Source: Psychrobacter fulvigenes
GTDB taxonomy: Bacteria > Pseudomonadota > Gammaproteobacteria > Pseudomonadales > Moraxellaceae
Direction: 5' to 3'
Assembly: GCF_904846155.1 (NCBI RefSeq)
Contig: NZ_CAJGZP010000001.1
Location: forward strand, 1,922,001-1,986,000
Length of the DNA: 64,000 bases
The notes under the pieces are model-generated. The model was not told the DNA's origin. It saw only the letters and a program-made list of their open reading frames with translations, and did not search any database. Shown one piece after another: positions 1 through 64,000 of this stretch (the stretch's first letter is position 1; the number at the start of each line of letters is the position of its first letter). The position numbers and the translations under genes are program-made.

Positions 1-16
1 GCTCAAAAAAATACTG

Positions 17-481
17 ATGATTACTCCATTGTTATTACTTTCTATTAACGCTATTGCCGGCATGGGTGATGTTAATGGCAGTACCAAATGCACCACCGTT
101 GATTCTATTAGTAAGAAGAAGGCTCTCGTAAAAGCTTGTACTTACGATGGTGCAGTAGGAGGAAGTATGAGTTATGCAATTAGCCAACTAAATTTTAAAC
201 TGCCTAATGGTAGTACTTATCGTACCGTCAATAATGCTACGTTTGATTTTGATAAAAATGGAAACGTCCAAAATTTAAAAGAAAGTATTTCAGTCAATGG
301 TAAAGCAGCTGAAATAATAAATTTACATCATAAAACATTTAAAAAAATCTCTGATAAAGAAATAGAAAATCGTTATGAAAAGAAAAACCCTAACTTTTCT
401 GATGTTTTACAATGTTTCAAATACATCAAAAAAGACACTGCTTTCTGTGTGCCTTATGAATTTATTAGCAGCATCTCATAA
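17..481 (+). CDS. small secreted protein of unknown function, possibly 5'-truncated by the window edge
   Basis: A protein of about 154 residues that I do not recognise. The first 20 residues are a hydrophobic stretch (ITPLLLLSINAIAG) typical of a Sec signal peptide. The reading frame stays open upstream to base 2 and encodes Lys-Lys-Ile-Leu, so the real start may lie before the window and these lysines may be the n-region of the signal. The mature part has four cysteines (KCTT, KACT, QCFK, FCVP), which could form two periplasmic disulfides. It lies 69 bp before another signal-peptide protein in the same direction, so the two may be co-expressed. No catalytic motif was seen. Confidence 0.6.
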   Translation: MITPLLLLSINAIAGMGDVNGSTKCTTVDSISKKKALVKACTYDGAVGGSMSYAISQLNFKLPNGSTYRTVNNATFDFDKNGNVQNLKESISVNGKAAEIINLHHKTFKKISDKEIENRYEKKNPNFSDVLQCFKYIKKDTAFCVPYEFISSIS

Positions 482-550
482 CAAGTATTTGAATATAATA
501 CGTTCTTTACTCTGTACTTTAACTACCAACATTTATCTACTGGAGCAATT

Positions 551-1117
551 ATGAAATCCATATCTATAACTTCTTTGGCCTTATTAGCGACTGCATCTCT
601 ACTATCTACTACTACTCTAGCCGCCCCCATCTCTTCTAAAAATATAAGCAGCTACAAAAGCAATGATATGGTTCATGTGTTTGGCTGGATGGAAGATGCT
701 TGTTCTGGTGAAAAGCCACCTTATAAAAAGATTGCTGCTAAAGACACAGCATTTACAGACAGCATCAGAGGCCAAAAAGCTTATGACAATTTCGTAAAGC
801 CAAAAGCGCAGTGGTTATCAGAATATCGAAATATGATAAAAGATGTGAAAATGAAAAAAGGTGAACCATACACTGAATACCGGGTAATTTTTAATAAAGG
901 CGTTACCTACCGCAGTCAGCCTCTAGAGGAGTATATATTCAGCTTTATACCTGAATCATCAGGGGGTGAAACTGTTTTAAAGTTTGCATCGACTGCGACT
1001 GTACCTACCATTATGCCGAATTCTCAAACTCGAACCATGGAATACTGGGGTGAAATGGAAAAAAGAGGGGCCGAATACGACTCTAAAAATAAAACGGTCA
1101 CCTGCGAGTTTTGGTAA
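551..1117 (+). CDS. secreted protein of unknown function
   Basis: A 188-residue protein with a clear signal peptide: basic start MKSIS, hydrophobic core of about residues 6-22, and a likely cleavage after LAA near residue 25. GGAGC lies just upstream of the ATG. The mature region has two cysteines, one near residue 52 (EDACSGE) and one three residues from the end (TCEFW), which could pair. No family was recognised. It follows another small secreted protein and ends 75 bp before the left end of an IS3-family element. Its relation to the defence genes beyond the IS is probably none; it looks like the chromosomal flank of the island. Confidence 0.65.
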   Translation: MKSISITSLALLATASLLSTTTLAAPISSKNISSYKSNDMVHVFGWMEDACSGEKPPYKKIAAKDTAFTDSIRGQKAYDNFVKPKAQWLSEYRNMIKDVKMKKGEPYTEYRVIFNKGVTYRSQPLEEYIFSFIPESSGGETVLKFASTATVPTIMPNSQTRTMEYWGEMEKRGAEYDSKNKTVTCEFW

Positions 1118-1231
1118 ATAGGATTTTTGAGTAATGACCTTTGCTGTCAAATCAGTAGACATTAACTTGGGAGATTATAATTTTAAGAAATTTGAACCGC
1201 CCCGACTTTATCGGAGAGTGATTTACTTGAG

Positions 1232-2137
1232 TCAGGCAGCTTTGTCTGACTCACAAAGACTATCATAGTATCGTCTCTCAAACTCAAAAGGCGACACATA
1301 ACTAATCGTACTATGAATGCGAGTTTTGTTAAACCAATCGACCCATTCTAGGGTTGCTAATTCAACATCGTTCACACCTTGCCACTGCTGTTTTAAATAT
1401 TCAATCACCTCTGTTTTATAAAGCCCGTTAACCGTTTCAGCCAACGCATTATCGTATGAATCACCCGTTGTACCAACAGATGCAATGACGCCAGAATCAG
1501 CCATCTTATCAGTATAGCGAATGGATAAGTACTGAACGCCGCGATCACTATGATGAATCACATCTTTAGGATGGTTTCTGTCTGCAATGGCTTGGTTTAG
1601 TGCTGCCATCACCATATCAGTGTTCATACGATCTGATACTTTCCAGCCAACGATAGCGCGAGCAAACACATCAATGATAAAGGCGGTATAGACCCAACCA
1701 CTCAATGTCTTTATATAGGTAAAATCAGCTACCCATAGCTGGTTAGGGCGATAGGCATTAAAGTTACGATTAACCAAATCATCAGCACGCTTTTGATCGT
1801 CACGAGACTTAGTCGTTATCTTACCTTTACCTCGCCAAACACCCTGCATGCCATGCTGCCGCATTAACCGCTCTACAGTGCAGCGTGCAGGATGTATACC
1901 CTCTGCTTTCAACTGTTTCCAGACTTTACGAGTACCATAACGGCACTTGCTATCACTCCAGATCCGCTGGATTTCACCAAGGTAGAAGTCGTCATGCTGA
2001 CTACGCTGTGAACGCTTTTCAGGACTCAATTCTAGCTCTTTAGCACGATAGTATGTGGATGGGGCAATCGGCAAGACTCTACAAATAGCTGGAATGCCAT
2101 AAATAGATTTATTCTCGTCGATGAATTGAACCATCAC
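1232..2137 (-). CDS. IS3-family transposase, OrfB (DDE integrase)
   Basis: A 301-residue product with an N-terminal HTH_21-like region (YGIPAICRVLPIAPSTYYR, then YGTRKVWKQL) followed by an rve integrase core. The catalytic acids are visible as D in WVADFTYIKT, D in VIHHSDRGVQYLS and E in YDNALAETVNGLYKTE. The indicated start is a GTG sharing one base with the orfA stop, but the frame is open upstream. Normal expression is most likely as an OrfAB fusion by -1 slippage on a T TTT TTC heptamer (minus strand, 2173-2167). It catalyses cut/copy transposition of its own element. Confidence 0.9.
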   Translation of the reverse strand: MMVQFIDENKSIYGIPAICRVLPIAPSTYYRAKELELSPEKRSQRSQHDDFYLGEIQRIWSDSKCRYGTRKVWKQLKAEGIHPARCTVERLMRQHGMQGVWRGKGKITTKSRDDQKRADDLVNRNFNAYRPNQLWVADFTYIKTLSGWVYTAFIIDVFARAIVGWKVSDRMNTDMVMAALNQAIADRNHPKDVIHHSDRGVQYLSIRYTDKMADSGVIASVGTTGDSYDNALAETVNGLYKTEVIEYLKQQWQGVNDVELATLEWVDWFNKTRIHSTISYVSPFEFERRYYDSLCESDKAA

Positions 2138-2451
2138 TAAGGTTTGCGGTCTATTTCCGCCTGGGCGAAAAAAGCGGCTGCTTTCCTTATGATCTCATTG
2201 GCTTGCTTTAATTCTTTGTTCTCACGTTCAAGCTCTTTGATACGCTCGGCTTGGCTTTGAGCTTGAATCTTTGCAGGAATGGTTTTATCAATGTGCTTTT
2301 TATGCCATGATCGTAGGGTCTCAGGCGTGCAACCTATCTTTGGTGCTATGGCTTTGATGGCAGACCAGGTGGATGGATAGTCGTCTTTAGCTTCAATTAG
2401 CATACGGACGGCTCGCTCTTTCATTTCAGGGGTATAGTTTCGTGTTTTCAT
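2137..2451 (-). CDS. IS3-family transposase, OrfA (helix-turn-helix)
   Basis: A 104-residue protein starting MKTRNYTPEMKERAVRM, with an HTH covering about residues 10-55 that binds the IS ends and a C-terminal leucine-zipper-like stretch (ERIKELERENKELKQANEI). It ends with FFAQAEIDRKP. The segment encoding AAAFF contains the T TTT TTC slippery sequence for the -1 shift into orfB. Relics of a close relative of this OrfA occur at about 39.2-39.4 kb and 52.0 kb. Confidence 0.9.
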   Translation of the reverse strand: MKTRNYTPEMKERAVRMLIEAKDDYPSTWSAIKAIAPKIGCTPETLRSWHKKHIDKTIPAKIQAQSQAERIKELERENKELKQANEIIRKAAAFFAQAEIDRKP

Positions 2452-2527
2452 TGTCGTATTCTCTCAGAAAGTTGAGTCTCCGACAATCTCGGGGCGGTTC
2501 AATTTTGATCTGCAGTTTATTTTTATT

Positions 2528-2610
2528 AAGGTATAGTTTTAAAATTAATATCCATAGCGAAGAATTATTCAATGCTAGAGTAGACCAAATATTAATTTAA
2601 ACTATACCTT
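2528..2610. repeat. long inverted repeat downstream of mcrC
   Basis: Arms 2528-2551 (begins AAGGTATAGTTTTAAAATTA) and 2589-2610 (ends TAAACTATACCTT) are complementary apart from two one-base length differences, around a 37-bp loop. A small G5/C4 hairpin (2615-2629) follows. The stretch 2502-2792 between the IS and mcrC has no gene. The arms are AT-only and have no T-tail, so this is not a classical terminator; it may be a small palindromic repeat or a cruciform. Confidence 0.55.
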
Positions 2611-2792
2611 ATCAGGGGGCATATACCCCAAAAACCATGGTGTCCAAAATATCAATAACATCTCCATATACCATGGATTTATTTACTCTGATGAGTCTAA
2701 AAACCCCTACATACTATTACTTGTATAGCATGAAAGGCTGAGGTATGAAATCCGATTTTCTCAGGTGATGTTGTTAATATTGGGGTTTGAGT

Positions 2793-3911
2793 TTAATTAA
2801 TTCTGATGACTTTTAACAACTGCTCTCGAATTCCCACAGCAGATGTTGCCAGATTCACAGTAGAAAATTGAATTTTATGGTTATCAATAACAACATACTC
2901 ATTCACATCTTCCCCTATCGAAGGATGAATAAATAGACCACTAGCATTCTCATTAAGAGGGTCATTACTGTCCTCTTGAGATCTTAGGTAGGAATACATC
3001 TGATACAGGTATCCACTTCTTAATGTTTCATCTCGATACCACCCACTTGTAACCACAGCATTGAACTTAGTATCGATAACGATGCGATGTGCTGATTCAA
3101 TATTATCAATGATGATGTCCGTCTTCATATTAGGAAGGATATTATCCATACCTAAGCTTTTATCACTTATTTGCCACTTAAGCACTTTCCCCGAGCTTAC
3201 TCTATAACATTGATTTGACAGAACCGTAGCATAAAATCCAGCTACCCCTTTTTCAAAGAGTTTGCGCAGCCACGGTAGATTGTCTCTCTGTGCTGAAGAC
3301 AACTGCCTTGTACCTTTAGATTCTGTTGGTAAGGCCAGATTAAACGCTAGATGTGCAGCCGTTACCATTGGCTTATCTTCAGCATCATGTCTCCCAAACC
3401 TATCCACTGATACCTCACTACGACTGGGGCGTGTTTGACTGACACCCATTCGTCTTAGACGTATATCTAGCGATCGACACCAATGAGCCAAATCTTTACG
3501 TTTAACGACTTTAGAGATAGCCTCAAGAGCCGCTCGGACATATCTATTACGCGGCGTATCAATAGTTAGCTCATCAAAGCAGCAGGCGACCTTACCCCGC
3601 TCAAGCAACCTGCCTCTTTCAGTACCTATAAGGTCTATTCTGCCACGTACACGACTGAGCACAGCATCACGAGACTGATAGCTATAACTTAGGTTACGTT
3701 GAATGCGATGTTCGACCCGTCGACAAAGCATTTCGGCGATTAAGTCTGGAATATCATCAGGGTTCTCTTCAACTGCAATATTTGCAACGTCAAGCTCTCT
3801 ATAGATATCTGATGCATAGAACATAAGAAGCCAAAGATTACGAACAGGTATCTTGCCTATATAGTTAACATCATCAGAGGACTCTATAGCTATGTCTTCT
3901 TTAACTGGCAT
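2793..3911 (-). CDS. mcrC: McrC, nuclease subunit of a McrBC-type modification-dependent restriction system
   Basis: A 372-residue McrC-family protein. The N-terminal part (GKIPVRNLWLLMFYASDIY) is the typical McrC opening, and the C-terminal half carries a PD-(D/E)xK nuclease core: IIIDNIESAHRIVIDTKFN contains the D-T-K catalytic triad segment near residue 275. In known systems McrC associates with the GTPase McrB and cleaves DNA containing modified cytosines. The ATG lies inside the end of mcrB (11-bp overlap), so the two are translationally coupled. It is the last gene of the minus-strand unit; an IS lies about 290 bp downstream. Confidence 0.9.
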   Translation of the reverse strand: MPVKEDIAIESSDDVNYIGKIPVRNLWLLMFYASDIYRELDVANIAVEENPDDIPDLIAEMLCRRVEHRIQRNLSYSYQSRDAVLSRVRGRIDLIGTERGRLLERGKVACCFDELTIDTPRNRYVRAALEAISKVVKRKDLAHWCRSLDIRLRRMGVSQTRPSRSEVSVDRFGRHDAEDKPMVTAAHLAFNLALPTESKGTRQLSSAQRDNLPWLRKLFEKGVAGFYATVLSNQCYRVSSGKVLKWQISDKSLGMDNILPNMKTDIIIDNIESAHRIVIDTKFNAVVTSGWYRDETLRSGYLYQMYSYLRSQEDSNDPLNENASGLFIHPSIGEDVNEYVVIDNHKIQFSTVNLATSAVGIREQLLKVIRIN

Positions 3912-5949
3912 ATACTTGCAACCCTTCAGTCAAGCGCTTTTGGGCTTTTCGAGATTTCTCAAGATCATCGAACCAATACTCATCGAGCAAAGGACCTATC
4001 TCTGTTTCTACCACTTCAACGAACCACTCTTTAGCATCTGTGATATTCATACCAACGGCTGGCGTCACATAACTATGACCTATTTGGAATTGAGCGCCAA
4101 GACTAGGATCTTTAGTAATCTCATCATTCAAAGCACTAATTCGCTGCTCAATGTTATCTAAGAATTCTGAGTCAATACCATTCTTATCTCTTACCCAATC
4201 ACGCCAGGCTTTACCAAGTATCGGTTCAAGATCGATAAAGGCAAAACGACGACGCAAGGCCAGATCAACCAATGCAAGCGAGCGGTCAGCAATATTCATT
4301 GTGCCGATGACATATAAATTACTAGGTATATAAATACGTTCACCAGCAGTTTTTCTATAAGACAGTTCTAACGCTTCATCTGGCGATCTTTTATCGGCCT
4401 CAAGTAACGTGAGCATCTCACCAAATACTTGAGCCGGATTGCCTCGGTTAATCTCTTCGATGACGATGACATATTTTGACTCAGGATCATCTATGGCAGT
4501 TTTAATCACTTCCATAAAAGGACCATCTACCAATGTCAGCTTGCCCTCACCTGATGGACGCCACCCGCGAATAAAATCTTCATAGGATAGGTTTGGATGA
4601 AACTGCACAGCTCTTACCTTACTGTCGTCACGTTGACCGATCAAAGCAAAGGCCAATCTTTTTGCAAGCCAAGTTTTGCCAGTACCGGGAGGACCCTGTA
4701 GTATAATGTTTTTCTTAGCTTGAAGACGCTTAAGTACCATCTCAATCTTAGATTGAGGTAAAAAACATCCGTCAGCTGTAATATCATCAATAGAGTAGCT
4801 GTCAGGAGCTACCAGTGTATCAGTCTCAGAATCCGTTTCGACATCAAGATCATTGACCAGATCCTCACTTAGTAAGCGATATACTCCCTTACCAAGTGAC
4901 TTCATTTCTCCATCTTTGACCATTTTGTTTAATAGGTATTTAACATCTCTTTCAATATCACTGTTCTTAGGGTACCTTTCTTTAATATCATCAGTAAATC
5001 TTTCTAAAAACTCATCTATCGTAAATTCATAAGACTGCTTTTCATTACAAAGCTGTTTTACTTGAGAAGGAATCATCTCTTTCCAATTCTTTTTAGAGAC
5101 TTCATCAGTCTTACCCGTACCATGCGCATCATCTAAAACCGTCTCTGATCTATCTAAATCTAATAAGCTATCACCCATCTCATAAACATAAAACATCTTA
5201 TCAATTACACCGAAGTGTCTATCTTCACTCTCCAATCCAAGCTCATCAAAAATAGTGGAATCTAACTGCTTTGCAAGTTTAATATAGGTTTCAGGATTAC
5301 TATTATTTTTTCGCAATTTTTCTAAACCAACAAATTTAAAGCCTTCTGAACAATAACCATTGGTCAATGGAAAAGCAGTTGGGAAAATTGGATAGATAAT
5401 ATTGGCAACTATATTGGTGGTAATGTGGTTCACACTAAAATCCAAGCCTGAATCTAAATATAGTTGTCTTGCTTTTTCTTTATTAGCTTTATCAGACTGG
5501 TATAGCTCAGATAGACATTCGATAAGATGTTTAAGATTAGTAGCAAATTTAATATATTCTATTTTTAGAATATCACTTAAGTCTGCGTATTTAATGACTC
5601 CAAAGCTTCTATAGAATCCGCCAGCAGCAACCGATGACGATGATATATCATGCTCTTTAGGAGGGTTTAAATCTTTAATCTTATCCAAATAACAATCTTT
5701 AGCCACTATCATATGATTTTTTATAACGGAGTTCTTATCTTTTATGAGGTCTAGCTTCTTTTCAAATGGAACACCTATACTGAGTTTCAAAATATTTACT
5801 ACAAAATCTACTGGATGATTATTTATCTCATCATCAGTGGTCTGATTAACATATGCCATTATAAATTCTGCTGAAAGCGTGGCACCTAGCTTTTCAACTT
5901 CGATATAATTGAGGTCTTTTGTTCTATCATACAAATTTTGTAAGTTCAT
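3901..5949 (-). CDS. mcrB: McrB, AAA+ GTPase of a McrBC-type restriction system
   Basis: About 682 residues from the ATG at 5949; the frame also opens at a TTG at 5964, but the ATG is preferred. The AAA+ domain fills the C-terminal 40%: Walker A GPPGTGKTW (about residue 420), Walker B VIVIEEINRGN, and the McrB signature TMNIADRSLALVD followed by LRRRF. The first 400 residues are a lineage-specific recognition region with no DUF3578-like similarity that I recognise; a winged-helix-like stretch (FLERFTDDIKERYP to LGKGVYRL) lies around residues 320-360. It should translocate DNA and recruit McrC. It starts 101 bp after zorD ends, so it may be read partly from the zor transcript. Confidence 0.9.
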   Translation of the reverse strand: MNLQNLYDRTKDLNYIEVEKLGATLSAEFIMAYVNQTTDDEINNHPVDFVVNILKLSIGVPFEKKLDLIKDKNSVIKNHMIVAKDCYLDKIKDLNPPKEHDISSSSVAAGGFYRSFGVIKYADLSDILKIEYIKFATNLKHLIECLSELYQSDKANKEKARQLYLDSGLDFSVNHITTNIVANIIYPIFPTAFPLTNGYCSEGFKFVGLEKLRKNNSNPETYIKLAKQLDSTIFDELGLESEDRHFGVIDKMFYVYEMGDSLLDLDRSETVLDDAHGTGKTDEVSKKNWKEMIPSQVKQLCNEKQSYEFTIDEFLERFTDDIKERYPKNSDIERDVKYLLNKMVKDGEMKSLGKGVYRLLSEDLVNDLDVETDSETDTLVAPDSYSIDDITADGCFLPQSKIEMVLKRLQAKKNIILQGPPGTGKTWLAKRLAFALIGQRDDSKVRAVQFHPNLSYEDFIRGWRPSGEGKLTLVDGPFMEVIKTAIDDPESKYVIVIEEINRGNPAQVFGEMLTLLEADKRSPDEALELSYRKTAGERIYIPSNLYVIGTMNIADRSLALVDLALRRRFAFIDLEPILGKAWRDWVRDKNGIDSEFLDNIEQRISALNDEITKDPSLGAQFQIGHSYVTPAVGMNITDAKEWFVEVVETEIGPLLDEYWFDDLEKSRKAQKRLTEGLQVYAS

Positions 5950-6050
5950 TTTTACCCTATTCAAGATTAGTGGCTAATTTTGAGTTGATTCTGCTAGATG
6001 AAAATTTATTGATACCAGTGCTTAAGCGCCTTTTTTGTTAAAAGTCTTAC

Positions 6051-9000
6051 TCAATAAACCGACTGAATCAGCTCTTGTGTGATTTCAGTGTTTGGTTCTA
6101 ACATATCATCAGCAAGACGACGCTTACTAGATAACAGCTTGTCCAGTTTAACTTCAAAGGTTTCAAAATCCTGTGCTGAGATAGACGGATAGTACACATA
6201 GACCTCTTTATCTTGTCCAATACGATACGCCCTATCTGTCGCCTGGTCTTCTTTAGCGGGGTTCCAGCTCCTTGTATAATGAATCACATGATTTGCCTTT
6301 TGAATATTCACTCCGAAGCCAACTGCCGCCGTGGATAAGATAATTGCATTAAACCCTTCTATTTCTTGAAACTTATCAATAGTTGCTTGCCGAGTTAACC
6401 CTTTTTTACTGTCGGTATTTGTGTCGCCGTTTACAGTCGTCACATTTAAACCATATCGCTCAAGTAAAAGTCGCTTTATAAATACTTGAATGTCTCTAAA
6501 CTCAGTAAAAATAATAACCTTCTCATTTTTTTGTTTTATGAGCTCTAAAGTCTCTATTAGCCATTTAGCTTTAGGCGAGTCATTGATCGTTGCTTGCTGA
6601 TGTAGCTTTAAGGGATGGGCACAAATCATCCGCATATCATGTAACGCTTTCAACATAACGCCTTTATTGCCTTGCTCAGATAGACTTTGAGTGTCATTAG
6701 ATACTTGCTTATACAACGTACGCTGTAACTGTGAAATTGCAATATCCTTACAGTCATCAACCTCATGCTTCGCTGGCAACTCAGCGACGTCGTGTTTCAT
6801 ACGTCTTAACACTTGCGGCTCAATCAATTGACGAAGATTGTTAATTATTGCGCTATTCTCATCCTCTTTTCTCTCAATAGGTCGGCGGTACTCTTTGTTA
6901 AACTCAGTTAAAGAGCCGAGCAAGTTTTCTTGTATAAAGTCAAACAAGCACCATAGATCCACCATTGAGTTTTCTACAGGTGTGCCGGTACAAGCAATCT
7001 TAAAGTCAGCTTTTTGGGCTTTAGCAGCTTTGGTGACCATAGCGGTGGGTACTTTAATTTTTTGTGCCTCATCGCAGACCATAACGCTCCAGTCCACTCT
7101 CCCTAAGGAGAACTCAAGATCTCGCATGGTTTCATAAGTGGTGAGCACAATATCTGCACTGCCCAACCAATTATCTTCAAGTAGCTTTGTAATGCCATAA
7201 TCATCTCTTAGTTGAGAAGATATTAAGTGCTTAGGTATTTTTCGCTGTTTTAAATTATCACCATATAGACTCAACACTTTGCCAAACTTGGCACTAAAAA
7301 ATCGATTGATTTCAGATTCCCAGTTTTCTAGCAACGACACGGGCGCTACCACCAACGCAGGTTTTTTATCTTCTGCTGTTTCTAGGATTTCTCCGATAAA
7401 ACAAAGTAACTGCAGCGTTTTTCCTAGTCCCATGTCATCGGCTAGCAAGCAGCCACTCACCTGCATAGGCGCATATTGATATAGATTTTGTAGCCAAGCA
7501 ACACCATACTCTTGATGCTTTTTCAAGCTAAACTCTTGGTCTCTAAAGCTTGACGGCATTCTCGCTGCTGGGCGATTTTTTTCATCAAGGCTCAGTATTT
7601 CAGCTCGTTGCTTGGTAAAACCAGCCTCATCAATATTATTGGCAATCAATAAGGTGGATTTTTTCTTTTTTTCAGCTGCATCTGGTTGCTCTTGCTCAGT
7701 ATTACTCTCAGCTGCATTCTCATTTTTTGAGTCACAAAGCTCATCTAGCAAGCTCTTTGCTTCGTCTAATGTAATAGATACATCGCTATCTGGATGTTGT
7801 ACGAAGTCCGACCCCTTTAATTCTGCCTGCTCGATGCGCTGCTTAAGTCGTTCGGTAGTAGTCTCAATATCATTATTAGCAGTCAGCTGAGATAAAGTAG
7901 CGGACTCTTCAATAAGGTTCTGTGGTAACCATTGTGACTCGCCACTATCTTTTTGAATGGCTTCAGAACTCAACTTTTCGGCTTCACCAATACCAATTAC
8001 TCGAGCGCTGTAATTATTTAAATCTAGTACATTTTTAGCTTGCAAATCATCTTCATACTGCTGAATATTTTCTAGATCATTTTTAAGTGCGGCTACTTGA
8101 TCATCTAAATAGCTGGTTCTATCGATGTTATAGCCCGCCCATAGAAAAATAGGAGATGTTTTCTCATAAGCAGCTATAAAATGCTCAGCCTGCACTACAT
8201 TGGAGAGCGCTAATAAAATAGGGTCTTTTTCTCGATTTGAGTTTTCATGCAGTGTCAGCTGAGCTGAAATAAAATATGATGATTCATCGTAAGCTTTATC
8301 TATACTCATACGATAGCTATAGATTTCCGCCTCTTCTTTCGACTGCTCGAAACCCTCTGAAGATATGACTTCAACTGCGTCATCACCTAACTGAGAAAAA
8401 GGGTTATGCAAAAAAGTCTGTGCACGCTCACCAGCTATGCGCCGATTGGGCATTTTTTTGATTTCACTGAGTACGCTTTTGACTTGTGGCTCGATGATGA
8501 CGTGCGCTAGACCGCCTTCTGGCAAGCTGATCGTATATTCACTTTGAACGTCATTATAGCTATCGAAAGTTTGTAGCCAGTTTGCAGGCGCGTCTTTAAA
8601 GTCGGGCTGTACTTCAACTATCGATTCTGTGCTCACTAAGTTTTTACGAAGATTAAGTTGCAGTTCCTCTGGGGCGAGCACGATAGTTTTACGTAAAAAC
8701 TCGTCTAAATTGGCTTCACTTTTGTTTGCTAGACTACGTATCTGTGCCCAATATTTTTGATTTAATGCTTTGTCTTTATCCGTGACACGAGAGAATGCTT
8801 TGATTTTTTCAACCAGTTTCCAGACCGACTCGCTTAATAGATATTCTTCTCCAGCAATACTAACAATAGCGCCTTCTCGTTTGACTGACCCTTTAAATTT
8901 AATCTTATTTTTATCACACCAGCCATCAAGAATGATTTGGAAATCTTCGTCACTGAGACCATTTTCACTACGAATAACTGGGTATAGCTCACTTGATACT

Positions 9001-9272
9001 GGTAAGCTCAATAAGTCGATAACACTATCATGTTCAGGGTCTTGCTGTATCTCAAAAAGAGCCTCCCATGGCAAGATATAGCCATCATCTGACTGATAAG
9101 CGAGCTCTTCATCCGTTAAGCTTTCCCAATAAAAATCTGCATCTGTTTTGGCTGCCGATTTATAGCTATGTTTTAAACCAATGTCATCATATTGCAATGG
9201 CGCAGGCTCGACACTATTGACTACAGTTTCTGATGTTGCGGTCTGCTTATTTTTATTTCTTTTCCAAAATGC
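6051..9272 (-). CDS. zorD: ZorD, SNF2-type helicase of type I Zorya, separated from its start codon by an IS
   Basis: A giant SF2/SNF2 ATPase. The N-terminal half of about 550 residues is a ZorD-type region; the helicase core follows with DDMGLGKTLQL (Walker A), VCDEAQKIK (motif II), ACTGTPVENS (III) and DQATDRAYRIGQDKEV (VI). Zorya ZorD is the effector ATPase recruited to phage DNA. The frame is open to the IS junction at 9272. When the IS5-like element and one TA copy are removed, it joins an ATG at 10117-10119 to read MKLAFWKRNK. The IS therefore lies in codon 3. No start codon lies between the IS-derived stop and a TTG at 9197 (native codon 29), so any product would lack 28 residues and a normal ribosome site. 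Confidence 0.88.
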   Translation of the reverse strand, partial: AFWKRNKNKQTATSETVVNSVEPAPLQYDDIGLKHSYKSAAKTDADFYWESLTDEELAYQSDDGYILPWEALFEIQQDPEHDSVIDLLSLPVSSELYPVIRSENGLSDEDFQIILDGWCDKNKIKFKGSVKREGAIVSIAGEEYLLSESVWKLVEKIKAFSRVTDKDKALNQKYWAQIRSLANKSEANLDEFLRKTIVLAPEELQLNLRKNLVSTESIVEVQPDFKDAPANWLQTFDSYNDVQSEYTISLPEGGLAHVIIEPQVKSVLSEIKKMPNRRIAGERAQTFLHNPFSQLGDDAVEVISSEGFEQSKEEAEIYSYRMSIDKAYDESSYFISAQLTLHENSNREKDPILLALSNVVQAEHFIAAYEKTSPIFLWAGYNIDRTSYLDDQVAALKNDLENIQQYEDDLQAKNVLDLNNYSARVIGIGEAEKLSSEAIQKDSGESQWLPQNLIEESATLSQLTANNDIETTTERLKQRIEQAELKGSDFVQHPDSDVSITLDEAKSLLDELCDSKNENAAESNTEQEQPDAAEKKKKSTLLIANNIDEAGFTKQRAEILSLDEKNRPAARMPSSFRDQEFSLKKHQEYGVAWLQNLYQYAPMQVSGCLLADDMGLGKTLQLLCFIGEILETAEDKKPALVVAPVSLLENWESEINRFFSAKFGKVLSLYGDNLKQRKIPKHLISSQLRDDYGITKLLEDNWLGSADIVLTTYETMRDLEFSLGRVDWSVMVCDEAQKIKVPTAMVTKAAKAQKADFKIACTGTPVENSMVDLWCLFDFIQENLLGSLTEFNKEYRRPIERKEDENSAIINNLRQLIEPQVLRRMKHDVAELPAKHEVDDCKDIAISQLQRTLYKQVSNDTQSLSEQGNKGVMLKALHDMRMICAHPLKLHQQATINDSPKAKWLIETLELIKQKNEKVIIFTEFRDIQVFIKRLLLERYGLNVTTVNGDTNTDSKKGLTRQATIDKFQEIEGFNAIILSTAAVGFGVNIQKANHVIHYTRSWNPAKEDQATDRAYRIGQDKEVYVYYPSISAQDFETFEVKLDKLLSSKRRLADDMLEPNTEITQELIQSVY

Positions 9273-9274
9273 TA

Positions 9275-10110
9275 GGGCGTGTCATCAATTAAGCCAAACG
9301 ACACAAGAAACTAAGTGAATGGCACTAAGGAAATGACTGGCTAACTTATCATAGCGAGTGGCAATCGCACGATACTGCTTAATCTTGGCAAAGAAGTTCT
9401 CTATTAGGTGCCTCGCTTTATAAAGCTCTTTATCGAAGTCTCTTGGCTGCAGCCGATGACACTTAGATGGTATAACTGCATTACCTTGCACTGCTTTAAT
9501 CGGTTCAATAACGCGGGCATCAGCATCGTAAGCTTTATCGGCAAGCCACGTTTGGCTAATACTGACATCAAGCAATTCATCTGAGCCACACAGATCATGA
9601 GCTGCCCCACCTGTTAGATAAAAGCCAGTAGGATTGCCTAGCGCATCTGTTCGAGTATGTATTTTAGTCGTCAGTCCACCTTTGCTGCGTCCAATGGCTT
9701 GATCCCTTTTTTTCCAGCACTGTGCTGGTGGGCTTTAACAATCGTGGCATCTAGCATGGCATATTCGTCATCGGTTGTTCAGAGAGTTGATTAAAAACCT
9801 GCTCCCATACGCCTTTTTTTGACCAGCGACTAAAACGAGTATGAATCACTCTGAAGTCGCCAAAGCGTTCAGGTAGGTCACGCCAAGGTATGCCGGTCTT
9901 GTAACGGTACAGAACCGCTTCTACGAACAAGCGGTTATCCTTTGCAGTAACACCAACGTCACTTGGTTTACCAGGTAGAATGTCTTTAATTCTCTCCCAT
10001 TGGTCATCACGTAGGGCATGTCGTCTTGTCATAGTCATTGAGCTCAAATTCCTAAATACGATCTAAGTATAGCTTATTCTGAAATATCTATGCTAATTGA
10101 TGACACGCCC
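9275..10110 (-). mobile_element. IS5-family (IS427-like) insertion in zorD
   Basis: About 836 bp with terminal inverted repeats starting GGGCGTGTCATCAATTA at the left end and its complement at the right end (TAATTGATGACACGCCC). A TA duplication flanks it (9273-9274 and 10111-10112), as expected for IS427-type members that target TA. It encodes a DDE transposase on the minus strand that is now split by two -1 shifts. It lies between zorC and the body of zorD and interrupts zorD in its third codon. Confidence 0.9.
9285..10038 (-). pseudogene. IS5-family transposase, frameshifted twice
   Basis: The first segment starts at the ATG at 10038 ([31 protein letters not shown]) and runs to a stop at 9751 after SEQPMTN. 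Homology continues in the -1 frame as [20 protein letters not shown], which carries the first catalytic Asp. It shifts by -1 again at an A7 run (9713-9707) to GRSKGGLTTKIH, TWLADKAYD (second Asp) and KARHLIENFFAKIKQYRA (Glu). IS427-type elements can use one programmed shift, and the A7 run is a plausible slippery site. Two shifts suggest at least one inactivating change, or a sequencing error in the homopolymer. Confidence 0.8.
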
Positions 10111-10137
10111 TAATTTCATTAAAGATACTCTATAGTT

Positions 10138-11511
10138 TTAATCTGGAAATATTCCTAATTCTTGCAGTCTGCGATCGAAGGATTTCTCCCAAGCTCCTTG
10201 ATGTGATAAGTAAAACTGAGCCTGAGAAGTTGACTTTAAGCTAGTAATCTCTACTTTACCTGTTTTTCCCTGAAAAGGAGGGTACGGAAGCTTACGATAA
10301 AAGTAGGTCGCATTATTCATTTCAGAGAACTCTACTATATAGAACCCCCCTATTTTTATCATAAAAGCGTTTGCAGCATTACTTTTACCAACAATCCTTT
10401 TAAATCGCCCAGCATTATTTCTCTTAAACTCTGCTTGTTGCGCTGTTGGATAACGCATTGCTTGATCATTTAAGAATATTTCTGAAAGCGTGACTTGTTT
10501 GAGAAATCTCATCCAGTAATTAAACCTTCGAACATCGGCACTACTACCAAAAACGGTAAAGAAGGCTTCTAAATCTGCTCTAACAAACCATTGAATCACC
10601 ATTTTTTTGGTATCCAGGCTGACGTTACGCCAGCCTGCCGATGAGTCGTATTGAGGATTACCCCACTGCGTCAAACAGATGCTCTTTAAGACTTCATGTA
10701 CTATCGTACGTCTTGAGGTTGTTGCATAACGTTCAAGTAGCGCTGTTAAGATGTCTTTGGTATAGATTGGGTTTTGTTCTAATAAACGCAGAAAGCGAGG
10801 GATGGCTTCGAGGTAATCGTCCTCTCTCATCGTTTTAACAGACTTGATAGATGAGCTTACTAAACTATCCCAAAACCAACTATTCGGTGCGATACTTAGG
10901 CTTTCTAGCTGACTACTTACTCTTTCCTCATCGCTATTATGTAAAAAGTTACGAATGAATTTTTTGGAAGGGTCTGCTGATAGTAGTTCAGGATGTTCAG
11001 TTAACGTCGTTAGCCATTTTTTAGGACGTGTGGTGGTTTGAAATAAAGAGGAACGGTTGGTACTTAAGATATTTTTGAGCCCAAGCCAGTTATTAGGCCG
11101 TTTGTTAATTTCATCTTGCTCTACTGCAAAATAACTATAAAGCAAAGGAAAATAAACGGCCTTAAGCAATTCAGGCTTCATGTTATTAAACTGCTCAACC
11201 AGCTGGCTACCTATGAATGTAAATAAAATTTTATCTTCGTAATTTGACAGTTTCTTACTCAGTGACCATGCTAGATTCTTCCAATCACGCTTGGTCAGAT
11301 ACTCTGTGCCATGTCGCTCTAGCTTTTTAATAGAATTGATAATTTTTGCTTCAATAGGCTGAGTATTTTCCATATCATCAAACTTACGCTCAATGATATC
11401 TAAGGTCTTTATCAATTTATGCGGTCTAGCAAATTTGTTTTGTGCTTGAGCAGGCTCAGAAAACCTCTCAACGCTCTGGTTTAGTCTTTGCTTTAAATCA
11501 GCGATACTCAT
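10138..11511 (-). CDS. zorC: ZorC, type I Zorya DNA-binding component (EH-signature protein)
   Basis: About 457 residues, assigned mainly by position between ZorB and ZorD and by its C-terminal EH-signature-like region (FIRADLEAFF-type segment, DSSADVRRFNYWMRFLKQ, then KIGGFYIVEFSEMNNATYFYRK near the end). The protein is largely helical and soluble, with no membrane segment. In type I Zorya, ZorC is cytosolic, binds DNA and works with ZorD downstream of the ZorAB motor. The ATG at 11511 is preferred to the GTG at 11514 because AAGG of the zorB end is well placed as its ribosome site. It ends 18 bp before the native zorD ATG, so the operon is tightly packed. Confidence 0.85.
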   Translation of the reverse strand: MSIADLKQRLNQSVERFSEPAQAQNKFARPHKLIKTLDIIERKFDDMENTQPIEAKIINSIKKLERHGTEYLTKRDWKNLAWSLSKKLSNYEDKILFTFIGSQLVEQFNNMKPELLKAVYFPLLYSYFAVEQDEINKRPNNWLGLKNILSTNRSSLFQTTTRPKKWLTTLTEHPELLSADPSKKFIRNFLHNSDEERVSSQLESLSIAPNSWFWDSLVSSSIKSVKTMREDDYLEAIPRFLRLLEQNPIYTKDILTALLERYATTSRRTIVHEVLKSICLTQWGNPQYDSSAGWRNVSLDTKKMVIQWFVRADLEAFFTVFGSSADVRRFNYWMRFLKQVTLSEIFLNDQAMRYPTAQQAEFKRNNAGRFKRIVGKSNAANAFMIKIGGFYIVEFSEMNNATYFYRKLPYPPFQGKTGKVEITSLKSTSQAQFYLSHQGAWEKSFDRRLQELGIFPD

Positions 11512-11516
11512 CACAT

Positions 11517-12251
11517 CTACCTTGGCAACTGACAGCTTTCAACAGCAATAGAATCAAAGGTTGGTTGATCCTCGATATCCTCTTGTTCTTTTAAGCCATA
11601 AAACTGCATTCGTAGCTCAACGCGGCGTGAGGCTTCTTTACTGTCTTTTGCAGCGTTAAACGACACTCCACCTGCTAAAAACAACTGCTTTATTTGACTT
11701 TCTTGCGCAGCAGTTAAATTAAGCTCTGGGTTGAATTTTGGGTCAAGCAAACTACACATGACCCATTCTGAGCGCCGCAAGCTTAAATTTAGGTTATATA
11801 AATATGAGCCATCCGTATCTGTAAAGCCTTCAATCACGATTTGTTTGAACCATTTTTTGCCATTTTCACTATTGGCTGCATCTAAGACTACAGGTACTAG
11901 GGCACTTAATGCTTTTACACCTTCTGAATTTAATCGATAGTCATTATGACCAAAGCGGCCAGCTTCACCAAAATTAATACGGTTTTCTTTACAGTCGACG
12001 GTAACCAGTTGATCTTTTAAAGTAGGATCATCTTTAATACTGGTACAAATATCTAAAATCTCTGAGCTGCGCTCTTTTTCTGCTTGGGTGGCTTCATTGA
12101 TCTTTTTGGTCACTACCATTAAAGACACCGCCATCACCACCAAAAACAAGGTCATAAGCGCGGTCATCAAGTCAGCAAATGATATCCAAAAAGGTTTCTC
12201 ACCCTCATCTTTTGGACGGTGCTTTTTTGCGTATCTATTATTACCAAACAT
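11517..12251 (-). CDS. zorB: ZorB, MotB/OmpA-like stator subunit of Zorya
   Basis: A 244-residue MotB-like protein. A single N-terminal membrane helix (about residues 21-47, PFWISFADLMTALMTLFLVV) contains the conserved Asp in FADLMTALM that conducts ions in MotB-type stators. A linker follows, then a C-terminal OmpA-type peptidoglycan-binding domain (RFGHNDYRLNSEGVKALS, IEGFTDTDGSYLYN, LSLRRSEWV, AKDSKEASRRVEL). ZorB pairs with ZorA in the inner membrane and anchors the motor to the cell wall. It starts 18 bp after zorA and ends 5 bp before zorC. Confidence 0.93.
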   Translation of the reverse strand: MFGNNRYAKKHRPKDEGEKPFWISFADLMTALMTLFLVVMAVSLMVVTKKINEATQAEKERSSEILDICTSIKDDPTLKDQLVTVDCKENRINFGEAGRFGHNDYRLNSEGVKALSALVPVVLDAANSENGKKWFKQIVIEGFTDTDGSYLYNLNLSLRRSEWVMCSLLDPKFNPELNLTAAQESQIKQLFLAGGVSFNAAKDSKEASRRVELRMQFYGLKEQEDIEDQPTFDSIAVESCQLPR

Positions 12252-12269
12252 TAGCGATACACTCCAAAA

Positions 12270-14342
12270 TTACAGTCTGACTTTTTGGGTCAAATCTTCA
12301 AGATCTTCTACCACATTCCCTAGACCCTCGACACCCGTTGCAAGACGTTTGACCGCCTGATCAAGGGTATTATCAAAGGATACCAGTGACTGGTTTAGGC
12401 TACTTTCAACAGAGCTACCAAAACTATCAAAGCTTTTCACTAATACATCGCTGACTTCTGTTAGATACTCTTGCATCTCTGCCTTCACTTGATTAAGCGC
12501 GGTTGTCATACCTTGCATATCATTAAGCATTTGACTGCTCATGCCTGCCTCAGATTTTGATTGCTGAATGAGACCCTCGAGTGTTTTGATGGCAAGATTA
12601 ACGCTATTTTGAGAGTTCTTATAATCTCTGACCAACTCAATCAAGTTGCTGCTGGCGTTAGTCATATTGATTGAGGTGGTATTAACCTGTGCAATAAGTT
12701 CTGAGGATTTTTCAGTAACCGTACTCAGCGAACTACCCGCTGTCGTAAACTGCTCGGACGCTCTGCGCATTTTTTCTGCGCCCTCGTTCATACCAGTGAT
12801 ACTGTCTGTAGTGACTTTAGACAGTTTCTGGATATTCTCTTTATGCATTTGAACGGCGTCTTGGCTGTGCGCTATCAGCTCTTTAATCTCGCCACCTAAG
12901 TTATCAATGAGCGTTGTTGACTGCTCGTGCAGTTTTTGTTGGTTGTCTGATATTAGGCGATCTTGCTCGATGCACTGTTCGGCAACATTTGCCAGCAGAC
13001 CTGACATGGAGGCGCCCAAATCTGAGACGAGCTCTGACATCTTACTATTTAGCTGTTCTGCAGCTTGTAATCCTTGCTCACTCATCTTGGCGGAACCTGT
13101 AGATAGGTTTTCTACCATATCGTTCATTTGAGCTGCCATCTCATTTTGCTTTTGATGGATACTCTCCATCATGTTTGTCATTTGCGTCTCTAGCGTCTTC
13201 GTTGATGTTTCACTATTGACTTGCATATCTGTAATGAGCTGAGAAAACCCTGACTGCATCTCACGCATAGCGGTGACAGACTGCGTCATCATCTCACTCA
13301 TGCCATTCATTTGACTGCCAAATGTCGTTTCAAGCTTACTCATAAAGGCGGTCAACACATCAGTCATTAGTTCCTGTACTGCTGATCCTTGATCGCCACT
13401 CACTTGCTGCACGCTCGAGGCAATCTTATCTAAAGGACCTTGCAGATTATCGGTAATAGACTCGCCAATCTGGGTTGCCATCGACTGACTGGTTTGCGCA
13501 TAAGACTCACTTAAATGAGTCGCAAAAGCTGTCTGATTCTTTTTATTCTCATCAACCAGATTGGTCATCATGACCTTTAGCTCATTTACTAGACTGTCTT
13601 TGAGCTGGCGAGCATTGGCTTCGTTTGCTTGCGACGATTTTAATAGTTTGGCTAAATATTCCTCACCGCTGTCATCAGGAATAAAGGCATTATCAATAGC
13701 TGTGTTTAACCGCTGTAATTGCGCGTAGCACTGTCTCAGCCATGACTTTTCACGCCATGTGATAAGCATAGCGACCAGAATAGCCAATCCAGACGCCATG
13801 AATGCCTCAGCAACGCCAGTCAGTAGCAGATTTAGACTGTCTTGAACCGTGTCAGGACTGCCAGCAGGATCAAAGGCTAGTAGACCGATGAGCAAACCTG
13901 CAAAGGTAACAATAATACCGACACCTGTAATCATGCCGGGCAAATGCTTATAAAACTCTACCTTTAATGGTACATCTACGACGATGGATTCTGTAAAAAA
14001 CGCTTCACTTGGTACGGTTGCATGTGAGTGAACAACCCTATCTTCCCCATCTACAGTCTCATAAGTATCATGGAAGGTTTTTTTGTAATTCGACCAAGCC
14101 TGTCTTAATGACAAATGACTACTAAACTTCTCATCTAATAAACCCTTATTTATTCCAGATTGATCATCAATGGCTTCTAGTTCATCGGCGACTTGTGATA
14201 GCTTATTATTTAATGCTCTTGCAGGTCTTAAATAATTAAAGAAAAATCTAACACCTACATAACTAACAAAAATCAGAATTAATGTTGGGAACAAATAATA
14301 CTCTTGCGAGACTTGCGCTATTTTTAACCAATTTAAATCCAT
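12270..14342 (-). CDS. zorA: ZorA, MotA/TolQ-like proton-channel motor with long coiled-coil tail
   Basis: About 690 residues. Membrane helices are visible near residues 10-35 (YYLFPTLILIFVSYVGVRF), 138-160 (MITGVGIIVTFAGLLIGLL) and 175-200 (GVAEAFMASGLAILVAML), which is the MotA/ExbB core. The remaining 480 residues are a Ser/Thr/Gln/Met-rich helical tail resembling a chemoreceptor coiled coil, matching the long cytoplasmic ZorA tail of type I Zorya. The tail is thought to pass the invasion signal to ZorC/ZorD. The start is uncertain: ATG at 14342 (after GGATGG) is preferred over ATG 14351 and GTG 14363. It is the first gene of the zor operon. Confidence 0.92.
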   Translation of the reverse strand: MDLNWLKIAQVSQEYYLFPTLILIFVSYVGVRFFFNYLRPARALNNKLSQVADELEAIDDQSGINKGLLDEKFSSHLSLRQAWSNYKKTFHDTYETVDGEDRVVHSHATVPSEAFFTESIVVDVPLKVEFYKHLPGMITGVGIIVTFAGLLIGLLAFDPAGSPDTVQDSLNLLLTGVAEAFMASGLAILVAMLITWREKSWLRQCYAQLQRLNTAIDNAFIPDDSGEEYLAKLLKSSQANEANARQLKDSLVNELKVMMTNLVDENKKNQTAFATHLSESYAQTSQSMATQIGESITDNLQGPLDKIASSVQQVSGDQGSAVQELMTDVLTAFMSKLETTFGSQMNGMSEMMTQSVTAMREMQSGFSQLITDMQVNSETSTKTLETQMTNMMESIHQKQNEMAAQMNDMVENLSTGSAKMSEQGLQAAEQLNSKMSELVSDLGASMSGLLANVAEQCIEQDRLISDNQQKLHEQSTTLIDNLGGEIKELIAHSQDAVQMHKENIQKLSKVTTDSITGMNEGAEKMRRASEQFTTAGSSLSTVTEKSSELIAQVNTTSINMTNASSNLIELVRDYKNSQNSVNLAIKTLEGLIQQSKSEAGMSSQMLNDMQGMTTALNQVKAEMQEYLTEVSDVLVKSFDSFGSSVESSLNQSLVSFDNTLDQAVKRLATGVEGLGNVVEDLEDLTQKVRL

Positions 14343-14363
14343 CGATACCATCCGTCTAATCAC

Positions 14364-14716
14364 ATAATAGCTTGAACGCTTTTATAGTCATTCCGTTTTA
14401 TTTGACTACAGTAAAACCAGAATTAGCTCAATAAAAAGACCGCCATCAAAGTTTCATGACAGCGACCCACATCTTCAATTACAAGCTGTAACTCATAAAA
14501 ACACAATGGTAACATGAACAAATGACTAGAAAATGATTGAAAAAAATAGTATTTAGGAAATAGAAGATAGTTCTGAGGGTTTATGATTATGGTAGAGAGG
14601 GAGTAGTAGACATCATACTCAATGATAATTATGAAATCTAGGTACCTTTTATAAGGCAGATATAGGTAATTTGACTCTGATGATGTTTAGCGAATTTGGA
14701 GGTCTTACCCGTATTA
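14364..14716. other. intergenic region upstream of zorA
   Basis: This 353-bp AT-rich stretch lies between the start of zorA and the end of the next minus-strand gene. It must hold the zor promoter on the minus strand, but I see no consensus boxes convincing enough to mark, no ORF with a ribosome site and no strong hairpin. Confidence 0.4.
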
Positions 14717-15205
14717 TTAAAGTTGAAAGCGTTTCAAGTCAGGATATAACTGCCTAGTCAAATCATAAATCTCATCTTCTGCCGCAATACCTTTTTTATC
14801 AGGATTTGGATAAAGAGCAGCAGTAAGAATCAATCGAGGAAGCTGCAAATACTCAGCAAACACTCTCTCCAGCTCTTTTCTTAGAAATTCAAACCAAAAA
14901 GTAGTAATTTCTGCGGGTGTATGAGGGTCAGGTATCACATACGTAAATAAATCTGCATTAAGACAATACTGCATACGGAACGACGCTGCCATACGATCAT
15001 GCAACCACTGCAAAGTTCTATGATCAAAACTTACAAGCCCATCACGCAAGTCACTCAACTCTGTACGAACATTAACCACGGCTTCAGCTTCACGATGCTT
15101 AGCACTAGCAAAGTCAATGATGATTCGTAATGCTTCTCTATAGCAATCATGTTGGATCCATCCGATACGGGTAGAATCACCGTGAAAATAGTCACTAACT
15201 ATCAT
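14717..15205 (-). CDS. small protein of unknown function between Zorya and the methyltransferase cassette
   Basis: About 162 residues that I do not recognise. It is soluble and helical, with no signal or membrane segment. Aromatic/histidine-rich stretches such as SDYFHGDSTRIGWIQHDCYR, HRTLQWLHDRMAASFRMQYC and TTFWFEFLRKELERVFAEYL stand out. The ATG at 15205 is chosen; the frame also opens at TTG 15211. It is divergent from the plus-strand methyltransferase gene with about 160 bp between the starts, so the pair may share a control region. It could be a regulator or accessory part of that cassette, or unrelated cargo. Confidence 0.7.
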   Translation of the reverse strand: MIVSDYFHGDSTRIGWIQHDCYREALRIIIDFASAKHREAEAVVNVRTELSDLRDGLVSFDHRTLQWLHDRMAASFRMQYCLNADLFTYVIPDPHTPAEITTFWFEFLRKELERVFAEYLQLPRLILTAALYPNPDKKGIAAEDEIYDLTRQLYPDLKRFQL

Positions 15206-15309
15206 TACCAAGTCTCATTAATAAAATTCTAGTCTTATTATTGCAAGTGATAAGATGCTGTATCACCTCATTCAAAGCAACTAAACCTTTAAATCTTCTA
15301 AGATAGCGC

Positions 15310-15315
15310 TATAAT
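15310..15315 (+). promoter_or_regulatory. candidate -10 element of the methyltransferase operon
   Basis: A perfect TATAAT lies 50 bp upstream of the chosen ATG (15366) in an AT-rich divergent intergenic region. A matching -35 box is not convincing, so this is only a candidate. Confidence 0.35.
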
Positions 15316-15365
15316 TGCACATTAGCCTGCTTATTTACACCCGTAATTCATCTACAGAGACAACC

Positions 15366-18149
15366 ATGGCATTTAACCAAACCCAGTTTTTTGAAGATTT
15401 AGAAAAATTAACCACCAAAGTCATTGTTAAGAATAAAAAAGACGACTTTATATACGATTTTCTAACGCTGCTAGATGTCTCAAAATCTACGATAACCTCA
15501 CTTAAAAAGAATGACGGTCGTTTTAACGTCGCAGCCAATCCTGAGGCTGGCGAGGTTGCCAATAAGCATCGTATCTACTTTAAGCCTGTAGATGAAGATC
15601 AAGACCTTGCTAAAGCACTAAGTAAGGTGATGAACAGCCCAATCATCAACCAGCACAAAATCCGTATGGTGATGGTAACGGACTTCAACACCGTACTGAT
15701 TAACGACACTAAGTATGATGAGACGCTTGACTGCGACTTTACCGATCTTTATAAAAACTACCATTTCTTATTGCCACTTGCCGGCCTAGAGCGTGCACGT
15801 GAGTACTCAGAGCACCCTGCTGATGTACAAGCGTCAGAGAAAATGGGTCGCTTGTTTGACCATATCCGCAAGCTTAACGAGTTTAATACTGCTGATGACT
15901 TACATGCTCTCAATATATTTTTGACGCGACTACTATTCTGCTTTTATGCTGAAGATACGGGTATTTTTAAAGCAGACCAGTTCTATGACGTGATTGATAG
16001 AACCACCAATATAGATGGCAGTGACGTCGATAGCGTCTTGTATGAGCTGTTTGAGGTTTTAGACTTACCTGAGTTTAGCACCGAGCGCGATGCCAAGCCC
16101 ACTCACCTAAGCGCATTCCCCTATGTGAACGGCAGCTTGTTCGAATATCAGTTTGCCATTCCGGAGTTTGATGCGCGTACCCGCCGTATCTTACTAGAGT
16201 GCGCACGTTTGAGCTGGGCCGAGATTAACCCCGATATTTTCGGTTCCATGTTTCAGGCAGTGATTGACCCTGAGCAGCGTGGCAGCTTAGGACAGCATTA
16301 CACCAGTGTTAGCAATATCATGAAGGTCATACAGCCACTATTCTTATATGAGCTACGTGCAGAGCTAGACACGGTCATAGCGCTGAGTCATGACAATCGC
16401 CATAAGAACAATAAAGCCGAACGCTTAGATGCCTTACTTACCCGTATAAGCCAAATCAAAGTATTTGATCCAGCTTGCGGATCAGGCAACTTTTTGATCA
16501 TTGCTTATAAAGAGCTGCGTAAACTAGAGATTGATGTATTAAAAGCACAACGCGACTTACTAGGCTCTAAGGACAATCTGCTGGGTCTAGGCTTTGATAG
16601 TGTGGTCAGCTTAGATAATCTGTACGGTATCGAGTATGACGACTTTGCCAGTCAAATTGCGCGTTTGTCACTATGGCTCGCTGAGCATCAGATGAATGTG
16701 CTATTCGAGCAAGAGTTTGGTGCATCTCAGCCAATGCTGCCACTCAAAGACAGTGGGCACATTGTTTATGGCAATAGCTTGCGTATCGATTGGAATGAAG
16801 TATGTCCAAATAATGGCAGTGATGAGATTTATATTATTGGTAATCCACCGTTCAAAGGACGGAAAAATCGTACAGAGGACCAAACAAGAGATATGGAAGT
16901 AACTTTTAAAGAATTTAAAAACTTTAAAAATCTTGATTATGTCACATCATGGTTTTGGAAAGGCGCACAGTATATTGCAGATTCAGATGCAAAACTCGCG
17001 CTCGTATCCACAAGTTCAGTTGTTCAAGGGATACAAGTTTCAATATTATTCCCTGATATTTTTGAATTAGGAATAAGTATCGATTTTGCTTATCAGTCAT
17101 TCCCTTGGAAAAATAGCGCTAAAGATAATGCAGCTGTACACGTAGTTATAATTGGCCTATCACCAAAAACCAATAAAAATAAGAAAATATTTAAGCTTAT
17201 AGGTACAAATTGGCATACAGAAAATACTGACAGTATTAACCCTTATTTGATGACTGGCAATCCTATAGCTGTTATCTCGCGAACATACCCATTTACTGAT
17301 ATTTCACAAGTTGTTGATGGGTCTAATTACACTAAGTCAGAACCTCTAATCATGGATACTGAGCAGAAGAACGAAATCTTGAACAAAGAGCCCGATTTAG
17401 AAAAATGGATTAGGCCTTTGCTTGGCTCTAAAGAATTTTTGCACGGCATTCAAAGGTGGTGCTTTTGGCTTGTTGATGCATTAGAGGACGACATTAGTAA
17501 TTCTAAAATACTAAGCGATTTAGTAGAACAAGTTAAAATTGATAGACAAAATAGTAAAAAGAAAGATACTAGAGAAAAAGCAGTATTGATTCCTCACCTA
17601 TTCCCTGAAATAAGACAACCTACGGATGGAAGTTATCTTCTAATTCCGAAAGTATCTTCGGAAAGGCGATTTTATATTCCAATAGGTTTTTTCGATAGCA
17701 ATGTCATTGCTACAAACAAGGTGAGTATTATTCCTAATGGATCATTATATGATTTTGGATTAATAACTTCTAAAATGCATAATGAATGGATGCGGCTGGT
17801 AGCTGGTCGATTAGAAAGCCGTTATAACTACTCAGGAACCATCGTCTACAACACCTTTCCCTTCCCTGACGCCACAGACGAGCAGAAACAGCACATTGAA
17901 AGTCTTGCGGAAGAAATTCTACTCGCTAGAGCCAGTAATGCTGGCATGACATTAGCTGAGTTATACGATCCGGATAAGATGCCTGAGGACTTAAAACAAG
18001 CGCATAGCAACCTCGATGATGCGGTGGACAAGCTGTATCGCATGCAAGGATTTTCCAATACCGAAGAGCGCTTGGCGCATTTGCTGGCACGTTATGAGCA
18101 GCTTATCGAAGCGGAAAAGCAAAGTAAAATCAAAAAGAAGGCTAAGTAG
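15366..18149 (+). CDS. MmeI/YeeA-like DNA N6-adenine methyltransferase of an unassigned restriction-like cassette
   Basis: About 927 residues. The SAM motif I is FDPACGSGNFLI (about residue 368) and the adenine-methyltransferase motif IV is GNPPFKGR (about residue 493). The N-terminal 200 residues resemble the front of MmeI/YeeA-type proteins (YFKPVDEDQDLAKAL, LPLAGLERA, HPADVQASEKMGRLFDHI), but I do not see the ExK pair of a PD-(D/E)xK nuclease, so cleavage may come from a partner. Residues about 500-800 should be the target-recognition region; their DNA is clearly more AT-rich than both flanks. A C-terminal helical part (LYDPDKMPEDLKQAHSNLDDAVD) is typical of the family. The ATG at 15366 is used rather than the upstream TTG. 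The helicase gene follows after 63 bp. Confidence 0.88.
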   Translation: MAFNQTQFFEDLEKLTTKVIVKNKKDDFIYDFLTLLDVSKSTITSLKKNDGRFNVAANPEAGEVANKHRIYFKPVDEDQDLAKALSKVMNSPIINQHKIRMVMVTDFNTVLINDTKYDETLDCDFTDLYKNYHFLLPLAGLERAREYSEHPADVQASEKMGRLFDHIRKLNEFNTADDLHALNIFLTRLLFCFYAEDTGIFKADQFYDVIDRTTNIDGSDVDSVLYELFEVLDLPEFSTERDAKPTHLSAFPYVNGSLFEYQFAIPEFDARTRRILLECARLSWAEINPDIFGSMFQAVIDPEQRGSLGQHYTSVSNIMKVIQPLFLYELRAELDTVIALSHDNRHKNNKAERLDALLTRISQIKVFDPACGSGNFLIIAYKELRKLEIDVLKAQRDLLGSKDNLLGLGFDSVVSLDNLYGIEYDDFASQIARLSLWLAEHQMNVLFEQEFGASQPMLPLKDSGHIVYGNSLRIDWNEVCPNNGSDEIYIIGNPPFKGRKNRTEDQTRDMEVTFKEFKNFKNLDYVTSWFWKGAQYIADSDAKLALVSTSSVVQGIQVSILFPDIFELGISIDFAYQSFPWKNSAKDNAAVHVVIIGLSPKTNKNKKIFKLIGTNWHTENTDSINPYLMTGNPIAVISRTYPFTDISQVVDGSNYTKSEPLIMDTEQKNEILNKEPDLEKWIRPLLGSKEFLHGIQRWCFWLVDALEDDISNSKILSDLVEQVKIDRQNSKKKDTREKAVLIPHLFPEIRQPTDGSYLLIPKVSSERRFYIPIGFFDSNVIATNKVSIIPNGSLYDFGLITSKMHNEWMRLVAGRLESRYNYSGTIVYNTFPFPDATDEQKQHIESLAEEILLARASNAGMTLAELYDPDKMPEDLKQAHSNLDDAVDKLYRMQGFSNTEERLAHLLARYEQLIEAEKQSKIKKKAK

Positions 18150-18212
18150 CTCTTTATACGAGCCGCAGCCTAAAAAATAATGCCACACATCTTGTCTATA
18201 GTAGAGTAAACC

Positions 18213-20414
18213 ATGTCTCAGCCCGTTAATATCTTAAATCAAACTTACGCCCGCACGGGTCAAAGCAAGACACATAATTCGATGGGTATGCGTGAAATGC
18301 AGGCACGTGCGTTCGAGAAGCGTAATAGCCAATATTTGCTTATCAAGTCGCCACCTGCCTCTGGTAAATCACGCGCCATGATGTTTTTGGCCTTAGACAA
18401 GCTTATCAACCAAGGGATAAAAAAGGTCATCATTGCCGTGCCAGAGATGAGTATTGGTAAATCCTTTAAATCAACAGCGCTTAGTGACTTTGGTTTCTTT
18501 GCCGATTGGGAGGTGGCTGATCGCTATAACTTATGTTTAAGTCTCGCTCAAAGTGATACTCGCAAAACTGCTATCTTCTCAGAGTTTATCACTTCAGACG
18601 TCAATGATAATTCTCTTCCCCAAGTCCTAGTCTGTACTCATCACAGTTTTAGATATGGCTTTGATAAGATTATCGAAGATGGCGGCAGTATTGAGCTATT
18701 TAACGATGTACTTATCGGTATTGATGAATTCCATCATGTATCAGCAGATGACTCTAACCGCTTGGGAGCCATACTCGATAGCATTATGACGCAGACTAGC
18801 GCGCATATTGTGGCAATGACGGGTTCTTATTTCCGTGGTGACTCAGTGCCTATCTTGTCAGATAGCGATGAAGAAAGGTTCGATAAGGTGACTTACACCT
18901 ATTACGAACAGTTGAATGGTTATGAGCACCTAAAATCATTAGGACTCGGCTATCACTTTTATAAAAAGTCATTCTTTGATGCTTTAAACGAGTGCTTAGA
19001 TACCAGTAAAAAGACCATCATTCACATTCCTAACGTCAATAGCTTAACCGCTGAGACAGACAAGTATGAGACTGTTGGTCGCATCATAGATATTATCGGT
19101 GAAAGTGAATCTCGTGATGAGAATACTGGTGTCATCACAGTACGAACACACGATGGCAGACGCTTACTACTCGCAGACCTAGTCACTGATGACGCCATAA
19201 GAGTGAATACACAGGCTTACTTAGCGGATATTACCTCTCGCGAGCAGATGGACATCATCGTAGCTCTTGGGATGGCAAAAGAAGGCTTTGACTGGGAATA
19301 TTGTGAACACGTATTAACCATTGGTTATCGCGGTTCTCTGACCGAGGTAGTGCAGATTATTGGACGCTCAACACGCGATAGCGCAGGCAAACACCATGCC
19401 CAATTTACCAACCTAATCGCTGAACCAGAAGCGGATAAGTCTGAGGTGACAAGCTCTGTTAATGACTTACTAAAAGCCATTACCTTGTCGCTGCTTATGG
19501 AGCAAGTGCTTAAACCTAATATCAACTTTAAACGTCGTAGTGAGATAGACATATTAAGCACGTTAGACTTGCCGGCAGGTACCATTATTATTGATGATAC
19601 TATCAATCCTCCCTCTGATCGGGTGATGAATATACTTAACCAAGACCGTGAAGAGATATTGGCTCAGCTATGCCAGAACGCAGATCATATTAAAAAGTAT
19701 ATCGCCGCCGAAACCAATAACGTCGAGACCGAGGCTGTATCGGATACCGTCATCCCAAGTATTATTCGTAGCAAATACCCGACATTAGATGCCAATGAAG
19801 TACGGCAAGTACAAGAAGGCGTCATGCAATATATGGCCATTAACCGCCAAGGTGGCGTGGTTGAAGGTAAGGATATCCCTGAAGATGCGATCATCGAAAA
19901 TGAGCGCTGTTTCATTAAGCAAGGCACAGAGTATGTAGATATCGCTACTCTAAATGCTGAACGAAAAAGTCAGCTCAATGAAAACGACATTATTAAAGAG
20001 CGCCACCTGCCAGCTAACGCAAAAATATATAACCCTAAAACCAAATCAAGCAGCAGCAATGACTCAAATCCTAGCAACGGCTTTGTGAAGGTTGGCAGTA
20101 AGTTTGTCAATGTGAACAACCTTCCCATCGATCTCGTGAAATCGGTCAACCCCTTTCATGATGCGTATGAAGTCCTCTCCAGAACCGTCGATAAAGAAGT
20201 GCTACAAACCATTAACGATGTCGTGCATGCCAGCCGCTCTACCGTCACTGAGGCAGAAGCGGTACTAATGTGGCCAAAGATAGTTGCGTTCATAAAAAAT
20301 AAAGGTCGTCAGCCTAATAGAAATTCAGAAGACGCTATCGAGCGGCGCATGACTGAAGTTATCTCCTATGTCAGAAACCAAAAAGCTAAGCGAGAAGCCA
20401 ATAGTCATGATTAA
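18213..20414 (+). CDS. SF2 DEAD/DEAH-type helicase of the methyltransferase/GIY-YIG cassette
   Basis: A 733-residue superfamily 2 ATPase. Walker A is SPPASGKSR (residues 46-54), motif II IGIDEFHHV (about 168-176), motif III VAMTGSYF, and motif VI VVQIIGRSTRDS (about 380-390). The second RecA domain is followed by about 330 residues of mixed helical and basic sequence ending in EDAIERRMTEVISYVRNQKAK. It resembles helicases of type I/III-like restriction and defence loci more than repair helicases. Its last 8 bases overlap the ATG of the GIY-YIG gene, which implies coupling. By position it would be the DNA translocase of a split restriction system; this role is inferred. Confidence 0.85.
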   Translation: MSQPVNILNQTYARTGQSKTHNSMGMREMQARAFEKRNSQYLLIKSPPASGKSRAMMFLALDKLINQGIKKVIIAVPEMSIGKSFKSTALSDFGFFADWEVADRYNLCLSLAQSDTRKTAIFSEFITSDVNDNSLPQVLVCTHHSFRYGFDKIIEDGGSIELFNDVLIGIDEFHHVSADDSNRLGAILDSIMTQTSAHIVAMTGSYFRGDSVPILSDSDEERFDKVTYTYYEQLNGYEHLKSLGLGYHFYKKSFFDALNECLDTSKKTIIHIPNVNSLTAETDKYETVGRIIDIIGESESRDENTGVITVRTHDGRRLLLADLVTDDAIRVNTQAYLADITSREQMDIIVALGMAKEGFDWEYCEHVLTIGYRGSLTEVVQIIGRSTRDSAGKHHAQFTNLIAEPEADKSEVTSSVNDLLKAITLSLLMEQVLKPNINFKRRSEIDILSTLDLPAGTIIIDDTINPPSDRVMNILNQDREEILAQLCQNADHIKKYIAAETNNVETEAVSDTVIPSIIRSKYPTLDANEVRQVQEGVMQYMAINRQGGVVEGKDIPEDAIIENERCFIKQGTEYVDIATLNAERKSQLNENDIIKERHLPANAKIYNPKTKSSSSNDSNPSNGFVKVGSKFVNVNNLPIDLVKSVNPFHDAYEVLSRTVDKEVLQTINDVVHASRSTVTEAEAVLMWPKIVAFIKNKGRQPNRNSEDAIERRMTEVISYVRNQKAKREANSHD

Positions 20415-21759
20415 ACTCGATGAAATCTATCAAAGTCGTGAGTACAAGACACTAGACGATATTTTTTTAAATGACAGTACTGGTCTACTAGACGATATAA
20501 AGCCTGCTACCAAAAGCTCGGCAAATAACAGCGTTTTAGCGCAGCAGTTTGACAGTATTAACGTTTTTATCGATCAACAGGGGCGCGTGCCTAGTAGCAG
20601 TGCTAGCGATATTAATGAAAAGATAAATGCTCGCCTCTTAGCTACCATACAAACCAACCACGCAAACTCGCAAGAATTGCTAGCTTTAGATAAGCATGGT
20701 TTATTGGCTACGCAAAGTACTACTTCTACCCTATCTGACGACAAACCGACTCTCTCAGATATAAGCGTGAGTAATAAAGATGATGGTTCTGAAAAGGCAG
20801 TCAGCGCTAGCACTAAAGAAGCTGAGCAGGTAACCGTGGCTGTTAGCGAGCCACCTGTTATTTACAGTCTAGATGATATTTTCAACAGTGATGACCTAGG
20901 GATTTTTGACAACATCCATTCTGAAATCTTAGTCAGTGATAGTCAGCTCAATTCTCGCAATACTTATGACCAGTACGATGATGAAGAAATAGCAACTCGT
21001 TTTGAATGTAAGGACTTTTATAAGTTTGAGGCAACCTTTGAGCGTATATCTCAAGCCATTCAAACGGGGGCTTTTACTAAAACTAACTTTTCATCAGTGA
21101 AAGATATCAACATTGGCAGCGTCTTCGTCTTAAACGGGATTTTGTGTTATGTAGCGGATATATACCAAGCAGAGAATCGAAAGAATGAGCGTAACCAGCA
21201 ACGACTTCGTCTGGTATTTGCTAATGGTACTGAGTCTAATATGCTCATCCGCTCATTGGCTACCGCTCAATATAAATACGAAAACAGCTACCAGTTATTA
21301 ATCACTGATCCTGACTGGATGGATGATGAGCTCGCCAAAAACTTTGGGGACGAGCGACAACTTACCGGTGTCATCTATGTTGCTAAGCTGACTGAGACCC
21401 CAAATGACTTAGCGCACTATAAACATCTGCACAAAATTGGCTTCTCAACCCTTACAGGAGAAGCGCGTACTAAACACTCGATTAGGGATACTGCTTTCTT
21501 GCAACAGCCCGTAGATATCATAGCTGAATGGCAAGTCTATGATGCCAATGCTCGTAGTGTGGAAAGTGTCTTGCATGCCTTCTTCTATGATCAAAGAGTC
21601 AAGGTATCTTCAAAAGCAGCAGATAATAATCTTTACAAGGCTACAGAGTGGTTCAATGTTCCCCTTGATGAGATTGAAAAAGCCATTAACTTAGTTATCG
21701 CTGGGGACATTAAAGACTATCGAATGGATAGTGCAGCTGGCAAGGTGGTTTTGAAGTAA
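20407..21759 (+). CDS. GIY-YIG (T5orf172/MUG113-type) nuclease-domain protein
   Basis: About 450 residues from the ATG at 20407, which overlaps the helicase stop; an upstream in-frame start at 20368 would overlap by 47 bp. The C-terminal 130 residues form a GIY-YIG domain of T5orf172 type: GVIYVAKLT, then YKHLHKIGFST, the basic stretch RTKHSIRD, and the metal-binding Glu candidate in ARSVESVLHAFF, followed by NLYKATEWFNVP. The N-terminal part is acidic and low in complexity, with two copies of a motif, TLDDIFLNDSTGLLDDI and SLDDIFNSDDLGIFDNI, about 140 residues apart. A middle domain (about residues 190-300) is unassigned. It is the likely nuclease partner of the upstream methyltransferase and helicase. 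Confidence 0.82.
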   Translation: MIKLDEIYQSREYKTLDDIFLNDSTGLLDDIKPATKSSANNSVLAQQFDSINVFIDQQGRVPSSSASDINEKINARLLATIQTNHANSQELLALDKHGLLATQSTTSTLSDDKPTLSDISVSNKDDGSEKAVSASTKEAEQVTVAVSEPPVIYSLDDIFNSDDLGIFDNIHSEILVSDSQLNSRNTYDQYDDEEIATRFECKDFYKFEATFERISQAIQTGAFTKTNFSSVKDINIGSVFVLNGILCYVADIYQAENRKNERNQQRLRLVFANGTESNMLIRSLATAQYKYENSYQLLITDPDWMDDELAKNFGDERQLTGVIYVAKLTETPNDLAHYKHLHKIGFSTLTGEARTKHSIRDTAFLQQPVDIIAEWQVYDANARSVESVLHAFFYDQRVKVSSKAADNNLYKATEWFNVPLDEIEKAINLVIAGDIKDYRMDSAAGKVVLK

Positions 21760-22067
21760 TGAGCGCTTGCAGCATTAACTTATATCCATATGTTTAAAAG
21801 TTATCAGATGTGATTACCTATAATATTACGGGTCTATAAATAGCATTTATAGACATACTGATTATCAACCACAATATGAAAATACTATGGTGATAATTCA
21901 TCTAAGCCTGTTTATATAAAGCTAGCATTACAACTTGCTAATCATAATATTTGTCAGGTGGTTTTGTAAAAGTCGGGGTTTGATAATAATAAAAATAGAC
22001 TGACAAGCATATTTGTCATATTAAATAAATTTGGGGTTAATTTTCTCTATCCGATAAGGAATCTAGT
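21760..22067. other. intergenic region upstream of jetA
   Basis: A 308-bp AT-rich gap between the GIY-YIG gene and jetA. It contains the perfect inverted repeat listed separately and presumably the jet promoter. I see no ORF and no T-tailed terminator after the GIY-YIG gene, so read-through into jetABCD is possible. Confidence 0.45.
21832..21854. promoter_or_regulatory. perfect 9-bp inverted repeat, candidate operator upstream of jetA
   Basis: GTCTATAAA (21832-21840) and TTTATAGAC (21846-21854) are exact complements around a 5-bp spacer. The dyad sits about 210 bp before jetA and about 75 bp after the GIY-YIG gene. It has no T-tail. A regulator binding site is more likely than a terminator, but this is inference. 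Confidence 0.4.
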
Positions 22068-23528
22068 GTGAGTTTTCAAGGTCTATCTGCTAAGTATCGG
22101 CGCTTATATCAAGAGCATGCAGGATGGCGACTGATGCGAGCAGACAATGCACCGCACATAATGGCGTTTATCTCTGATCTATTCAGTGAACATAGCGAAG
22201 TGCCCTATAACCGAGCTAAATTACTATTAGAGGCGCAAATTGAACACAGTCGTAATCTTGGTATTTGGGAAACCCAAACCAACGCTACTGCTTATCTTAA
22301 TCAATGGATAGCTCAGGGCTGGCTTCGTGAACTTGATGATCTATTGACCAAAACTGATGCAACAGAAATGGTGATACGCTTTTGTCGTGGGCTAGAAGAA
22401 CGTAGTATTGGTGTCAGTGCCTCGCACTTGCGTATCGTACAAGAAGCTGTTCGTGATTTTGTGGTTGTTACCAATGAAGATACTGATAGTCGAGTTAAGT
22501 TACTTGAAGAGAAAAAAGCAGCCATTCAGCGTCAAATAGACGATTTGCAGGCAGGTGTGGTACATACGTTGAGCGACAATGAACAGCGTGAATATATCCG
22601 TGAAATATACCAGCTTGCTTCACAACTCACCGGTGATTTTAGGTTATTAGAAGAACAAATACGTAAACTTGATAAAGACATTCGCATACAGATGATCGAC
22701 GACGCTACTTCAAGAGGCAATCTGCTAAATGAAGTTATGAAACAAGAAAATGTGTTATCAGAGACCGAAGCTGGCAGTGCTTTTGAAGGGTTTTTTCAAC
22801 TATTATGTGATTATAACCGTGTCACAGAGTTTCGTGAGCAATTGCAGTATGTCTTACAAACACCAGCAGCAAAGCATTTAAGCTTACATCAACGTCAGTT
22901 TTTAGCGGATTTGATAGCAGAGCTGAGCCGTGAGAGCGAAAGAGTACTTCGCATTCGCAGACGTACCGAACAAGAATTAAGAGCCTATATTGAAAGCGGC
23001 GCAATGAGCGAAAACCGTACCGTAGGCAAACTCATCAACAAGCTTGAGCAGTTGGCGGTAACCTTACGTAATGAAGAGTGCAACTTAAAATCAAACACCT
23101 CATCGTCATTGTCTGTGGGTAAGATTGAGTTGTCATCTCCAGACTCAATCAGACTAAAACAACCCGATGAGCGGCTACAAATGGGCCTCACAACACCTCA
23201 TATTAATAGCCGTGAGCCAAGCGTCAAGATGCTTGCGAGTCTAAACTCAGTTAAAGTGCAAGAAGTGGCCATAAAAGTAAAGTCTATGCTCATGCAGAAC
23301 AGTCCGCAAACCATTTCTCAGCTTATTCATCAACTACCCATTAGTGAAGGGCTTGAAGAATTGGTTGCTTATATTCGTATTGCCCGCGCCGTAAAAGCTA
23401 CTGAGCTTGCATCAATGGAGGAAGTTATCATTAATGACAATCAAGGCAATATGTTACGTGCCAGCATACCAACAATGCTACTAACGCCTTCTTTATTCCC
23501 TGAAAATATTGAAGATTTATCGCTGTAA
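22068..23528 (+). CDS. jetA: JetA, kleisin-like subunit of type I Wadjet (DUF3375)
   Basis: A 486-residue DUF3375 protein with a GTG start. The family hallmark is the opening SFQGLSAKYRRLYQEHAGWRL and a winged-helix N-terminal domain (about residues 20-110), followed by long helices (KKAAIQRQIDDLQAG, ELSRESERVLRIRRRTEQELRAY). In Wadjet, JetA is the kleisin linking the JetC heads and JetB. The complex extrudes DNA loops and triggers cutting of small circular DNA such as plasmids. It is the first gene of a jetA-B-C-D operon; jetB follows after 65 bp. Confidence 0.93.
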   Translation: MSFQGLSAKYRRLYQEHAGWRLMRADNAPHIMAFISDLFSEHSEVPYNRAKLLLEAQIEHSRNLGIWETQTNATAYLNQWIAQGWLRELDDLLTKTDATEMVIRFCRGLEERSIGVSASHLRIVQEAVRDFVVVTNEDTDSRVKLLEEKKAAIQRQIDDLQAGVVHTLSDNEQREYIREIYQLASQLTGDFRLLEEQIRKLDKDIRIQMIDDATSRGNLLNEVMKQENVLSETEAGSAFEGFFQLLCDYNRVTEFREQLQYVLQTPAAKHLSLHQRQFLADLIAELSRESERVLRIRRRTEQELRAYIESGAMSENRTVGKLINKLEQLAVTLRNEECNLKSNTSSSLSVGKIELSSPDSIRLKQPDERLQMGLTTPHINSREPSVKMLASLNSVKVQEVAIKVKSMLMQNSPQTISQLIHQLPISEGLEELVAYIRIARAVKATELASMEEVIINDNQGNMLRASIPTMLLTPSLFPENIEDLSL

Positions 23529-23584
23529 CCATACCTTTTAATAAGGCTAGTTATAAAATACTAATGACGACATACTGAATATAG

Positions 23585-24568
<984 letters not shown>

Positions 24569-24579
24569 GGATAAATATA

Positions 24580-27500
24580 ATGCAACAATCACCAAATGAC
24601 GCGACTCTGAATATCACGCCACTTAGCCAAATACGTTTAGCTAAACTTTCTGTATTTAATTGGGGATCATTCAATGGATTACATACAGCCAATATTGACA
24701 TGGAAGGAACCCTTATCACAGGAGATAATGGCTCAGGTAAATCCACCTTAATTGATGGATTAATGGCACTGCTCATGCCTGCTGGTAGAGCGGCTTTTAA
24801 TGTCGCAGCAGCGCAAAATGATAAAAGTGACCGCTCACTAATCAGCTACATGCGCGGCAGTTTTGGCTCAGCGCATGATGGTATCAACACTAAGGTAAAA
24901 AGTAAGCGCGATAAAGGCGTCATTACGGGACTATCTGCTGAATACCTCAGTGACGATGGTCAGAAAATGACTTTATTGGCCCTATTTTGGACAACGGTCG
25001 CTAGTAACTCGTTAAGTGATGTGAAACGACTTTATGTCGTAGCACAAAAACAGTTGCCATTGGCAGAGGTGTTAGATCAGTTTGCTCAAGGCAATGTCCG
25101 TAAATTAAAACAATGGTTAAGTATGCAGCCAGAGGTAACTTGCTGTGATGATAATTTTAGCGACTATCAAGAGCTGTACCGACGCATGCTCTATATGGAC
25201 AACCCAAATGCGCCGGCCCTACTCTCACGAGCGCTGGGTCTAAAAAAGATTGATGATTTAACTGAGCTGATTCGTACGTTGGTACTTGAGCCAAGTGGCA
25301 TTCGTGACGACGCCAAAGAGATTGTGAAAGAATTTGGTGATTTGGTTGCCATTCACACTCGCCTGCAGGATGCCAAAGAACAAGTTACCCACCTTGAACG
25401 CTTACCAAAGCTTGCTGATGATATTGCAAAAACGCAATTGATTATTGACGACACTACTAAGCAAAAACAAGCATTACCGATCTATTTTGCTCAGTGCTAC
25501 GCCAAACTGTATCAACAAAAGCAACAGCAGTTGTCACAACAACTAGAACAGTTAGAGCGCGAGCTTTCACAAATTGAACAACAAGAGCGTGATACCACTG
25601 ACACAGTAAATCGCTGCCGTGATGAATATATGAACCTCGGCGGCAACCGTATTGACAGTCTAAAAAAAGACATTCAAGCCACTAAAGATACCTTAAACCG
25701 CACCAACGCCACCGCCTCTCGTTACCAAACACTATGCCGTAACCTAAATATTAAAACCACTTTAGATGAGCAGACCTTTCACAGCAATATTACTCAAGCT
25801 AATGGCGTACAAGAACATCTCGCTAAGCAAGAAGCAGACCGTGAACGTGAATTTGGTGACTGTGCCATTGCTTTAAATGAAACTGAAGAACACCATCGAG
25901 AGCTATCACAGGAAATTGAAGCGCTTAAGAGCCAACCCAACTCTAATATTCCACCTAAGTTTAATCAACTAAAAGACGCTATTTCCCGTAGCTTAGACAT
26001 TGATCCTAATACACTCATGTATACCGGTGAATTGGTCGATATAGAAGAAGACGAACAAAGCTGGCAAGGCGCTATCGAGCGAGCGCTTGGAGGACTAAAA
26101 ACCACATTACTTGTGCCAGAAGAGTACTACTCGCTTATTACTAAATGGCTCAATAGTCAGCACACAGGGTTACATGTACGTGTACAAGTGGTATTAGATA
26201 ACCATGATACTAACAGCCATAATGAATTTAAAGCTGAAGGTTTTTTGCGTAAGCTAAAATGGCGCACTCACCCTTATTGTGACTGGCTCAAAGCATTTTT
26301 ATCTCGTTATGATTTACTGTGTGTGGCCAACACCGAACAGCTCGACCGCACTACTTTTTCAATGACTCAGCAAGGATTGATTCATAAACACAAAGGACAT
26401 TTTGATAAAAAAGACTTACAAAGTATTGATGATAGACGTCACTGGCAACTGGGCTTTAGCAACAAAAATAAGCTAGCTTTGCTGCAAATAGAAATAGAGC
26501 AGCTCAAAACAAAGCTGCAAGAAGATAGTAAGCACTGGAAAGATGCACGCGCAGCCATGCATAGTGTGAGCGAACAAATATCCTCATGGAAGAAGCTAGA
26601 GGAATTTGAATGGTCACAAATTAATGTACCGTATTGGCAACAAAAACTGGAATATGAGGAACATGAGCTGAGCGCTATTGAAAACGCCCAAGGCGATTTA
26701 AAGCAAGCGAAAATCCGCCTTGATAGTGCTAAAGAATCCTTGTCTAGAATTGCTCAAGATAAAAAAGAAAAGGTGCGCCAAAACGGTGCAAAAGAGCAAG
26801 AGCTATCATCTTTGCAAAAAGAACTTGATAGCTCTAAGAGATTGGCTGAATTAGGATTAGATGAGCAGGTAAAACAGCAGTTGACGGCTTTGATTGGTGA
26901 TATTGAGCTTAACGACCTCAGCTATCAAACGAAAATAACCAATCAGTTTGAAGAAAAAATAGGCGAAAACCAAGGTAGGCTCAACAAATATACTAATGCA
27001 GCTATCGGCGTTATAAGTAGCTATAAATCAAAACCACAATGGCAAGCTTATACGGTTGAATGGGAAACGGGGCTGAATGGTATGGATGACTATATCGCCC
27101 ATTTGAACCAATTAAATAATGAGGGTTTACCTGAATTACTGGATGAATTTAAAAAACGCTTAAACAAACATGCCACTCAATCGCTGGCACGTCTAAGCAA
27201 CCATTTATCCATGGTGCATGATGACATTCGTCGGCGTATTGGACATATCAATGAGGTGTTAAAGAAAACTGAGTTTAGGCAAGACTCTCATCTTAAGCTC
27301 AGTTTAAAACGTGAAAACTTCTTGCATGTACAAACCTTCAACCAAAAACTCAATCAGGCTCTCTCTGCGGTGAACGACGATGACCACACAAGAAGGTTTT
27401 ACCTGCTCAAAGAAGTCATTGACATATTGGATAAAGCTACTAGCTCAACTTCGAGTACCACCCTTGAAAGCTTACGTTTATTAGATCCTCGCTATCAGCT

Positions 27501-27969
27501 GGCATTTTTTGCTGAAGAAATTGATAACGATACACAAGAGGTCTTGGATGTGCTTAGCTCATCAAGTGGTAAATCGGGCGGCGAAAAAGAATCTTTTGCA
27601 GGTATGATTGTAGCAGCAAGTCTAGCTTATGTTTTAACACCTGATGGCTGTGATATGCCGATATATAGTACCGTGTTTTTGGATGAGGCTTTTTCTAATA
27701 CTGCCGAACAAGTCAGCCGCCGTGTGCTAAAAGTATTCAAAAAGCTAAACATTCATGTCAACTTAATCACCCCATTTAAGAACCTAAATTTGGCACGTGA
27801 ATCTGCCAAAAGCTTACTGATTGCTGAGCGTAACCAAGAACATCATGAAAGCCGCTTATGCGAAGTTACTTGGAAAGAGGTGGATGACATCCTGGCAAAG
27901 AATAAGCTTGACCAGTCCTCCCAAGACAACCAAGAAATTGCAGAATTAGGTATTGAGCTTTATGACTAA
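24580..27969 (+). CDS. jetC: JetC, SMC/MukB-like ATPase of type I Wadjet
   Basis: About 1129 residues. The N-terminal head has Walker A TGDNGSGKSTLIDGLM (about residue 50). Long coiled coils occupy about residues 300-480 and 650-900 around a hinge region near 500-620. The C-terminal head has the ABC signature SSGKSGGEKESFAGM and Walker B YSTVFLDEAFSNT. It is the loop-extruding motor of Wadjet. Start choice: ATG 24580 has AGGAT 7 bp upstream, while ATG 24565 overlaps the jetB stop; the first is preferred. The stop overlaps jetD by 8 bp. The gene appears intact. Confidence 0.93.
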   Translation: MQQSPNDATLNITPLSQIRLAKLSVFNWGSFNGLHTANIDMEGTLITGDNGSGKSTLIDGLMALLMPAGRAAFNVAAAQNDKSDRSLISYMRGSFGSAHDGINTKVKSKRDKGVITGLSAEYLSDDGQKMTLLALFWTTVASNSLSDVKRLYVVAQKQLPLAEVLDQFAQGNVRKLKQWLSMQPEVTCCDDNFSDYQELYRRMLYMDNPNAPALLSRALGLKKIDDLTELIRTLVLEPSGIRDDAKEIVKEFGDLVAIHTRLQDAKEQVTHLERLPKLADDIAKTQLIIDDTTKQKQALPIYFAQCYAKLYQQKQQQLSQQLEQLERELSQIEQQERDTTDTVNRCRDEYMNLGGNRIDSLKKDIQATKDTLNRTNATASRYQTLCRNLNIKTTLDEQTFHSNITQANGVQEHLAKQEADREREFGDCAIALNETEEHHRELSQEIEALKSQPNSNIPPKFNQLKDAISRSLDIDPNTLMYTGELVDIEEDEQSWQGAIERALGGLKTTLLVPEEYYSLITKWLNSQHTGLHVRVQVVLDNHDTNSHNEFKAEGFLRKLKWRTHPYCDWLKAFLSRYDLLCVANTEQLDRTTFSMTQQGLIHKHKGHFDKKDLQSIDDRRHWQLGFSNKNKLALLQIEIEQLKTKLQEDSKHWKDARAAMHSVSEQISSWKKLEEFEWSQINVPYWQQKLEYEEHELSAIENAQGDLKQAKIRLDSAKESLSRIAQDKKEKVRQNGAKEQELSSLQKELDSSKRLAELGLDEQVKQQLTALIGDIELNDLSYQTKITNQFEEKIGENQGRLNKYTNAAIGVISSYKSKPQWQAYTVEWETGLNGMDDYIAHLNQLNNEGLPELLDEFKKRLNKHATQSLARLSNHLSMVHDDIRRRIGHINEVLKKTEFRQDSHLKLSLKRENFLHVQTFNQKLNQALSAVNDDDHTRRFYLLKEVIDILDKATSSTSSTTLESLRLLDPRYQLAFFAEEIDNDTQEVLDVLSSSSGKSGGEKESFAGMIVAASLAYVLTPDGCDMPIYSTVFLDEAFSNTAEQVSRRVLKVFKKLNIHVNLITPFKNLNLARESAKSLLIAERNQEHHESRLCEVTWKEVDDILAKNKLDQSSQDNQEIAELGIELYD

Positions 27970-29249
27970 AGGGATGGTAACTATAGAAACACCAAATTGG
28001 GGTTTGATGCCTGCAGCAGTCATCACACAACTAAAAAAGCGTGAGTGGGACAATCTATCACGCCTTAAAGCCCGTTTAAAAAATGAAAGAGCCTTCCCTA
28101 TTGTCATAAGCCTAAAGCCTCCCAAAACAGGTAATGAATTACTCAACCATACACTGCATTTCCACGAGTTTGTGCAAGCGTGGCGCAATTTTGCTTTCGA
28201 CGATATGGTGCAATGGCAGAATAGTAGCTTTCGGCATTTTTCTGAACAGACCATTCCTATCACTTTGATCATTCCTAATATTCAAGTAATGTCTGAAATA
28301 TTAGGCGCATCGGCACGCCAGCAGCTTAAAGACTGGCAAAAAAAACTAAGCTACCTTCATACCGAAATGTCTAAAGGCATGATAATGTCATCTGCTAGCA
28401 GTACAGATAAGATTGCAGATAGCTGGCAAGAGACTTTATTTTTCGCTCTCATTGAGATGTTAGAGGTTATTGATAACTTAAGTGCTGATGATCTAAAATT
28501 ACTGGTTGCGCTTATACCGCAATTAAAAAAAGGAATGGGTACTGGGCTATACTTGCGTGCATTGCCAGTATATTACGTTGATACCAAATTTATCGAAAGC
28601 TATCACAAACTTATCGAAACCATACTGGAAGCCTTTTATTCTGGGCAAGTCAAAGAACAAGGCTTAGCTTCTTGGCTCGGATGTTTGGATAAGCCTAAAG
28701 GCTGGTTAATGGTACGACCTTTGTGCCCTGATACAAAATATGCTTTATCTGGCTTGCCTATTTTAAGATTACCGATAGATGTTCTACATAGCCAAGCGCT
28801 GCCTGCTAAACATATTTTAGTCGTAGAAAATGAGCAATCTTGCTTGGCGCTCCCAGAAACAGAAAATACTATTGCAGTTGCAGGTGGTGGTAAAAATATT
28901 AATTGGATGGATGCTGGCTGGTTACAACCAAAAGAAAGTGGCGTACTGGGGCGATATTGACTCTGAGGGTTTGATGATATTAAGCCGGGCTAGAAAACAT
29001 TGTCCAAAGTTGACCGCTATCATGATGGACGACCAAACGATAAAACAGTTTATCAATCGTATGGTAGATGAGCCGGACTCTATAAATCATGAGCCAACAC
29101 ACTTAACTCATGACGAGTTAACATTATTTACAGAATTGCGCCAAGGAATATATGGCTTTAAAAGGTTAGAGCAAGAAAGACTGCCAAGTGAATATATTAA
29201 GCAAGCAATAGACAAGTGGCTCAATAGGCCTATCCCATATTCTTTGTAA
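27962..29249 (+). pseudogene. jetD: JetD, Toprim-type nuclease of type I Wadjet, with a one-base frameshift
   Basis: The first frame (27962-28960) encodes the DUF3322-like N-terminal part and the start of the Toprim/DUF2220 domain: HILVVENEQSCLALP, then AGGGKNINWMDAGWL. It then runs into ESGVLGRY and a stop. The rest of the Toprim domain continues in the +1 frame as KVAYWGDIDSEGLMIL, including the metal-binding D-x-D, to a natural end at 29249. Removing one A from the A4 run at 28930-28933 restores WLQPKKVAYWGDID. Either the strain has lost the Wadjet nuclease or there is a homopolymer sequencing error. The ATG (27962) overlaps the jetC stop. Confidence 0.88.
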
Positions 29250-29350
29250 CTGCCATTCATTAAAAGTACTAAAAGGGTTTATAACAGTTTATTCTTTAAA
29301 ATTTGATTCTTTTATCTATAAATATAGTCAATTATTTTCAAAAACAAAAC

Positions 29351-29390
29351 GCGATTATAAGTAAAAACTATGATATTTACCTATAATCGC
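29351..29390. promoter_or_regulatory. 15-bp inverted repeat between jetD and the HTH gene
   Basis: GCGATTATAAGTAAA (29351-29365) pairs with TTTACCTATAATCGC (29376-29390) with one mismatch around a 10-bp loop. It lies about 95 bp upstream of the HTH gene start and 100 bp after jetD. There is no uridine tail, so an operator for the adjacent HTH protein is a reasonable guess. Confidence 0.45.
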
Positions 29391-29483
29391 ATTTCATGGC
29401 GATTTATTTTCGTTGTTACTTATAGTTATTTAGTTTTGAGCGTTGTATTGTCGAATGACATTAACAAAGATATAGAGCTAACT

Positions 29484-29756
29484 ATGCATATTAAAAGAAA
29501 AAAGTGGACAGAGTACACGAGTGATGAACTAGCGTTCATGAGAGAAGCTGTTGCGAACGCTTCTGCTGATACTCCATTCTCACCTGAGTACGCCGGCGCG
29601 TATCTGAACAAATCCCCCAGTACGTTACAGTACATGCGCTGCCATAAGTCTGATGCCATAACATACAGTAAAATTGGCGGCCACATTGTATATCGGCGCA
29701 AAAACCTGGATACTTATCTGGATAGCTGTGAGAAAAAATTCACATCCAACCTTTAA
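29484..29756 (+). CDS. small helix-turn-helix (excisionase/AlpA-like) DNA-binding protein
   Basis: About 90 residues from the ATG at 29484. The longer frame from 29370 adds a hydrophobic stretch with no ribosome site and is not favoured. Residues 28-75 (FSPEYAGAYLNKSPSTLQYMRC, IGGHIVYRRKNLDTYLDSCEKK) match the layout of HTH_17/MerR-like excisionase domains: helix-turn-helix, a beta hairpin with IVYRR, then a final helix. Such proteins accompany integrative elements and defence islands as excisionases or regulators. It lies at the right edge of the island, flanked on both sides by strong inverted repeats that could be its binding sites. Confidence 0.7.
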   Translation: MHIKRKKWTEYTSDELAFMREAVANASADTPFSPEYAGAYLNKSPSTLQYMRCHKSDAITYSKIGGHIVYRRKNLDTYLDSCEKKFTSNL

Positions 29757-29770
29757 TTAATGACTATAAA

Positions 29771-29837
29771 TAATCTCTAACTTGTCCATCAACAAGCTAC
29801 TTTTTTATTAGCTTATTGATGGACAAGTTAGAGATTA
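29771..29837. repeat. 29-bp near-perfect palindrome with a T6 loop
   Basis: Arms 29771-29799 (begins TAATCTCTAACTTGTCCATC) and 29809-29837 pair over 29 bp with one mismatch that would be a G-U pair in RNA. The 9-bp loop is CTTTTTTAT. The hairpin has no T-tail after it, which argues against a standard terminator. It starts 14 bp after the HTH gene and is the strongest dyad in the window. Confidence 0.75.
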
Positions 29838-29882
29838 AAAGACTTCACTATAGCATTCGTACATTTTTTTGATTGCAGTTGC

Positions 29883-29934
29883 CATGAGCTATGCCTAAGA
29901 AAACAGATATAAAGTTTCTTCGACATAGCTCATG
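29883..29934 (+). terminator. hairpin with 11-bp perfect stem, possible terminator
   Basis: CATGAGCTATG (29883-29893) and CATAGCTCATG (29924-29934) pair perfectly. An inner AAGAAA/GTTTCTT pairing extends the stem, and TTTTCTT follows on the plus strand. It could end transcription from the HTH gene or be another member of the inverted-repeat cluster at the island edge. Confidence 0.5.
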
Positions 29935-29987
29935 TTTTCTTAAGATAAAATTAACAATAGTGGAATTTGAATTCTCCATATAAAAAA

Positions 29988-30020
29988 GACGCTAGACTTA
30001 ATGTTTAGCGTCATTTTTTA
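29988..30020. terminator. bidirectional rho-independent terminator
   Basis: GACGCTA (29988-29994) and TAGCGTC (30006-30012) form a stem with an A-run before it and ATTTTTTA after it. It can serve both the plus-strand defence/HTH unit and the minus-strand lysine-catabolism operon, whose last gene stops at 30057. Confidence 0.8.
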
Positions 30021-31214
30021 TGTCATCAAACTTATTGTGATAATAAATTGAAGCAATTACATATCAAAAATCTTACCACGGTTCATAATATTATTGGGAT
30101 CAAATACTTTTTTCACTGCGCGTAAATACTCAATCTCAGTCTCGCTACGGCTATAATTCAGATACGGCTTTTTGGTCATACCAACGCCATGTTCTGCAGA
30201 GACCGAACCGCCGTATTTTTGTACCGTTTCAAACACGTATTTATTGACGATTTGACACTCGCTAAAGAAATCATCTTTGCTCATGTTTGCAGGCTTTAAG
30301 ATATTCAGATGCAAGTTACCATCACCGATATGACCGAACCAACAGACCTCAAAGTCAGGGTAGTTGCTACTGACGATATGATCAATCTCGGCGATAAATT
30401 CAGGCACATAGCTGATAAGTACCGAGACGTCATTCTTATAAGGGGTAAATACTGAGATGGTTTCAGAGATATACTCGCGCAGCTTCCACAGCTCTTCAGC
30501 TTGCGCCAGACTCTGACTCATCACCCCATCGACGACCCAACCTTGCTCCATGCACTCCTCAAAGATAGCCATGGCTTTGTCCATGATCGGCTCATACGGC
30601 GCCTCAAACTCTAGCAGGGTATAAAACTTGGTGCGCGATTCAAACGGCTCTTGTACTTGACCGTGCGCCATCAGCTTATCAATCGCCACATCGTCAAAGA
30701 ACTCAAACGCGGTCAAATCAATTTTCGCTTGAAAAGCCGATAGCACATTCATGACATCATTAAAGTTGTCCATGCCTAAGACCATGACGTTTAAGTCTTG
30801 CGGCTGACGCTCAAGCTTGATTTGTGCATGAGTGACTAGACCAAGCGTACCTTCGCTACCGATAAATAATTGGCGTAAATCATAACCAGTCGCGTTTTTC
30901 ACCATACCGCGATTGAGCTGCAAGATATCGCCTTTTCCCGTGACAACCGTTAAGCCCATAATCCATTGACGGGTCATGCCATAACGAATCACTTTGATAC
31001 CGCCAGCGTTGGTGCCGATATTACCGCCAATTTGACTGGAACCCGCTGAAGCAAAGTCGACGGGATAGTAAAGCTCTTTTGATTCGGCGAATTGTTGCAG
31101 CTGCTCAGTGACCACGCCGGCTTCAATCTCAACCATGCGGTCAGCAGGACCCCCTATGGCAGGATAGTTGTCACCCCTAAAGAATAATCCAAATGGGGGC
31201 AACAAGGACACAAC

Positions 31215-31712
31215 ATGCCACGTTATAGTGAAGAACGTAAACAAACTATACTCAGTAAACTGCTACCCCCACTGAGTCTAACTATTGCCGAAGTTTCAAG
31301 AGATGAAGGCATCGGACTACAGACCCTGTATAATTGGCGTGCCCAAGCTAGAGAACAAGGTCACCCTATGCCATCAAACCACAAAACCCCCGATGACTGG
31401 TCAAGCGAGACCAAACTTGCCACCGTCATAGAGACCAGCACCCTAAGCGAAGCTGAGCTTAGTGAATACTGCCGCAGCAAAGGCCTCTATGCCGAACAAA
31501 TCAAAGCTTGGCGCATGGACGCCCTCAAAGGCTTTAGTAGCAGCAAACAACAAAGCCTTAAAGACAAGCGTCAACAACAAACCGATCGCAAACAGATCAA
31601 GCAGCTAGAGCGTGAGCTTTCTCGAAAGGAGAAAGCCTTAGCTGAAACCGCCGCCTTGCTGGTACTGCGAAAAAAGCTGGATGCGTTTTGGGAGGAGCGC
31701 GAGGACGACTGA
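31215..31712 (+). CDS. IS3-type transposase OrfA
   Basis: A 165-residue protein with two helix-turn-helix-like regions, LTIAEVSRDEGIGLQTLYNWR (about residues 22-42) and LSEAELSEYCRSKGLYAEQIKAWR (about 77-100). A C-terminal coiled coil follows (QIKQLERELSRKEKALAETA). The sequence A AAA AAG at 31670-31676, within VLRKKLDAF, is the classic -1 slippery heptamer for making OrfAB. It binds the element's ends. Confidence 0.85.
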   Translation: MPRYSEERKQTILSKLLPPLSLTIAEVSRDEGIGLQTLYNWRAQAREQGHPMPSNHKTPDDWSSETKLATVIETSTLSEAELSEYCRSKGLYAEQIKAWRMDALKGFSSSKQQSLKDKRQQQTDRKQIKQLERELSRKEKALAETAALLVLRKKLDAFWEEREDD

Positions 31713-32770
31713 CCTCGCTTCCAGAGCGCAAACAATACATCGCATGGATACAAGAAGCCAATCAATCAGGTGCCAGAGTGACTCTTGCCTGTATTGAGGT
31801 GGGCATCAGCATACGCACCTATCGGCGTTGGTACCGTGCTGGTCACCTCACGCACGATAAACGGCCTGACGCCGTGCGATTAGCACCCAAGAACAAACTG
31901 ACAGAGGCGGAACAAGCTGCCATTATTGCCGTATGCAATCAGCCCCGCTTTGCCAGTTTGCCGCCCACCCAGATCGTACCGACTCTGCTGGATGAGGGGG
32001 TATACTACGCCTCTGAATCCACCTTTTACCGAGTGCTTAAAGAGCATGAACAACTGGCTCATCGAGGTCGTGCTCTGGCCCCTCGAGTATCTAAAGCCCC
32101 AACAACCTTCACCGCGAATGGCCCCTGCCAAGTGTTCTGCTGGGACATCACCTATTTGCCAAGTCCAGTACGGGGGCAGTTCTATTATTTGTATATGATT
32201 GAAGATGTCTATAGCCGTAAGATTGTTGGCTGGGAGGTTTATGACCACGAGTCAGGTGTACTGGCAGCCCAGCTACTTGAGCGTACCTTAATCAGTGAGA
32301 ATGCGCTGCACACCGGTGTGGTACTACATTCAGACAATGGGGCACCGATGAAAGCACAAACCATGCGCATGAAAGCGTATGAGCTTGGGGTACTCACGTC
32401 ATACAGCAGACCGCGGGTCAGTAATGATAATCCTTTTGCAGAGTCGCTATTTAAAACCTGCAAGTATCGCCCTAATTGGCCCACCGAAGGCTTTAAAAGC
32501 GTTGAGGCGGCAAGAGCATGGGTGCTGACATTCACACGTTGGTACAATAATGAGCACAAGCACAGTCAGCTTAACTTTGTGACACCGCATCAGCGTCATA
32601 CGGGTGAGGATAAGGTGATACTAGCCAAACGTCATGAGACGATGCAGCGTGCTAAAGCTGAAAATCCCATACGCTGGGGTAGTCAAGAGGTAAGGAACTG
32701 TAAGCCTGTGGGTCCGACAACACTAAATCCTGTAAAAGAGCAACAACAGCAAAGATTAAAAGCCGCTTAA
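31688..32770 (+). CDS. IS3-type transposase OrfB (rve/DDE catalytic part)
   Basis: About 360 residues in the -1 frame relative to orfA. The catalytic acids are D in VFCWDITYLPS, D in VVLHSDNGAPMKAQ and E in NDNPFAESLFKT, followed by RWYNNEHKHSQLNFVTP. The TTG at 31688 is only the first start-like codon; normal production is probably by frameshifting at 31670-31676. The frame is undamaged, so the element is potentially active. Confidence 0.88.
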   Translation: MGGARGRLTSLPERKQYIAWIQEANQSGARVTLACIEVGISIRTYRRWYRAGHLTHDKRPDAVRLAPKNKLTEAEQAAIIAVCNQPRFASLPPTQIVPTLLDEGVYYASESTFYRVLKEHEQLAHRGRALAPRVSKAPTTFTANGPCQVFCWDITYLPSPVRGQFYYLYMIEDVYSRKIVGWEVYDHESGVLAAQLLERTLISENALHTGVVLHSDNGAPMKAQTMRMKAYELGVLTSYSRPRVSNDNPFAESLFKTCKYRPNWPTEGFKSVEAARAWVLTFTRWYNNEHKHSQLNFVTPHQRHTGEDKVILAKRHETMQRAKAENPIRWGSQEVRNCKPVGPTTLNPVKEQQQQRLKAA

Positions 32771-33206
32771 TTCGGCTTATGGTGACAACTACCTTGAAAA
32801 ACTCCGAGGATAAAACTGTCCAATATGATTCATCTTATCCATACTAACGACAATCTCACCATTGGCAGCGACGGCACCCGCAGACAGACCGGTACGACCG
32901 CCACTTGGCGTTAAGACAACATTGTGCTCATTGGCAAGGAGGACAATCGCTTGCACTTGCTCGGTGGTCTTTGGAAAGATAATGGCAGCAGCGGCAGGCG
33001 CAAAGTGCTTGGTCCAGTCTTTGCCCCAATGCTCGAGGCTCTCAGGGTCGGTTTTGATTTGGCTGGGGTCGAAATGATGGACATCAATGAGAATTCTCAG
33101 AAGTTTATTCACTAAAAACACTTCCTAATATAATGAATTAGATTTATGAAGCTATTACTAGATTAATAAAACTAATCTAGTAATAGTAAATTATATGTAC
33201 CAGTAT

Positions 33207-34673
33207 TTATATAGAAGATTTTAATCTACATAAGCATTCGTGAAGGCTTTTAGCTTGTTGATCAGCATACAAAGCTAATTCATCATACACATGTACTCCG
33301 AGTGCTTTTTCAAATTCGTTTTGATTTGAATTACCTTCATAACTGCTTTGTTTATCATCGTGAAGATTAGACTGAAAAATTCCTGCAGCGCTTACTGGTA
33401 AAAAGTCCTCATAAACGATGGGCTCAAGACGAACAATACCTTGCTCAATCAATTGAGTCATAGTTTTCTTTGAGATAGAGTCACCCGAATAACTCTCTTC
33501 TAAAGAATTTAGATTTAACTCATAAGCAGCGCTACTTGGATATGGAGAATCATTGACCGCTTGATAGTAAAAGTAGGCTAGTCCTTCATCATGTAGTGTT
33601 CGATAGTCATCGGGAAAGGCTTTAAATACACTCTCTAAAATTTGATAATACTGTAAAGCATTGCTTTCGTTCGGAGTTACGCCTAATTGGCTGCGTGCTT
33701 GACTAAGCAGCTGGTCATATAGCGCTCTACCCTTTGGCGTTAATGCCACACCGCGCTGCTCAATCTCACCAAATCGTGCAGTATGATGACCCTCTTCATA
33801 CTCGCCATTTGGATTTTTAAAACTAACCGTTTCTTCTAGCGCTTTAAAACTTGTCTGTCTTAATAAAATTGGACAATCCCGTTTTGGTGGCCCTTCAATA
33901 ATTGCTTTTGGCGGAATACCTTTTGCCTGCATACCTTGCTGTACAGTATCTATATCCAGCGTTCTAGGGGTCAAATGATTAATATGCGGGCCTTTAAAGC
34001 CAACTACGTCAGCAATAAGGCCATGTTGCTCTAATAAGCGTTGATATAGCTCTTTTGACACCGGCGTTTTATCATGCCAGCGAAAGGTCTCTAAAGCCTC
34101 TGTTACAAACTGCTCACCTTCCTCTGACGTTAAACCGCCCTGCTCTTCAAAGCGTTCAATAAGTCTAATAACATTAGCGGTAAATATTTGACGATTAGCT
34201 AATGCCGCTATGGCTTCTTTTTTTAATACTTCATCACCAATTAAATCTAAACGCAATAAAGAGGTGAAAACTCGAAATGGGCTTTGATTTAAGTCTTGTG
34301 CATCAATGGCCCGAAAAGCAGTAGAGTGAACTGGCACACCAGCGGGTGCTAAATCATAATAGCCAACAGGATACATACCCATGACGGCAAAGAGACGACG
34401 CATCATGTGGAGCTCAGCCGCTGTCCCCAATCTAATCGCTCCGTGACGCTCCATACTGATTCTATCAATCTCTCCAGTGTGCTCTAACTGCTCCTTAATC
34501 TCTGGATGTTGGGTTAGCATCTCCGTATTTACTTCAGCGACTAAATCGAGCAAATCGCCATACAATGGGACTTCGGATTGATACATGGCTGACATCGCCA
34601 TTGAAAACTCATGGCGAATAGCATTGCTACCCTTTAACTTATTACTTTCCATAACATTTTTATTATTGTTCAT
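33207..34673 (-). CDS. hglS: 2-oxoadipate dioxygenase/decarboxylase (HglS/YdcJ family, DUF1338)
   Basis: A 488-residue protein of the DUF1338 family. HglS of Pseudomonas putida is an Fe(II) enzyme converting 2-oxoadipate to D-2-hydroxyglutarate and CO2 in lysine catabolism. Family metal and substrate motifs are visible: ERHGAIRLGTAAEL (His77, Arg81), FKGPHINHLTPRTLDID with the second His, and ARFGEIEQRGVALTPKG with the Glu ligand. AAAGGAT precedes the ATG. An aminotransferase lies upstream and a D-2-hydroxyglutarate dehydrogenase downstream, giving a coherent 2-aminoadipate to 2-oxoglutarate route. The low-complexity C-terminal region (EEDKQSSYEGN-like) is variable. Confidence 0.88.
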   Translation of the reverse strand: MNNNKNVMESNKLKGSNAIRHEFSMAMSAMYQSEVPLYGDLLDLVAEVNTEMLTQHPEIKEQLEHTGEIDRISMERHGAIRLGTAAELHMMRRLFAVMGMYPVGYYDLAPAGVPVHSTAFRAIDAQDLNQSPFRVFTSLLRLDLIGDEVLKKEAIAALANRQIFTANVIRLIERFEEQGGLTSEEGEQFVTEALETFRWHDKTPVSKELYQRLLEQHGLIADVVGFKGPHINHLTPRTLDIDTVQQGMQAKGIPPKAIIEGPPKRDCPILLRQTSFKALEETVSFKNPNGEYEEGHHTARFGEIEQRGVALTPKGRALYDQLLSQARSQLGVTPNESNALQYYQILESVFKAFPDDYRTLHDEGLAYFYYQAVNDSPYPSSAAYELNLNSLEESYSGDSISKKTMTQLIEQGIVRLEPIVYEDFLPVSAAGIFQSNLHDDKQSSYEGNSNQNEFEKALGVHVYDELALYADQQAKSLHECLCRLKSSI

Positions 34674-34743
34674 AAATATTTATCCTTTTTAAATATTAAA
34701 TACAGATATAAACTGCGGCGGCAACAACCATTAGGAGTGCAAA

Positions 34744-36015
34744 TTAGACAGCAGGGCTTTCATCAGGAATAGCGCCGAGCACCTTCTTTAAGATATCGAG
34801 GCCGGCTTGTAGGGTTTCAGGCTCGATCGTCAGTGGCGGTAACAGACGAATAATATGTCGATGTTTACCACTAGGCATGAGCAATAGGCCCTGCTCACGC
34901 GCTTGGTTTAAAACGCGCGCCATTATACTCGGATGAGTGCCATATTCAGAATGACGAAGCTCAATACCACGCATAGCACCAATACCAGTGAGGCCATATA
35001 GCCAAGGAGAGACGCCTTCCTCTTGCCACTGAGCAATGGTATTCTCAATCGTTTGTGTATATTTATCAGCAGATTCCCATATCTTGTCCTCTTGCATGAT
35101 ATCTATAGTCGCATTTGCTGCTGCACATGCGACCGGATTACCTGAATAAGTACCTCCTAAGCTACCTTTAGGTAAGCCATTCATCACACTAGCTTTACCT
35201 ATTACAGCACCTAAAGGCAATCCTCCTGCGATACTTTTACCTAGTAGTATCATATCCGGTTCGATTCCTAAGTGCGGAAATGCAAATGGTGACCCTGTAC
35301 GACCATAGCCCGATTGAATTTCATCCATAATCAGCAAAATACCGTGGTCATCACAGAAAGCACGTAGATATTTAGCGAATGATGGCGACATTAATTGGAA
35401 ACCACCTTCACCTTGTACGGGCTCTGCGATAATGGCGCCAATATTGTTGACATCCGTTTCTACTTCGAATAAACGGTTTAAAGCAACAATGGCCTGCTGA
35501 TCACTAACTTCATTGTCTGGGCTGGGAAAAGGAATATGGTAGACACAACTCGCCAAAGGTCCCAGCCCGCGCTTATAGGGAGCAACCTTACCATTCAGAT
35601 TAACAGCAGCAAGTGTACGTCCATGAAAGCCACCATCAAAAGCAATGACGCCGACACGATTGGTTTTGAGACGCGCAACTTTTATGGCATTTTCAGTGGC
35701 TTCTGCACCGCAGTTGGTGAGCATACCTGCAAGCTCACCACTAATAGGTATGATTTCACATAATCGCGGCATAAAGGTTTGATACGGTGTATGAGCGGCC
35801 GCATTATAGGCATAATGAATGAGGGATTGGGTTTGGTTAATAATGGCACTAACAATTTGAGGATGACAATGACCAAAATTTAAGACCCCTATACCACCCA
35901 CAAAATCGATATAGCAGCGGTCATTAGTGTCCCAAACTTTTGCATTAACGCCTCTAGTCAAGGTCACTGGATGTACCATCGTAAAAGCATCTGTAACATT
36001 ATGCATCTTATCCAT
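34744..36015 (-). CDS. class III aminotransferase, probably 2-aminoadipate aminotransferase
   Basis: A 423-residue fold-type I PLP enzyme of the GABA-aminotransferase group: TNCGAEATENAIKVAR, FHGRTLAAVNLNGKV, AEPVQGEGGF, IMDEIQSGYGRTG and the PLP lysine in LLGKSIAGGLPLGAVIG (about residue 267). GABA/2-oxoglutarate aminotransferase would be the default family call. Placement directly before hglS favours 2-aminoadipate as amino donor, giving 2-oxoadipate. This substrate is inferred. It is 70 bp before hglS and probably first in the operon. No succinate-semialdehyde dehydrogenase gene is nearby, which weakens a GABA role. Confidence 0.85.
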   Translation of the reverse strand: MDKMHNVTDAFTMVHPVTLTRGVNAKVWDTNDRCYIDFVGGIGVLNFGHCHPQIVSAIINQTQSLIHYAYNAAAHTPYQTFMPRLCEIIPISGELAGMLTNCGAEATENAIKVARLKTNRVGVIAFDGGFHGRTLAAVNLNGKVAPYKRGLGPLASCVYHIPFPSPDNEVSDQQAIVALNRLFEVETDVNNIGAIIAEPVQGEGGFQLMSPSFAKYLRAFCDDHGILLIMDEIQSGYGRTGSPFAFPHLGIEPDMILLGKSIAGGLPLGAVIGKASVMNGLPKGSLGGTYSGNPVACAAANATIDIMQEDKIWESADKYTQTIENTIAQWQEEGVSPWLYGLTGIGAMRGIELRHSEYGTHPSIMARVLNQAREQGLLLMPSGKHRHIIRLLPPLTIEPETLQAGLDILKKVLGAIPDESPAV

Positions 36016-36315
36016 GAGCTCTTTTCTCTTCCTTAAGTTAGATGCTCATTTCAACAAAATATTAGCTACTCAACAAACGAATAATAGTTGTACTTGCATT
36101 CCTTTTATTCATTACAACAACAATCTCATCCGGCAGTACTATTAAAAATAGCAGACCCTATTATTTATATATATTAACTTTGAAATATAGATCTCGATCA
36201 AAACTATATTTTTAGTTGAGTTAAAAAGTAATTAATTTTGATTTAAATATATGTTTGATAAAGTCTTAATTTAGGATTAACTCTATATAAGCAACAATAG
36301 TTAGAAAGTTCATCT
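36016..36315. other. promoter region of the aminotransferase-hglS operon
   Basis: A 300-bp, very AT-rich gap between the aminotransferase start and the lysR stop. It presumably contains the operon promoter on the minus strand. A TATATATTAA-type stretch and partly symmetric TTGATTTAAATATATG are visible, but I could not fix promoter boxes or an operator. Confidence 0.4.
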
Positions 36316-37248
36316 CTATTCATTACTAGGCTCAATATAACTTTCGATATAATTTGAAAGCCACTCCAAAACCATCCTTACTTTGTATGAGTTACCTAAG
36401 GATAGCGGATATGTAACATAGTATGAGCCTCGACCTTGCATTACATAGTCAAATACCTTTACTAGATCTTTAGTTTGCAACTCAGATTCTATAAAATGAG
36501 ATGGAACCAAAGCTATACCGTAGCCAGCTAAAGCTGCTGAAATACAGGCTTGAAAGGTATCAAAACGTGGCCCATCGATCGTTCCTTCAATATTAAGGTC
36601 CTGCTGTTTAAAGTATTCATACCATGCATTAGGCCTTGAGTTAAACTGTATGAAATTATAGTTATCTATATTTTTAAAGCACATATCTCGATTTTGAAAA
36701 TATGTCGGATTACATACAGCAATGCTATACTCATCGAATAACTTAACACTCTCCATTCCGTCCCAAATTCCTGTACCGTATAAAAAGGCAATATCTACGT
36801 TTTGATCTTCTGAAAAAAACGGGCCTACCTGCTCTATTATCTCTAAATTAATTGAAGGGTGTTCTTCACCAAATCCCTTCAAAGCAGGTATCAACCAACG
36901 AGAAGATAATGTAGGATGCGAAACAATTCTAAGTAACTCACTATCATCATTGTGTGACAGTAAATTAGTGGTCGCTGCCTCAATATGTTTTAGGATATTT
37001 AATACTTCAATATAGTAAACTTTGCCGGCAGGTGTTAACGAAATTTGCCTTGATGTTCGATAGAACAAGGCTGTATTTAACATCTCTTCTAATTGAGTTA
37101 CTTGTTTACTAACGGCACTCTGAGTCATATGCATTTCTTGAGCGGCATAGGTAAAACTAGAGTGCCTAGCAGCTGTTTCAAAGCATTGTAAAGCTTTAGT
37201 CGAAGGATAAGCTCTAAAACCTAAAGAACTACTCGTATCAGTTTTCAT
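36316..37248 (-). CDS. LysR-family regulator (GcvA-like) of the lysine-catabolism/transport genes
   Basis: A 310-residue LysR-type regulator. The N-terminal winged helix reads ALQCFETAARHSSFTYAAQEMHMTQSAVSKQVTQLEE (split here only by my reading), with the usual RTSRQISLTPAGKVYY wing. A periplasmic-binding-like effector domain of about 200 residues follows. It is divergent from the downstream symporter gene (about 385 bp between starts) and convergent in sense with the aminotransferase operon, so it may control either. The effector is unknown. Confidence 0.88.
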   Translation of the reverse strand: MKTDTSSSLGFRAYPSTKALQCFETAARHSSFTYAAQEMHMTQSAVSKQVTQLEEMLNTALFYRTSRQISLTPAGKVYYIEVLNILKHIEAATTNLLSHNDDSELLRIVSHPTLSSRWLIPALKGFGEEHPSINLEIIEQVGPFFSEDQNVDIAFLYGTGIWDGMESVKLFDEYSIAVCNPTYFQNRDMCFKNIDNYNFIQFNSRPNAWYEYFKQQDLNIEGTIDGPRFDTFQACISAALAGYGIALVPSHFIESELQTKDLVKVFDYVMQGRGSYYVTYPLSLGNSYKVRMVLEWLSNYIESYIEPSNE

Positions 37249-37468
37249 AATTTACTCTTACTCCAAAATATTAGCTATAACTATGTCCATAAAATCTATA
37301 TCTTCATTGGTAAGAAAAAAAGGAATGCTTTCCATAATTTTATTCGCTTGTTCCAACAATTTAGGATGTTTAATATCTTTAAATCATATGTAGATGCTAC
37401 TTTTAGGTATGCAAAACTTAACTGTAGAAACATTTAGCTAAAAAACATGAGTTATAAAAAAGTGGGCA

Positions 37469-37501
37469 ATGGAGTTGCCTACAGTCACAGTACCCTCCTA
37501 G
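37469..37501 (+). CDS. 10-codon ORF, degenerate first copy of the leader repeat
   Basis: ATG at 37469 to TAG at 37501 (MELPTVTVPS). The DNA around it (AGTGGGCAATGGAGTTGCC) resembles that around the longer short ORF 71 bp downstream, so the region is an imperfect tandem duplication. The ribosome site is poor. It may be a non-functional copy. Confidence 0.25.
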   Translation: MELPTVTVPS

Positions 37502-37539
37502 CTACACTAAAATTAATTTACATCAAAAAGGAGTGGACA

Positions 37540-37620
37540 ATGGAATGTCTGCAATCACAATATTCTCTTGACCATCTCAATAAAATCGCTTTTGCAATAT
37601 CTATTAAATATTGTAAATAA
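37540..37620 (+). CDS. 26-residue leader ORF directly upstream of the symporter
   Basis: ATG at 37540 with an excellent ribosome site (AAAAAGGAG, 6-bp spacing) encodes MECLQSQYSLDHLNKIAFAI followed by SIKYCK and TAA. It ends 12 bp before the symporter ATG. Such a placed small ORF could couple translation or act as a leader peptide. It is too short for family assignment, and expression is inferred from the ribosome site only. Confidence 0.45.
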   Translation: MECLQSQYSLDHLNKIAFAISIKYCK

Positions 37621-37632
37621 TCGGAGATAGCA

Positions 37633-38907
37633 ATGAGAAAAATCTGGCGTTGGTACATGAGTATGTCGTTCATGGTCAAAATGACCGGCGGCTTTTTAAT
37701 CGGAATCTTGCTTGGAATTGTGCTTGGTGAACATAGTAGCTTTCTAGCGCCACTTGGTACCCTATTTTTAAACCTATTGAAAATGATCGTGATCCCGCTT
37801 GTAATATTTTCTTTGATGGTAGCGGTTAATCACTCAAACCCTAAAGAGTTAGGTCGTATAGGATTAAAAATATTTCCCTTCTACCTTTTTTCCACAGGTA
37901 TTGCAGTAGTAATCGGCATCATCTTAGCTAAAGTCACAAACCCAGGGGCTGGTTTTTCTTTGCCTACAGAAGTTGTTATGGATACTCCTGTTCGCCCATC
38001 CTTTATAGATACAATACTGAATATGGTGCCGAGTAATATTTTTAATGCTCTTGTTCAAGGTAATATTCTAGCAGTAGTTTTTGTTTCTGTCATAGCTGGC
38101 TTAGCTATTTTGTTTATGCGCCACTCATTGGACAAAAAACAGCAAGAAATGGGCGAGTTCTTATTTAAACTCCTCGAAGCTTGTAATGAAGTCATATCTA
38201 AAATTCTTAATGGTATCTTAATATATGCCCCTATTGGAGTGTTAGGTATTACGGCTAATACATTTGGAACTCAAGGACTAGACACTGCTATCGCTCTTGG
38301 GAAGTTTATCGGCACTTCATACCTTGGAGTAATTATCCTGGTTGGAGTGGCGTTCCCAATAATGATGAAATTGTTTGGTATTAAAGTTATCCAGTTCTAC
38401 AAGGATATTAAAGAAGCTGCTTTTACATCATTTGTTACTAGTAGTAGTATCGGTACTTTACCAGTTACTATTAAATGTGCAGAAAAGGCCGGTATTGGTG
38501 AACGAGTTGCAAAGCTCACATTGCCTATTGGCGCAACAGTAAATATGAATGGTACAGCAATACGGTTTGGTGTTGCAGTTATCTTTGCCGCAGAAATTAT
38601 GGGGATGACTTTATCAACGCCAGAGTTGGCTACTATCGTTATAATCGGCACTATGGCAGCTATCGGTACTGCTGGCGTACCAGGGGCTGGATTGATTGGT
38701 ATGTCTATCGTCTTTACACAAGCAGGCTTACCAATTGAGATTGTGGCACTGACGGCAGGTATTAATATCTTAGTAGATATGATCTTCACTTTTGGTAACG
38801 TTGTTGGAGATTTAGTTGGTGCCAAAATAGTTGATCAGACTGAGAAGTGGAAAGGAGATACTGTTGAGGAAAACCAAGTAATTGTCACTTCAAAAGCTGT
38901 AATGTAA
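37633..38907 (+). CDS. dicarboxylate/amino acid:cation symporter (DAACS, GltP-like)
   Basis: A 424-residue inner-membrane carrier with eight-plus hydrophobic segments and the family's hairpin motifs: the Ser-rich FVTSSSIGTLPVTIKCAEK (HP1) and GATVNMNGTAIRFGV (TM7 NMxGT), then AAIGTAGVPGAGLIGMSIV (HP2). It imports glutamate, aspartate or C4-dicarboxylates with H+ or Na+. Context with 2-aminoadipate genes suggests an acidic amino acid such as 2-aminoadipate or glutamate, but this is inference. GGAGAT precedes the ATG. Control by the divergent LysR protein is likely. Confidence 0.88.
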   Translation: MRKIWRWYMSMSFMVKMTGGFLIGILLGIVLGEHSSFLAPLGTLFLNLLKMIVIPLVIFSLMVAVNHSNPKELGRIGLKIFPFYLFSTGIAVVIGIILAKVTNPGAGFSLPTEVVMDTPVRPSFIDTILNMVPSNIFNALVQGNILAVVFVSVIAGLAILFMRHSLDKKQQEMGEFLFKLLEACNEVISKILNGILIYAPIGVLGITANTFGTQGLDTAIALGKFIGTSYLGVIILVGVAFPIMMKLFGIKVIQFYKDIKEAAFTSFVTSSSIGTLPVTIKCAEKAGIGERVAKLTLPIGATVNMNGTAIRFGVAVIFAAEIMGMTLSTPELATIVIIGTMAAIGTAGVPGAGLIGMSIVFTQAGLPIEIVALTAGINILVDMIFTFGNVVGDLVGAKIVDQTEKWKGDTVEENQVIVTSKAVM

Positions 38908-39078
38908 GGAGCTAATTATAGTTTATTAGATTCTGATAAGTAAGATCAATGTAGGTTTATTAGCGCTACATATAACTCTCGGTGAAAGAAAAATATTCAC
39001 TATCATATCAACTTATCAATCAACTTTGATTAACTTACTTTAATTATTAAGCTTAATTGATAATAGGCCTAATATACA

Positions 39079-39114
39079 AAAACCCTTACAGCTATTAGCT
39101 TGTAAGGGTTTTTA
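39079..39114 (+). terminator. rho-independent terminator
   Basis: AACCCTTACA (39081-39090) and TGTAAGGGTT (39101-39110) make a 10-bp stem with an A-run before and TTTTT after. It is about 170 bp after the symporter stop and nearly the same sequence as the terminator at 52445-52479. Confidence 0.85.
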
Positions 39115-39170
39115 TTGTCTAAAATTTAGTAAAGTATAACTATATAAAAATTATTTAATACTTTGTTATC

Positions 39171-39450
39171 TGAACCGCCCTGACTCTATAGGAAGCTTCT
39201 TTAATGGTTGGATTAAGCTTTGCATTTGCACTGAGACAGGAATGGCTTGGTCTATGTGTTTTTTATACCATGATCGCAGGGTTTCAGGTGAGCTGCCCAT
39301 CTTTGACACTATGGCTTGGATAGCTACCCAAGTGGAAAATAGTTGTTTGCTACCTCAGTCAGCATGCGAACGGCGCGCTCTTTAATCTCGGAATTTTAGA
39401 TTTTGGTTTTCATTGTTCTACTCTTTCAGAATATTTAATCTCAAGCGGTT
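39171..39450 (-). mobile_element. decayed IS3-family fragment (orfA relic)
   Basis: The left end begins TGAACCGCCC, as does the intact IS3 element at 1193. The minus strand from an ATG at 39413 encodes MKTKI then a stop. In another frame PEIKERAVRMLTE matches OrfA of the intact element (PEMKERAVRMLIE). The sequence is broken by several stops and shifts, and no orfB remains. It is a dead remnant of a related IS. Confidence 0.7.
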
Positions 39451-39876
39451 TAGTCCAATTTTATTATGCTAATACTGGAAGTATGTAGCTTGATTTTTAT
39501 CGTTAAGATACTTGATTAAAACCTCCCAAATCTATTCCTACATATTTGACAGCATAGCTTAACGGACCCCCTACCTTCAAACCCGTATAAACAAATTTTG
39601 GTTATGCAGCCTGACGATAGAAATCCATCCACATCTGTCTTCGTAATCTATAGCGCAATGGAATTAGTGAAAACTGAATTATTCCATACAGAGTGATTTG
39701 TCATAACGTTTCTTATAAAAACAAAGATTAGTCCCTTATACAGATGTTCAACTACTAGCATAGCTCAGATATCTAAATTAGTTGCCCTCTATACCTCCTC
39801 AACCTTCTTAATTTAATTAAAGGAAGTCAATGTATTTAGGTTATAAGTTAGATATCTGAACGTAATTCTCTATTAA
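39451..39876. other. gene-free region between an IS relic and ppc
   Basis: This stretch is downstream of ppc. On the minus strand about 35 codons stay open and end LRRQMWMDFYRQAA at about 39605-39680, which may be the tail of another decayed gene. Nothing else could be assigned, and no clear ppc terminator is visible. Confidence 0.35.
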
Positions 39877-42651
39877 TTAACCCGTATTGCGTAGACCCGC
39901 TGCCAAAGCATTGATACTACGGATTAATGGATCTTCAACAGCAAGATCATCGTCATCATATATAGCGTCTTTTTGTCTGGCACGTTTCAACAACTCGATT
40001 TGGATATAATTAATCGGATCTAAATAAGCATTTCGCCATTGTAGGGACGCGGCAAGGCTTTGCTGATGCGCCAATAACGATGTCTGATTGAGCAAAGAGT
40101 TCAAACCTGAGAAGGTTAGATGATGCTCATCGATTACCGCTTGCATAATCTTTTCACGTAATCCCTCATCTTCACATAACTGACTATAAGCCTGAGCAAT
40201 GCTCATCTCAGACTTAGTAAACGCCATTTCAATATTGCTAATAAATACGTTAAAAAATGGCCAGCAACTGTTCATCTCTCTCATTAAAGCTTCGTCTTCT
40301 TTAACGCTATGAAGAGCACTACCTACGCCATACCAAGCTGGTAGGGTAAAGCGCGCTAAAGACCAACCAAACACCCAAGGAATCGCCCGCAAGGTTGTCT
40401 TACTTGGCAGCCCTTTGTTACGGTGCGCTGGGCGCGAGCCTATATTTAATAAAGAGATTTCCTGCACTGGTGTCACTTGTGAGTAGAACTGATAGAACCC
40501 TTCGGTATGGTCCGTAAGCGTACGATAACTTTGTTCACCCGCATCTGCTAAACGTGCAAAGAGTGCTTCATAAGTTGGCAGCTCAGGTGGCTGCACTACA
40601 AATCTTGTTGAACACGCTTTGAGGGTACCAGTGATGCCCATGGTAAGCTCAAATACAGCGGTATCGGTGTTGGCATATTTGGCATAAAGGACTTCACCTT
40701 GCTCAGTGACTTTAATTTCTCCATGCAGTGTCCCTGCGGGCTGAGCGGCAATTGCATTATGTGTTGAGCCGCCACCACGACTGACAGAGCCACCGCGCCC
40801 ATGGAAAAGGCGTGTTTTGATGCCATATTCAGCAGCGATACGATTGATGGTTTGCTGCGCGCTATAAAGCTGCCATGCAGACGTAATAATACCGCCATCT
40901 TTCGATGAATCTGAATAGCCTAACATGATTTCTTGGGTATTATCTGAGTGCGCAAGCAACCCTCGATATAGCGGATTGTCCAACACGGCAGGTAAGATCT
41001 TATCGATATTTTTAAGATCTTCGATGGTTTCAAACAAGGGTGCGACGGGTAAGTCAGCAGACAGCTGACCTGCATCATCAACCCTGCATAAGCCTGCAAA
41101 ACGCATCAGTAGTAAGACTTCTAATAATTGACTGGCATTATTGGTCATCGAAATGACATAACTGCCAAACGTATCTTGCCCGACCAGCTTACGTAATGTT
41201 GCCACTGAGTTCATCAAGGCTAATTGTTCACGGGTTTTATCAGTCAAGTTATCGGTATAAATGAGCGGTGTACCAGGCTTTTCAAGTAAACGCGTCAACC
41301 ACTCTTGGCGCTCGGTTTCACCCAGAGTCTGATAGTCTGGTAAGTTCGAGGCATTGGCGAAAATATCGGCGATCACTTCACTATGATAAGACGACTCTTG
41401 GCGGATATCGAGTGCTGCCAAATGAAAGCCACAGGTTTTGACCAGACGAATCGTATCGAGTAATAAGCCTTCGCCATGTGCTTTGTCATGAGTATTGACA
41501 CTTTGACGGATGATGCGTAAATCTTCTAATAGCTCTTGTGGGTTGGCGTAAGCATCGTGTGCGGCGTCAAGGTCTGCACCTTTACTTTGAATGTGACGAT
41601 TGGTCGCTTTTATTTTGGCAAGGATAATCGATAACAACCTTCGGTACGGCTCATTGTTGTAATCATCAGGATTATAATAAAATACTTTTTGATCGAGAGT
41701 GGCGTATTCCTTTATACGAGCATAAACGTCTGGTGCAATCTCAATAATGGTATCGCTGTGAATAAGTTCACGGCGCAGTTTTTTTAGCAGCACTTGATAA
41801 TGACGCAGCACGGTATCAGCATGCATCAATACGGCCATTTCTGTGGTGTCATGAGTGACAAAGGGATTGCCATCTCTGTCGCCACCTATCCAAGAGCCAA
41901 AACTCATAAAGGCAGGTAATGGGTAGTCTGTTAGCTCTGGATAAATATCAACAATGGCGTCTTTAATATTACGATAAACCTTTGGAATGGCATTGAATAA
42001 ACTGGCATTAAAATAATGCAGGCCATTATTAATTTCGTCATAGACTAAAGGCTTACGCGTACGCACTTCATCCGATGACCATAATAAATCAATCGTCTGC
42101 GCCGTTTTCTCTTTCGCTTGTTCGTAGGCAAAGCTGTCTTCTGCAAGATTGTTTAAGGCATCGCTGTGCGTAAACAGACTTTGTAATAGATTCATGGTCG
42201 TACGGCGGCGCGCTTCAGTAGGATGGGCGGTAAATACGGGTATAAATTTCAGCTGCTCAATCAGCTCTTGCATTTGGGCAGGTTCAATATTGCGTTCGCG
42301 ACATTCAAGCAAGGTGCGGCGAAACGAGCCTTCCCAGCTTTGATCGGATTGCATACGCAAGGCATGACGCTGCTCGCGTAAGTAATTTTCTTCACTTAAA
42401 TTGGCCAAGAAGAAATAGATAGAAAAGCTGCGGATGACGTTTTTTAAGGTTTGATTGTCTAAAGAAGCAATGAAGTCGATGAGTTGTTGCTGGTTCGCGT
42501 CGTTAGGCTCACGGCGTTGTTGAATAAAACCTTTACGCAGGGTTTCAATCGTATTAAGTGTTTCTTCGCCCGTCTGGCGAGAAATTGCATCTCCTAGGAA
42601 TGAGCCTAATAAGCTGATGCGTTCGCGTAATACGTCGTTATCGATAGTCAT
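39877..42651 (-). CDS. ppc: phosphoenolpyruvate carboxylase
   Basis: A full-length 924-residue enzyme making oxaloacetate from PEP and bicarbonate, an anaplerotic supply for the TCA cycle. Signatures include VFTAHPTEARRRT with the catalytic His (about 138), SWIGGDRDGNPFV, GYSDSSKDGGIITSAW, FHGRGGSVSRGGGSTH and the invariant C-terminal RNTG. It stands alone, with 165 bp to lldD upstream. Its supply of oxaloacetate complements the nearby malic enzyme and the pyruvate-yielding sugar pathway. Confidence 0.97.
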   Translation of the reverse strand: MTIDNDVLRERISLLGSFLGDAISRQTGEETLNTIETLRKGFIQQRREPNDANQQQLIDFIASLDNQTLKNVIRSFSIYFFLANLSEENYLREQRHALRMQSDQSWEGSFRRTLLECRERNIEPAQMQELIEQLKFIPVFTAHPTEARRRTTMNLLQSLFTHSDALNNLAEDSFAYEQAKEKTAQTIDLLWSSDEVRTRKPLVYDEINNGLHYFNASLFNAIPKVYRNIKDAIVDIYPELTDYPLPAFMSFGSWIGGDRDGNPFVTHDTTEMAVLMHADTVLRHYQVLLKKLRRELIHSDTIIEIAPDVYARIKEYATLDQKVFYYNPDDYNNEPYRRLLSIILAKIKATNRHIQSKGADLDAAHDAYANPQELLEDLRIIRQSVNTHDKAHGEGLLLDTIRLVKTCGFHLAALDIRQESSYHSEVIADIFANASNLPDYQTLGETERQEWLTRLLEKPGTPLIYTDNLTDKTREQLALMNSVATLRKLVGQDTFGSYVISMTNNASQLLEVLLLMRFAGLCRVDDAGQLSADLPVAPLFETIEDLKNIDKILPAVLDNPLYRGLLAHSDNTQEIMLGYSDSSKDGGIITSAWQLYSAQQTINRIAAEYGIKTRLFHGRGGSVSRGGGSTHNAIAAQPAGTLHGEIKVTEQGEVLYAKYANTDTAVFELTMGITGTLKACSTRFVVQPPELPTYEALFARLADAGEQSYRTLTDHTEGFYQFYSQVTPVQEISLLNIGSRPAHRNKGLPSKTTLRAIPWVFGWSLARFTLPAWYGVGSALHSVKEDEALMREMNSCWPFFNVFISNIEMAFTKSEMSIAQAYSQLCEDEGLREKIMQAVIDEHHLTFSGLNSLLNQTSLLAHQQSLAASLQWRNAYLDPINYIQIELLKRARQKDAIYDDDDLAVEDPLIRSINALAAGLRNTG

Positions 42652-42817
42652 CCTTAACCTTCTCGTTAAATTAGTGGGTGAAATAGTCGTGTGGTTTTAA
42701 GAGTAATTATTCTATGACAAGCCACTTAACATGTTTATGTGGTTCTTGAAGCTCTCGGTAATCATCATTCAAGACAATAAGCTGATTTCATATATTTATA
42801 GGCTCTGCACGCTCGGT

Positions 42818-43960
42818 TTAATTACTCAGTTTGACCAAACAGTCTGAGTTAATATCAGAAATAGTTTTGGCGCCAGTCAAGGTCATCGCGACGCGTATTT
42901 CTTTATCTATCAGCTCTAGCAGATTACTTACTCCTGCACCGCCATCCGCCGCTAAAGCATATATAAATGCGCGTCCTAGCATACAGATATCAGCCCCTAA
43001 AGCCAACATACGTACGACGTCTAAGCCACTGCGTATGCCAGAGTCTGCTAAAATTTTAATCTCTCCTTTGACGGCATCGGCAATAGAAGGCAGAGCACGC
43101 GCACTTGATAAAACACCATCCAACTGTCGTCCACCATGATTGGACACAATTATACCGTCTGCACCAAAACGTACAGCGTCTTTGGCATCTTCTGGGTCCA
43201 AAATACCTTTGATGACCATAGGCCCATCCCAGTATTCACGAATCCAATCTAAATCTTTCCAAGAAATAGAGGGATCAAAGTTATTACCTAGCCAGCCTAT
43301 ATAGTCCTCAAGCCCTGTAGGCTTACCTAAATAAGTAGAAATATTACCCAAATCATGCGGTCGACCTTGCAAGCCCACATCCCAAGCCCATTGTGGATGC
43401 GTCACAGACTGTAAGTAACGGCGCATAGCTGAATTTTTACCACTCATACCAGAGTGCGCATCGCGGTAGCGTGCCCCTGGTACTGGCATATCTACCGTAA
43501 AGACCAATGTCGAACACCCCGCAGCTTTGGCACGCTCCAGAGCATTTCGCATAAAGCCTCGGTCCTTTAATACATAAAGCTGAAACCACATCGGACGGTT
43601 GATTTTAGGTACCACTTCCTCAATCGGACAAACAGAAACCGTTGACATTGTAAACGGAATGCCTTTTTGATCGGCTGCCATAGCTGCCTGTACTTCTCCG
43701 CGGCGGGCATACATGCCCGTCAAACCGACGGGTGATAACGCTACTGGCATAGACAGAGTTTCATTAAATAACTGCGTCTCTAAGCTCAGTTGTGACATAT
43801 CATTCAGTACACGTTGCCTAAGAGCAATCTGTGATAAATCTTCAGTATTACGTTTTAAGGTATATTCATCATAAGCACCGCCATCTATATAATGAAACAA
43901 GAATGGTGGCAGTCGGCGCTTGGCAGCAGCTCTGTAGTCATTTGCAGATGAAATAATCAT
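42818..43960 (-). CDS. lldD: L-lactate dehydrogenase (quinone), FMN-dependent
   Basis: About 380 residues, very like E. coli LldD throughout, starting [20 protein letters not shown]. The ATG at 43960 is chosen over an upstream codon at 43987. The FMN alpha-hydroxyacid oxidase motif is [18 protein letters not shown], with catalytic His and Arg visible. It oxidises L-lactate to pyruvate at the inner membrane and passes electrons to quinone. It lies 251 bp after the L-fucose operon in the same direction; L-lactate is an end product of that pathway, so the placement makes metabolic sense. No lldP or lldR gene is adjacent. Confidence 0.95.
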
Positions 43961-44211
43961 ACGTTTGCCCTTTTGTATTCTATTCAATCTCTAGATCAAT
44001 TCTGGAAACTCAAATTATGAGATGTGTTTTCGCACAAATATTTTTAATTTAATAAGCGATAACGCCAATGCACACTAAATCTGATACATGGCGCAAATCA
44101 CTAGTATAAATTACTTTCTGAAAATCTTAGTAGACTCATAGCAGAAGTAAGTTTATGCCAGTGATTATGCAGCAAATATATATAAAGTGGATTGCCTGTA
44201 TATACGCCACT

Positions 44212-45462
44212 TTAATTAACTACAGTTTCTGCTTTAACTAATGCTGTATTTTTATAGCTGAAGGCATAAGCTAACACTATAAGGAAACAAACTAATGGCA
44301 AGACATAAGCAATATGAGTCCCAAAATGATCAGCCATTTTACCCATAAAGTATGGCATCACAGCACCACCTACAATTGCCATAATCATAAACGAACTGCC
44401 AATCTTAGTTTTAGAGCCTAGATTCTTCACGCCCATTGCAAAAATGGTTGGAAACATGCTCGACATAAAGAAGAAAACTGCGATTGCAGCAATGACGGCA
44501 ATATAATCAGCGCCTGAAAGAATCACACCACAGAGTACTGTATTAATAATGGCGTAGATCATCAACAGTTTGTTTGCCGCAATTTTAGACATCAATGCAG
44601 TGCTTACGAAGCGTCCAATTAAAAATGCAAGCATCGCAATGGACAAAAAGTAAGCACCTTGCTGGCTCGAACTTTGAGGCCACGTTTCTACCATCAGGTT
44701 AATGAAGAATGCACCCACACCAACTTGGGCGGCCACGTAGAAAAACAGCGTAATGACACCAAATTTAAATTCGCTATGTGACCACAATGAAGCGCTATTA
44801 TTTCCAACATTAGCTGCATCGAGTTTCGCTTCGTTTTCACGTAAGTCTGGTAGTTTGGCTTTGGCAAAAAATGCAATTAGCACAATAACAACAAGCGCAA
44901 TGCCAACATAGGTATAGGTTACCGCAGTAAAATCGCCTGAAGCTGCTTTACCGCTCTCGCTAAAGAAGAATAAACCGCCAATTAAGGGACCAAAAAACTG
45001 GCCAAGACCATTGAATGACTGAGACAAGTTCAGACGCTGTTCTGCGGTTGCAGGATCACCCAGTGCAGCCGAATATGGGTTGGCTGCTGTTTCTAGACAG
45101 CCCAAGCCTAAAGCCAGTACAAATAATGCGAATAGAAAAAAGCCGAAAGTTAACTGCATGGCTGCCGGTACGAATAGCAAAGCACCAATAGCATATAAGG
45201 ATAAGCCTAAAAGAATACCAGCTTTATAGCCTTTTTTATCGATAAACAAACCTGCAGGTAGGGCAATAACAAAATAGGCGCCAAAATAGGCGGCCTGAAT
45301 TAAGCCTGACTGCGCTTTAGTAATGTGCAATGCTTCCTGAAAATGCTTATTTAAAACATCGACTAAACCATATGAAAGGCCCCACATAAAAAACAGTGTA
45401 GTGACCAAGATAAAGCCCAATCGGAATTGTGGTTCCGTTATTTTTGCCTTCATGTTTTGCAT
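44212..45462 (-). CDS. fucP: L-fucose:H+ symporter (FucP-like MFS transporter)
   Basis: A 416-residue MFS protein with 12 predicted membrane helices. FucP-type features are the opening FRLGFILVTTLFFMWGLSYGL, VLNKHFQEALHITKAQSGL, a long run LGLGCLETAANPYSAALGDP, and LAQSFNGLGQFFGPLIGG-like sequence. It is the last gene of the fucose catabolic cluster, 33 bp after the mutarotase. It brings L-fucose (or related 6-deoxy-L-sugars) into the cytoplasm. Confidence 0.9.
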   Translation of the reverse strand: MQNMKAKITEPQFRLGFILVTTLFFMWGLSYGLVDVLNKHFQEALHITKAQSGLIQAAYFGAYFVIALPAGLFIDKKGYKAGILLGLSLYAIGALLFVPAAMQLTFGFFLFALFVLALGLGCLETAANPYSAALGDPATAEQRLNLSQSFNGLGQFFGPLIGGLFFFSESGKAASGDFTAVTYTYVGIALVVIVLIAFFAKAKLPDLRENEAKLDAANVGNNSASLWSHSEFKFGVITLFFYVAAQVGVGAFFINLMVETWPQSSSQQGAYFLSIAMLAFLIGRFVSTALMSKIAANKLLMIYAIINTVLCGVILSGADYIAVIAAIAVFFFMSSMFPTIFAMGVKNLGSKTKIGSSFMIMAIVGGAVMPYFMGKMADHFGTHIAYVLPLVCFLIVLAYAFSYKNTALVKAETVVN

Positions 45463-45495
45463 CCTTGTAGATTGTTACGTCCTTGTAGTTTTGAT

Positions 45496-45831
45496 TTATG
45501 GGTTTAAATCAAATATTTTTTTCATCTCTATCCACTTTTCATTTGCTGTAGCGCTTTGTAATGGCTGCTGAAACTGAGACATCAATATCTCCCATTCCAC
45601 ATTTTTCGGCTCAGACAGCGCAATCTTGTTGGCTACAGCTGGATCATAATCATCTCGAGTGTCCATGATCATAAAAAGGCGGTTTTCTATTTGCCAAATT
45701 TGCATATCTAGCACACCGCGCTGCTTAATATTGCTAGCAATTTCAGGCCAAATATTTTGATGAAAATGCTGGTATTGCTTTACTTTTTCTACATCCTTGA
45801 TGAGATCAAGCGCTAAACAATAGCGTTTCAT
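45496..45831 (-). CDS. L-rhamnose/L-fucose mutarotase (RhaM/DUF718 family)
   Basis: A 111-residue dimeric alpha/beta barrel of the RhaM family: MKRYCLALDLIKD, YQHFHQNIWPEI with the catalytic His, FMIMDTRDDYDP, and the C-terminal WIEMKKIFDL. It interconverts sugar anomers. In this operon its substrate is most likely L-fucose, supplying the anomer used by the dehydrogenase. Confidence 0.85.
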   Translation of the reverse strand: MKRYCLALDLIKDVEKVKQYQHFHQNIWPEIASNIKQRGVLDMQIWQIENRLFMIMDTRDDYDPAVANKIALSEPKNVEWEILMSQFQQPLQSATANEKWIEMKKIFDLNP

Positions 45832-45889
45832 TTAAGCTCTCCTGCTTAAGGTTTTCTAGCGAGACTAACTCATGGCCAAGCCCGTTTAA

Positions 45890-46666
<777 letters not shown>

Positions 46667-46732
46667 TTAAACGTACTCCTGATTTTTTTTGATATTAATG
46701 TCTCGAATTCACCTGAACTAACTTATATATTT

Positions 46733-47557
46733 TTATAATTTATACAGGCGCTGAGCGGTACCACTCTCGACTTGTAGACGCTCTGAATCACTCCACTCCC
46801 GTGACCACTGTTGCCAAAAATCCATCAACTGCGTATAAGAATGCGTGGCATAAGACACGGGCCAGTCTGAACCCCAAACCAAGCGCTCTGGACCAAACAG
46901 CTCTAATGCCATATCCAGATGGGCTTGGAAATCTTCTGCCTTACAGTTGGGACCACCTTCAGTGACTAAGCCGGAAATTTTTAGATTGACATGCTCTAAT
47001 GGCACAATGCGTTTCATCATTTTGATCCAACACTCAAAATCGGCTTTGCTATACATTTGCGGCTTGGCTAGATGATCGACCACCAGCTCATAGCGGTCAT
47101 GACGCTGGCAAAATTGTACGGCTGCATCGAGATCTTTTTGATGGATTAGCACACCGTATAACAATTCTGCCTGCTGAATTTTTTCAACGCCTGCGTTAAA
47201 CCCTTTATGATGGGTCATATACGCACTAGGATTTTTTTCGTCCTGTAGCATATGGCGAAAGCCTTTCATCTTTGGATTACGCTTAAAGACCTCCAACTGC
47301 TTATCGGCATCCCGTTCAAAATCAAACCAACCAACGATCCCTTTTATCAACTCATGTTGCTGGGCAAGGTCATTGAGGTAGTCATTTTCTGCTGCACATG
47401 GTCTTGCTTGCACTGCGATAATACCGTCGATATTGTCGGTAAGTTGAGGGCATAAATCCTTTGGCAACATATCCTTTGCAATGGGCGCTAAATCCCCCTG
47501 AATCCAAGGAAAATCATCCGCAGAATACTGCCAAAAATGTAAATGGCTGTCGATCAC
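46733..47557 (-). CDS. L-fucono-1,5-lactonase (amidohydrolase family)
   Basis: A 274-residue amidohydrolase_2 protein starting MIDSHLHFWQYSADDFPWI, with the HxH metal pair. LVVDHLAKPQM and LVWGSDWPVSYATHSY supply further His/Asp ligands. It hydrolyses L-fuconolactone to L-fuconate, the second step of the non-phosphorylating pathway. It lies 66 bp after the dehydrogenase gene on the 5' side of the map and 185 bp from the dehydratase gene. Confidence 0.9.
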   Translation of the reverse strand: MIDSHLHFWQYSADDFPWIQGDLAPIAKDMLPKDLCPQLTDNIDGIIAVQARPCAAENDYLNDLAQQHELIKGIVGWFDFERDADKQLEVFKRNPKMKGFRHMLQDEKNPSAYMTHHKGFNAGVEKIQQAELLYGVLIHQKDLDAAVQFCQRHDRYELVVDHLAKPQMYSKADFECWIKMMKRIVPLEHVNLKISGLVTEGGPNCKAEDFQAHLDMALELFGPERLVWGSDWPVSYATHSYTQLMDFWQQWSREWSDSERLQVESGTAQRLYKL

Positions 47558-47742
47558 GCAACACTCCTTGTTAACGGCTTTTTATATATCTGATAATCTC
47601 GTTTAAGCAATCATAAAAGTATTAATTCGAGAAAACCTCATTGCAATCTTTGATTTAACACTTCCTTGACTATTCGCATACCAGTAATCCTTTGATATGA
47701 ATCGCTTTAAATTCTCTTAAAGCGATTAGACTTATCTTTTAT

Positions 47743-49029
47743 TTATGCCTGTTCTTTGCGGAATAAATACTGTTGAATGGAAGCAGGCTTCATTTCAATT
47801 GAGAAGCCTGGCAACTTCGGTGGCATATAAGCAGCGTTTTCAATGACACAAGGCTCAACGAAATGCTCATGTAAATGATCGACAAATTCTGTGACACGGT
47901 CATCTTTCTTGGCAGAGAACCATAAATAATCAATCATGGATAAATGCTGAACATATTCGCACAAGCCCACACCACCGGCATGTGGACACACTTTCAATTC
48001 ATATTTTGCGGCCATTAATAACACAGCCATCACCTCATTAATACCGCCCATACGGCAGGCATCAATCTGCACTACATCGATGGCTTCGCGCATAATGAAC
48101 TGCTTAAACATAATGCGGTTTTGACACATCTCTCCTGTGGCGACCTCAATAGGAGCAATGGCCTGACGGATAGCACGGTGGGCTTCTACGTCATCTGGAG
48201 AAGTGGGCTCTTCAATAAACCAAGGCTTGGCAAACGCCAATTTCTGCATCCAATCGATGGCCTCTTGACGTTCCCAAATTTGGTTAGCATCGACCATCAA
48301 GTGGCGGTCTGGGCCCATAATTTCACGGGCAATACTCACGCGGCGAATATCTTCTGCCACATCACGGCCGACTTTTAACTTAATGTAATTAAAGCCTTCG
48401 TCTATCGCTTCTTGACACAGACGGGCTAGCTTTTCATCGCTATAACCCAACCAGCCTGCAGAAGTGGTATAACAGGGATAGCCTTCTTGCAGCAGCGTTT
48501 GCTCACGCTGATCTTTAGAGGGGGCATTCGCTTTTAATAAGGTCAGCGCTTCATCAGGAGTAATACAGTCGGTGATATAACTGAAATCAATACATTCCAC
48601 TACTTGTTCAGGGGTCATGTCAGCTACCAGCTTCCACACCGGCTTACCTTCACTTTTGGCCCATAAGTCCCAAATGGCATTGACCACTGCGCCGGTTGCC
48701 AAATGCATTGCGCCCTTGTCCGGACCAATCCAACGCAGTTGGCTGTCTGATGTCAAATGACGCCACATTAAGGCTGGGTTTTGTTTAATTTCATCGATAT
48801 CTAAGCCGACGACTAGGTGACGCATCGCTTCGATAGCCGTACAGCAAATCTCATTGCCACGGCCAATAGTAAAGGTCAGGCCATGACCGGACAGCGCCTC
48901 ATCGTCTGTTTTTAAAATGACGTAAGCGGCAGAGTAATCTGGATCAGGATTCATAGCATCCGAGCCATCTAGGTGTTGCGATGTGGGGAATCTAATGTCT
49001 AAGACTTCAAGATCTGTAATTTTAAGCAT
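47743..49029 (-). CDS. fucD: L-fuconate dehydratase
   Basis: A 428-residue enolase-superfamily enzyme. The catalytic set is visible: KxK in FNYIKLKVGRD, metal ligands in MVDANQIW (Asp), FIEEPTSPDD (Glu) and ATGEMCQNR (Glu), then the His base in VCPHAGGVGLCEYVQH. Length and sequence agree with FucD of Xanthomonas. It converts L-fuconate to 2-keto-3-deoxy-L-fuconate. It sits between the hydrolase and lactonase genes. Confidence 0.93.
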   Translation of the reverse strand: MLKITDLEVLDIRFPTSQHLDGSDAMNPDPDYSAAYVILKTDDEALSGHGLTFTIGRGNEICCTAIEAMRHLVVGLDIDEIKQNPALMWRHLTSDSQLRWIGPDKGAMHLATGAVVNAIWDLWAKSEGKPVWKLVADMTPEQVVECIDFSYITDCITPDEALTLLKANAPSKDQREQTLLQEGYPCYTTSAGWLGYSDEKLARLCQEAIDEGFNYIKLKVGRDVAEDIRRVSIAREIMGPDRHLMVDANQIWERQEAIDWMQKLAFAKPWFIEEPTSPDDVEAHRAIRQAIAPIEVATGEMCQNRIMFKQFIMREAIDVVQIDACRMGGINEVMAVLLMAAKYELKVCPHAGGVGLCEYVQHLSMIDYLWFSAKKDDRVTEFVDHLHEHFVEPCVIENAAYMPPKLPGFSIEMKPASIQQYLFRKEQA

Positions 49030-49178
49030 GATAAAAATCCATTTTTAACGTCATTTTTGGCGAGTAGCATCGATAATTAACATCGACAAGTCATATTTTT
49101 TGCAAACAAAGCCTCTACATGCATCGATTACCATGCAAGTGAAAAACAGGAGGCTAGATTTAAATTACGGAATGATAG

Positions 49179-50021
49179 TTATTGGGCAGCAATCACGTTT
49201 TGATGCTGCTCGCCCAACCCTTCAATACCAAGGCGCATCACTTGTCCCGGCTTGAGATAAACGGGTGGAGTCTGCCCTAGGCCGACACCTGGCGGAGTGC
49301 CTGTCGAAATCACATCACCGGCTTGTAGGCACATGAATTGGCTGAGATAGCTAACGATGGTTGGGACATCAAAAATCATAGTATTGGTATTACCGTCTTG
49401 ATAACGGTGACCGTCTACTTCCAACCATATTTTTAAATTATGAGGATTTTCTATTTCATCTTTGGTCACTAACCAAGGACCGGTTGGACCAAAAGTAGGA
49501 CAGCCCTTGCCTTTGTCCCAAGTGCCTGTACCTTCAAGCTGAAAAGCTCGCTCAGATACATCGTTAATGACGCAATAACCCGCTACGTGGTCCATAGCTT
49601 TTTCTTTATCAATATAACTGCCGTCCTTACCAATGACTATACCAAGCTCAACTTCCCAATCGGTTTTAAATGAGTTGCGCGGAATCTCGATATCATCGTT
49701 TGGTCCAACCACTGCGCTGGTCCATTTATTAAATACGACGGGTTCATCAGGCACTTCTGCACCCGTTTCAGCCGCATGATCTGAATAGTTTAGGCCGATA
49801 CAGATAAACTTACCGATATTATTCACACACGCGCCTATCCGTACATCGGCGTCTACTTTCGGCAATGTACTGAGATCTAAAGCACGGATTTTATCCAACT
49901 CAGTTGCTAATACTGGACCATTAATGTCGCTGACCACTGTAGATAGATCACGAATGTTGCCATCTTGATCCAAAATACCTGGTTTTTCCTGTCCCTTTAC
50001 ACCAAATCTTAAAAGTTTCAT
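49179..50021 (-). CDS. 2,4-diketo-3-deoxy-L-fuconate hydrolase (FAH family)
   Basis: A 280-residue fumarylacetoacetate-hydrolase-type protein. Metal ligands are seen in WEVELGIVIGKDG (ExE) and CVINDVSERAFQ (Asp), with GLNYSDHAAETG and STGTPPGVGLGQTPP also typical. In this pathway it splits 2,4-diketo-3-deoxy-L-fuconate into pyruvate and L-lactate. It is the second gene of the operon, 58 bp after the SDR gene. Confidence 0.9.
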   Translation of the reverse strand: MKLLRFGVKGQEKPGILDQDGNIRDLSTVVSDINGPVLATELDKIRALDLSTLPKVDADVRIGACVNNIGKFICIGLNYSDHAAETGAEVPDEPVVFNKWTSAVVGPNDDIEIPRNSFKTDWEVELGIVIGKDGSYIDKEKAMDHVAGYCVINDVSERAFQLEGTGTWDKGKGCPTFGPTGPWLVTKDEIENPHNLKIWLEVDGHRYQDGNTNTMIFDVPTIVSYLSQFMCLQAGDVISTGTPPGVGLGQTPPVYLKPGQVMRLGIEGLGEQHQNVIAAQ

Positions 50022-50079
50022 TGCTGTTTCCTTTAATATCTCGATTTTAAAATAGTTTTTTAATCAGTCGAACATGGCT

Positions 50080-50832
50080 TTAATTTGACCAACCACCGTC
50101 AATCATATTGATTGTGCCTGTGGTAAACGCAGATTCATCGCTAGCCAAGAACAGCGCCAAAGCAGCAATCTCTTCTGCCTTGCCGACTCGGCCCATTGGC
50201 TGACGCGCCACAAATTGCTGGTACACCTCGTCTACGGTTTTATTTTGCTCTTTCGCTTGTGCTTCAATACGTTGATGCAACGATGGTGAATCTACTGTAC
50301 CTGGGCAAATAGCATTGCAACGAATGCCCTGCTGGATATAGTCTGCAGCAATAGCTTTAGTCATTCCCAAAACAGCAGCTTTAGTCACGCTGTAGGAAAA
50401 GCGGTTTGGTACGCCTTTTATGCTCGATGCCGCAGAAGACATATTGATGATAGAAGCATTGCCCTTTTTGAGCATCGCCGGTAGAAACGCGGAAATCATG
50501 TGGTACATCGAGTCCACATTAATCTTAAAGGCACGGTCCCACTGCTCTTGGTCGCATTCTAAAATTGAACCTGCAGGCACCCAGCCCGCACAGTTGAACA
50601 ATACATCCACGTCTTGATATTTTTTTGCAAATTCAAATATTTGCTCTTTATTTGTGACATCTAGATTTTCAACTGTAATGTTGTCGGACTGTGCTTTCAG
50701 CTCATTAAGCAGTTCTTGATTAATATCCGTAGCAATCACATGCGCGCCCTCACTTGCAAATGCCAATGCAGTGGCTTGACCAATGCCCTGAGCAGCTGCA
50801 GTGATGACACAATTTTTATTTATTAATCTCAT
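50080..50832 (-). CDS. 2-keto-3-deoxy-L-fuconate dehydrogenase (SDR family)
   Basis: A 250-residue SDR enzyme with a complete motif set: ITAAAQGIGQATALAF (cofactor), NCAGWV, Ser in NMSSAASS, and YSVTKAA (YxxxK). IRCNAICPGTVDSPSLHQRI is characteristic of the 2-keto-3-deoxy-L-fuconate dehydrogenase group. It oxidises the dehydratase product to the 2,4-diketo acid using NAD+. It is first in the minus-strand operon, directly opposite the GntR-type gene. Confidence 0.9.
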   Translation of the reverse strand: MRLINKNCVITAAAQGIGQATALAFASEGAHVIATDINQELLNELKAQSDNITVENLDVTNKEQIFEFAKKYQDVDVLFNCAGWVPAGSILECDQEQWDRAFKINVDSMYHMISAFLPAMLKKGNASIINMSSAASSIKGVPNRFSYSVTKAAVLGMTKAIAADYIQQGIRCNAICPGTVDSPSLHQRIEAQAKEQNKTVDEVYQQFVARQPMGRVGKAEEIAALALFLASDESAFTTGTINMIDGGWSN

Positions 50833-50881
50833 TTTTCTTCCTTGATTTTTACTTTATAATAAACTAAGTTCGAAATTGAAC

Positions 50882-50956
50882 AGACCAATAAGCGGTCCAA
50901 CCAGTAAGTGGTCCAACCAATTTACAATGTTTTTATTAAATTGGCAAGACCAATTT
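50882..50956. promoter_or_regulatory. operator cluster between the fucose operon and its regulator gene
   Basis: Two direct copies of GGTCCAACCA (50894-50903 and 50910-50919, 16 bp apart) and a perfect inverted repeat AAATTGG-N5-CCAATTT (50938-50956). AGACCAAT also occurs twice (50882 and 50947). FadR/GntR-type repressors typically bind TGGTxxxACCA-like dyads, so these are good candidates for autoregulation and control of the divergent catabolic operon. Confidence 0.65.
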
Positions 50957-50975
50957 TTAATTTAAGTTGAAATTT

Positions 50976-51697
50976 ATGCAGAATACTCGTATTTATCAAA
51001 ATATATTTAATAAAATTCAAGACGATATAAAAGCTGGAGTTTATAAGATTGGGTCTAAGCTTCCACCTGAAAGGGACTTAGCACTTCAACTAGGCGTTAG
51101 CCTCACCTCAGTTCGAGAAGCTATGATTGCTTTGGAGGTCAATGGAATTGTTGAAGTGAAATTAGGAAGTGGCGTATATGTCATCAATGATCATCAAGAT
51201 GCTGCCAATCCACAGACAGGGTTTAATACAACAGTGCATCCGTTATTGCTGCCATATTTACAAGAAGATGCAGTAATACGCCCTTCGAAATATTGGAAGC
51301 GCGACTGCTGATTGAGCCTCATTTAGCAGAATTAGCCGCCAGAAACCGTACAGAGGAACAATTAGAGAGTATTAAAGAAGCTTTTTTAATGAATGTTCGG
51401 GATAATTTAGAGCATTCTACCGAGCATATTGGCGACCGTTTATTTCACATCCGCATTGCTGAGTCTAGCCAAAATGATGCCTTCGCCTTTTTTCTCAATT
51501 TCTTGCTCAGTAAACACTACACAGAATTCTTTAGCCGAATGCGTAGTTTATATACTCCCGAAGATATGCCACTACGCTCACAGTTGGAACATCAAGAAAT
51601 CATGACAGCCATTCAAAATAAGGATGCTCAATCAGCCCACAACGCGATGAAGAAACATCTGCAGAATGTAATTCATATATTCGAAGGTTCTCAATGA
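50976..51697 (+). pseudogene. GntR/FadR-family regulator of L-fucose catabolism, frameshifted
   Basis: The first frame (ATG 50976) encodes the winged helix: IYQNIFNKIQDDIKAGVYKIGSKLPPERDLA (seen as two motifs, DDIKAGVYKIGSKLP and ERDLALQLGVSLTSVREAM), then LEVNGIVEVKLGSGVYV, and ends at 51311. The effector-binding FCD domain continues in the -1 frame as PFEILEARLLIEPHLAELAA to ENVIHIFE-like sequence ending at 51697. One base is missing around 51272-51281. The fucose operon may be deregulated, or this may be a sequencing error. The final TGA is part of an adjoining IS-relic end. Confidence 0.85.
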
Positions 51698-52035
51698 ACC
51701 GCCACGATAATATCGAAAGATTTTTTAGTGGAATCAGGCGGCTTTTCCTGACGGGATTAAATTCTCATAATACTGCTAATCGAAAAGTGGCACATGATTA
51801 GGCACGGCTGTATATGAGCTATGCTGAAGAAAGCATAGAACCAAACTAGATAAACTAAGAACTCGATAATGAATTTGTTATGGTTAAGGAAGTGCAAAGC
51901 TACAGTACGGAATTTGAAGCAGACGCTCTCAAGAAGATAACAGACAAAAAGGTAATCTAAGTGCGACAGCTCGTCAGTTAGGAATAGCGATACAAACGTC
52001 ATGTTCTTTAATCTCGGTGGTATAGTTTCATACTT
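51695..52035. mobile_element. composite of decayed IS3-family fragments
   Basis: It begins TGAACCGCC (51695), like the inverted repeat of the IS at 1193, and the first TGA is the stop codon of the regulator gene. On the plus strand 51880-51960 encodes MVKEVQSYSTEFEADALKKI, and after a shift GNLSATARQLGIAIQT, an OrfA fragment of a second IS3 subgroup. At about 52002-52032 the minus strand encodes NYTTEIKEH, like the OrfA start of the first element. These are nested dead remnants. Confidence 0.65.
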
Positions 52036-52244
52036 ATTTAAAATGCTCTGTCGCCGAGACTCCCTCCAAGCAGTTTACCTCCTAATATATTTTAGCTAGG
52101 CCATATCTAAAAACAAGTCTATCTTGCTCTTAGCTTTCTTGATACTTTGAACTAAATATTTATCCTTTACTGTTAATCATTAATAGATAGTAGCCATAAC
52201 TATTTAGACTTTCAGAGAGTATCAATACTATTAATTTGATACTA

Positions 52245-52439
52245 TTTTGATACTCTAAATTTATTGATAAGCATATCTACTTGTTGATAGGTATATTTTT
52301 CTTTTAACCTAATCCTTTAACAGGAAAGGCTTTCAGACAATAATTGCAGCTAATTATCGCCATCCATTGTGTATTGTTGTTGTAAAAATAAGGACTCATA
52401 ATCCTTTGGTCGTAGGTTCAAGTCCTACTGGGCCCACCA
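52245..52439 (+). repeat. direct repeat copy 1, ending in a tRNA 3' half
   Basis: It shares with 54724-54920 the block TTTTGATACTCTAAATTTAT at its start, several matching AT-rich stretches, TTGCAGCTA, and TGTAAAAATAAGG just before the tRNA fragment. The two copies enclose the malic enzyme gene. Identity is high at both ends and low in the middle. Confidence 0.6.
52392..52439 (+). pseudogene. truncated tRNA (anticodon arm to CCA; CAT anticodon, Ile2/Met type)
   Basis: GGACTCATAATCC forms an anticodon stem-loop with CAT, followed by GTAGGTTCAAGTCCTAC (T arm) and TGGGCCCACCA (3' acceptor strand, discriminator A, CCA). No 5' half with D arm or pairing acceptor strand exists upstream, so it cannot be a functional tRNA. 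It looks like an attachment-site or duplication remnant. Confidence 0.75.
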
Positions 52440-52444
52440 AATTC

Positions 52445-52479
52445 AAACCCTTACAGTCATTGACTTGTAAGGGTTTTTT
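52445..52479 (+). terminator. rho-independent terminator after the tRNA remnant
   Basis: AAACCCTTACA and TGTAAGGGTTTTTT form a stem of about 10 bp with a T6 tail. It is almost identical to the terminator at 39079-39114 and lies where a tRNA operon terminator would be expected. Confidence 0.85.
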
Positions 52480-52509
52480 ATTGCCTATGACTTAATGAAA
52501 TCTAACAAA

Positions 52510-52543
52510 AAAGCCCAATGCTACTTTATATAGCACTGGGCTT
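52510..52543 (-). terminator. rho-independent terminator for the malic enzyme gene
   Basis: AAGCCCAATGCTA and TAGCACTGGGCTT form a strong stem. On the minus strand it is followed by TTTTTTGTT, so it ends transcription coming from maeA about 260 bp upstream. Between it and maeA (52544-52805) I see only a short TTGCG/CGCAA dyad at 52637-52666 and no gene. Confidence 0.75.
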
Positions 52544-52805
52544 GTCTGCATCTAACACCACTTCCAGAAATTAGAGTATAGTCAGCTGAATGTAAAATTG
52601 TTATGGATTTAAACGCGCTACTGTTATAAATTTTACTTGCGTGCTGCGTACACAGAGGCTGCGCAAAATTCATCCCAGTAGCGCTATGACATTTTTAGAG
52701 TGTATCGACTATAACGCGTAAAACTTGTGCAAGTACTACTCCTAGTAGGCTTAGCAAGTTTGACAAAGTTAATCGTACTTTTTGGGTTTGGTATAATTTG
52801 CAAAG

Positions 52806-54488
52806 TTAAAAAGAAGTACGACGATAGTTACGATACTCAGGTAACCAAAAATTCGCTTTTAATCGGCGTTCTAGATTCTCCGCCGTAACTGGTAATGCAA
52901 GCTTATCTTTAACCGCTTGTAGGGCTACGGCATAAGCGATTTCTTTACTAATTTCTTGAATAAACCTAATTGGCGGTAGTATGGCACCGGGTGCCTTTTC
53001 GTACTGCACTGAGATATCTGCGAGGGCTTGGCTTGCCGCCATTAACATATTGTCGCTAATACCTGTCGCCCGTGCTGCTAAAACACCAAGACCGATACCA
53101 GGAAATATATAGCTGTTATTACATTGAGAGACCTCAAAAGACTGACCGTTAAAAGTGGTATTAGCAAATGGGCTACCTGTTGCGATAATGGCGCGACCAT
53201 GGCTCCAATTCATCACCTCTTGCGGTGTGGCTTCGACACGCGAGGTAGGGTTTGAGAGCGGTAATACAATTGGGCTTTCAGTATTAGCGCATAAGGACTC
53301 AATCACCTCTTGAGTGAACAAACCTTTTTGGCCGCTAACACCAAATAATACCGTTATCTTTGCTTGTTTGACCACTTGTGCTAAACCCAGTTTTTGACTC
53401 TTGTCCCAATGTTCAATAGCGGACTGCTTTTGCACCAACGGCTCTTGGAATCTTTGTAGTTCTGTCATGCCATCAGTGAGCAAACCATAACGATCAACCA
53501 TAAATACTTGGCTACGAGCCTGCTCTTCAGTCAATCCTTCGCGCTGCATTTGGCGAATGATATGCTCCGCAATACCGCAGCCCGCTGACCCTGCGCCTAA
53601 GAACGCTATTCTTTGTTGACTTAGCTTTTCACCTTTATTTAGGCACGCTGCAATCAAAGTACCGACCGATACTGCAGCAGTCCCTTGAATATCATCATTG
53701 AAGCAGCATAATTGGTCACGATATCTATTCAATAACGGCGTGGCATTTTCCTGTGCAAAATCTTCAAATTGTAATAACACCTCTGGCCAACGACGCTTAA
53801 CGGCTTGAATGAATAAATCGACAAATTCATTATATTCATCGCCAGAGATGCGTGGATTCCTCCAGCCCATGTACATAGGATCATCAAGTAGCTGTTGATT
53901 ATTGGTACCGACATCTAGCAAAATGGGCAGACAGTAAGCGGGGCTGATGCCTCCACAAGCCGTGTACAGAGCCAATTTACCAATGGGAATCCCCATACCG
54001 CCAATACCTTGGTCGCCTAAGCCCAATATACGTTCACCATCAGTGACTACGATTACCTTGACATTTTGTTTGGTGGCGTTTTGCAGCATATCATCGATTT
54101 TATGACGCTCAGGATATGAGACAAATAAACCCCGTTTACGGCGATAAATTTGCGAGAATTTTTCACACGCTTGACCAACCGTTGGCGTATAAATGAGCGG
54201 CATCACTTCCTCTATATGCTGCTCAAGCAAATGATGAAATAAGGTTTCATTGGTATCTTGTATATTACGCAGATAAATATGCTTATCCATTGCATTGGTG
54301 AATGAGCGCATTTGGTGATAAGCCCGCAGAGACTGCTCCTCAATCGTTTCAATGTTGTGAGGCAATAGCCCTGTTAAATTAAAGCTATCACGTTCTTCTG
54401 ATGAAAAAGCACTACCTTTATTCAGTAAAGGAGTCTCTAATAGAGCGGGTCCAGCAACGGGAATATATAAGGGACGCTTGTTTGGCAT
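52806..54488 (-). CDS. maeA: NAD-dependent malic enzyme (oxaloacetate-decarboxylating)
   Basis: A 560-residue enzyme close to E. coli MaeA/SfcA in length and sequence. [41 protein letters not shown] (metal and malate site), [13 protein letters not shown] and the NAD-binding [15 protein letters not shown] are visible. It converts L-malate to pyruvate and CO2. It is monocistronic with its own downstream terminator. It is framed by two similar repeats that end in tRNA 3' halves, suggesting it may sit in or next to an old integration site, though as a housekeeping gene it could equally predate them. Confidence 0.95.
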
Positions 54489-54723
54489 AATAAAATCTTC
54501 TTATTAAGGACGTATGAGTAAAAACAATGCTAATGCTGCATTATACATAGCATCCGCCCATACTTAACAATAGATAACAAATCATTTTGAGTGAGCATGG
54601 CTCTAAAGTTTATTACTTATACATTTACCTCAAACTAATGTTGTTTTCTTTCCGGAAGTGGATGAAAGGGGTCGATTAACAAGTCAATATTCTTAGTCAT
54701 TCAAAGACTATTAACGCTATTGA

Positions 54724-54920
54724 TTTTGATACTCTAAATTTATTGATAGGTATACCTACTTGTTAATAGCTATGATCATCTTGTACTCTACACCTTTACA
54801 TCAAGGAACTTTCAACCCATAGTTGCAGCTATTTATCGGTATATATTTTGTTTATGGTTATTGTAAAAATAAGGGTTTTTAATCCTCCGATAGTAGGTTC
54901 AAGTCCTACTGGATCTGCCA
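54724..54920 (+). repeat. direct repeat copy 2, ending in a tRNA 3' half
   Basis: The counterpart of 52245-52439. It begins with the same TTTTGATACTCTAAATTTAT and contains TTGCAGCTATTTATCG and TTGTAAAAATAAGG before the tRNA-like end. The gap between maeA and the maleylacetate reductase gene (54489-54996) otherwise holds only the maeA promoter region and AT-rich sequence. Confidence 0.6.
54873..54920 (+). pseudogene. truncated tRNA (anticodon arm to CCA; TTT anticodon, Lys type)
   Basis: GGGTTTTTAATCC forms an anticodon stem-loop with TTT, followed by GTAGGTTCAAGTCCTAC (T arm, identical to the remnant at 52392) and TGGATCTGCCA. It has exactly the same length (48 nt) and truncation point as the other remnant. 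No 5' half is present, so it is not functional. Confidence 0.7.
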
Positions 54921-54996
54921 TATTTATACCCATAAAGAACAAGCCTTTTTCATAGGATTATGAGAAGTTGCGGACTATGTAGAGTTATGGCAATTC

Positions 54997-56064
54997 TTAA
55001 GCAGGCGGCAAACCTTTATAGGCTTTTTGTAATAGACCTTCTAGCTCGTCGTAATGGTATTCACGAGGATTATAATAAGGACTGTCACACACAATCCTTG
55101 CTACTTCCGCTGGACCTGTTTCGGGCAAACCAATATCTTTTAGTGCTAATTCAATACCTAAAGACTCGTTTAAACGGTAGATTGCTATACCAACTTCTTC
55201 ACGGCTACTGACACCCAAAGCCTCTACCAGTCTATCCATGGCTTCACTATCAGCATGGCGGTTGTAATGGACTGAATACGCAAGCGTAATGGCATGAGCC
55301 TGCGCATGCGGTAAGTTGAAAGTTCCCCCTAAGGTATGACAAATTTTGTGGTGAATGGCCATACCAACTGAGCCAAGACAAACGCCAGCCAACCATGCAC
55401 CATAGCTTGCTTTTTGACGGGCTGAGATATTCGTAAGGTCTTTGACAATCACAGGTAAGGCAGACTTGAGCGCTTTGATAGATTCAATCGCCATCAGACT
55501 GACGATAGGGTTTTTATCCTCAGCATAAAGTGCTTCTACCGCGTGCGCCATGGCATTCATACCTGAGCACGCTGAGATATCGGCAGGCAAGGTTAGGTTT
55601 AGCTCTGGATCATAAATCACCACCTTAGAGAGCACATGACTGTCTCTCCCCGTGGTCTTTAGATTGTTTTCTGTCAGACCATAAATGGTTGTCATCTCAC
55701 TACCGGCATAGGTAGTCGGTATGGCAACGATGGGCAGCTGCATCTTCAGTGCTATCGCTTTAGCAAGGCCAATCGTAGAGCCACCGCCCAAAGCCAGACA
55801 GCAATCAATGTCATGGTCTTGGGCAAATGCTACCGCCTTGTCTGCCACTGCTATTGGTACATGCATGACGGCGTGCGGGTACACGCCTGCACAGATCCCT
55901 TGTAATTGTTTTGCCAGTTTATGACCCGCCTCTTTTTGACCAGGCGTCGTAATAATCAATACTTTATGATAACCCTGATGCAGTAAGATATCTTTGGTTT
56001 CAGCTGACTTCCCTACACCAAAATGAACGTCAATGGGTAGAGCTTTATAATGAAAGTGTTGCAT
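54997..56064 (-). CDS. maleylacetate reductase (iron-type alcohol dehydrogenase family)
   Basis: A 355-residue protein of the maleylacetate-reductase branch: FGVGKSAETKDIL, LALGGGSTIGLAKAIAL (NADH site), AIPTTYAGSEMTTIYGLTE, GMNAMAHAVEALYAE and MAIHHKICHTLGGTFNLPHAQAHA with the metal-site histidines. It reduces maleylacetate to 3-oxoadipate, an activity needed for hydroxyquinol or chlorocatechol routes rather than plain catechol. It lies 68 bp after the LysR gene in the same direction and opposite to catBCA. No dienelactone hydrolase or hydroxyquinol dioxygenase gene is visible in the window. Confidence 0.9.
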   Translation of the reverse strand: MQHFHYKALPIDVHFGVGKSAETKDILLHQGYHKVLIITTPGQKEAGHKLAKQLQGICAGVYPHAVMHVPIAVADKAVAFAQDHDIDCCLALGGGSTIGLAKAIALKMQLPIVAIPTTYAGSEMTTIYGLTENNLKTTGRDSHVLSKVVIYDPELNLTLPADISACSGMNAMAHAVEALYAEDKNPIVSLMAIESIKALKSALPVIVKDLTNISARQKASYGAWLAGVCLGSVGMAIHHKICHTLGGTFNLPHAQAHAITLAYSVHYNRHADSEAMDRLVEALGVSSREEVGIAIYRLNESLGIELALKDIGLPETGPAEVARIVCDSPYYNPREYHYDELEGLLQKAYKGLPPA

Positions 56065-56132
56065 AAGATCGTCCTTAATCCTTACGGTCTATTGAATTCG
56101 ATATTAAAAGACTAAGCGTGTAAAATGGTTGC

Positions 56133-57050
56133 TCAAATTTGCTCACGTTTATAAACAAAGCCTTCTTCTTCATAAACCTGGTACGTGACTTCTAACAAGG
56201 TTTTCAATAGCGCTGACTTGTCAAAATGCCGAACGTTCATAATCACAGGCGATGTTAGAAGTCCTTGCTCGAGTGGCAGATAGCCAATTTCTTGACCGCG
56301 TAGGTTTTGCAGTGATTTGGGCACGATGGTCATACCCTCGCCTGCCGCCACCAGACCCAATGCCACATGCATTTCACTCACCTCAAAATAGCAACTGGGC
56401 TTTAAGTTATTTGCTTCGAACAATCCTAATATATAATCAATAAAACTGGGGCGCGGCGTCTTCGGATAGAGTAATAAATTCTCATTTATCAGATCCGCAA
56501 TATCAACGCTAGTGCGCCCTTCTTGAATGATAGGATGGTTGATGGGTACAGCCACCACTAAAGTCTCTTCTCTTAATAATATACGTCTCACAGAGGCATC
56601 TTCAAATAACAATCTGCCAAAGCCCACATCGATATCTCCACTGGTCAACGCCTGTGTTTGCTGCCATGAGTTAAGCTCATGCAGCTTAATCTGCACGGTG
56701 GGATAAGCTTGGCGAAAGCGAGAGATTATCTTTGGTAGTGTGCCATACAAAATTGAGGCAACAAAGCCTATCGATAAGGAGCTATCAAAGCTGCCCTTGC
56801 GCATGGTCATGGCTCGTAAATGATCAGACTTTTGCAATATTTGTAGGGCATGCTCATAGAAGAAACCACCTGCCTCAGTTACTTTAAGAGGACGCTGATT
56901 ACGATCAATTAAAGTGACGCCCAACTCTTCTTCTAGCTGTTTTATTTGTCGACTAAGCGGCGGCTGTGAGATATATAAACGCTCCGCCGCTTTATTGAAG
57001 CTTTTTTCCTCCACTACCGCCACAAAATAACGTAAATGCCTAAGTTCCAT
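56133..57050 (-). CDS. catM: LysR-family regulator of catechol catabolism (CatM/BenM/CatR-like)
   Basis: A 305-residue LysR protein beginning MELRHLRYFVAVVEEKSFNKAAERLYISQPPLSRQI (two motifs, RHLRYFVAVVEEKSFNKAA and LYISQPPLSRQIKQLEEELG), the CatM/ClcR signature, followed by an effector domain that in relatives binds cis,cis-muconate. It is divergent from catB with about 190 bp between, and the spacer contains a consensus ATAC-N7-GTAT site. It probably activates catBCA and perhaps the maleylacetate reductase gene behind it. The symbol is by similarity; the effector is not proven. Confidence 0.88.
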   Translation of the reverse strand: MELRHLRYFVAVVEEKSFNKAAERLYISQPPLSRQIKQLEEELGVTLIDRNQRPLKVTEAGGFFYEHALQILQKSDHLRAMTMRKGSFDSSLSIGFVASILYGTLPKIISRFRQAYPTVQIKLHELNSWQQTQALTSGDIDVGFGRLLFEDASVRRILLREETLVVAVPINHPIIQEGRTSVDIADLINENLLLYPKTPRPSFIDYILGLFEANNLKPSCYFEVSEMHVALGLVAAGEGMTIVPKSLQNLRGQEIGYLPLEQGLLTSPVIMNVRHFDKSALLKTLLEVTYQVYEEEGFVYKREQI

Positions 57051-57132
57051 TGGCTACCTCTTGTTTTAATGAGCGACTTGCTATTTCGAATACTTTCAAC
57101 TAAAAATTTTATCGGTAAGTTATAACCATAGT

Positions 57133-57147
57133 ATACCCAAAAGGTAT
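57133..57147. promoter_or_regulatory. LysR (CatM/BenM-type) binding site upstream of catB
   Basis: ATACCCAAAAGGTAT is an exact ATAC-N7-GTAT match to the CatM/BenM recognition dyad. It lies about 95 bp before catB and 83 bp before the divergent regulator gene, the usual place for the primary activator site. Confidence 0.8.
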
Positions 57148-57242
57148 CAATATTTGTTAAAACAAGTCTTAGACAAGCTTAACCACAACGCCTATAGTGA
57201 TATAAAGAATGCAGAATTACTTATTAGCGCTTGAGGATAGAT

Positions 57243-58403
57243 ATGATTCGTTCAATTAATACCTTGCTGGTACCGATACCGACTATTCGAGAGCATAAGC
57301 TTGCTTGTACAGTCATGAGAGAGCAGGTGCTGGTATTGGTGCATATCCAGACCGAAGATGGCTATGAAGGTTGGGGCGAAGCGACTACGATCGGTGGCCT
57401 AAGCTATGCTGAAGAAAGTCCTCATAGCATCAAAACCAATATTGATACCTACTTTACGCCGCTGCTATTGACAGAGCAGCCCGCTACTTCTGCCAAAGCC
57501 ATGCAGCTCCTCAATCTGCATATCAGTGGCAACCGTTTTGCCAAGTGCGCGATTGAAACGGCCCTACTCGACATCGAAGGCAAACGCTTAGGCCTACCTG
57601 TCAGTGAGCTGATCGGTGGGCGTGTCCGGGATCGTATCGAAGTGGCATGGACGCTTGCCAGTGGTGATACTGCAACTGATATCGCTGAAGCCAAGCAGAT
57701 GGTCGCACAGAAGAAACACCGTATCTTTAAGCTAAAAATCGGTAGCAATCCTATTCTTGATGACGTCAAACACGTATTGGCAATCAAACAAGCCATGCCT
57801 GATTGCCGCATTACCGTCGATGTCAATCAAGCATGGACAGAGCTTGAAGCCATGAAAGGGATTAGCTTACTCCAAGCTGGCGGCGTTGATCTAATAGAAC
57901 AACCTGTATCAATGCGTAATAAAGCAGCACTCAGACGCTTAAAAGAACACTTTGAGGTTGCCATCATGGCGGATGAAATCGTCCAAGATCCTCAGAACGC
58001 TTTTCACTTAGCAGCCGATCACTGTGCTGATGTCTTTGCCGTAAAGATTAATCAAGCTGGCGGACTAAAAGCGGCTTGCCTCATCGGTCAAATGGCACAG
58101 CTAGCAGGTATTGAGCTCTATGGCGGCACGATGCTTGAAGGTCCTATTGGCACAGCCGCATCAGCGCATGTGTTTTCTACTTACCCTAGCCTAGGCTTTG
58201 ATACAGAGCTTTTCGGGCCACTATTACTAACCGATGATGTGCTGGCGCAACCACTTGATTATCATGATTTTGGTCTAACGGTGCCTACAGGCGCTGGACT
58301 GGGTATCGAAGTCGATAAGGACAAGGTCTACCACTATGCTGAGCACAATGCTGCAGCCCTACCCAAGCTTTCTGAATCAGAGAAATATACTGCTAAATCT
58401 TAA
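57243..58403 (+). CDS. catB: muconate cycloisomerase
   Basis: About 386 residues of the enolase superfamily. The ATG at 57243 follows TTGAGGAT and is chosen over the TTG at 57231. Active-site features are FKLKIGSNP (KxK), TVDVNQAW (Asp), DLIEQPVSM (Glu), IMADEIVQDP (Asp/Glu) and FAVKINQAGGLKA (Lys). It turns cis,cis-muconate into muconolactone in the beta-ketoadipate pathway. It is first in catBCA, with catC 32 bp behind. Confidence 0.94.
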   Translation: MIRSINTLLVPIPTIREHKLACTVMREQVLVLVHIQTEDGYEGWGEATTIGGLSYAEESPHSIKTNIDTYFTPLLLTEQPATSAKAMQLLNLHISGNRFAKCAIETALLDIEGKRLGLPVSELIGGRVRDRIEVAWTLASGDTATDIAEAKQMVAQKKHRIFKLKIGSNPILDDVKHVLAIKQAMPDCRITVDVNQAWTELEAMKGISLLQAGGVDLIEQPVSMRNKAALRRLKEHFEVAIMADEIVQDPQNAFHLAADHCADVFAVKINQAGGLKAACLIGQMAQLAGIELYGGTMLEGPIGTAASAHVFSTYPSLGFDTELFGPLLLTDDVLAQPLDYHDFGLTVPTGAGLGIEVDKDKVYHYAEHNAAALPKLSESEKYTAKS

Positions 58404-58435
58404 TTGCAACAACAATAACTAATAAGGAAGTAACT

Positions 58436-58726
58436 ATGTTATATCACGTCAGAATGGATGTTTTAATCCCAACAGATATGGATGCTGATAAAGTTAATGA
58501 GCTCAAAGCCACCGAAAAAGCCCTCTCACAAAAGCTGCAAGAGCAAGGTAAGTGGCGTCATATTTGGCGTTTGGCTGGCGAGTACTCTAACTTCAGTATC
58601 TTTGATGTCGAAAGCAATGAAGAGCTACACGATATCATGATGTCGCTACCGCTTTATCCCTATATGAAGGTCGAAGTGACGCCTTTATTACGTCATCCCT
58701 CATCTATCCGTGATGACGACAGCTAA
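58436..58726 (+). CDS. catC: muconolactone delta-isomerase
   Basis: A 96-residue protein starting MLYHVRMDVLIPTDMDAD. It has EKALSQKLQEQGKWRHIWRL (seen as KLQEQGKWRHIWR), SNFSIFDVESNEELHDI and LPLYPYMKVEVTPLLRHP, all diagnostic of CatC. It isomerises muconolactone to 3-oxoadipate enol-lactone. AAGGAAG provides the ribosome site, and catA follows after 129 bp. Confidence 0.95.
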   Translation: MLYHVRMDVLIPTDMDADKVNELKATEKALSQKLQEQGKWRHIWRLAGEYSNFSIFDVESNEELHDIMMSLPLYPYMKVEVTPLLRHPSSIRDDDS

Positions 58727-58855
58727 AACTTAGTAACTAAAACTTAGCAACGGTTTAGTAAAAAATTAATATTGATACCCTTCAACAGATCGAAAACATT
58801 GAGTAAGACTACTCAATTACATACCTTTTAAATAGTCCTCAACAAGGAGAGAGAC

Positions 58856-59779
58856 ATGGAACACAAGCAAATTGAAGCATTGGCCGAAAAGTTTGTTAAA
58901 GGCAAAATCGACTATCCTGAGCAAGTCAATCCACGCGTGCAAGAGATTACTCTACGTATCGTCACTGACTTGATGAAAACCATCAATGACCTACATATCA
59001 CTGCTGATGAATACTGGAGCGGTGTGGAATACATTGGTGACTTAGGCAAAGAAGCAGGTCTGCTATCGCCTGGTCTGGGTTTTGATCATTTTATGGATTT
59101 GATGATTGAAGAAGATCTGAAAGCAGAAGGTCTTGATGGTGGCACAGTACGTACCATTGAAGGGCCTCTCTATGTCGCTGGCGCGCCAGAAGAAAAAGGC
59201 TTTGCTCGCTTAGATGATGGCACTGAAGATGGCGAAGGTACGGTGCTATTTATGCAAGGCACCGTTTATGGTGAGGATGGTAACCCTATCCCCAATGCCA
59301 AGGTTGAGGTATGGCACGCCAATAGCTTAGGCAACTACTCTTTCTTTGATGAGTCGCAGTCTGAGTTCAACTTACGTCGGACGATCATCACCGATGAAAA
59401 TGGTAACTATGGCTTCCGTAGCATCGTACCACTGGGTTACTCTGTACCGCCAGAAGGTATGACTCAAAAGGTATTGAGTGCGCTTGGTCGCCACGGTCAT
59501 CGCCCTGCGCACGTGCACTTCTTTGCCAGTGCTGATGGTCATCGCAAACTAACCACCCAAATCAATATCGATGGCGACGAGTATCTATGGGATGACTTTG
59601 CCTTTGCCAGTCGTGAAGGATTAGTTCCAGAGATTACGATGGTTGACGATGCTGACAAGCTTAAAGAAAAAGGTCTGGATAAGCCATATGCCAGTATCGA
59701 TTTTGATTTCCATTTAGTTAAAGATATTGATAAGCCAGTACAAGGCAGTGAAGTCGAGCGCCGCCGAGTTCAAGGTTAA
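58856..59779 (+). CDS. catA: catechol 1,2-dioxygenase
   Basis: A 307-residue intradiol dioxygenase. The N-terminal dimerisation helices (about residues 1-100) precede the catalytic barrel with Fe(III) ligands: Tyr in EGPLYVAGAP, Tyr in NYGFRSIVPLGYSVP, and His in GRHGHRPAHVHFF. It cleaves catechol to cis,cis-muconate, feeding CatB and CatC. AAGGAGAG is a strong ribosome site. Substrate range (chlorocatechols) cannot be told from sequence by eye, although the neighbouring maleylacetate reductase raises the question. Confidence 0.95.
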   Translation: MEHKQIEALAEKFVKGKIDYPEQVNPRVQEITLRIVTDLMKTINDLHITADEYWSGVEYIGDLGKEAGLLSPGLGFDHFMDLMIEEDLKAEGLDGGTVRTIEGPLYVAGAPEEKGFARLDDGTEDGEGTVLFMQGTVYGEDGNPIPNAKVEVWHANSLGNYSFFDESQSEFNLRRTIITDENGNYGFRSIVPLGYSVPPEGMTQKVLSALGRHGHRPAHVHFFASADGHRKLTTQINIDGDEYLWDDFAFASREGLVPEITMVDDADKLKEKGLDKPYASIDFDFHLVKDIDKPVQGSEVERRRVQG

Positions 59780-60083
59780 ACGTCGCTGATGACAAATCAG
59801 ATTTAATTGTGCAGCTTGATGTTAACGCTGTTTTAGCATCAAGCTTACCTAATACTCTCTAATATTATTAGGACAAAGTCTGAATAACCCAAACTTTAGT
59901 TATAAAACTTTTCTATTATCTCCTACCTTAATCCCCTAACCTGCAAACTTCTTGCACGACTCATCACTAACTTTTGCAGCCATGTTTTTAAAGCTTAAAA
60001 AACTTTTTTTGCAAGAACCTTTGTCCTAAAAATCATCTTGGTAGATATTCTACTATATACGCAAACATGAACAAGGATGTTCT
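59780..60083. other. intergenic region after catA
   Basis: A 304-bp gap. It holds a 9-bp perfect dyad, AGCTTGATG (59813-59821) with CATCAAGCT (59837-59845), without a T-tail. This may be a weak terminator or processing hairpin of the cat operon. AT-rich promoter-like sequence lies before the outer-membrane protein gene, but no boxes are certain. Confidence 0.45.
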
Positions 60084-60911
60084 ATGAAAAACCCTCTCAA
60101 AAAACTGACTTTACTCATTGCCGCTTCTAGCTTACCATTCATTGCCTACGCTTCTGACTCCCACTATGTACCAGGTATTGAAGGCGTCAAAGGTAGTGTT
60201 GTGCCGCCACCTGGTGTTTATTACAAAGGCTATGTCGTAAACTATAACGCTGATAAAAATGAAGCATTACCCGCTGACAGTGAGGTCACCGTTACTGCGC
60301 TTGCTAGTAGAGTAGTCTGGGTGACTCCGCAAAAACTATTGGGTGGCGATCTAGTACTGGAAGCCATCGTGCCTATGTTACAGACTGATCTCAAAGTTGG
60401 TGGGCAAGATATCGACAAACGGACAGGTCTAGGCGATCTTTATGTAGGCGGCGTATTGGGCTGGCACGGTGATAGATGGGATGCAACCACTGGTATTGGC
60501 TACTGGGCTGATACAGGAGATTATGATAGTCATCGATTTGCAAGCCCAGGCAAAGGCTATGATTCAGTCATGCTGACCCTTGGCGGTAATGTCAAACTCA
60601 ACCAACAAGGCGATATTAATCTTAGTGCTTTGGGTCGCTATGAGATGCCTGATGGTGATGATCTAAATGATGAGTTAATCATTGAGTGGGGTCTAAGTAA
60701 AAGCTATGGCTTGCTCGATGTGGGCCTTGTAGGTTACAACACCTTTGAGACCGGCGACGGCGAAGAAGAAAGAAATGCGCTTGGTCTGTCTGTAGGATAC
60801 TTCTCACCTGCCAATCTACTGGGTGGTGACATAGCAGCCTACAAAGAGTATTCAAACAAAGACACTTTTGAAGGTCAAGTGATACGGGCCTCCCTAACCA
60901 AAGTTTTTTAA
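60084..60911 (+). CDS. outer-membrane protein of the phenol-degradation (MetA/SphA-like) family
   Basis: A 275-residue protein with a signal peptide (MKNPLKKLTLLIAASSLPFIAYA) and an alternating beta pattern typical of a small outer-membrane barrel. VPGIEGVKGSVVPPPGVYYKGYVVNY is the Phenol_MetA_deg opening (here seen as EGVKGSVVPPPGVYYKGY), and it ends in a Phe-containing strand (VIRASLTKVF). Family members lie beside aromatic catabolism genes and are thought to help uptake of hydrophobic aromatics. It follows catBCA in the same direction. An IS begins 8 bp after its stop. Confidence 0.8.
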   Translation: MKNPLKKLTLLIAASSLPFIAYASDSHYVPGIEGVKGSVVPPPGVYYKGYVVNYNADKNEALPADSEVTVTALASRVVWVTPQKLLGGDLVLEAIVPMLQTDLKVGGQDIDKRTGLGDLYVGGVLGWHGDRWDATTGIGYWADTGDYDSHRFASPGKGYDSVMLTLGGNVKLNQQGDINLSALGRYEMPDGDDLNDELIIEWGLSKSYGLLDVGLVGYNTFETGDGEEERNALGLSVGYFSPANLLGGDIAAYKEYSNKDTFEGQVIRASLTKVF

Positions 60912-60919
60912 CATTTTTA

Positions 60920-61982
60920 GGTGTAATGGACAAAATTCATGCTGGTGTAGGGTCTAACGCTATATACTGTCTATATTTGCAAGGAATCAACGCTATGAAT
61001 CAAAAAACTGCCCTTTTTGTAGTAATAAACACACTAAAAAGAATGGACGCAAACTAGGCAAACAACAGTACCAATGCCTATCTTGCAAACGGCAGTTTTT
61101 AGGGGGCACAAGACTCAATAACCAAATGCTTTGGACTGAATATACGCAAGGGAAACAGACGTATAAACAACTGGCTGACAAGTACCACTGTAGTCTTAAA
61201 ACCATTCAAAGACGCTTAGACAAAGTGAGTATTGAGTACCAAATCAAACGACCTAAGCGTGCTAATATCATCATGGACACGACCTATTTTGGCCGTGGGT
61301 TTGGTCTCATGGTATTTATGGACAACGCCACTAGAATGGTTCTCCATTACGCTATAGTCAGTCATGAAACCAATAGTGCCTATAAGCAAGGGGTTGATTA
61401 CTTAAAGGTGCTAGGCATTGATATACAAAGCATCACCTGTGATGGTAGACGAGGACTTAGAACGCTATTTACCAGTACTCCTTGTCAGATGTGCCAGTTT
61501 CATCAGATACAAATAGTGACTCGCTACCTGACTCGTCGCCCTAAGAATATCGCTAGCATTGAGCTTAGGCAGCTTACTTTGACCCTAACACAGCTTGATA
61601 AAGCCGCGTTCATAAAGTGCTTAGATCACTGGTACCTGACTTACGAAGCCTATCTCAGTGAACGTAGTACCAATGAGGATACGGGTAGAACTTGGTACAC
61701 GCATACGCGTCTTAGAAGTGCTTATCGTAGCCTGCGAACCAACAGTGATTGGTTGTTTACTTATCAAGAATATGAGCACTTAGATATACCAAATACAACC
61801 AATACGCTTGAAGGTTTATTTAGTGAGCTCAAGCGGCAATTACACAGTCATCATGGCTTAAATGAGCACCGTAAGTTACGGTTTATTAAAGACTTTTTAC
61901 TCTCAAAGTCACGCAAATAGCATGAATTATGTCCATTAGCGACTACCTTCTACTTTTTAGCATGAATTTTGTCCATTACACC
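60920..61982 (+). mobile_element. IS256-like element with Zn-finger transposase
   Basis: The ends are perfect 24-bp inverted repeats starting GGTGTAATGGACAAAATTCA (60920-60943 and complement at 61959-61982). A further, imperfect copy of the right end (CATGAATTATGTCCATTA) lies just inside at 61921-61938. No clear target duplication was seen. It carries one transposase gene with a damaged 5' end. Confidence 0.8.
61009..61920 (+). pseudogene. transposase, IS256-like Zn-binding variant, 5' frameshift
   Basis: The intact frame from 61009 encodes a zinc ribbon CPFCSNKHTKK and YQCLSCKRQFLGGTRL, an HTH (QTYKQLADKYHCSLKTIQRRL), and a DDE-like core: NIIMDTTYFGRGFG (Asp), ITCDGRRGLRTLF (Asp) and NTTNTLEGLFSELKRQL (Glu). 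The natural ATG at 60995 (MNQK) is one base out of frame with the zinc ribbon. An internal ATG at 61126 would give 264 residues without it. It is probably inactive or produces a shortened protein. Confidence 0.75.
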
Positions 61983-62019
61983 ACAAAATTGGATTTCTAA
62001 GGGAACATATTAGAAACAA

Positions 62020-62060
62020 AAAAACCATGACGACCTTATTATAGGCCATCATGGTTTTCT
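62020..62060. terminator. bidirectional terminator
   Basis: AAAACCATGA (62021-62030) pairs with TCATGGTTTT (62049-62058), with an inner GACC/GGCC-like extension, an A-run before and T-rich sequence after. It separates the plus-strand cat/IS region from the minus-strand aldehyde dehydrogenase gene. Confidence 0.75.
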
Positions 62061-62103
62061 TAAATCACTAGCAACACTGACGATGCGTGGATTTGACTAC
62101 CCC

Positions 62104-63558
62104 TTAAACTGGATACGGACGTTGCTGAGTCTGTACCGACACCCACTGATAAGTGGTGAACTCATCAAAAGTGATATGGCGACCGAAACGGCCAACACCT
62201 GAGGCCTTTTCGCCACCAAAGGCAATGCGCGGCTCATCATTGACACTCTGGTCATTGATATGAACCATGCCCGTCTTCCAGCCAGCGGCAAACTTCTGCG
62301 CACGGGCGATATCAGCAGAGTGCACTGCGCCGCTCAAGCCTGCACTGGTGTCATTGGCCAGACGCAGGGCATCTTCATCACCTGTATGCGAAATCAAGGT
62401 GGCGACAGGACCGAACATTTCGGTACGGGCAGAATAGACACCATTGCTGCCTTTTAAGACATACGGATAGACAAGAGCGCCTTCGCGTTTGCCTTCAAGT
62501 AGCATTTCCGCACCCTCTTCGATTGCCCGCTTGACAGCTTCTTCAACACGCTTCGCTTCATGCTCGTCGATTAGGGGTCCGACCAGTACATCCGCTTGTG
62601 AAGGATCACCTACTTTTAGGCCTTTAGTATATTTGACAAACTTTTCTGCAAACTCATCAAAGACAGATTCATGAACGATGATGCGGTTCACTGACATACA
62701 AATCTGACCACTGTGCAAGAAGCGACCAAAGACCGCTGAGCGCGCGGCATAATCAACATCGGCATCTTCTAGAACGACAAACGCATTGTTACCACCAAGC
62801 TCTAAGATGGAGCGTTTGATTTCACGACCTGCCATTTCTCCTATGCGCTGTCCGACTTCAGTAGAGCCTGTAAAGGAGATAATATTGGGAATTGGATGTG
62901 TATAGAGGGCATCGCCAATCTCAGATGTCTTGGGTACAACAACTGATAGCGCACCCGCTGGCAATCCTGCTTCTTCAAATATTTTGGCCAGTAGGATACC
63001 ACCGGTAATCGGCGTGGTAGAGGCAGGCTTTAGCAATACCGTGTTGCCACTGGCTAAGGCTGTTACGACTGAGCGCATAGCTAGGAACATTGGGAAGTTA
63101 AAGGGACCGATGACGGTCACTACTCCGGCAGGTTTACGAATGATGTGGTTTATTTTATTGGGGACGGCTGAGCGCGCAACGGTAGTTTCCAATAAAAACG
63201 GATATTCTGCTGCAACTTTAATCACGCCAATACAAGCATCGACTTCAACATTGGCTTTTATCACGGTAGAGCCAGACTCACGTACCAGTAAATCAATGAG
63301 CTCTGCACGGCGATTTATCATTACTTGCGCTGCTTGCTCGATAATTTGGCTCATGGCATAAGGGTTGGTCTCACGCCACTGTTGTTGTGCCTTTTCAAGC
63401 GCCTCATAAGATTCGTTGAGATCGTCTAGGCTGGCGGCTTTGAAGGTTGCAATCTCTTCACCAGTGAAGGGGTTACTGGTTACGATTTCGTGGCTTGAGG
63501 TACCATCGCGCCATTCACCATTGATGTAGTTATGATGTAGATTGTTATAGTTAGACAT
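62104..63558 (-). CDS. aldehyde dehydrogenase, probably benzaldehyde/vanillin type
   Basis: A 484-residue NAD(P)-dependent aldehyde dehydrogenase. GPFNFPMFLAMRS, SFTGSTEVGQRIGEMAG, LELGGNNAFVVLEDAD (Glu base) and the catalytic Cys in HSGQICMSVNRIIVHE are complete, followed by EMFGPVATL. The sequence resembles aromatic aldehyde dehydrogenases (XylC/AreC/Vdh group). It would make benzoate or a related acid that enters catechol metabolism. It is monocistronic here, with the next gene upstream over 150 bp away. Confidence 0.88.
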   Translation of the reverse strand: MSNYNNLHHNYINGEWRDGTSSHEIVTSNPFTGEEIATFKAASLDDLNESYEALEKAQQQWRETNPYAMSQIIEQAAQVMINRRAELIDLLVRESGSTVIKANVEVDACIGVIKVAAEYPFLLETTVARSAVPNKINHIIRKPAGVVTVIGPFNFPMFLAMRSVVTALASGNTVLLKPASTTPITGGILLAKIFEEAGLPAGALSVVVPKTSEIGDALYTHPIPNIISFTGSTEVGQRIGEMAGREIKRSILELGGNNAFVVLEDADVDYAARSAVFGRFLHSGQICMSVNRIIVHESVFDEFAEKFVKYTKGLKVGDPSQADVLVGPLIDEHEAKRVEEAVKRAIEEGAEMLLEGKREGALVYPYVLKGSNGVYSARTEMFGPVATLISHTGDEDALRLANDTSAGLSGAVHSADIARAQKFAAGWKTGMVHINDQSVNDEPRIAFGGEKASGVGRFGRHITFDEFTTYQWVSVQTQQRPYPV

Positions 63559-63714
63559 GTAAATTCCTTTTTTAAATGACTACAGAAACTGCTCTTATTT
63601 ACTTAATATGGAAAACTTATCATTTTCACCCTTTAAGCATAATAGCAGGGATTTTGTCAGTAGTACTAGAGCGTGTCCTAGATACTTAACGACGGGTTTA
63701 TATTAACTTTTGAT

Positions 63715-64000
63715 TCACATATGATTAAAATAGGCCAAGTCAAAGGCCATCATAGACTCACTTCCTGCTTGAGCCATTGCTATATTTGACTGCATACGAG
63801 GTAAAATATGATCGATAAAATAATCTGCCAATTTCAATTTATTAGCATAAAACACTTCATCCTTGCCTTGGCAGGTCTTCACGATCATCACATACATATA
63901 AGCAAAACAAAGATAACCGACAGCATGTAAGTAATTCACGGCACAGCCATTCACTTCATCTTTACGCTCATTGATGTTCATTAATAACGTTTTGGTCAAA
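63715..64000 (-). CDS. acyl-CoA dehydrogenase, C-terminal fragment cut by the window edge
   Basis: Only the last 95 residues are in the window (stop at 63715). NYLHAVGYLCFAYMYVMIVKT, YANKLKLADYFIDHILPRM and AGSESMMAFDLAYF match the C-terminal helical domain of large (about 600-residue) acyl-CoA dehydrogenases of the FadE/AcdA type. The reaction would be FAD-dependent desaturation of an acyl-CoA. The substrate cannot be told from this part. Confidence 0.7.
   Translation of the reverse strand, partial: LTKTLLMNINERKDEVNGCAVNYLHAVGYLCFAYMYVMIVKTCQGKDEVFYANKLKLADYFIDHILPRMQSNIAMAQAGSESMMAFDLAYFNHM

Follow-up and report, generated by a model that had tools for sequence, protein, structure and literature searches.

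A methyltransferase–helicase–GIY-YIG gene trio of Psychrobacter as a probable split restriction-modification system of the dnmA-yeeB-yeeC kind

Are modification, DNA translocation and cleavage divided among three polypeptides of a single restriction-modification (R-M) machine, or does a methyltransferase merely stand beside two unrelated genes? The question is raised by three co-directional genes with open frames, located between a Zorya I and a Wadjet I system in a Psychrobacter genome, within the 64,000-nucleotide stretch of DNA analysed here (the window). They encode an MmeI-like DNA methyltransferase (MTase) of the DnmA/YeeA type (15366..18149, from the ATG at 15366 to the stop at 18149; 927 aa), a helicase/translocase-like ATPase of superfamily 2 (SF2) and the YeeB type (18213..20414; 733 aa), and a T5orf172/GIY-YIG protein of the YeeC type (20368..21759; 463 aa from the ATG at 20368, 450 aa from the in-frame ATG at 20407); these and all features below are on the forward strand unless stated. 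The MTase-helicase gap measures 63 bp, as a preliminary description of the locus had it; the 8-bp overlap which that description gave for the helicase and GIY-YIG genes holds with the start at 20407 and becomes 47 bp with the start at 20368. Divergent from the MTase gene is a 164-aa ORF (14717..15211, reverse strand), followed through a genome survey and neighbouring loci: it is found in 7/105 Psychrobacter genomes, all 7 within the 16 that carry the helicase, adjoins the MTase gene in L036, L038, L042, L044 and L045, and lies 3′ of the trio in Halomonas (L070); a plasmid search returned zero matches to it. It is linked to the system without being a constant member of it.

The layout, which the preliminary description took to be undescribed, is that of the published dnmA-yeeB-yeeC cluster, and excerpts of the two papers concerned already contain the synteny, the missing MmeI nuclease and a possible Type I-like nature (PMC9973331, PMC7261158). 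According to the same excerpts, the Bacillus subtilis cluster was judged a relic: deletion of dnmA, yeeB or yeeC left infection by three phages unchanged, and loss of dnmA left transformation unaffected (PMC9973331, PMC7261158); the DnmA motif is reported not to be avoided in phage genomes (PMC9973331). In Vibrio crassostreae, deletions of dnmA and of yeeB reportedly gave greater sensitivity to some phages (PMC9973331). Two recent reviews, in the parts consulted, mention DnmA as an orphan or gene-regulating MTase, and the three-gene set of PMC12409345 is, by its excerpt, a different, HNH-based one.

The MTase has the full series of MmeI domains in Pfam [MmeI_N, MmeI_hel, MmeI_Mtase (5.1e-102), MmeI_TRD (2.1e-62) and MmeI_C]. 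Its catalytic domain (PF20473; residues 348–610; 16407..17195) carries DPACGSG (residue 368) and GNPPF (residue 492), and family and NPPF motif together predict an N6-adenine mark; PF20473 was also matched in 7/14 control genomes, B. subtilis included. Where the alignment places the D-x-ExK nuclease site of MmeI-type enzymes (IEQK), the window protein reads IYFK (residues 70–73; 15573..15584). None of the 13 trio MTases aligned (the window plus 12 of 14 plasmid loci, all but L004 and L056) has ExK at this position; all six stand-alone MmeI-type MTases fetched from the genus (out of 8 such places) have it, and neither a helicase nor a GIY-YIG gene lies alongside these six. E-x-K triplets in 4/13 trio MTases are scattered and off the aligned site, and a hidden ExK nuclease was rejected; the claim that the MTase lacks its MmeI nuclease is upheld. 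Read by itself, the protein could pass for a Type IIG/IIL (MmeI-like) enzyme that needs no partners, its two neighbours being hitch-hikers, in keeping with its PADLOC call (REase_MTase_IIG, 6.7e-299) and its alignment to the MmeI structure 5hr4 (4.6e-181, starting at residue 78). This is made highly improbable by the division of the ExK motif between trio and stand-alone enzymes and by a gene order fixed across phyla, which hitch-hikers would not be expected to keep. A PADLOC match to a named system, which the preliminary description had counted as evidence against its reading, was obtained for the MTase alone; the best matches of the helicase (PbeA, 2.8e-6) and of the GIY-YIG protein (PD-Lambda-1, 7e-4) are weak.

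In Pfam the helicase scores slightly above the cut-off for ResIII and slightly below those for DEAD and Helicase_C. Its motif residues PPASGKS (47–53), DEFH (171–174), Q381, G384, R385 and R388 are retained in 48/48 proteins, with the exception of one Cys at S50. A sequence search for solved structural relatives found none, and Foldseek gave 521 matches at E up to 0.001; the best 50 of these are all helicase/translocase structures with low TM-scores, and assignment to a subfamily by fold was given up because they do not discriminate. EcoR124I HsdR and LlaBIII are among the same best 50 of 521.

The third protein matches MUG113 and T5orf172 (PF13455, PF10544). Its GIY-YIG catalytic domain (residues 334–442; 21367..21693) is delimited by Pfam and by residue retention: G334, Y337, K356, G358, R367 and E399 are invariant in 50/50 proteins. 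Upstream of it lies a small central beta-barrel (residues 232–315; 21061..21312), Tudor/SH3-like at best by a weak VIA-align match; the VIA-align rows contain no GIY-YIG chain and are uninformative in either direction. Foldseek gave zero matches at E up to 0.001 for this protein, and a sequence search for solved relatives found none. Its N-terminus shares a 45-residue module with the C-terminus of the helicase (residues 55–99, 20530..20664, and residues 681–725, 20253..20387, respectively), matched by hhalign with a probability of 96.8 and an E of 2.8e-10, as calculated for one comparison; controls (windows not overlapping the module; 10 column shuffles) reached at most 4.1. In the predicted model of the GIY-YIG protein the module comprises helices 53–71 and 82–96, with pLDDT mostly about 90.

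Co-conservation of the three genes, a check that the preliminary description had proposed, proved strict among the loci examined. Among the best 80 of 579 relatives, the trio recurs with gene order and strand unchanged, across many phyla, in all 64 genome loci with enough flank on both sides (16/80 were dropped for too little room on one side), so that the arrangement is no product of chance; since these are the best-scoring loci, more distant helicases may be partnerless. The trio is likewise present in 24/25 viral-contig loci with room (n = 46; helicase above 300 bits in 43, 18 of them without room), a set that includes near-duplicates such as L176 and L183; where there is room downstream, the GIY-YIG gene follows in 38/41, and the exceptions (L156, L184, L185) carry truncated helicases. 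All 14 plasmid loci chosen for reading out of 263 records have the trio; in 115/263 records no place spans 80% of the helicase, partial copies being common. All 12 Psychrobacter genomes with a high-scoring MTase also match the helicase and the GIY-YIG protein. Occurrence is patchy: the helicase is found in 24/398 sampled Pseudomonadota (about 6%, the window's own genome counted), a phage collection gave 3 matches, weak or partial, and close copies of the trio from an E. coli plasmid occur in 4/5,426 E. coli genomes, in 3 over most of the trio's length. The two junctions differ in what they admit: extra DNA, frequently with defence-like genes, occurs at the MTase-helicase junction in 23/75 loci and at the helicase-nuclease junction in 1/79, and the sole helicase-GIY gap over 300 (L124) is due to an N-terminal GIY fragment too weak to pass the score filter.

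In Psychrobacter, purifying selection acts strongly on helicase and nuclease, with dN/dS of 0.05–0.06 and 0.08–0.17, respectively, and about 0.07 for residues 1–345 of the MTase (three comparisons with finite dS in each case). Broken copies also occur in the genus: the MTase is split by an insert in L038 and has an in-frame stop in L042, the GIY-YIG gene is broken in L039 (which has no GIY-YIG entry in the comparison of relatives' proteins) and contains a stop in G077, and three genomes (G022, G025, G047) hold GIY-YIG remnants alone; remnants are also found at other loci, and L043 stops within the MTase at a contig end. The GIY-YIG proteins of L005 and L040 and the MTases of L038 and L042 are truncated or partial, and of these only the target recognition domain (TRD) value of L038 was used below. 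Such decay, together with the reported absence of effects on phage infection and transformation in B. subtilis (PMC9973331, PMC7261158), is what would be expected of an orphan, regulatory MTase beside two relic genes, as was concluded for DnmA. Relics, by contrast, would not be expected to stay under strong purifying selection, to retain their motif residues and to keep each other's and the MTase's company in 64/64 genome loci; the Vibrio deletions are partial counter-evidence as well (PMC9973331), and a regulator with a fixed target should not exchange its TRD between similar systems. We regard the orphan reading as unlikely.

Such exchange is seen. The TRD (PF20466; residues 632–835; 17259..17870) is only 46–49% identical in L036, L039, L041 and L044, whose MTase N-terminal parts are 91–98% identical to that of the window, and 31% identical in the insert-bearing L038; nucleotide identity dips at about 16866–17766. 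Across 87 MTases with a near-identical N-terminal part, 23 TRD types occur, and identities of N-terminal part and TRD correlate at 0.12. TRD dN is 0.45–0.52 in all four comparisons, and its dN/dS, where dS is finite, is 0.16–0.30, which points to exchange of old variants and not to measured positive selection. Stand-alone MmeI-type enzymes show similar TRD variability, and TRD exchange by itself would also fit an MTase retargeted for regulation. Diversification of the TRD nevertheless implies that the choice of site matters, which tells, along with a GIY-YIG domain whose catalytic residues are intact, against an anti-phage system that does not cut unmodified sites, in which the substrates of motor and nuclease would be, for example, intermediates of replication or recombination, with the MTase only aiming or restraining the pair (BREX-like or abortive). 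The reported failure of Bacillus phages to avoid the DnmA site (PMC9973331) and the copies in which the MTase is damaged and the frames of helicase and nuclease are open (L038/G082, L042/G102) are in its favour; we consider it decidedly unlikely. The same copies suggest that the nuclease probably does not act unchecked.

Established here are the domain make-up, the motifs kept and lost, synteny, selection, the exchange of TRDs and the shared module. Synteny, purifying selection, TRD exchange, junction inserts and the shared module speak for an active split R-M system rather than for an orphan MTase with relics next to it, and we put the probability that the trio is a split, ATP-dependent R-M system of the dnmA-yeeB-yeeC kind at roughly 0.7. 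The split machine of the preliminary description thereby stands as a conserved defence-island unit of nuclease-less MTase, motor and GIY-YIG protein on three chains, with cleavage presumed; its novelty does not. In such a system the MTase, whose own nuclease domain is decayed, would read a short non-palindromic site through the TRD and mark one adenine, by analogy with B. subtilis DnmA. On unmarked foreign DNA it may recruit or license the helicase, which would translocate on the DNA; cleavage would fall to the GIY-YIG protein, presumably held in a complex with the helicase through the shared terminal module. Because modification would be on one strand only, two sites should have to communicate before cutting occurs, a need that Type III and ISP enzymes share and that the motor would serve; the outcome would be anti-phage action. 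The wider proposal, that DnmA-YeeB-YeeC forms a widespread, active and separate R-M type in which a module-docked helicase-nuclease pair has replaced the nuclease, TRD swapping is the engine and the MTase-helicase slot takes toxins or defence genes as a second line, we give about even odds. The layout was already known; its breadth, the selection, the TRD exchange, the junction inserts and the shared module are what the present analysis adds. PADLOC calls the MTase Type IIG. Should the trio prove to be an active split R-M system, the annotation of many genomes is wrong and what was concluded for B. subtilis holds for a special case; with three open frames and clear sequence predictions, the Psychrobacter copy is a good test case.

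BREX and DISARM have gene sets other than that of the trio, whose MTase is distantly similar to PglX and DrmMI; membership in either was considered and not adopted, the PglX-type profile NF033452 (cut-off 500) giving 39.4 bits and the DrmMI profile 123 bits, where REase_MTase_IIG scored 992, with a DrmA/B/C scan covering part of the neighbours. In Type I R-M systems, too, the motor is separate from recognition and modification, and TRD exchange and accessory genes within the operon occur there as well. HsdR, however, joins a PD-(D/E)xK nuclease domain and a motor on one chain, whereas the nuclease of the trio is a GIY-YIG protein apart from its motor; likewise, trio specificity resides in a single TRD inside the MTase, not in a separate two-TRD HsdS, and no further gene is fixed. 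The Type ISP enzyme LlaBIII unites MTase-TRD, SF2 motor and a nuclease of another kind in a single polypeptide acting at sites modified on a single strand; the trio resembles it with these functions on three chains, its motor's Foldseek match being unspecific among SF2 proteins. With the MmeI family (Type IIL/IIG) the trio MTase shares the full architecture of MTase, TRD and C domains and the TRD variability, but it is without the D-x-ExK nuclease, and helicase and nuclease have genes of their own. One relative, P0312, is labelled 'DNA methylase subunit YeeA' at source. Closest is dnmA-yeeB-yeeC of B. subtilis and V. crassostreae, described in excerpt as a nuclease-less MmeI-like m6A MTase followed by an SF2 helicase and a T5orf172/GIY-YIG protein in a defence island (PMC9973331, PMC7261158); B. 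subtilis YeeB and YeeC reportedly lack stretches of their C-terminal parts (PMC9973331), in which they would differ from the Psychrobacter proteins. With its ExK-less MmeI-like adenine MTase, the helicase directly downstream and the T5orf172/GIY-YIG gene second on the same strand, the window trio is, by gene order and domains and with the B. subtilis proteins compared by description, a member of the dnmA-yeeB-yeeC group.

Three open frames in the same direction make up the trio in this Psychrobacter genome: an MmeI-like methyltransferase (MTase; 15366–18149), an SF2 helicase (18213–20414) and a T5orf172/GIY-YIG protein (20368–21759), closely packed on the (+) strand. By Pfam, the MmeI domain chain of the MTase is complete, the SF2 matches of the helicase are borderline, and the GIY-YIG protein matches T5orf172/MUG113. 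The 63-bp MTase–helicase spacing of the preliminary description is confirmed on these frames; its 8-bp helicase/GIY-YIG overlap holds with an internal ATG at 20407, and with the longest frame (start 20368) the overlap is 47 bp. The trio is a real, well delimited unit, and it is placed within a defence island, between Zorya type I (ZorD/C/B/A; 6051–14363, (−) strand; PADLOC) and Wadjet I (JetA/B/C/D; from 22068). In Wadjet I, JetD is seemingly divided between two overlapping (+) frames, 27953–28960 (covering profile positions 3–299 of 398) and 28830–29249, so this system may be inactive or the sequence in error. In Zorya, IS4/IS5-type transposase pieces (9285–9575 and 9751–10047) separate ZorC from ZorD (region 6051–10047, (−) strand); the ZorD frame has a TTG start and its best match begins only at profile position 42, and its N-terminus may have been cut off by the transposase insertion. 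A pair adjoining Zorya (2793–5964, (−) strand) is McrBC-like by sequence impression; in PADLOC its first gene has only weaker REase_II and other matches (best 4.7e-19) and its second none.

The absence of a PD-(D/E)xK nuclease from the MTase, claimed at the outset, is borne out by alignment. The controls were six stand-alone MmeI-type MTases, out of eight such places in Psychrobacter; all six have a D-x-ExK site, as in VDAFIPKLVMIEQKSRG, whereas ExK is absent from the aligned position in all 13 trio MTases (the window's and those of 12 of 14 plasmid loci), the window MTase having IYFK where the stand-alone enzymes have IEQK. Neither a helicase nor a GIY-YIG gene was found at E ≤1e-4 in the six control loci (11 to 19 kb each); thus, where the helicase and GIY-YIG genes accompany the MTase, it lacks a nuclease of its own.

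Conserved co-occurrence, which the preliminary description had expected of a true system, is indeed seen in a helicase profile search of genome contigs: among the best 80 of at least 579 relatives, all 64 loci with room on both sides have the MTase upstream and the GIY-YIG gene downstream on the same strand (one-sidedly, 67/67 and 76/76, respectively). By record title these loci belong to Pseudomonadota, Bacteroidota, Bacillota, Actinomycetota, Campylobacterota, Planctomycetota, Chlamydiota, Spirochaetota and other phyla. Viral contigs keep the full order in 24 of 25 loci with room, the single exception having a truncated helicase. The helicase matches 263 plasmid records, with coverage of ≥80% in 148. 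The order MTase, helicase, GIY-YIG is annotated in all 14 plasmid loci chosen for reading; some of these carry insertions, one has a fragmented MTase and one a helicase named hypothetical. On a Ligilactobacillus plasmid (L056:4280–6970) the MTase annotation is broken into pieces, one of them inverted, next to genes annotated as helicase and GIY-YIG. Among 105 Psychrobacter genomes, 12 hold an MTase above 340 bits, all 12 with helicase and GIY-YIG matches, some damaged; four further genomes (G006, G067, G095, and G101) have a helicase that is truncated or at a contig edge, and three (G022, G025, and G047) have GIY-YIG remnants alone. The helicase occurs in 24 of 398 Pseudomonadota genomes (partial in two), a patchy distribution like that of mobile defence genes.

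When the window was compared with four Psychrobacter relatives (three comparisons with finite dS, the fourth saturated), the finite dN/dS values were 0.05–0.06 for the helicase, 0.08–0.17 for the GIY-YIG gene and ~0.07 for MTase residues 1–345. Helicase motif residues are retained (48/48, except one Cys for Ser in Walker A), as are GIY-YIG residues G334, Y337, K356, G358, R367, and E399 (50/50). On these sequence comparisons, the trio is probably functional in Psychrobacter, not a relic.

The MTase target recognition domain (TRD; residues 632–835) has a separate history of exchange. Four relatives (L036, L039, L041, and L044) have helicases 90–97% and MTase N-terminal portions 91–98% identical to the window's, but TRDs just 46–49% identical; in L038, whose MTase has an insert, the figure is 31%. 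Nucleotide identity drops from ~80–95% to ~45–65% at 17166–17766, then rises again. A protein search gave 120 MTases, 86 with an N-terminal portion at least 88% identical (lowest observed 90%), and in 79 of these 86 the TRD is <70% identical to the window's; together with the window they form 23 TRD types at a 70% threshold, and pairwise TRD and N-terminal identities are almost uncorrelated (r 0.12). The pattern recurs in milder form in six stand-alone MmeI-type restriction enzymes (N-terminal portion up to 99%, TRD 56–73%). TRD dN is 0.45–0.52 and dN/dS 0.16–0.30 where finite; dS is saturated or high, which points to variants that are old and exchanged, not newly selected. The exchange may be read as selection for altered specificity, expected of a self/non-self system.

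Motor and nuclease may be coupled. The helicase C-terminus (681–725) and the GIY-YIG N-terminus (55–99) have a 45-residue module in common (hhalign probability 96.8, single-comparison E 2.8e-10; probability 94.9 in the initial comparison). In the controls the probability did not exceed 4.1 (10 column shuffles) or 1.2 (windows of the MTase, and helicase windows clear of the module). The GIY-YIG protein carries a short (S/T)LDDIF motif twice (28–33 and 167–172); a loose pattern for it, applied without a chance control, is present in 42 of 50 relatives, 22 of which have two or more copies. On Morganella plasmid L059, a 95-aa ORF (8933–9220) between the helicase and a short GIY-YIG protein (9224–10138) is possibly the N-terminal module as its own chain.

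Genome loci show a gap of ≥300 bp between MTase and helicase in 23 of 75 cases and between helicase and GIY-YIG gene in 1 of 79, the latter being a scoring artefact; the corresponding viral counts are 10 of 34 and 0 of 39. Co-directional ORFs lie in most of the MTase–helicase gaps; among 20 chosen out of 67, 14 match a Pfam family above cut-off, one below it and five none, the families being Schlafen/AlbA_2, RhuM, Fic, YhcG nuclease, DUF4268, FRG, DUF3800, AAA_15 (OLD-like), Abi_C, DarT, and CoiA_N. PADLOC matched some model at E ≤1e-3 in eight of 10 of these ORFs, mostly picked for their Pfam match. A small protein at 551–1117 (+), with a signal-like N-terminus (VFGWMEDAC...), has no PHROG match; L036, L038, and L045/L063 have relatives of it as inserts in the MTase–helicase gap, and the one at L036:11311–12009 has no Pfam match. 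A 164-aa ORF without known domain (14717–15211, (−) strand) is present in seven of the 105 Psychrobacter genomes, all among the 16 with the helicase, and absent from the other nine; it adjoins the MTase in six, lies on a different contig from the helicase in G095, and has a stop in two copies. It has no match in Pfam, PHROG or plasmids. The trio of a Halomonas locus (L070) is followed by a copy with 33% identity, and the ORF is a candidate accessory or regulatory gene.

The trio would act as a split, ATP-dependent restriction enzyme guided by the MTase, with helicase translocation, cutting and a two-site rule presumed by analogy with enzymes of Type I, III, and ISP. The nuclease does not appear to be free-running, as suggested by the viable deletion of the MTase gene dnmA in B. 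subtilis (in excerpts of PMC7261158) and by two Psychrobacter genomes (G082 and G102) in which the MTase is damaged and the helicase and nuclease frames are open; the latter argument holds if the damage is not a sequencing error and the MTase gene yields no active fragment.

The system is not undescribed, as had been supposed: its layout is already published, in excerpts of PMC7261158 (Nye et al., 2020) and PMC9973331 (mBio, 2023), as dnmA-yeeB-yeeC of B. subtilis, where an MmeI-like m6A MTase (GACGAG) without an endonuclease motif is followed by a helicase and then a T5orf172/GIY-YIG protein. These excerpts describe the same order in other species and more defence-family genes around the cluster than in random regions. 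Both the noticing of the cluster and a Type I-like proposal are attributed there to Morgan et al. (2009). In the excerpts of PMC9973331, three phages gave no phage phenotype in B. subtilis, the DnmA motif is not avoided, and the cluster is judged a relic. A literature search limited to one collection found no later name for this type of system. The control genomes with a PF20473 match include B. subtilis, and the relative P0312 is called YeeA by one source. Deletion work on dnmA and yeeB in Vibrio crassostreae is reportedly that of Piel et al. in 2022. These deletions led to greater sensitivity to some phages, as excerpted from PMC9973331. Partial helicase copies lie on Acinetobacter plasmids (H65–H70, H73–H83, and H90), and yeeA/yeeB pieces are named in the blaOXA-23 transposons Tn2006 and Tn2009 in excerpts of PMC9258068; both are possibly remnants of the dnmA-yeeB-yeeC cluster.

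The window trio is a dnmA-yeeB-yeeC cluster, the likeness, drawn from published descriptions, being a nuclease-less MmeI-like MTase with the helicase next and the T5orf172/GIY-YIG protein after, in the same order. The findings here on selection and TRD exchange, like those on the insertion slot and the shared module, are additional to the accounts in the excerpts of PMC7261158 and PMC9973331, and they bear on whether the cluster is a relic.
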